Shown piece by piece: positions 1 to 24,532 of a stretch of 24,532 bases of DNA (position 1 is the stretch's first letter; every line of letters starts with the position of its first letter). The notes beneath the pieces are model-generated. The model saw only the letters and a list, made by a program, of their open reading frames with translations, made no database searches and was not told the origin of the DNA. The stretch spans positions 1 to 24,532 of the IMG/VR virus record IMGVR_UViG_3300046003_002984; one strand, given 5' to 3'. Both the position numbers and the translations under genes were made by a program. Source of the DNA: a virus.

Positions 1-1692
1 TAGGGTGGTATCAATCTCTCCACCTGATACATAATTGGTAGATACAGTGGCCGGGTTGGCGCCAGCCAGACTACCAATTGCTACTGAATTGGCGCCTTGA
101 AAGTTATTGCCGGCATTGACACCAATAGCTACTGCATTTGCGCCTTGACTGGTAACACCAGCATTAGAACCTAATTGAATTTTAGTTGTATTAATTCTAA
201 AATTTGTACCATCCCAAACAACATTTCCCGCGCCAATATTAGCATTACCACTTACATTAATTGTACCAGTAACGTTAGCACCAGTACCAGTGATTACCAG
301 TGTGGTATTACCGGCAGCAGTTATGTTTACATTGCCGTTTGCTGTGGGGATATTAACATTACTTGTGCCATTACTAATAGCACTAGAACTTATGGTAGAC
401 CAAGATAAATTACCCACGCCATCTGTTTGTAGATATTGACTACTAGAACCGCCACTTATATGTAGATTACCTACCGCACCCAATGTAACATTAGCTGTGG
501 TTGTAAAATCAACTACACCTGTTGCATTACTTACGGTTAACCCAGTTAAATTACCAACACTAGTGATTGTGGGCTGCGCTACATTTACTGAGAAGGTTTG
601 CCCGGTTAATGTTAAACCGGTACCAGCTTGATATGTACCTACACCTGAAAACTGATCGAATACGAGGTTACTTGTGCCAATAACCACATTATCTGTTATC
701 TGCACCCAGCCAGTATCAGCCTGTGTACTACCCGAAGTTATAAATAAGAAGTCTCCACCATTTACCTCAGTGGATGTATCAAAGTCTATAGCACGTACAA
801 TAACGGTAGTATTCGCGTATGTGTACACGCCATTCCATGCTTGATTTGCTTCATTTTTAACGAGGATACGAGTACCAACTGTCTGTACATTACCACCGTC
901 GATTAACAAATACGTTCCAGTTGTTACTAGATTAGCACCAACTCCCGATGCGCCGTTGTTATACGATACCGTTCCCGATGTAGCTGTATCTAGATTACCA
1001 GTGGTAGCTACGTAGGCAGCTTCGTGAATGTTCAACCCCTTAGCCACTGTATCAACATAATTCTTGGTAGCCGCATCTTGCGCTGCAACAGGGTCGTGCA
1101 GATTATTGATGGAGTTGGTGTTTAAGTCTACGTTAGCACCAAATGAACTTGTCCCTGAAACATTAGCTGTACCAGTGATATTAGCACCTGTACCAGTAAC
1201 TACCATTGTAGTATTACCTACAGCCGTTAAGTTTACATTGCCGTTTGCTGTGGGGATATTAACATTACTTGTGCCATTACTAATAGCACTAGAACTTATG
1301 GTAGACCAGGATAAATTACCCACGCCATCTGTTTGTAGATATTGACTACTAGAACCGCCTGTGATATGTACATTAGCAATTGTACCCAATGTAACGTTTG
1401 CTGTAGTAGTAAAATCAACTACACCTGTTGCATTACTTACGGTTAACCCAGTTAAATTACCAACACTTGTTATGTTTGGTTGAGCGTTTGTATACACAGT
1501 GCCAGATACTAGTGCGTTAGCTACTTGTCCGGACAAATTGGCAGACTGAATATTACTTAAGTTATTACCTGATCCAATGAAATAATTTGCAGTAGCTGCA
1601 TTTCCTAAATTAGCATTGCCGGTGGTAATATTGGCAAAGGTATAGTTAGCAGTTGAATCTAGGTTAAACGGTTGTAACTTTGTAATTGCCAT
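1..1692 (-). CDS. Modular repeat tail-fibre-like protein (C-terminus beyond window)
   Basis: The minus frame from the ATG at 1692 stays open for 564 codons to the window edge, so the C-terminus is missing. The start follows an AAGAGA element about 9 bases upstream. The N-terminus (MAITKLQP...STANYTF) matches that of the 646-residue fibre at 3434-5374. After it come an AQPNITSVG repeat (about residue 65), an ITGG...LQTDG.GNLSW module (about 105), a DAATKNYVD motif (about 207) opening a roughly 150-residue domain with ILVKNEAN..NGVY, a second ITSVG plus ITGG pair (about 377-410), and YadA-head-like repeats (GANAVAIG, GANSVAIG) from about 507 to the edge. DAATK-YVD and AVAIG repeats are typical of trimeric phage fibres and adhesins. 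I infer a virion fibre. A C-terminal chaperone or tip domain may lie outside the window. Confidence 0.8.
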   Translation of the reverse strand, partial: MAITKLQPFNLDSTANYTFANITTGNANLGNAATANYFIGSGNNLSNIQSANLSGQVANALVSGTVYTNAQPNITSVGNLTGLTVSNATGVVDFTTTANVTLGTIANVHITGGSSSQYLQTDGVGNLSWSTISSSAISNGTSNVNIPTANGNVNLTAVGNTTMVVTGTGANITGTANVSGTSSFGANVDLNTNSINNLHDPVAAQDAATKNYVDTVAKGLNIHEAAYVATTGNLDTATSGTVSYNNGASGVGANLVTTGTYLLIDGGNVQTVGTRILVKNEANQAWNGVYTYANTTVIVRAIDFDTSTEVNGGDFLFITSGSTQADTGWVQITDNVVIGTSNLVFDQFSGVGTYQAGTGLTLTGQTFSVNVAQPTITSVGNLTGLTVSNATGVVDFTTTANVTLGAVGNLHISGGSSSQYLQTDGVGNLSWSTISSSAISNGTSNVNIPTANGNVNITAAGNTTLVITGTGANVTGTINVSGNANIGAGNVVWDGTNFRINTTKIQLGSNAGVTSQGANAVAIGVNAGNNFQGANSVAIGSLAGANPATVSTNYVSGGEIDTTL

Positions 1693-1724
1693 TAGTAAAT
1701 CTCTTATATGTTGGTCTATCTATG

Positions 1725-1731
1725 TATTTAA
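1725..1731 (-). promoter_or_regulatory. Candidate T4-like late promoter (TTAAATA)
   Basis: TTAAATA lies 32 bases before the ATG of the partial fibre gene. It resembles the T4 late -10 element TATAAATA but lacks the leading TA. Weak on its own; it is listed because similar motifs recur before other genes here. Confidence 0.3.
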
Positions 1732-1753
1732 TCCAATTTGACTCCTATAACAG

Positions 1754-2113
1754 TTACTGAGGTATAGTTATATCAATCCAAGATAGTGTATCTTCATCCC
1801 AGGTATACATTTTTCCATCAGATGGCCGTGGAGTAGGTGCTTGCCATAAGCAAGTATCTTCTACTAATACCCAACTTGCAAATGGTTTAGGTGGAATGAA
1901 AGCATCTCTTGTGCTATCATATGAGTAGCCGATGCCGGCATAATTTTTACGGAGCGGAGTGCCACCGAGTCTATGTTCTCCTGCACTAGTATTATAGCTG
2001 GTTTGAATCCAGCTGGTTGGATCGCCAAACATACCGGTATCTACAACAGCTTGTTCTATTACTAAAACCTGTGTTACTGTGTTGTTTTCATCTATTTGTG
2101 CAAAATGACTCAT
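1754..2113 (-). CDS. Small aquatic-phage protein, tail-cluster associated
   Basis: This 119-residue protein starts MSHFAQID and has a YAGIGYSYD..RDAFIPPKP motif, several tryptophans and an acidic C-terminal MYTWDEDT segment. I recognise it as a widespread small protein of marine T4-like phages of no proven function, normally found beside tail fibre genes. It has no signal peptide or membrane segment. It starts 16 bases after the stop of the glycine-rich gene. Its ribosome binding site is weak (AAGAAAA), so translation may depend on the upstream gene. A role as a minor virion or fibre-assembly protein is inference from position only. Confidence 0.8.
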   Translation of the reverse strand: MSHFAQIDENNTVTQVLVIEQAVVDTGMFGDPTSWIQTSYNTSAGEHRLGGTPLRKNYAGIGYSYDSTRDAFIPPKPFASWVLVEDTCLWQAPTPRPSDGKMYTWDEDTLSWIDITIPQ

Positions 2114-2129
2114 TATTTAATTTTCTTAT

Positions 2130-3059
2130 TTAGAATGTAAAAGATCCAGAAGTAGTCCAAGTATATATTCTATTACCACCGGAGGTTGTAGCTGTTGCTC
2201 CGGGAGCAGATGTAGCTGCTCGATAAGAATCCGGATAACTAAGAACAACTATGCCGCCGCCGCCTGTTCCACCGGTGCCTTGACTAGCATTAGCAGTACT
2301 ACCACCACCACCACCACCAGTATTAGCTGTACCACTTGATCCCTGCGCACTAGTACTTCCGGTACCTCCGCCGCCGGTTCCACCGGTACCTGCAGTACCG
2401 CTCCAATTACCTGCTCCTCCGCCTCCACCGTAATAGGTAGCAGTGCCGCTAATTGATGATTGGTATCCTATACCTCCTGTTCCGCCAGTCACATTATTTG
2501 GTGCATTACCTCCTGCCGCGCCGGCACCACCTCCACCGCCACCTGGGTATCCGCCAGTAGAAATACCTGCTCCACCACTATTTCCAAGTTGAGGAGCTAC
2601 TGCGTTAGAAGCCGATGCAGCCTGGACATTGCCATATCCTGCACCACCACCAGATCCTCCTGTACTGCTAGCATAGTTCCAACCACCTCCGAAGCCGCCG
2701 CCTTCAGCAGTAGTAGTACCAATTGCAGAATTCCCGCCCTTTACGCCACTACCACCAGATATTGCAGTAGCCCCGGCGCCGACACTAACCGTATAAGTTA
2801 CTCCAACCGACAGAATGAGGTTACTAACAGGCGTTACTCCACCAGCGCCGCCGCCACCACCGCCCGCTTGGTTACCGCCACCACCGCCCGATCCTCCGCC
2901 CGCAACAACAAGTACAGTAAACACAGGTATTGGCCCAGGCCAATTGCCGGCCTGTTTAGCTTGTATTTGTTGACTAGTATTAAAAAATCCAGAAGCTGAT
3001 GTTACATTAGCCACAGCTTGTGTAGCAGATATTACGCCCCCATAATATCTTTTAACCAT
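2130..3059 (-). CDS. Glycine-rich putative tail adhesin
   Basis: The protein has 309 residues. The N-terminal 45 residues (MVKRYYGGVISATQA...SGFFNTSQQ...AGNWPG) form a module I know from aquatic phage tail proteins, probably the virion anchor. Residues 47-52 (VFTVLVV) lead into a glycine-rich region at about 53-275 with runs of 4-7 glycines separated by short Asn/Ser/Thr/Tyr-bearing stretches. The C-terminus (GNRIYTWTTSGSFTF) is the usual beta-strand ending of such domains. Comparable glycine-rich domains form polyglycine-II bundles in gp38-type phage adhesins, where the loops between glycine runs contact the host receptor. That function here is inference. The gene follows the 127-residue gene after one base and lacks a strong ribosome binding site, which suggests coupled translation. 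Confidence 0.8.
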   Translation of the reverse strand: MVKRYYGGVISATQAVANVTSASGFFNTSQQIQAKQAGNWPGPIPVFTVLVVAGGGSGGGGGNQAGGGGGGAGGVTPVSNLILSVGVTYTVSVGAGATAISGGSGVKGGNSAIGTTTAEGGGFGGGWNYASSTGGSGGGAGYGNVQAASASNAVAPQLGNSGGAGISTGGYPGGGGGGAGAAGGNAPNNVTGGTGGIGYQSSISGTATYYGGGGGAGNWSGTAGTGGTGGGGTGSTSAQGSSGTANTGGGGGGSTANASQGTGGTGGGGIVVLSYPDSYRAATSAPGATATTSGGNRIYTWTTSGSFTF

Positions 3060-3060
3060 T

Positions 3061-3432
3061 TTAACTTATATCCTCATAACTGCAAGTAACACACAATGTG
3101 TTTGCTGTGCCTGCGGTTGCTCCTAGACTACTGTTTTCTTCTAAGTAATACTGACTTGTTTTGTCAATAACATTTAATGTACTATTACTAGGAACACTTA
3201 CATTTCCCACAAGTTGAAATAATGTTCCACCAACGTTGGCTGCACTATAATAACCAATGGTAATATTAGCTACGCTATTACCGTAATTAGCTACGTTTAA
3301 TACGTTTACTTTTAAACACTTACCACTACCGCTGGCATTGTTTAATACTGTAGTTGCCGCGGTAGTTGTTAGATTTGCACCGGTTGTTTTACCATTGATT
3401 GTTGTTGCACTGATTATGTTTGGTGCTGCCAT
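3061..3432 (-). CDS. Small beta-rich virion-type protein (MAAPNI family)
   Basis: The start is set at the ATG at 3432, four codons inside the longest frame, because GGAGG sits 6 bases before it. That gives 123 residues. The protein begins MAAPNIISATTINGKT and ends ..CVTCSYEDIS, with alternating strands and an SVPSNSTLNVIDKTSQYYLEE stretch. I recognise this as a small protein common in aquatic T4-like phages, usually annotated as hypothetical or structural. No enzymatic motif is seen. The upstream 646-residue fibre gene ends one base before the start, so the two are probably translated together and the product may act on, or sit beside, that fibre. That partnership is inference. Confidence 0.8.
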   Translation of the reverse strand: MAAPNIISATTINGKTTGANLTTTAATTVLNNASGSGKCLKVNVLNVANYGNSVANITIGYYSAANVGGTLFQLVGNVSVPSNSTLNVIDKTSQYYLEENSSLGATAGTANTLCVTCSYEDIS

Positions 3433-3433
3433 G

Positions 3434-5374
3434 TTATCCTCCAAATATTAATGAATAGCCTACTGCGGCTGCCGCTGATGTTCCGCCACCTCCACCGGAT
3501 GTGAGATTGATTGTTGTTACTTCTATATAACTACTATTTGCAGGAGCACTACTAAATGTAATGTTTGCACCTGTCAATGAATAATCTGTACGTAATACTG
3601 TAGCTCCATTATAGTTAACACTGGTTTGATTTATACCAATTGGAGTAGTGCTTAAAGTAAATATTGTTTGTACACCATTACCCGTAAAATTATCTACTGT
3701 AACATTTGCTCCTGAAGGAGCAGCTGCCCAACTTAAGTTACCCGCACCGTCTGTACTTAACACATATGTACTTGTACCGCCGGTAATCTTAACGTTTCCG
3801 ACTGCTCCCAAACTAACGTTAGCGCCACTAAGTGCCACATTACCTGTAACATTTAATGTACCGGCGACATTAGCCCCAGTCCCAGTGACGGCTAGAGTAG
3901 CGTTACCAGCAGCAGTTATTGTTACATTTCCCGCACTAGTCACCACGATATTACTAGTGCTATTTTGTAATAATCCACTGTTAATCGTTGTAATATTACC
4001 AGTAGCGATGATAGCAGTTGCGGTACCCAAGTTACCAACATTGGCATTACCACTGACATTAGCTGTACCCGTGATATTAGCACCAGTGGTGGTTAGTATT
4101 AATATGTTTGCAGTTCCGCCTACCCCCGCAGTGATGTTACCACCAGATGCAGCAATATTTACATTGCTTGTGCCATTAGATATATTAGATGAACTACCAG
4201 TCGCTATGCCTGTTAATTGACTACCATTACCAATAAAAAAGTTAGCTGAGACGTTACCATTTGCATCTCTTAATGCAATTGTGCTAGCTGTATTAGCGGA
4301 AGCGGTGGTTGCTCCGTTTAAGGTATTAGCATTTAAGTTGGCAACTAGCGTGGTTGAAGTAACAACTAACGGGGCAGTACCAATTGCTATAGTTGAAATT
4401 AATTGACCACTTACGTTAGCAGTAGTAAAATTGCCGTTTGTTGCACTTACATTACCTGCTGATAGATTACCACTTACATTTAATGTACCAGTGATATTAG
4501 CACCAGTCCCAGTTATTATTAGGGTTGTATTACCAACTGCTGCTATAGTTACATTGCCGTTTGCTGTAGCAATATACACATTACTGTTACCATTTGCAAG
4601 TACTCCAATCAAGTTGCCTGCTGTGATGTTGCCTGTAACTGCTAAACTTGTCAATGTACCAACACTAGTAATATTAGGTTGAGCAGCAGTAGTAACAGTA
4701 CCTGCTGTAGTTGCTGCTCCACTCAATGCACCAACGAATGTAGTTGCTATCAGTGCTCCATTGGCTAAATTAGCCGAGAAGCCACTGTTTGATGCAGGTG
4801 CATAGTTGCCGGTAGTATTTCCACTTACAAATACAGGATAGAATGTACCAGTAGTCTGTGTTGTAACCACTCCAAAGTCAGCAACGTTGGCATAATTAAC
4901 GTTAAGATTTGCAACGCGAGTTGTACTTGTTACGGTAAGAGGTGCTGTGCCTGTCGCTACATTTGATACAATAAAGCTTGCTGTTAAGTTACCAGCCGTC
5001 GCAAAATTACCACTAGTAGTTGCGTTGCTAACATTTAATGTACCAGTGATATTAGCACCGGTACCTGTCACTACTATTGTAGTATTACCTACAGCCGTTA
5101 GATTTATATTGCCATTGGCTGCGGGGATATTGACAGTTGAATTACCATTGCTGATATTACTGCTACTACCACTTCCACCTGTTGCCCAACTTAGTCCACC
5201 TGATCCATTAGTGGTTAATACTTGCCCGTTACTGCCACCGGTGATGATAACATTGCCCACCGCCCCCAGATTACTCACATTAGCCACAGTGAGATTCCCC
5301 GTCAATGTCACTCCATTAAAGGTATAGTTTGCAGAGTTATTAACTCCTGAGGGTTGAATTACTGTCAATGCCAT
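3434..5374 (-). CDS. Modular repeat tail-fibre-like protein, 646 residues
   Basis: The N-terminus (MALTVIQPSGVNNSANYTF) is shared with the partial fibre at the left end. Modules in order: ITGGSNGQVLTTNGSGGLSW (about residue 45), TAVGNTTIVVTGTGANITG (about 95), one copy of the 131-residue module (VSNVATG...YANVADFGVV...AQPNITSVGTL, about 138-245), further NVSG/NVTG strand repeats, a second ITGG..STDGAGNLSW (about 535), then FTGNGVQTIFTLSTTP (about 560) and a Gly-rich, hydrophobic end (YSLIFGG). The regular short strands suggest a beta-helical, probably trimeric fibre. The FTGNG-QT-FTL unit is a known phage tail fibre element. A CATAAATA late-promoter candidate lies about 20 bases upstream. No catalytic motif or signal peptide is seen. 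Confidence 0.8.
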   Translation of the reverse strand: MALTVIQPSGVNNSANYTFNGVTLTGNLTVANVSNLGAVGNVIITGGSNGQVLTTNGSGGLSWATGGSGSSSNISNGNSTVNIPAANGNINLTAVGNTTIVVTGTGANITGTLNVSNATTSGNFATAGNLTASFIVSNVATGTAPLTVTSTTRVANLNVNYANVADFGVVTTQTTGTFYPVFVSGNTTGNYAPASNSGFSANLANGALIATTFVGALSGAATTAGTVTTAAQPNITSVGTLTSLAVTGNITAGNLIGVLANGNSNVYIATANGNVTIAAVGNTTLIITGTGANITGTLNVSGNLSAGNVSATNGNFTTANVSGQLISTIAIGTAPLVVTSTTLVANLNANTLNGATTASANTASTIALRDANGNVSANFFIGNGSQLTGIATGSSSNISNGTSNVNIAASGGNITAGVGGTANILILTTTGANITGTANVSGNANVGNLGTATAIIATGNITTINSGLLQNSTSNIVVTSAGNVTITAAGNATLAVTGTGANVAGTLNVTGNVALSGANVSLGAVGNVKITGGTSTYVLSTDGAGNLSWAAAPSGANVTVDNFTGNGVQTIFTLSTTPIGINQTSVNYNGATVLRTDYSLTGANITFSSAPANSSYIEVTTINLTSGGGGGTSAAAAVGYSLIFGG

Positions 5375-5393
5375 TTGGATAGGGCCTTTAGTG

Positions 5394-5401
5394 TATTTAT
5401 G
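5394..5401 (-). promoter_or_regulatory. Candidate T4-like late promoter (CATAAATA)
   Basis: CATAAATA differs from the T4 late -10 consensus TATAAATA at one base. It lies 19 bases before the ATG of the 646-residue fibre gene, in the 108-base gap after the LamG gene. Transcription would start close to 5387. This is one of the best motif matches in the window. Confidence 0.5.
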
Positions 5402-5482
5402 CTGTCTGGTATATGGATACTGTAACTTAAGTTACTGCCCAACCTTGCTTAATCTAGTTATTATTGTCATAATTTGTTTAAG

Positions 5483-8400
5483 TTAATAGATTGGGAATGC
5501 AGCTGCCGGTGGTGTGAAGTTAGAAGTATAACGTGCATAACCTTTTGTGATGCGTAGATCGTCTAGGTAACCGTTAAATGTCTCAGTAGTAGCTGGTGTG
5601 CCTGATCTCCAATATGTGCCAATACCAAGAGGTGCAGTAGTGCCATAATTATTAGTGTCTGCGTAAGTACTACCACTCTGTGTTCCATTTATAAACATCT
5701 TTGTTGACCCTGACGCACGACATACAGCAATATGATACCATGTAGCTGTACTTAGTGTTGATCCTGTAATTCTGTTTGCACTATTAGTAAAATATAAAAG
5801 GCCTGAATTGTAATAAATGTGTGGATTTACACTAGCATCGGCTGTCAAATTACTAAAAATAGTTTGTAATCCCAATGTATTTAAATATAGCCAGAACTCA
5901 ATAGTAAAATCGCCTGTGCCATAACCAAAGTTGACATTAGTAGGCTCGATAACATAGTCCCCGGTACCGTCAAAACTCATACTACTTCCGCCAAACTTTG
6001 AGATTGCTGTACTTAGTTTTGCATCACCAACAGTTTCCATGTTATTCATCATTGCGGCATCGTAGATACCGGCACCGGTCATATTAGTTAACAGTGTTGT
6101 ATTTTGTATTGCGGTTAAGGGTGCTGAAGGTGGTACAAAGTTACTAGTGTACAGTGATGTGCCTTTTATAACACGAACATCTGTCATGTATCCGTTTAAG
6201 AGATTTAGGTCTAAGTTAAGATAACCTCTACCAAGTATACATTCTGTATTAGTAATATTTGCGCTGGAGGTAGCAGTTCCTTGTAAACCGCCATTTATAA
6301 ACACTGACATAGTTCCACTAGAATTTCTGGTAATTGCAATGTGTGTCCAAGTATTTTTAAGAACACTAGCAGTACTATCTAAGTCAGTACCTGATCCGCT
6401 ATCGCCAATAGTAAATCGTATTTTGTTTGTATTAGTTATATTAAAGCCAAATCCGGTTCCAAAAGTACCAATGGTAGAAATGCCGCCTTGCCACGTATCT
6501 GAAACCAGTGGATAGATCCAAGCTTCGGCAGTAAAAGCTCCAGTACCCATATTGAACGAAGTACCAGCACTTAAGAGCTGTAGGAAATCTCCAGTACCAT
6601 CAAAGTAACCACTACCGCCGATTGTACTCGCCGTATAACCATTTGTAGTTGCACTGGTATATCCAAATGGGTTTTGTTGAGTTGGTTGACTATTGCCAAA
6701 TGCAGATATAGTAAAGTTGTTTGTACTGTTATCTATAAATGTAGTTGATTGACAGGTTAATAAACTTGTTGATGTTCCAGTAATTGCGGCAATATTTGTA
6801 CCACTACTTTGTGTTGCTGTTAGTGGGCTTGTGGGTACAGTGAATGCTCCGGTGTATACTGCGACACCTTTGACGATACGCAAATTAGAAACATAGCCGG
6901 TCGACGGATTAGAGCCTCCTGAAGTTGCCATTATAGTAAAAGTTCTAGCAGAAGAATTGTAACTATTTGAAGCTGTACTACCTTGTTGTGTTCCATTTAG
7001 CCATAATTTATAACTACCACTTGCTCTTGTTAATGCAACATGATACCATGTGTTAGCAAGAATTGTAGTACCACCTGTTATTAATGTACCTTGACTAGCA
7101 CCACCAACTCTTAGAACACTACCGTTAATTTCAATATTATCATTATCATCACCAAACCACCATGGTCGTTGATATGTTCCTATTGTACCGGTAAAATAAT
7201 ACCAAGCTTCAATAGTAAAATCTCCTGTACCAAATCCAAAAGCGGCATTACTTGGAGTATTTAAGTAATCTCCAGTACCATCAAAATAACCACTATAACT
7301 TGTTGGGGTTACTATTGATGGATTGAATGGTGAGAAACGCTGTACACTAGTATCCCCGACTTTTGTAATAGCAAAGTTGTTTGTACTATTGTCTATTAAA
7401 CGATTACTCTGACAGGTTAATAAACTTGTACCAGATATATCTGTTACAGGAGATGTAGGTGAGGTAAATATTTGAGTACCAGTAGTCGTACTGCTTGTTT
7501 GATAGGCAACTGGAATTGATCCCTTTATTATACGAAGATTTGATAGATACCCATTAAGTGCAGTTCCACTATAACCGGTACCAATGTATAATTGAGTAAC
7601 AGATACAACATTTTGTGATGCTCCGGTTGTGTAACTAGAAAGATTACCATTTTTAAAGCCACGAATGACAGAACCACTTCTTGTATAAACAAGATGATGC
7701 CATGTGTTAGTAGTAATAGATCCTATTGAATAGGCTGTACCACCTACGTATAAAAAAGAGGTACTAGTGTTTAATGACCAGTCAAAACCTGATCCATTGT
7801 AATCTGATGTTGCACATATCCTATCAAATGTACCTGTACTAATACTGTTTGCATATAACCAAACTTCTAAAGTGAAATCCTCGGTGCCAAATGCAAATAC
7901 GGAATTGCCCGGAACACTTAAATAATCACCACTACCATCAAAGTAATTACTCCAGTTACCACCATAAGGTGAAAATGTACCTTGAGTAGTATTACCGTTG
8001 CGTGTTACTAAAAAGTTATTTGTACTGTTATCTAAGAATACACTATTGTTTACTGATTGATTGTTTTGTAAGGTTAATAAACTTGTATTTGCTATTGCTG
8101 TTAAGGGTGCAGAGGGTGGTGTAAATGTTGTAGTATAGACTGCTGATTTGGTATACCGAGCATCAGTGATATATCCATTCCAACTTTCATCACCATTAGT
8201 TGAACGACCACCAATATCAAGTTGAGTATAGGTGATGTTGTTAGAAAAAGTACCGGATCCACCTGTTCGACTTTCAACACCATTGATGTAAATTTGCATT
8301 GCTGTTCCGTTACGCACTAATGCAACATATGCCCAAGTATTAAGTTGTAAAGTTGTAGTAGTAGAAGCAAGTAAAGTTCCAGAATTATCATAAGATAAAA

Positions 8401-10330
8401 GTTGACCTGTTGAATTGCATAATAGTGAAATGTCAAGGGCTCCACCGTTATCAGTTCTAAAAATTGTCTTATTGCTTGCAAATGCTACAGGATAAACCCA
8501 CGCCTCGTAAGTAAATGAACCTGCGCCAGCGGCAGAAACACTTGAATATATGCTATCACCAGTACCATCAAAGTATCCACTACCATATAGACTATAACTA
8601 CTGTTTGGCGTGAAGGGTTGGAATGATTTTATTGAAGTATTACCCGCAACTGTTACTGTAAATGCGTTTGTACTGTTATCAATGAAACGATTAGATTGGC
8701 TGGTTAACAAGCTTGTTGCTGAAGATGCAAAAGTGATATCTACATTTATTGTACTTGGATATGCGGCAGCAGAAGTTGAACCCGCATTGGTGAGTGGTGC
8801 AAGTGTGGGCGGGGTGAATGCACCAGTGTATACTGCTGTGCCTTTGACGATGCGTGCGTTAGATACATATCCAGTGACATACTCAAAATTACCGGCTCCA
8901 TTTCTACCAATAGCAACTATTTGCGTTGAGTCAGTTATGGCTAAACTTGCCATATTCAATGCAGTAGATTGAACTCCATTTACATATATATAAACACTGG
9001 CTCCGTTACGAACTCCTGCTATATGTACCCATGTATTTGCTGTAATAGCAGATGCTGCTGTAGCAAAATACATAGTACCACCATAGCCAACGCCAATTCT
9101 TGGTGTCCCGCTGTTTACATTAAGTACAAAACTCATAGAACCCTGAGAACCACCTGAATCACAGGTTCCAATTATTATTTGAGATCCGGATATTGTTGAT
9201 AAATTTACCCAGCATTCAATTGTAAAGTCACCAGCTGCCATAGTAAACGCAACATTATCCGGAACACTTATATAATCCCCGGTGCCATCAAAATAGTTAC
9301 TATAATAACCAGGACTATACGGATTAAAACTGTTTGGCTTTGTATCACCCGCAATCGTTACGGCAAAGTTATTTGTACTTGCATCATCTACAAAAGTTGT
9401 ACTTGCACCCGGTATCAATAATGTATTGTACTCAAAGTAGGGATCATTGGCTACTGTAATACTCCAATTGATAGTTCTTACCGCACTACGAGTTGTTGTC
9501 GCAGCCGTAGCAGTTAACAATGTGCTACTATCAGCTATCACAGTTGGTGTACCAGATATGTTTGAACCAGTTAATGTCAATCCAGTTGGTAGTGCATTAG
9601 CACTATAACTAACCGCATAACCAGCGGCATCTGTTGCACTTAATGCTACATTAGCTATAACACTATCTACCGCAGTGGTATATGTTGCGGCATTTGCTGG
9701 TGAAACCCAGGTAACAGCATCAACATTAATTGTTAAACTAAAACTTCTGGTGCTATCTTGTAATTGTGCGTCAGTTGCTTGGATTGTAAATGAATATGTT
9801 GTACTACTGCTATCTACTGGGGCTGTGCCAGTTATTACACCATTGGCATATAGGGTAGATCCAGTTGGTAAACTACCAGAATATAATGCATAAGTTATCG
9901 GGGCATCACCCGAAGCGATTACCGTATTTGATATACTTGTTGTCTCATAATAACTACCCAATGTACCGGCACTTGTTGTCCAAGTTGGTAACACGCTATA
10001 GATAATGCCAGGAATATATATTGCGGTACCACCATCTGAATTTACCACATAAATTGTATATGTGCCTGCACTTTTTGCAGGGCTGGTGAATGTTAATTGA
10101 TTTGGATTAACATAAGTTACCACTGCCACAGCACTACCATCAAATGTAATAGTTGCTCCTGCTAAAAAGCCAGTACCATTAATTAGAACAGTTTGTCCGC
10201 CGGCTGGATCTAACGCTGTATCATCTACCCCACCAACACTATAGCCAGAGATAGTCGGAGGTAAAGGTTTTAATGCGTTAATGACACTTACGCTAGTTAC
10301 AAGGTCATTTACAACTGACGTTATACTCAT
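5483..10330 (-). CDS. Giant adhesin-like protein with IPT/TIG, Ig-like and six LamG domains
   Basis: The protein has 1615 residues. An N-terminal IPT/TIG-type domain (about residues 24-110, with GGQTVLINGTGFLAGATITFDG) is followed by two putative Ig/cadherin-like domains (about 118-290, with LPTGSTL..GVITGTAP and LPTGLTLTGSNISGTPTV). Six concanavalin-A/LamG-type domains then begin near residues 350, 588, 798, 1018, 1245 and 1455. Each opens with FDG(T/S)GD followed by a (D/A)FT.E.W strand and closes with a G(Y)(V/L)(S/T)(N/D)xRI.KG motif. Linkers carry DNSTN.F...GN(T/S). LamG domains commonly bind carbohydrate, so surface-glycan binding by the virion is inferred. The gene overlaps the 109-residue gene by ATGA, so translation is coupled. 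No signal peptide or catalytic motif is seen, and no frame break interrupts the roughly 4.8 kb. Confidence 0.85.
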   Translation of the reverse strand: MSITSVVNDLVTSVSVINALKPLPPTISGYSVGGVDDTALDPAGGQTVLINGTGFLAGATITFDGSAVAVVTYVNPNQLTFTSPAKSAGTYTIYVVNSDGGTAIYIPGIIYSVLPTWTTSAGTLGSYYETTSISNTVIASGDAPITYALYSGSLPTGSTLYANGVITGTAPVDSSSTTYSFTIQATDAQLQDSTRSFSLTINVDAVTWVSPANAATYTTAVDSVIANVALSATDAAGYAVSYSANALPTGLTLTGSNISGTPTVIADSSTLLTATAATTTRSAVRTINWSITVANDPYFEYNTLLIPGASTTFVDDASTNNFAVTIAGDTKPNSFNPYSPGYYSNYFDGTGDYISVPDNVAFTMAAGDFTIECWVNLSTISGSQIIIGTCDSGGSQGSMSFVLNVNSGTPRIGVGYGGTMYFATAASAITANTWVHIAGVRNGASVYIYVNGVQSTALNMASLAITDSTQIVAIGRNGAGNFEYVTGYVSNARIVKGTAVYTGAFTPPTLAPLTNAGSTSAAAYPSTINVDITFASSATSLLTSQSNRFIDNSTNAFTVTVAGNTSIKSFQPFTPNSSYSLYGSGYFDGTGDSIYSSVSAAGAGSFTYEAWVYPVAFASNKTIFRTDNGGALDISLLCNSTGQLLSYDNSGTLLASTTTTLQLNTWAYVALVRNGTAMQIYINGVESRTGGSGTFSNNITYTQLDIGGRSTNGDESWNGYITDARYTKSAVYTTTFTPPSAPLTAIANTSLLTLQNNQSVNNSVFLDNSTNNFLVTRNGNTTQGTFSPYGGNWSNYFDGSGDYLSVPGNSVFAFGTEDFTLEVWLYANSISTGTFDRICATSDYNGSGFDWSLNTSTSFLYVGGTAYSIGSITTNTWHHLVYTRSGSVIRGFKNGNLSSYTTGASQNVVSVTQLYIGTGYSGTALNGYLSNLRIIKGSIPVAYQTSSTTTGTQIFTSPTSPVTDISGTSLLTCQSNRLIDNSTNNFAITKVGDTSVQRFSPFNPSIVTPTSYSGYFDGTGDYLNTPSNAAFGFGTGDFTIEAWYYFTGTIGTYQRPWWFGDDNDNIEINGSVLRVGGASQGTLITGGTTILANTWYHVALTRASGSYKLWLNGTQQGSTASNSYNSSARTFTIMATSGGSNPSTGYVSNLRIVKGVAVYTGAFTVPTSPLTATQSSGTNIAAITGTSTSLLTCQSTTFIDNSTNNFTISAFGNSQPTQQNPFGYTSATTNGYTASTIGGSGYFDGTGDFLQLLSAGTSFNMGTGAFTAEAWIYPLVSDTWQGGISTIGTFGTGFGFNITNTNKIRFTIGDSGSGTDLDSTASVLKNTWTHIAITRNSSGTMSVFINGGLQGTATSSANITNTECILGRGYLNLDLNLLNGYMTDVRVIKGTSLYTSNFVPPSAPLTAIQNTTLLTNMTGAGIYDAAMMNNMETVGDAKLSTAISKFGGSSMSFDGTGDYVIEPTNVNFGYGTGDFTIEFWLYLNTLGLQTIFSNLTADASVNPHIYYNSGLLYFTNSANRITGSTLSTATWYHIAVCRASGSTKMFINGTQSGSTYADTNNYGTTAPLGIGTYWRSGTPATTETFNGYLDDLRITKGYARYTSNFTPPAAAFPIY

Positions 10331-10656
10331 GTCAACTCTGACCCAAATAAGTTAAAACTAACTGTTGTTGTGTTAGCTCTAACTGTAATTATATCTGTTG
10401 TTGCTAATGTAATCCCAATAGTCATTGTAATACTATCATTAGCGTTTATATTGGTATCATACGATATATACTGTGGCGTTGCTATTGCTGCTCCAGCTGG
10501 CCTTACTGCAATTCTAAATGTTGCGGCACTTGCTGCCTGATTACAAATTACAAGTGTACTACAAACTGCTGATGTAGCAGAAGGTACTGTATACAAATCT
10601 GTGTTTGTGTTTGCAGCTGGGTTACTTTGCCCTAAAACTTTGTATGTGATTGCCAT
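10327..10656 (-). CDS. Small virion-type protein (109 residues)
   Basis: The protein begins MAITYKVLGQSNPAANTNTDLYTVP and ends ..VSFNLFGSELT. It is all beta in appearance, with an FRIAVRPAGAAI...YISYD core. I recognise this as a small conserved protein in many tailed phage genomes, usually next to tail fibre genes and annotated hypothetical or structural. Its AAGGAAA ribosome binding site lies 6 bases before the ATG and overlaps the stop of the upstream 481-residue gene. Its own stop overlaps the start of the LamG giant (ATGA). The tight coupling suggests it is made in proportion to that adhesin and could be its connector or capping partner, which is inference. Confidence 0.8.
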   Translation of the reverse strand: MAITYKVLGQSNPAANTNTDLYTVPSATSAVCSTLVICNQAASAATFRIAVRPAGAAIATPQYISYDTNINANDSITMTIGITLATTDIITVRANTTTVSFNLFGSELT

Positions 10657-10665
10657 GTTATTTCC

Positions 10666-12111
10666 TTATGCTCCCATTAACAAGAATGGACTTAATAAAT
10701 CCTGTGCTGTTATTCCACCTGGCGGAGCGTATGATATTTCTTTGGTCGATGTATTGTAATAAAGCACATTGGCTACATTACTAGTATCATTTCGTATCGG
10801 AGCAACTGTGAATGTATTGGCGGTGGTTTGATTTAAAGTAGCACCGGTTGCATTGATAATGATTGAGTTGGCTGCTTGGCTGGTAACACCAGCATTTGCA
10901 CCAATCGCTATCGAATTAGCACCTTGACTGGTAAGTCCAGCATTAGCGCCCAATTGAATTGTAGTGGTGTTAACTCTAAAGTTTGCGCCGTCCCAAGTTA
11001 AATTAGCCGTGCCACCAAATGAACCGGCATTGTTGAACTGAATATAGGTGTTTGATCCACCAGGGGTGCCACCGCCGCCACTCGCCAGTTCACGGATTTG
11101 AATCCCCATAGCGACAGCCGGTGCAGTAGTGAAGGTTAAAACAGCACCAGATACCGTGTAGTCTGTGGTAGGTACTTGAACAATGCCGTTTTCCATCACT
11201 AACACACTGTCAACCGTGACACCTGACGTAACAGTAAAGGTAGTTTGAACACCGTTACCCGTGTAAGTCCTGGTTATAAATGTACCGGATCCACCACCCC
11301 CGGCGCCACCACCCAATGCAAAGGTAGTTACTTCTATCTGTGCGCCAGACGATGGGGCAGCAGACATCGTTACATTTGCACTGGCTACGGTAAATGCGTT
11401 ATGTAATTGAGTTACACCATCGATGTTAACTTGTATGAAATTGTTACTGGTTGGTGTGGTGCTGAGAGTAAAGATAGTCTGTACACCATTACCAGTGAAA
11501 GTATCAATGGTGATATTACCACTGCTAGAAGTCCAAGTTAAGTTACCTGAACCATCTGTTGTTAACATTTGACCATTACTACCGCCGGTAATAACGACAT
11601 TTCCCACAGGCCCCAGATTACTAACACCAGTTACTTGTAATGTCCCGGCGACATTAACACCTGTACCAGTAAACTGTACAATGTTAGCGTTTCCAGAAAC
11701 ACCTACAGTTACGTTACCATTTGCACTAGCAATATTAACATTACTAGTACCATTGCTGATCGAGGCTCCACCTCCACCGGTTTGTGCTACCCAACTTAAA
11801 TTACCTAACCCGTCAGTGCTTAACACATACGCAGATGTACCACCGGTAATAACAACGTTTCCAACGGCGCCTAAATTACTTTTCGCTGCAACATTAAGAT
11901 TTCCACCTACATAAATATTACCGGTTATACCAACGCCGCCGGTGACCTTTACTGCACCAGTAGTTGTACTGGTGCTAGTTGCAGCGGAAGTAAAAGTAGC
12001 ATTGCCCGAAGCTGACAATGCGTTAGCAATAACATTGCCGTTACTATCAATTACAGTATTTCCGAGTTCTCCAAACGAAAATCCGTTTATTGAATTAAAG
12101 GTGGTTGCCAT
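10666..12111 (-). CDS. Modular repeat tail-fibre-like protein, 481 residues
   Basis: The N-terminus (MATTFNSINGFSFGE...VIDSNGNVI) belongs to the same cassette as the fibre genes starting at 16183 and 17133. It is followed by two copies of the ITGG...(L/M)(S/T)TDG.GNL(S/T)W module (about residues 85 and 175), two FTGNG-QT-FT(L/V) units (about 203 and 283, each with an IDGV/MENGI strand pair typical of phage fibres), a QFNNAGSFGGTANLTWDG element and YadA-head-like repeats (GANSIAIGANAG, about 392-415). It ends LLSPFLLMGA. A trimeric beta fibre is inferred. An AAGAGA element precedes the ATG, and a CTAAATA late-promoter candidate lies 9 bases upstream of the start codon. Confidence 0.8.
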   Translation of the reverse strand: MATTFNSINGFSFGELGNTVIDSNGNVIANALSASGNATFTSAATSTSTTTGAVKVTGGVGITGNIYVGGNLNVAAKSNLGAVGNVVITGGTSAYVLSTDGLGNLSWVAQTGGGGASISNGTSNVNIASANGNVTVGVSGNANIVQFTGTGVNVAGTLQVTGVSNLGPVGNVVITGGSNGQMLTTDGSGNLTWTSSSGNITIDTFTGNGVQTIFTLSTTPTSNNFIQVNIDGVTQLHNAFTVASANVTMSAAPSSGAQIEVTTFALGGGAGGGGSGTFITRTYTGNGVQTTFTVTSGVTVDSVLVMENGIVQVPTTDYTVSGAVLTFTTAPAVAMGIQIRELASGGGGTPGGSNTYIQFNNAGSFGGTANLTWDGANFRVNTTTIQLGANAGLTSQGANSIAIGANAGVTSQAANSIIINATGATLNQTTANTFTVAPIRNDTSNVANVLYYNTSTKEISYAPPGGITAQDLLSPFLLMGA

Positions 12112-12120
12112 ATTCTCTTA

Positions 12121-12127
12121 TATTTAG
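12121..12127 (-). promoter_or_regulatory. Candidate T4-like late promoter (CTAAATA)
   Basis: CTAAATA on the minus strand lies 9 bases before the ATG at 12111, in the 28-base gap between two fibre genes. If used, the transcript start would fall at about the ribosome binding site, leaving a very short leader. The match to TATAAATA is partial. Confidence 0.35.
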
Positions 12128-12139
12128 TTATGGCAATTA

Positions 12140-15100
12140 TCATAGGAATCTATATTGTGTAGTCCATACAGTTGAATTGCTGCTAGCGGGGGTAACCTGT
12201 AGTGCTATATTTGGTCCTGCTATGATATTTACAGTGATTGTGCCTGTACTCGTACCCAATCTTACAGTTCCAAATGTAGCATAATCAACCGTAGCTCCAT
12301 CAGTCACTGCTTGTACAGTAGCTATTGCATATTTTGATCCAGTTGAATCAGTGCTCTTCACTAGGAACTCGACTCCTGTAAATGTACTGCTAGAAACCGC
12401 AAAAGTTGCTAATGTTTGATTTGCACCAGTACCAGTGGTTGTTGTTGTGCTCCAAGATACTCCAGTATTACCTATTTCTAGCGACGCAGAGACAGTTGCA
12501 TTGTTCGCACTTATATTGCCGGCGGTACTAATATTGGCAGCACTTAGATTACCTAATGCAGTGATTGTACCATTACCAAAAGTTGTATTAGCAGTCGCAT
12601 TACCTACCACTAGTGTAGTTAGTGTGCCAACACTAGTAATATTGGGTTGAGCAGCAGTAGTAACGGTACCCGCAGTAGTTGCCGCACCACTTAAAGCACC
12701 TACGAATGTAGTTGCTATTAATGCGCCATTAGCTATGTTAGCTGAGAACCCGCTGTTTGCTGATAACGCATAATTAGCACTACTACTACCACTTATGAAT
12801 GTAGGGAAGAAAGTACCAGTAGTTTGTGCTGTTACAACTTCAAAATCAGTAACGTTAGCATAGTCAACATTTAAGTTGGCAACGCGAGTTGTGCTAGCTA
12901 CTGCGATAGGTGCTGTGCCAGTCGAAACATTTGATACCAAGAAACTAGCTGTTATGTTACCTGCAGTTGCAAAGTTACCACTAGTGGTTGTTCCTGTTAC
13001 TGCTAAACTAGACAGTGTACCAACACTAGTAATATTAGGCTGCGCATTAGTTGTAACAGTACCAGCAGTAGTAGCTGCCCCTGACAATGCACCTACGAAT
13101 GTAGTTGCTATCAATGCGCCGTTAGCTAAATTAGCTGATAATCCACTGTTTGATGCGTGAGCATAGTTACCTGTACTGCTACCATTTACAAATACTGGAA
13201 AGTATGTGCCGGACGACTGAGTAGTTACAACCCCAAAATCAGCAACGTTAGCATAGTCAACATTTAAGTTGGCAACGCGAGTTGTGCTAGCTACTGCGAT
13301 AGGTGCTGTGCCAGTAGCCACGTTAGATACAACAAAACTAGCTGTCAAGTTACCGGCAGTTGCAAAGTTACCACTAGTGGTTGTACCAGTGACTGCCAAG
13401 CTGCCCAATGTTCCAACGCTTGTTAAACTAGAAGTAACAACTGTTGATTTCAATACGGTACCACTTAAGTTTCCAGCGTTAGCTGTAATTGCTACGTTAG
13501 CAGCAGCAGATAGTTGACCTTGACCGTTAACAGTAAAAGTAGCGTTGTAATCCCCGTTACCGTATGCACCTGCTGTTACAGTAGTATTAGCGATACTGAA
13601 TACAGTACCATTTAATGCTAATCCAGTACCTGCAGTATATGTGCCTGCACCAGAGAATTGCACCCAAACAACAGGACTTGTTCCAACAGTAGTAACTGAA
13701 TCAGGCATTACCCAACCAGTATTGTCATAAACTGTACCCGCAGTAACGAATGTAAAGTCACCACCTGCCATTTCAGTTGGAGTATTAAAGTCATCAGCAC
13801 GTGTAATTACCGTTGCATTTGACCAAACATAGATACCATTATGTGCAGCATTTGCTTCATCCTTAACAAGAATACGTGTTCCAGATGATTGAACGTTAAC
13901 ACCGTCAATTAAATTGAAACTTCCTGTTGTTACAAGATTAGCTCCTACGCCACTTGCACCATTGTTATAAGTAATTGTACCACTGGTAATAGTTGATAGT
14001 ATGGTTGGAGTTGCAGCTTGACAACTATCGTGAGTATGTAACCCTTGAGCAACCTCGTCAACATATTTCTTTGTTGCCGCATCAAAGTCTGCTACAGGAG
14101 TAGCAACATTAGAGATTATAAAGTTACCAACGTTAACTGTACCAGTACCTGTAGGGGTTAAGTTGATGTTTTGATTAGATCCGGTTGCGGTTATTGTTAT
14201 ACCGGATGTTCTACCCACAATCAAATCAGTTATTAGATTTGCACTAGTTGTAATGTTTCCGGTTACTGCTAGGTCATTTAACGTACCAACTGAAGTAATG
14301 TTGGGTTGTGCCGCCGTAGTTAATGTACCCGCATAAAAGTTTGATGTGGTTAAGTTACCAAGATTAGCATTACCTGCAGAGAGATTCCCAGTAACAGCCA
14401 ACGCCGTTAGTATACCAACTGAAGTAATGTTGGGCTGTGCTGCGGTAGTTAATGTACCCGCATAAAAGTTTGATGTGGTTAAGTTACCAAGATTAGCATT
14501 ACCTGCAGAGATATTACCAGTAACAGCTAACGCCGTTAGTGTACCAACACTTGTTACATTTGGTTGAGCCGCTGTAGTTAACGTACCAGTAAATAACGTA
14601 GCTGATAGTGCTCCAGTGGCCGCATTAAATGATAAGTTTGAATTTGCTGCTTGTGCATAGTTACCTGTACTACTACCACTTACGAATGTAGGGAAGAAAG
14701 TACCAGTAGTTTGTGCTGTTACAACCCCAAAGTCAGCTACGTTAGCATAGTCAACATTTAAGTTAGCAACGCGAGTTGTACTAGTTACTGTGAGTGGTGC
14801 GGTGCCTGTTGTGACATTTGACACAACAAAGCTAGCTGTTAAGTTGCCTGCGGTAGCGAAGTTACCACTAGTAGTTGTACCAGTAACTGACAAGCTAGAT
14901 AGCGTACCAACACTAGTAATATTAGGCTGAGCAGCAGTAGTAACAGTACCTGCGGTAGTAGCTGCGCCACTTAATGCACCAATGAACGTAGTTGCTGTTA
15001 ATCCACCGTTAGCTAAATTAGCTGAGAACCCACTATTTGCTGCTAACGCATAATTAGCAGTACTGCTACCATTAGCAAATACAGGGAAATATGTACCAGT

Positions 15101-16183
15101 GGTCTGCGCAGAGACAACACCAAAATCCGAGACGTTAGCATAGTCAACATTTAAGTTGGCAACGCGAGTTGTGCTAGCTACTGCGATAGGTGCTGTGCCA
15201 GTCGAAACATTTGATACCAAGAAACTAGCCGTCACATTGCCTGCAGTAGCAATATTACCGGCAGATGCAGTGCCAGTTACGATCAACGCTGTTAGTGTAC
15301 CAACACTAGTGATGTTGGGCTGTGCTGCGGTAGTTAATGTACCTGCATAAAAGTTTGATGTAGTTAAATTACCAAGATTAGCATTCGCGGCTGATAAATT
15401 ACCGGTTGCAGCTAGTGTTCCGTCAATGTTAGCCCCGGTACTAGTTACAACTACAACATTAGCAACACCATTACTGCTTATATTAACATTACTATTAGCT
15501 GTAACAATAACATTACTATTACCATTGACAATTGAGGTTCCGGCAGCTATAACTAAACCTGTTAATAAACTACCGTTACCTGAAAAGAAGTTAGCTATAG
15601 CTAAATTACCAAGATTAGCATTACCTGACGAGATATTTCCCGTTACGTCTAACGCGGTTAAAGTACCAACACTAGTGATATTGGGCTGTGCATTAGTAGT
15701 TAATGTACCTGAAAAGAAGTTAGCTATAGCTAAATTACCAAGATTAGCATTACCTGATGATATGTTACCCGTTACTGCTAAGCTAGTCAGTGTACCGACA
15801 CTAGTAATATTAGGCTGAGCATTAGTAGTCAACACACCAGTAAAGAAGTTTGCAGTAGCTGAATTTCCTAGATTAGCATTAGTTGATACTATATTGCCAA
15901 GTACAGTGAGGATATTTAATGAAGAACTAAAGGTAAAGTTTGCGCTAGCTCCTAGCGCGCCATCGTTATTAAACTGAATCTGTGTGTTTGCACCTGCAAC
16001 CGCAGTAAAAGACCAAGCCGTTCCGTTGGCATACAGCAAATGGTCAGTTAGAACATTAGCGGCAGCTGCGTTTCCAGTGAAGGTTGCGTTACCGGTTGTA
16101 ATATCGCCGTTTGCTAATATTATATTAGCGGCAGTTTCACCTATTGAGAAACCACCGATTGAATTTAAAGCTCTAATTGCCAT
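12140..16183 (-). CDS. Large modular repeat tail-fibre-like protein, 1347 residues
   Basis: The start is set by AGAGGAA 9 bases upstream. The N-terminus (MAIRALNSIGGFSIGE) matches two neighbouring fibres. An ANTQIQFNNDGALGASANFTF element is followed by tandem 43-residue repeats (NANLGNL..NF..GTLTT.AQPNITSVGTL), two 131-residue modules, two further 43-residue repeats, and a DAATKKYVD domain (about residues 700-855, with ILVKDEAN..NGIYVW and DNTGWV). Two more 131-residue modules and a C-terminal beta domain of about 100 residues (VEFLVKSTD) follow. The C-terminal domain resembles that of the 310-residue protein upstream. I count nine AQPN(I/V)TSVG cores. The regular repeat length suggests a long trimeric beta-helical shaft with an inserted globular domain. 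No catalytic motif is seen. Fibre function is inferred from module similarity and position. Confidence 0.85.
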   Translation of the reverse strand: MAIRALNSIGGFSIGETAANIILANGDITTGNATFTGNAAAANVLTDHLLYANGTAWSFTAVAGANTQIQFNNDGALGASANFTFSSSLNILTVLGNIVSTNANLGNSATANFFTGVLTTNAQPNITSVGTLTSLAVTGNISSGNANLGNLAIANFFSGTLTTNAQPNITSVGTLTALDVTGNISSGNANLGNLAIANFFSGNGSLLTGLVIAAGTSIVNGNSNVIVTANSNVNISSNGVANVVVVTSTGANIDGTLAATGNLSAANANLGNLTTSNFYAGTLTTAAQPNITSVGTLTALIVTGTASAGNIATAGNVTASFLVSNVSTGTAPIAVASTTRVANLNVDYANVSDFGVVSAQTTGTYFPVFANGSSTANYALAANSGFSANLANGGLTATTFIGALSGAATTAGTVTTAAQPNITSVGTLSSLSVTGTTTSGNFATAGNLTASFVVSNVTTGTAPLTVTSTTRVANLNVDYANVADFGVVTAQTTGTFFPTFVSGSSTGNYAQAANSNLSFNAATGALSATLFTGTLTTAAQPNVTSVGTLTALAVTGNISAGNANLGNLTTSNFYAGTLTTAAQPNITSVGILTALAVTGNLSAGNANLGNLTTSNFYAGTLTTAAQPNITSVGTLNDLAVTGNITTSANLITDLIVGRTSGITITATGSNQNINLTPTGTGTVNVGNFIISNVATPVADFDAATKKYVDEVAQGLHTHDSCQAATPTILSTITSGTITYNNGASGVGANLVTTGSFNLIDGVNVQSSGTRILVKDEANAAHNGIYVWSNATVITRADDFNTPTEMAGGDFTFVTAGTVYDNTGWVMPDSVTTVGTSPVVWVQFSGAGTYTAGTGLALNGTVFSIANTTVTAGAYGNGDYNATFTVNGQGQLSAAANVAITANAGNLSGTVLKSTVVTSSLTSVGTLGSLAVTGTTTSGNFATAGNLTASFVVSNVATGTAPIAVASTTRVANLNVDYANVADFGVVTTQSSGTYFPVFVNGSSTGNYAHASNSGLSANLANGALIATTFVGALSGAATTAGTVTTNAQPNITSVGTLSSLAVTGTTTSGNFATAGNITASFLVSNVSTGTAPIAVASTTRVANLNVDYANVTDFEVVTAQTTGTFFPTFISGSSSANYALSANSGFSANIANGALIATTFVGALSGAATTAGTVTTAAQPNITSVGTLTTLVVGNATANTTFGNGTITALGNLSAANISTAGNISANNATVSASLEIGNTGVSWSTTTTTGTGANQTLATFAVSSSTFTGVEFLVKSTDSTGSKYAIATVQAVTDGATVDYATFGTVRLGTSTGTITVNIIAGPNIALQVTPASSNSTVWTTQYRFL
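12626..13345 (-). repeat. Tandem pair of 131-residue modules (copies 3 and 4)
   Basis: Two copies of the VSNV(A/S)TGTAPIAV...YANV.DF.VV...AQPNITSVGTL module start at 13330 and 12937. They are spaced exactly 393 bp (131 codons) apart. Third-position differences are scattered, but long stretches are identical. Boundaries are approximate. Confidence 0.8.
12852..12949 (-). repeat. 98-bp stretch identical to 15132-15229
   Basis: The 98 bases match 15132-15229 with no difference. The first 71 bases also match 13245-13315. It lies inside the 131-residue module of the 1347-residue fibre. Confidence 0.9.
14260..14580 (-). repeat. Tandem 129-bp (43-residue) repeats, inner array
   Basis: The taccaac element recurs with its last base at 14290, 14419 and 14548, a period of exactly 129 bp. 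Each unit encodes NANLGNLTTSNFYAG plus TLTTAAQPNITSVG. The first two copies are nearly identical at DNA level. Outer boundaries are approximate. Confidence 0.85.
14505..15229 (-). repeat. Tandem pair of 131-residue modules (copies 1 and 2)
   Basis: Copies start at 15217 and 14824, again exactly 393 bp apart. Copy 2 diverges in its last third (NLSFNAATGALSATLFTG in place of FSANLANG..). The second pair lies about 1.5 kb further along the gene, beyond the DAATK-YVD domain. Boundaries are approximate. Confidence 0.8.
15582..15910 (-). repeat. Tandem 129-bp (43-residue) repeats, N-terminal array
   Basis: A recognisable (g)aaaagaagtt element recurs at 15582, 15711 and 15840, a period of exactly 129 bp. 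The units encode NANLGNLAIANFFSG and TLTTNAQPNITSVGTL. The third copy is more diverged. Outer boundaries are approximate. Confidence 0.85.
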
Positions 16184-16200
16184 TTTAATGTTCCTCTTAT

Positions 16201-17133
16201 TTACGAAGCAAATTTGACGATCAGCATATTATACCGTGTCAAGTTATCAGAATCCGGATCTACTACCAATTGTACGCTAGGTGGTATTACTGGATCATAT
16301 ATTACACTACAACTTCCTACGCCGCCGTTGATTATCAACCCAGCATATTCATTAAATACCACAGTATCCCCTAAAATAACCGCAGATATCTTGGTAGTTT
16401 GTCTACGGTTTGCAACTAGGTCTGTAGAAATTATAGTAAACTCTAGTGCAGAAACAGTACTTGCAGGGATAGAAAACAACACTTGATTTGGTACAGTGCT
16501 AGCAGTTGTAGCACTGTACACCATTGAAGTGTAGAAATCATATTCACCAACATTTATTTTAAAAGTAACTACATCCAAATTACCAGTTACTGCTAATGTA
16601 TTTGAAGTGGTATCGAATGTCAGTGCAGCAGCAGCATCAAACTGTCCATCTGTATTAAACTGAACCTGTGTGTTTGCACCCGCTGCTGCGACTGCTGTAG
16701 TCGGGCTCCATTCTAAATTCCCAAATCCATCCGTTGTTAAAATATAGTTAGCGGATCCGCCATCAATGGTAACATTGCTTACATTACCTAAATTTGCTTC
16801 TTCCGTTACTACCAATGAACTAGTATTTGTATTGAATAGGGTATTTGTATTGTAAACTGTTATGGTGCTAGATGAACTGTCAAACGTCAACCCTGCACTA
16901 GCACCCAATTCCCCATCAAGATTATATTGAACCTGTGTATTGGCGCCAGCTGCCGGTGATACCAATGGTTGACCGTTGGCATACCGATAACTTCCAGCAT
17001 AAATTACATTTGCTGCAACGTTACCGGTAGGTGTTAATACGTTTGTTACAATATTTCCAGTTTCGTCAATAACGGCAATAGGCGGAATGCCCACCGAAAA
17101 TCCACTTACCGCATTAAAAAGTTCAGATGCCAT
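16201..17133 (-). CDS. Fibre-like structural protein, 310 residues
   Basis: The frame is open further upstream, but the ATG at 17133 is chosen because MASELFNAVSGFSVG aligns with the starts of the fibres at 16183 and 12111. The protein has two ANTQVQ(F/Y)N.DG(Q/E) elements (about residues 67 and 177), one ITGG-like unit (TIDGGSANYILTTDGFGNLEW, about 140) and a C-terminal beta domain (about 205-310) with ALEFTIISTD. That domain aligns with the end of the 1347-residue protein (VEFLVKSTD). It looks like a short version of the same fibre: the same ends with almost no repeat shaft. It is the first gene of the tail block. A GATAAATA late-promoter candidate lies 35 bases upstream. Function as a virion fibre or collar protein is inferred. 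Confidence 0.8.
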   Translation of the reverse strand: MASELFNAVSGFSVGIPPIAVIDETGNIVTNVLTPTGNVAANVIYAGSYRYANGQPLVSPAAGANTQVQYNLDGELGASAGLTFDSSSSTITVYNTNTLFNTNTSSLVVTEEANLGNVSNVTIDGGSANYILTTDGFGNLEWSPTTAVAAAGANTQVQFNTDGQFDAAAALTFDTTSNTLAVTGNLDVVTFKINVGEYDFYTSMVYSATTASTVPNQVLFSIPASTVSALEFTIISTDLVANRRQTTKISAVILGDTVVFNEYAGLIINGGVGSCSVIYDPVIPPSVQLVVDPDSDNLTRYNMLIVKFAS

Positions 17134-17168
17134 TAACAATGTCCCGTATAATAAATTGTTGTATGAAT

Positions 17169-17176
17169 TATTTATC
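17169..17176 (-). promoter_or_regulatory. Candidate T4-like late promoter (GATAAATA)
   Basis: TGATAAATAAT matches the T4 late element TATAAATA except at its first base. The same 11-base string occurs before the 73-residue head gene (23501-23511). It would drive the tail fibre block from the divergent region between the fibres and the plus-strand HNH-like gene. Confidence 0.5.
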
Positions 17177-17227
17177 AAAAAAGTAAAATTGGTGCGGTGT
17201 GAAAAAAGCACAGCTAGTATCTTTTTT

Positions 17228-17234
17228 CTAAATA
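17228..17234 (+). promoter_or_regulatory. Candidate late promoter abutting ATG (CTAAATA)
   Basis: CTAAATA is followed by 5 bases (CATAT) and the ATG at 17240. A T4 late promoter starts transcription about 6-7 bases after the element, so the mRNA would be leaderless. No ribosome binding site is visible. Confidence 0.4.
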
Positions 17235-17239
17235 CATAT

Positions 17240-17605
17240 ATGCTGACCCGTCAACCATCAAGATCATTATGCGGCAACTGTAAGGTATCCCCTGTCAAAC
17301 CAAACGGTACAAGTAAGAATGGATTTAAAAAATGGCACAAATATTGTGCCTCTTGCGCTAAAGCGGCTTACGATAAAAAGTTTGGTTACTTGTTGGATAA
17401 AAAAAATACGTGCGAACAATGTGATTTTATTCCTCAAGACAAATGCCAACTTGATAGAATCTATCTTGACGGCAATACCAAGAACAAACTCACTGCTAAC
17501 ATAAAAACACTATGCGCTAACTGTAATAGAATCTATCAAAAAAAGTTAAAAGAAAGTTCCTCTTCTATAATGGACATTACAGTGGATGCTGATATTTTAA
17601 TTTAA
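17240..17605 (+). CDS. HNH-like zinc-binding protein with degenerate active site
   Basis: The start is taken at the ATG at 17240. Longer in-frame starts would run back into the opposing fibre gene. The protein has 121 residues and four CxxC pairs: C11/C14 with C36/C39, and C58/C61 with C92/C95, two probable zinc sites. The second half (CEQCDF..QDKCQLDRIYLDGN...NIKTLCANCNR) aligns with the HNH pattern DHxxGN...NLxTLCANCHR. However, the expected Asp-His is Ile-Tyr (I74, Y75), and the His after the last CxxC is Asn (N96). Known HNH nucleases need these histidines, so it may be inactive or a DNA-binding derivative. It is the only plus-strand gene here and ends 3 bases from the convergent HNH gene. 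A leaderless transcript is suggested by the promoter motif. Confidence 0.75.
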   Translation: MLTRQPSRSLCGNCKVSPVKPNGTSKNGFKKWHKYCASCAKAAYDKKFGYLLDKKNTCEQCDFIPQDKCQLDRIYLDGNTKNKLTANIKTLCANCNRIYQKKLKESSSSIMDITVDADILI

Positions 17606-17608
17606 CTG

Positions 17609-18031
17609 TTATTCAAACAATCGTTGCTGTTTTGCTTTTACTGATACTTCGGCTAAGATACGTTTAAGCTGATCTTTATTAGCAAGCACTGTGTTGGCAT
17701 CTTCTGCTACATTGGGGTTGTATGCCTTAAAGCTATCACCGTGACCGATATCTATGTGACATAAGTTTTCCATACACAATGTGATCAAGTTGGTAAGATC
17801 AAGTTCTAACTCTGGATGCAAGTGATAGGGTTTTTTATGATGAACTTCTAAATCATTTGTAGTACCACACGCAGCACAAGTTGAGTTGAGTTTTAAATGT
17901 TTCTTCTTAACTCCCGGCCACTTGCCACTTCGTTTTACAGTGTGGAGTGCATCTCTATTAGCGTGGGCAAGTAATTTTGCTTGGCGCTTTTTTGTAATTT
18001 TCTTTGGTGGTGGTAATTGTGTAGTTTCCAT
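17609..18031 (-). CDS. HNH endonuclease, compact
   Basis: The frame is open upstream, but the ATG at 18031 is preferred because the extension would cross the terminator hairpin at 18057-18076. The protein has 140 residues. A basic N-terminus (PPPKKITKKRQAKLL...RSGKWPGVKKKHL) is followed by an HNH domain: C52-x2-C55, HH at 64-65, N81 in LTNLITLC, C86, CH at 91-92 and H97. All expected catalytic and zinc residues are present, so it is probably an active DNA nuclease of the free-standing homing type. No ribosome binding site is visible; an AATAAATA motif lies 4 bases before the ATG. It converges on the plus-strand HNH-like gene with a 3-base gap and no terminator between them. Confidence 0.85.
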   Translation of the reverse strand: METTQLPPPKKITKKRQAKLLAHANRDALHTVKRSGKWPGVKKKHLKLNSTCAACGTTNDLEVHHKKPYHLHPELELDLTNLITLCMENLCHIDIGHGDSFKAYNPNVAEDANTVLANKDQLKRILAEVSVKAKQQRLFE

Positions 18032-18035
18032 TATA

Positions 18036-18043
18036 TATTTATT
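18036..18043 (-). promoter_or_regulatory. Candidate late promoter abutting ATG (AATAAATA)
   Basis: AATAAATA is one base off TATAAATA. It is followed by TATA and the ATG at 18031. It directly follows the T-tract of the preceding terminator. It would give a leaderless or nearly leaderless mRNA. Confidence 0.4.
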
Positions 18044-18076
18044 AAAAAACAAAAAAGGCTCTGTATATACAGAGCC
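18040..18076 (-). terminator. Intrinsic terminator after the NUMOD3 HNH gene
   Basis: The perfect palindrome GGCTCTGTATATACAGAGCC (18057-18076) is followed on the minus strand by TTTTTTGTTTTTT. It lies 38 bases beyond the stop of the HNH gene at 18114. There is no T-tract on the plus side, so it acts on the minus strand. Confidence 0.8.
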
Positions 18077-18113
18077 CTTGATGTAAACTTCCCATCCCAT
18101 TGAGATATTGTAT

Positions 18114-18860
18114 TTATGCTTTTTGCTTACAATTGTCTCCATGCCATCTTGTATAACCATTGACTGCTACTTCGTTATTACAATGTGGGCATAGTTTCTT
18201 TTCACGCTTTAGTCCTCTGATAGCTTCTGCTTTTTTAGCAACAGTTTCAGGTGATTGTTTTCTTCCTGTTGCTTTCTCACGCTGTTTCTGTTTAGTTTCA
18301 TCAGTGTGATTTTTTCCAAACATATTATTCTTTTCCCCTTGTTTGGATGATGACATTTTTTCTTTCCATTGAGTAGAGAAAGGGTTTCGTTTTCTTCCTG
18401 TAATAGCCTCAATTTGTTTTTGTTTTTCATGATCGGGTTGAATTCTACCAGAATTTGCCTCGCTTATTTTTCGCTTAGCGTTGTCTGTTTGTTTCTTACC
18501 AAACATCCCGTTTCCTTTACCCTTACGTTTCTCACTACTAAGTAAAGCATATTCCTCTTTGAGTCTGGCATACACTCTGGAAGTAATTTTAGTAGTGTGT
18601 CGCTGTTGATTCTTATTTTCAGCCCGCATTATACGAATAGCATTTAGCATTTTCCAATGCGCTTCGCCGTCTTTGTATATCTTTGTTAATAACCAATGAC
18701 ATATAAAGTGTTCCCTAGGTGTTATGTTAGTAAGATTTTCTTTCTTATTCGTGCCGCCTAAACTTTTCGGAAGAATATGATGGTTTTCGTTTTTAGGATC
18801 ATAGATACGGCTCTGGCCGCGCTCTGTAATTTGTTTGTGCCATTTTTCATATTTGTTCAT
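18114..18860 (-). CDS. HNH homing endonuclease with NUMOD3 repeats and zinc knuckle
   Basis: The protein has 248 residues. The N-terminal HNH domain shows NHHILPKSLGGTN (His27-His28), ENLTNIT (Asn42 or Asn45) and REHFICHWLL (His51, His55), the pattern of phage and intron HNH nucleases. Two clear NUMOD3-type DNA-binding repeats follow (GMFGKKQTD..KRKISEA, about 118-140, and NMFGKNHTDETKQK, about 179-201), with a weaker one between (about 155-175). A C-terminal knuckle C224-x2-C227...H240-x3-C244 may add DNA contacts. All key residues are present. It sits between a terminator for gp23 and its own terminator, with a CTAAATA motif 5 bases before the ATG and no ribosome binding site. That is a self-contained homing cassette next to the capsid gene, a common site for such elements in T4-like phages. 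Confidence 0.9.
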   Translation of the reverse strand: MNKYEKWHKQITERGQSRIYDPKNENHHILPKSLGGTNKKENLTNITPREHFICHWLLTKIYKDGEAHWKMLNAIRIMRAENKNQQRHTTKITSRVYARLKEEYALLSSEKRKGKGNGMFGKKQTDNAKRKISEANSGRIQPDHEKQKQIEAITGRKRNPFSTQWKEKMSSSKQGEKNNMFGKNHTDETKQKQREKATGRKQSPETVAKKAEAIRGLKREKKLCPHCNNEVAVNGYTRWHGDNCKQKA

Positions 18861-18865
18861 GCTAA

Positions 18866-18872
18866 TATTTAG
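18866..18872 (-). promoter_or_regulatory. Candidate late promoter abutting ATG (CTAAATA)
   Basis: CTAAATA is followed by TTAGC and the ATG at 18860. It lies downstream of the gp23 terminator, so the HNH gene would need its own promoter. No ribosome binding site is present. Confidence 0.4.
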
Positions 18873-18932
18873 TATGTTTGTTAACTCAATATAGCAGTAT
18901 ATAAAGAAAATAGCTAGCGGAATGGGAGCCGT

Positions 18933-18957
18933 AAAAAAGGGAACCGAAGTTCCCTTT
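18933..18957 (-). terminator. Strong intrinsic terminator after the capsid gene
   Basis: On the minus strand, AAAGGGAAC-TTCG-GTTCCCTTT forms a 9-bp stem with a stable cTTCGg tetraloop, followed by a run of six T. It lies 42 bases past the gp23 stop. A second small hairpin (AGCACT-tacg-AGTGCT, 18978-18993) lies between the stop and this terminator. Confidence 0.9.
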
Positions 18958-18998
18958 GCTGTGATTTTACTTTCAATAGCACTCGTAAGTGCTTGATT

Positions 18999-20195
18999 TC
19001 ACTGAAAAGTAAGATTTTGCACGTTTATCTCGCCAACGTAATCCGCGGCATTGCCGAATGAGGATGCAGTATTAGTAAGCTCTATGTACCCGTACCGCGT
19101 CATAAACGAAACGACTGGTTCGAATGTTGACGGATCAAGAACAACACCACTACTCATCAACGGAATGTAAGGGCAATAGAATGCCGCTGCATCTGTTTCT
19201 GAAGAGCCTTTGTATCCAACCAATACTGGAGTATTGTCAGGAGCATATGAGTCAACGAACACGCGCATAGCGCCATTCAATGTACCAACAAACTTGGTGT
19301 TTGTAGGTGCTTCGAAGGTGCCTTCTGTAGTGCGAGCGAATGCGCTAGTAGTAGCAGACTGAAGAACAGTCAATGCAGCACTAGATACAACAGCCCAGTT
19401 ACCAGCGCCACGACGAGTGCGTTGAGCAATCAAGTTAGCAACACGATTGATAAGAACAGCTAGAGCAGCGTGTTCGTCACCAACGTATGTAGCAGTACCT
19501 GAAACTGTAGCTTGGTTGTAAGTGTATTCAATCGATGCTAGAGTGCGTAGCGACAATAGAATTTCTTGGTCGATTTCAGCGGTAATTTCTTGCGCTAAAG
19601 CAGCCATGATTTCTGCCTCAACGTCAATCCCGTGTTGCGATTGAGCATCTTGAGCAGCTTCGAATGTCCAACGAGCTTGCAACTTACGTGACTTGGCTTC
19701 AACGGCCTGACGTAGAATCTGAACGCTGATTTGTTTACCACCATTGCCTTCAAGGGCAGCAGTGTCATTACCAGTGTAATAGTCAGTTGTAGTTGCATCA
19801 CTCTTAACACGTGAATATGCCTGAGCGATTTTGAACGGGCTCAAAGCTTCTTCACCTGCTGTAACGCTAGTTTGCGCTGCTGAATTGTCGGTTAACGACT
19901 GAGCATAGCGAACACGTAGAGTGTGAATCTGACCAACTGGTCCAGTCATTGGCTGAACGCCTACCAATTCGTTAGCGATAACGGTTGGCATTACACGACG
20001 GATAACTGGAAGAATAACGCGATTTAAAGTAGCGATATTACCTGCAGTTGTTGTACCGGCAGTAGATTCAGCAAGTAGTTGCTTTTTGGTATTCTCTAAA
20101 AGAACACCCATTGTTGAGCGGCGATTGCCTTTTAATCCTTCTAACAGGGCCTCTTTGGTCTCATCCCAACGGCTTTCTAAGAGTACTTTTGACAT
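18999..20195 (-). CDS. gp23: Major capsid protein gp23, T4 type, short form
   Basis: The protein has 398 residues against 521 in T4. Conserved blocks include GVQPM..P.GQI..LR.RY (79-97), VEAKSRKLQARWTFEAAQD...HGID.EAE (165-195), a RRGAGNW stretch (261-267) and YKGSSETDAAAFYCPY (328-343). It forms the hexamers of the head. A probable gp21 cut site, Leu41-Ala42-Glu43 before Ser44, matches the T4 consensus (L/I)-x-E and would remove a 43-residue propeptide (65 in T4). The shorter length is mostly due to a missing stretch between residues 97 and 165, where T4 carries its insertion. AGGAG precedes the ATG by 9 bases. It is the last gene of the head operon, closed by a strong terminator. No clear late-promoter motif lies just upstream. 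Confidence 0.97.
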   Translation of the reverse strand: MSKVLLESRWDETKEALLEGLKGNRRSTMGVLLENTKKQLLAESTAGTTTAGNIATLNRVILPVIRRVMPTVIANELVGVQPMTGPVGQIHTLRVRYAQSLTDNSAAQTSVTAGEEALSPFKIAQAYSRVKSDATTTDYYTGNDTAALEGNGGKQISVQILRQAVEAKSRKLQARWTFEAAQDAQSQHGIDVEAEIMAALAQEITAEIDQEILLSLRTLASIEYTYNQATVSGTATYVGDEHAALAVLINRVANLIAQRTRRGAGNWAVVSSAALTVLQSATTSAFARTTEGTFEAPTNTKFVGTLNGAMRVFVDSYAPDNTPVLVGYKGSSETDAAAFYCPYIPLMSSGVVLDPSTFEPVVSFMTRYGYIELTNTASSFGNAADYVGEINVQNLTFQ

Positions 20196-20224
20196 TTGTG
20201 TTTTCTCCTAATATATGTCTTTGA

Positions 20225-21331
20225 TTAAAGCCCTGCCAGACGTTTGATGTCAATGACATTATCACGTGCTTCGACTTCAAATTCTTTTTTGGCAGATTTA
20301 TCACCAGTAACTTCACTAATCATTCTTGATTCAGAAATAGCCTGTTTAACAGATTTCTTATCAGTACCTTGATTTAGAACTGCTGGTAGATACTTATCGA
20401 AAGCGGCCTGCAACTTAGGTGTCTGCACGCTTTCTAGCAAGCTCTTCATTACTGAAGCCTTTTCTTCGTTCAATGTGCTAATTAATTCACCCATTGTTTT
20501 TTCACGGAGATTAGATTCTTTAATAATTCGAACTTCACGTTCTTTGGTTTCGATCAATTTCTTAGCTTGTTCCATTTTACGGACAGACTCAGATAGTTGT
20601 TGATCTTTTTCTTGTAACTTATGCATTAGATTGCGAGTTTCTGCTTTCTCATTTAAATGAGTGACAGAGAATTCACTAGCAAATGCTTCAAACAATTTAC
20701 GTCCAAAGTTATTTTCTCTGGCGCTTTGTATATCTTCTTTAAGCTGACTTAATTCACCCTTTAGATGTCTAGTAACAGCAGCATTCATTCTTGACGCACT
20801 TTCAGCTACAAATTTAGCTTTTAGTTTTTCAAGTTGTTTGCGACCTTCAGCTACAAGTTTAACTTTAGCCTCAACAACTGCTCTCTTGTCCTGTGAGAAT
20901 TCTTTAATTTCTCTGGAAAGAGCTTGAACAACAAATTGTTCTAGTGAGTGTTGACTTTCTTTTGCAATCTTACGATCACTGCGTAGTTCTTTGATTTCTT
21001 CGGCTAGTTTAGTAACCATAAATTCATTAAACTTTGACGCATTTTCACGTAGCTTTAGTTTTGCTTGTACACGGTCTTCGTGCATTGATTGTCTTTCTGT
21101 ATGAAATTCTGAGATTTCACCAGTCAAACTATCAGTTACCATATTATCCAAGGCTTCAACCATCACAGTACGGTCATGCTCATACCGATGCGCAAACTCT
21201 TCGCGGAGTTCTGCACGAACTTGCTCACGTGCTTCAACTAGCTTAGACTGCCAGGCTTCAGTAATAGAAGCACTAGTTTCTTCGCTGATGAGGCCGCTTT
21301 CAAGCAACGGTTTAATGATTTCTAAATTCAT
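20225..21331 (-). CDS. gp22: Prohead scaffold protein gp22
   Basis: The ATG at 21331 is chosen because GGGGG lies about 5 bases upstream; the longer frame adds only eight residues. The protein has 368 residues, against about 270 in T4. It is highly charged and almost entirely helical, with long heptad-like stretches (for example LHKLQEKDQQLSESVRKMEQ region and ...LKEDIQSARENN), as expected for the internal scaffold core that gp21 later degrades. Several (L/I)-x-E tripeptides are available for gp21. The beginning (MNLEIIKPLLESGLISEE) and the compact C-terminus (VIDIKRLAGL) fit the family. Position between gp21 and gp23 is the T4 order. Identity rests on position and character more than on a single diagnostic motif. 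Confidence 0.9.
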   Translation of the reverse strand: MNLEIIKPLLESGLISEETSASITEAWQSKLVEAREQVRAELREEFAHRYEHDRTVMVEALDNMVTDSLTGEISEFHTERQSMHEDRVQAKLKLRENASKFNEFMVTKLAEEIKELRSDRKIAKESQHSLEQFVVQALSREIKEFSQDKRAVVEAKVKLVAEGRKQLEKLKAKFVAESASRMNAAVTRHLKGELSQLKEDIQSARENNFGRKLFEAFASEFSVTHLNEKAETRNLMHKLQEKDQQLSESVRKMEQAKKLIETKEREVRIIKESNLREKTMGELISTLNEEKASVMKSLLESVQTPKLQAAFDKYLPAVLNQGTDKKSVKQAISESRMISEVTGDKSAKKEFEVEARDNVIDIKRLAGL

Positions 21332-21404
21332 TATTTCCCCCTTGTTTTGAACCATTTAACTCTGGTTCACCAAGTATTACAGAAGTAGACCTATCTACTC
21401 CGTG

Positions 21405-21412
21405 TATTTGTA
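21405..21412 (-). promoter_or_regulatory. Candidate late promoter upstream of gp22 (TACAAATA)
   Basis: TACAAATA is one base off TATAAATA. It lies 73 bases before the gp22 ATG, beyond the gp21 stop. A short AGTAGA-ccta-TCTACT hairpin (21384-21399) lies between the motif and gp22. Moderate to weak support. Confidence 0.3.
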
Positions 21413-21421
21413 TCCGCTTAA

Positions 21422-22063
21422 TCATTTTATTTTCATATCCTTGATTAAACGAATTATCTCTTCTTTCACATATCTTTGAACTTTAGCATCTTTACTAGCA
21501 TCTGCACCTTTAAGATTTGATAAAATCTTATGGCCGTGCTTCATATTCAACATACCTTCGTAAATAGCTTTTGGATAAGCATTTGGAGCAGATGGTTGCG
21601 CTACGATATCAACTGTTACTATTTCAAAATCACTAACTCTGCCATCCATATCATTAACATTACCACTACCACGACTTGATACACCAAGTTTAACACCACT
21701 CTCTAACATGGTAGTTACTAGCTGACCCATTGGAGTTGGTAAGATTTTTAGTTTTCCAAACCCATTAGCGCCATCCATCCACATACTAGTAATCATATGT
21801 GATACCCGATCTAAATTAATTTTTAAATCGTCTGGATGATCTACTTCACCTAATACTGAATAACCAGTTGTAATTTGTTCATTCAACGTATTTACCGCAG
21901 ATTCTATTTCAGAAATAGGATACACACGGTCATTTGCGTTCGTAACTCCGCCCTGAATAAAAATCCCCTTCATATACAGGTTCTTTTTATCCCCTTCACT
22001 TACTGATTCAACCACCATTCCAGCGCGGTCAAATGTCAAGTGCTCTTTTAAGTATAATGCCAT
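21422..22063 (-). CDS. gp21: Prohead core protease gp21
   Basis: The ATG at 22063 is preferred over the one 30 bases upstream because GGAG lies 8 bases before it. The protein has 213 residues, close to T4 gp21 (212). It is the serine protease that matures T4-type proheads by cutting the scaffold, core and capsid proteins. Visible family blocks are YMKGIFIQGGVTNANDRVYP (30-49), LGEVDHP with catalytic His76 (71-77), GVSSRGSG with candidate nucleophile Ser129 or Ser130 (127-134), and VDIVAQPSAPNAYP (151-164). It sits between the gp67-like core gene and gp22, as in T4. The stop of a 53-codon ORF overlaps its start (TAATG). The basic C-terminal tail (RYVKEEIIRLIKDMKIK) is likely removed or used in core assembly, which is inference. 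Confidence 0.96.
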   Translation of the reverse strand: MALYLKEHLTFDRAGMVVESVSEGDKKNLYMKGIFIQGGVTNANDRVYPISEIESAVNTLNEQITTGYSVLGEVDHPDDLKINLDRVSHMITSMWMDGANGFGKLKILPTPMGQLVTTMLESGVKLGVSSRGSGNVNDMDGRVSDFEIVTVDIVAQPSAPNAYPKAIYEGMLNMKHGHKILSNLKGADASKDAKVQRYVKEEIIRLIKDMKIK

Positions 22064-22224
22064 TATAGAATCTCCGTCGAACGAAATGACCAACTATTTG
22101 TAGTTTTGTATCTAGTAAGCGTACAAGGACTCGTACATCGCTCTATGGATGTACGAGTCCTACTGTACAGATACACTTGCGTTACATTACGCAAGTGATC
22201 TTTACCTCTAAGATACAAAGCCAT
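22063..22224 (-). CDS. 53-codon ORF echoing the gp21 start, possible leader or remnant
   Basis: The ORF starts ATG at 22224 and ends TAA, overlapping the gp21 ATG as TAATG. Its first codons read MALYLRGKDHL, against MALYLKEHL at the start of gp21. All but one of the aligned codon differences are synonymous (GCT/GCA, TTG/TTA, TAT/TAC, CTT/TTA). After that the sequence becomes Arg/Thr/Ser/Cys-rich and unlike any family I know, and it runs through two hairpins. The ribosome binding site is poor (GAG or AGGAAA at long distance). It may be a remnant of a duplicated gp21 start, or a translated leader coupled to gp21. Real protein function is doubtful. Confidence 0.3.
   Translation of the reverse strand: MALYLRGKDHLRNVTQVYLYSRTRTSIERCTSPCTLTRYKTTNSWSFRSTEIL
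22121..22168. other. Long hairpin between core gene and gp21
   Basis: GTACA plus AGGACTCGTACATC pairs with GATGTACGAGTCCT plus TGTAC. This gives a 14-bp perfect inner stem with an 8-base loop, and an outer 5-bp stem across a 2-base bulge. No T-tract follows on either strand, so it is not a simple terminator. It could be an RNA processing or stability element. Confidence 0.6.
22174..22197. other. Second hairpin before gp21
   Basis: CACTTGCGT-tacatt-ACGCAAGTG is a perfect 9-bp stem with a 6-base loop. It lies 5 bases from the longer hairpin. No T-tract adjoins it. On the minus strand it is the first of the pair to be transcribed. Confidence 0.6.
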
Positions 22225-22241
22225 TGCTCTCAGGTTTCCTT

Positions 22242-23159
22242 TTATCTAACAATACGTTTAACAGTCTTGCGGGCTTCAGCAATCGGGCTCTTGTCGTTTT
22301 GTGCTACGCTACCGCCTGCACCAACTTCTTTGCCTGTCGAGCTATCTTTTTTGCCCCAATCACGCGGTGCTTTGTCTTTGAATGATGTCTTGCCAGCGTT
22401 ACCGCCCGGTGCATTCTTAAACTGTCCAGCACCTTTAACTTGCGTCTCACCCTTAGTACCATAGTTACTTGGGTTCTTTGGGCTTGTTGGAACTGGTTCA
22501 TTTTGACCAGAGAATGTGACAGGTTTGCTGTCCATTCCAGCTTGTCCACTGTTTTGTAAGCCTGGGCTCTTTGTTTGAGCGCCATTGTCGCCGCCAATTT
22601 TAGAACCGTATAGACCCTTGACATTTTGTAGCTGAACTGCTTCCATCATTTCTTCGCCCATGTCTTCTTCGTCGCCCATGTCGTCATCACCGCCCATGTC
22701 TTCTTCGTCACCCATGTCGTCATCACCGCCCATGTCTTCTTCGTCACCCATGTCGTCATCACCGCCACCACCCATGATCTGCTCAAATTCAGCCATCAAT
22801 TGGTCTAGCTTGTCTTCAATACGAATAACAGAATCTTCAACTTCTCCGCCTTCGCTTGCAGCATCGTCAGATTCAATATCGACAACATCATCACCTTCAA
22901 GGTCATCCATGCCATCCATGCCATCTTCATCTTCAGCCATGCCGCCGGCTTCTTCGCTGCTGATTTCATCCATCAGATCACCTACTTGGCCGCCCATGCC
23001 TTCTTCAACATCATCTTCCATTCCCATCTCTTCGTCCATTATGGACTCATAGATTTCTCGGGATTTTTCTACAACGATGTCATGGAATAATTCACGCGCT
23101 TGTTCTTCGTCCTCATTGATAATTAGGTCAATAAGTTTTTCAAATTTTTTGTTGTCCAT
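22242..23159 (-). CDS. Acidic prohead core protein, gp67-like
   Basis: The protein has 305 residues. The N-terminal 40 (KFEKLIDLIINEDEEQARELFHDIVVEKSREI region) are helical and resemble the start of T4 gp67, an internal core protein that gp21 destroys. A long Asp/Glu/Met/Gly-rich stretch follows (about 37-170), including three 12-residue repeats (GGDDDMGDEEDM), then a neutral Gly/Asn/Lys segment and a basic end (ARKTVKRIVR). T4 gp67 is only about 80 residues but also has an acidic tail, so this is an enlarged form. Some aquatic T4-like phages label the gene here gp67 or gp68. AGGAGA precedes the ATG, and a CTAAATA promoter candidate lies about 33 bases upstream. Core role is inferred from position, N-terminus and acidity. 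Confidence 0.8.
   Translation of the reverse strand: MDNKKFEKLIDLIINEDEEQARELFHDIVVEKSREIYESIMDEEMGMEDDVEEGMGGQVGDLMDEISSEEAGGMAEDEDGMDGMDDLEGDDVVDIESDDAASEGGEVEDSVIRIEDKLDQLMAEFEQIMGGGGDDDMGDEEDMGGDDDMGDEEDMGGDDDMGDEEDMGEEMMEAVQLQNVKGLYGSKIGGDNGAQTKSPGLQNSGQAGMDSKPVTFSGQNEPVPTSPKNPSNYGTKGETQVKGAGQFKNAPGGNAGKTSFKDKAPRDWGKKDSSTGKEVGAGGSVAQNDKSPIAEARKTVKRIVR
22657..22764 (-). repeat. Three tandem 36-bp repeats in the core protein gene
   Basis: Units begin at 22657, 22693 and 22729 and are almost identical; the visible difference is tcg/tca at one codon in the first unit. Each encodes 12 residues of Gly, Asp, Glu and Met. The near-identity suggests recent slippage expansion. Confidence 0.95.
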
Positions 23160-23191
23160 TGTTTGTTTCTCCTGGTAATGGCTTTGTAGAA

Positions 23192-23199
23192 TTATTTAG
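23192..23199 (-). promoter_or_regulatory. Candidate T4-like late promoter (CTAAATAA)
   Basis: GCTAAATAAT on the minus strand, with its T4-like core at 23199-23193, lies about 33 bases before the ATG of the acidic core gene. The 103-base gap around it has no other evident element. Confidence 0.4.
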
Positions 23200-23262
23200 C
23201 GCATATCACGACAAACAGCGTAATAACTATGCTTTTTTAGCGTTTTACCAGTTTAAGACAAC

Positions 23263-23484
23263 TTAAATTGAGGGAGATTCTGCTTTGGCTCCGTATTGCG
23301 TATGAACTTTTTTAAGATGCTGCTTTTTTTCGTAGTTTCTAACGTCCAACATCTTTCGCAATTTTCTCAATTGCTTTAGTGTAAGCTTGGTTTTTCTAGA
23401 TTGTTTCCAAATAGGTTTACTCTGATCGGCATCAACGTCTTGGTAGCCGGGAACAGGCGGGTCGAACATTTCCATTAATTTCAT
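23263..23484 (-). CDS. Small basic protein between portal and core genes
   Basis: The protein has 73 residues. It begins MKLMEMFDPPVPGYQDVDADQ, followed by a Lys/Arg-rich helical part (TLKQLRKLRKMLDVRNYEKKQHLKKVHTQYG region). It has no membrane segment or known catalytic motif. I recognise similar small proteins beside the portal gene in aquatic T4-like phages, without known function. The position is that of T4 gene 67, but the strong basic charge argues against it being gp67 itself. It might help nucleate the core or bind the acidic partner encoded next, which is inference. AGGGA precedes the ATG, and a GATAAATA promoter candidate lies 18 bases upstream, just past the portal stop. Confidence 0.75.
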   Translation of the reverse strand: MKLMEMFDPPVPGYQDVDADQSKPIWKQSRKTKLTLKQLRKLRKMLDVRNYEKKQHLKKVHTQYGAKAESPSI

Positions 23485-23502
23485 TTTACTATCCCTATTG
23501 AT

Positions 23503-23510
23503 TATTTATC
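23503..23510 (-). promoter_or_regulatory. Candidate T4-like late promoter (GATAAATA)
   Basis: TGATAAATAAT is identical over 11 bases to the motif before the tail block. It lies between the portal stop and the 73-residue gene and would leave a leader of only about 12 bases that still contains the AGGGA ribosome binding site. Confidence 0.5.
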
Positions 23511-23513
23511 AAT

Positions 23514-24532
23514 TTATGCAGTTAGATTGCCGCCGGCACCACCTGGTATCGCTGCACCTGGGGCTGACGATACTGGGCCAGCAACTTCAGGTGCAACCTC
23601 TTCACCTTCTTCGGGTGGAGTTTCAAGATCATCAGCAGTTTGTTCATCTGATTCTATACCTCCCACACTCACGCCAACATTACGCAAGTCAGAACCAGTA
23701 GGGGTTTGCTCTTCGTGGCTGTCGTTTTCTTCGTGCCATAACTGTTCGTTCTTAGTGATTTCTTCTTCAGTTAACCCCAAGAATCTTTCTAACGCAAAAC
23801 GTTTTGAAATATAAGGGAATGCTTCCATCGATGCGAATGTGCTAACTCTAGCATTATCTAACTCGCTTTGCCGATACGCGGCAAAGTTTTGTGGAGGATT
23901 AAACTTTAACGTAAACAATCCAGAATCAATATTGAATCCTCTCCATCGCATAAACAACTTAAATTCTTCATCAAGCTTTAACGCAACGTAATTTTGTAAT
24001 CTTTCACAATATTGATTAAATCTAAACTCTTGGATCATTGCCGTTCCCACTCTGCCATCACTCAGTGGAGTGTTAGAATCGTCAGGACCAGTAGGTAAAT
24101 ATGAACTTGGTACACGTAATCCACGAGCTAATCTATTATTAAAATATCGCAAGTCATCTATCTCACCTAGATTTTGTCCGCCAGGTAGCACTTCAACTGA
24201 TGACCCTCGACCATCAGCAGTGACTGGGAAAAAGTAATCTTCGTTCATTGATAACGGGTTGTAGGTGGCATCTACTACACTTTGCCCACCGTAGATTGAT
24301 GGGATTCTGCGTTGATGTATTTCATTTTTTATGCGCTCTACGAATGCCATAGCCATATGACTTGGCATATTACCAACGTCAATCTTAAACATTCTACGTT
24401 CAGGTGCGCGTTGAACACGATAAATCAACACTGCATCTTCTAACAATTCTTTTTGCTTGTAAACTTTAAAGATATTTTCCAAGATAGATTGTCCAAACGG
24501 CCAAAATCTATCCAATCCTTCAGTCAAGCTTT
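23514..24532 (-). CDS. gp20: Portal vertex protein gp20 (C-terminal part)
   Basis: The frame runs off the right edge, so the N-terminal part is missing. The TTG at 24527 is internal, not a start. The 339 visible codons hold strong T4 portal blocks: YRVQRAPERRMFKIDVGNMP near residue 36, the EDYFFPVTADGRGSSVEVLPGGQNLGE region near 96, YFNNRLARGLRVPSSYL near 127, and a RFNQYCERLQNYVALKLDEEFKLF helix region near 170. The gp20 dodecamer forms the DNA entry vertex, starts head assembly and docks the terminase and neck. The C-terminal 60 residues are acidic and Pro/Gly/Ala-rich (EEQTADDLETPPEEGEEVAPEV region), a low-complexity tail variable in this family. T4 gp20 has 524 residues, so roughly a third lies outside the window. 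Confidence 0.97.
   Translation of the reverse strand, partial: SLTEGLDRFWPFGQSILENIFKVYKQKELLEDAVLIYRVQRAPERRMFKIDVGNMPSHMAMAFVERIKNEIHQRRIPSIYGGQSVVDATYNPLSMNEDYFFPVTADGRGSSVEVLPGGQNLGEIDDLRYFNNRLARGLRVPSSYLPTGPDDSNTPLSDGRVGTAMIQEFRFNQYCERLQNYVALKLDEEFKLFMRWRGFNIDSGLFTLKFNPPQNFAAYRQSELDNARVSTFASMEAFPYISKRFALERFLGLTEEEITKNEQLWHEENDSHEEQTPTGSDLRNVGVSVGGIESDEQTADDLETPPEEGEEVAPEVAGPVSSAPGAAIPGGAGGNLTA

Follow-up and report, generated by a model that had tools for sequence, protein, structure and literature searches.

Promoters of the T4 late type predicted to give leaderless mRNAs from a late gene class of a jumbo phage lineage

A T4-like jumbo myophage fragment in IMG/VR contains three genes described as HNH-type that start without a ribosome binding site and carry the motif TAAATA a few bases before the ATG. 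This raises the question of whether such genes are transcribed from late promoters lying so close to the start codon that the mRNA would have no leader, and whether this placement is peculiar to homing genes. The fragment (24.5 kb, hereafter the window) encodes homologues of gp20, gp21, gp23 and of the gene at the gp22 position, together with a long series of fibre-like genes. Among cultured phages, its gp23 is closest to those of Vibrio 2.275.O, Phosso, PA5oct and the GAP32/121Q/CBB group, with 62–68% identity. The fibre-like genes (2130-17133) are long, repetitive and arranged in series, with related N-termini and GNLSAGN-type repeats. An Rfam search of the window gave no match.

The first-pass annotation had placed TAAATA 4–5 nt from the start codon of each gene and found no Shine-Dalgarno sequence there, and our analysis confirmed this, with spacings of 5, 4 and 5 nt for HNH1, HNH2 and HNH3, respectively, and a Shine-Dalgarno sequence at 0 of 3 starts (Table 1). 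Only four TAAATA-N3-6-ATG arrangements occur in the whole window, and three of them are those of HNH1, HNH2 and HNH3. The window has 29 copies of TAAATA against 35 expected, which is no over-representation, so the signal lies in the position of the motif and not in its number. Several structural genes of the window are also preceded by TAAATA, mostly further off (9 to 35 nt), so the motif is probably the late promoter of this phage. Before the gene at 1754-2113, one copy abuts the ATG and a second lies 13 nt upstream. Given that HNH2 stands directly behind a strong terminator-like hairpin and HNH3 behind the gp23 terminator, each of them probably needs a promoter of its own.

Table 1 Features of the window that bear on the placement of TAAATA
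Feature	Position	Strand	Remarks
Divergent fibre-like gene (MASELFN...), leadered late gene	16201..17133	-	TAAATA 35 nt upstream
TAAATA (GATAAATA), late-promoter element of the divergent fibre-like gene	17169..17174	-	About 60 nt from the HNH1 promoter
CTAAATA, late-promoter element of HNH1	17228..17234	+	5 nt before ATG 17240; CTAAATA-CATAT-ATG = 17228-17242
HNH1, 121-aa four-Cys-pair zinc/HNH-like protein	17240..17605	+	Fixed resident gene convergent with gp23; catalytic His residues replaced
HNH2, 140-aa putative HNH endonuclease	17609..18031	-	PF01844 above cut-off
TAAATA, late-promoter element of HNH2	18036..18041	-	4 nt before ATG; directly behind terminator; AATAAATA-TATA-ATG = 18029-18043
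Intrinsic-terminator-like hairpin, then TTTGTTTTTT	18054..18079	-	Between HNH3 and HNH2
TAAATACAATATCTCAATGGGATGGGAAG element, candidate short late RNA or 3' element	18080..18116	-	TAAATA overlaps HNH3 stop codon, then terminator
HNH3, 248-aa HNH/NUMOD3 homing-endonuclease-like protein	18114..18860	-	PHROG 655
TAAATA, late-promoter element of HNH3	18866..18871	-	5 nt before ATG 18860; CTAAATA-TTAGC-ATG = 18858-18872
Terminator-like hairpin behind gp23 (AAAGGGAACTTCGGTTCCCTTT, then T-run on the minus strand)	18936..18957	-	
gp23, major capsid protein	18999..20195	-	Shine-Dalgarno-led
Leadered late-promoter element, contrast case	23193..23198	-	33 nt 5' of gene 22242-23159, which has a Shine-Dalgarno sequence
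TAAATA before small gene 23263-23484	23503..23508	-	18 nt before the gene, leadered in the window; 3–7 nt in 31/40 distinct relatives

Around these starts, other conserved arrangements were observed. The late promoters of HNH1 and of the fibre-like gene stand back to back, about 60 nt apart, in the window (17169-17240) and in homologous loci, and in HNH1 relatives an inverted repeat, GAAAAAAG...CTTTTTTC, lies immediately 5' of the HNH1 element. A conserved element is present behind gp23 or homing genes at about 26 distinct loci and often consists of TAAATACAATATCTCAAY, then GGGATGGGAAG, about 10 nt, a hairpin and a T-run; the loci include the window (18054-18116, minus strand), L003, L016, L046, L065, L073, L079, L101, L126 and others. 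This element, a candidate short late RNA or 3' element, had no match in Rfam.

Next to the promoter question stands the nature of the three proteins. HNH2 and HNH3 are HNH-type as first described, and HNH1 turned out to be only remotely HNH-like. HNH3 matches NUMOD3 (1.5e-12) and PHROG 655, homing endonuclease (6e-46), with the HNH domain alone below the Pfam cut-off. In an alignment to the HNH consensus, the first catalytic His of HNH1 is Tyr or Phe in all 37 aligned members and the last one is replaced in all but L111; PF01844 gave weak matches in 3 of 28 members. The HNH1 profile matches DotN (IcmJ) of Legionella, an HNH-like zinc protein, with E = 0.003, and the HNH1 model (pLDDT 66, a modest confidence) superimposes on DotN at 1.3 angstrom over 41 residues, a fold match not significant by E-value; the model is consistent with an HNH-like core without proving one. 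In all 80 loci that contain both genes, HNH1 and gp23 are convergent, and in nearly all loci examined HNH1 adjoins, and diverges from, the same kind of fibre-like gene. With its catalytic His residues replaced and only one fixed site, we rejected an active homing endonuclease for HNH1, which is most likely a domesticated zinc protein.

In 28 loci, gp23 and HNH1 are separated by 59–94 nt; in the window the gap between them measures 1.4 kb, and in other loci it reaches up to 8.1 kb. HNH2 and HNH3 are optional there, inserted at a site that is otherwise empty. This space (17605-18999 in the window) is a cargo hot spot that holds homing genes, a fatty-acid desaturase or other genes. Naming a host from the desaturase was tried and abandoned, its nearest relatives, mostly Burkholderiales and Gammaproteobacteria at about 60% identity, being too weak for this. 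HNH2 and HNH3, HNH/NUMOD3 proteins that adjoin gp23, resemble the free-standing homing endonucleases of T4-like phages (the seg and mob genes, and mobE of Aeh1), among which T4 segD has a similar place, between genes 23 and 24. Some of these endonucleases are known to be expressed late from a promoter of their own. A review of homing endonucleases describes promoters in upstream non-coding regions, promoters in upstream genes or none at all, and translational control by hairpins, with leaderless expression unmentioned (PMC2988022).

We found that the placement of TAAATA is conserved in some gene families and absent from others. Nearly all of the 63 viral-contig loci with HNH1 relatives retain both the element and its spacing, and the bases between vary. 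In a family test on 1,665 ORFs, with the start set where homologues agree and duplicate upstreams removed, TAAATA lies 3–7 nt before the ATG in 42 of 46 distinct upstreams of HNH1 and in 10 of 12 of HNH3, and a Shine-Dalgarno sequence is present in 0/46 and 0/12, respectively. HNH1 homologues share the same ATG, and the start positions of HNH1 and HNH3 are supported because they are conserved among homologues. HNH2 is mixed, with the element present behind the terminator in close relatives and none at such spacing in distant ones. Beyond the HNH-type genes, TAAATA at 3–7 nt was found for a fatty-acid-desaturase-like gene (7/7) and a small head-core-like gene beside gp20 (31/40), and not for gp23 (0/45), gp22 (0/47), gp21 (0/43) or a 305-aa head gene (0/40), the last of which mostly has TAAATA 31–44 nt upstream together with a Shine-Dalgarno sequence.

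The spacing was further analysed genome-wide on six near-complete contigs from jumbo phages of this lineage (250–364 kb; 2,544 genes), chosen for their HNH1 or HNH3 relatives. Gene starts were taken as the first ATG of each ORF from a mechanical ORF caller made for the analysis, and this gene-start analysis took the place of simply counting TAAATA-N-ATG and the reversed pattern across whole genomes, which was too noisy. The results showed that the distance from TAAATA to ATG is bimodal, with a spike at exactly 4–5 nt, a trough at 7–12 nt and a broad mode at 16–24 nt. The motif, the distance bins and the Shine-Dalgarno definition were chosen after seeing the window; the test genomes are independent of it, and the spike of 141 genes, against about 6 expected from dinucleotide frequencies, far exceeds such tuning. 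These 141 genes, the close class, are spread over the six contigs as 25, 32, 25, 24, 21 and 14 (4.5–8.3% of genes). Spacings of 4 and 5 nt occur 224 and 334 times per 10,000 at called starts, respectively, and 2.8 and 7.0 times at non-start ATGs. Many orthologues are shared among the six contigs, and 81 of the 163 genes with TAAATA at 3–7 nt are the sole predicted leaderless member of their own protein cluster.

Several properties of the starts go along with the close spacing. A Shine-Dalgarno sequence precedes only 4 of the 163 genes with TAAATA at 3–7 nt, against 165 of 251 with TAAATA at 13–30 nt. When in-frame codons were compared, the element stood before 164 of 4171 ATG, 3 of 906 GTG, 2 of 1616 TTG and 0 of 814 CTG codons. 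AUG dependence is a known mark of leaderless translation. At spacing 5, base -1 is a pyrimidine in 75 of 84 genes and a purine in 9, compared with 863 and 1072, respectively, of 1935 genes without the element (p = 5e-17). Such a bias would be expected of a transcription start that a purine at -1 displaces; genes with spacing 4 lack it. G is depleted in codons 2–5. TAAATA is preceded by A in about 70% of the lineage sites, and G stands two bases before it in about half of the leadered sites. In a strict scan, a terminator-like hairpin lies upstream of only 14% of close-class genes, compared with 3% of genes without the element.

T4-type late promoters, which depend on gp55, gp33 and gp45, have the element TATAAATA at -13 to -6 (PMC1524935), with the same TAAATA core, so at spacing 5 the A of the ATG would be +1. 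A gp55 homologue is encoded in 6 of 6 contigs (matches to phrog_12791 and phrog_234); this evidence comes from relatives, the window itself being only a fragment. We therefore propose that HNH1, HNH2 and HNH3 very probably belong to a lineage-wide late gene class whose T4-type, gp55-dependent promoters are placed for leaderless mRNAs. TAAATA would serve as the -10-like element, and at spacing 5 the sixth base after it, following the T4 rule, would be the A of the ATG; at spacing 4, initiation would take place at the fifth base, again the A of the ATG. Since the strict T4 distance at spacing 4 would put +1 on the U of the AUG, flexibility of the start site must be assumed. The mRNAs would then be translated without a Shine-Dalgarno sequence via recognition of the 5'-terminal AUG, and initiation at such AUGs has been demonstrated (PMC4965119). 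Other late genes of the same genomes would have the same promoter 16–24 nt before the start codon and carry a short leader together with a Shine-Dalgarno sequence, intermediate spacings being avoided. Counting the sixth base after TAAATA as +1 gives predicted leader lengths of 0 (or -1) nt and of about 11–20 nt, and few values fall between. In the bacterium Lactococcus cremoris, measured leader lengths are bimodal too, with none of 4–14 nt (PMC10986495). We infer the transcription start, the late timing and the mode of ribosome recruitment, and the mRNA 5' end is predicted from promoter geometry only. At the level of sequence, the leaderless placement of a T4-type late promoter suggested by the first-pass annotation is strongly supported by the bimodal spacing, the absence of Shine-Dalgarno sequences, the near-exclusive ATG, the -1 pyrimidine and the gp55 homologues.

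To compare the lineage with cultured phages, the gene-start analysis was applied to T4, Vibrio 2.275.O, PA5oct, GAP32 and S-PM2 (first 180 kb), in which 0/254, 0/489, 1/423, 0/536 and 0/220 genes, respectively, have the spacing of 4–5 nt, that is, one close-class gene in 1,922. By raw pattern count, 121Q, KVP40, Aeh1 and P-SSM2 have no excess over the reversed pattern, and Phosso has 4 against 2. A late promoter ATAAATA has been predicted for the jumbo phages CBB and GAP32 (PMC5259590). The three cultured jumbo phages tested also encode gp55 homologues, as the six contigs do; thus the promoter system is common to both and the placement, near-absent from the five cultured phages analysed by gene start, is not. 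The first-pass annotation had named an equally frequent spacing before ordinary phage genes as grounds against its own reading; this holds in part within the lineage, whose ordinary genes show the spacing as well, and does not hold in T4 or the other cultured phages tested.

Within the lineage, the close class is dominated by non-HNH genes such as the terminase, the small head-core-like gene and the desaturase. The terminase large subunit has TAAATA 5–8 nt before the called start and no Shine-Dalgarno sequence in 6 of 6 contigs, and its homologues in PA5oct, Vibrio 2.275.O, GAP32 and T4 are Shine-Dalgarno-led (the called start being approximate in T4 and PA5oct). For a 573-aa protein and the small head-core-like gene, both the predicted leaderless and the leadered state occur among orthologues. 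Single close-class genes have Pfam matches to deformylase, DHFR, superoxide dismutase, ferritin and a sigma-70 region 4 protein. Another small family of HNH-like proteins (MRPIC..., 114 aa) was also seen with TAAATA 4–5 nt before the ATG, in two genomes (G001:84334-84678 and G002:328787-329131).

This composition bears on the proposal, made in the first-pass annotation, of a portable cassette, in which the promoter-plus-start unit would be a special adaptation of homing endonucleases that works at any late-region insertion. All three HNH-type genes of the window carry the close element, as do most HNH3 upstreams, HNH2 and HNH3 each sit behind a terminator in a hot spot of 59 nt to 8.1 kb, and homing-type genes show a mild enrichment: 7 of 40 others are in the close class (odds ratio 3.3, p = 0.01; one of the seven was counted after its start was moved to the conserved ATG). 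However, the remaining homing-type genes have ordinary leaders or no TAAATA, distant HNH2 relatives have none at such spacing, the majority of the class are not endonucleases, HNH1 without its catalytic His is confined to one site, and HNH3 homologues, directly behind gp23 in all 11 examined, gave no sign of movement to other late regions. The proposal is therefore mostly unsupported and quite unlikely, and an HNH-specific cassette as a general statement was rejected, close placement being common in non-HNH genes of the lineage. What is plausible is that a self-contained promoter-start unit lets cargo such as HNH2, HNH3 and the desaturase sit behind a terminator in the hot spot.

Chance placement in AT-rich sequence, for which the lack of overall TAAATA enrichment in the window might speak, is extremely improbable and was rejected: positions are conserved across homologues with 50–99% protein identity, the genome-wide spike is far above expectation, and AT-rich T4 and PA5oct yield next to nothing. 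The AT-rich stretch might alternatively be a translational feature, an unstructured or S1-binding leader of transcripts that begin further upstream, since translation of genes that lack a Shine-Dalgarno sequence can be started through AU-rich leaders and ribosomal protein S1 (PMC5397173); 53 of the 141 close-class genes (38%) have another gene on the same strand less than 30 nt upstream and could also be read from longer transcripts. We consider this reading very unlikely, because one motif is enriched at exactly 4–5 nt and hexamers of the same composition are far fewer (at 3–7 nt, at most 32 against 93 for TAAATA, except ATAAAT with 64, which overlaps the motif), because the same motif precedes leadered genes at 16–24 nt, and because near-exclusive ATG and the -1 pyrimidine are expected of a transcription start at the AUG and not of a leader. 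A dual use, in which the leaderless promoter would add a late monocistronic mRNA to an early or middle transcript begun further upstream in the usual way, is a possibility that we hold only tentatively. T4 homing genes with middle and late promoters are known (PMC2988022), and in the HNH3 relatives L009, L010, L013 and L014 a sigma70-like TTGACT-17-TATAAT lies just 5' of the leaderless late element, which suggests early plus late expression of these homing genes. Against dual use, the early or middle leaders would still be without a Shine-Dalgarno sequence, and in the window the sigma70-like boxes are weak and a scan listed no sigma70-type site.

The leaderless late class that we favour shares features with known leaderless mRNAs (lambda cI and transposon tetR; abundant in mycobacteria, haloarchaea and Lactococcus), which likewise have an AUG start and bimodal leader lengths, and for the genes described here no leader and no Shine-Dalgarno sequence are predicted (PMC4965119, PMC10986495). 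It differs from them as a predicted genome-wide late class that is tied to one phage promoter type and includes the terminase. Phage transcripts have been remarked to be "often leaderless" (PMC5312081), so the general idea of leaderless phage transcripts is not new. In the open-licence literature we found no description of a leaderless class with phage late promoters or with homing endonucleases, which is weak evidence of novelty.

It is conceivable, but rather unlikely, that the two translational classes of late mRNA, Shine-Dalgarno-leadered and leaderless, form a regulatory layer, for example if host ribosomes or initiation factors were altered late and favoured leaderless terminase and similar mRNAs at packaging. 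If the leaderless reading is true, a large phage lineage would have turned a conserved group of late genes, the essential terminase among them, to leaderless expression via a promoter shift of about 15 bases. The orthologues found in both states would allow direct tests of the cost, benefit and timing of leaderless translation. For such uncultured genomes, TAAATA-N4-5-ATG would be a practical rule for calling starts and late genes, and gene finders based on Shine-Dalgarno sequences may misplace starts in them.
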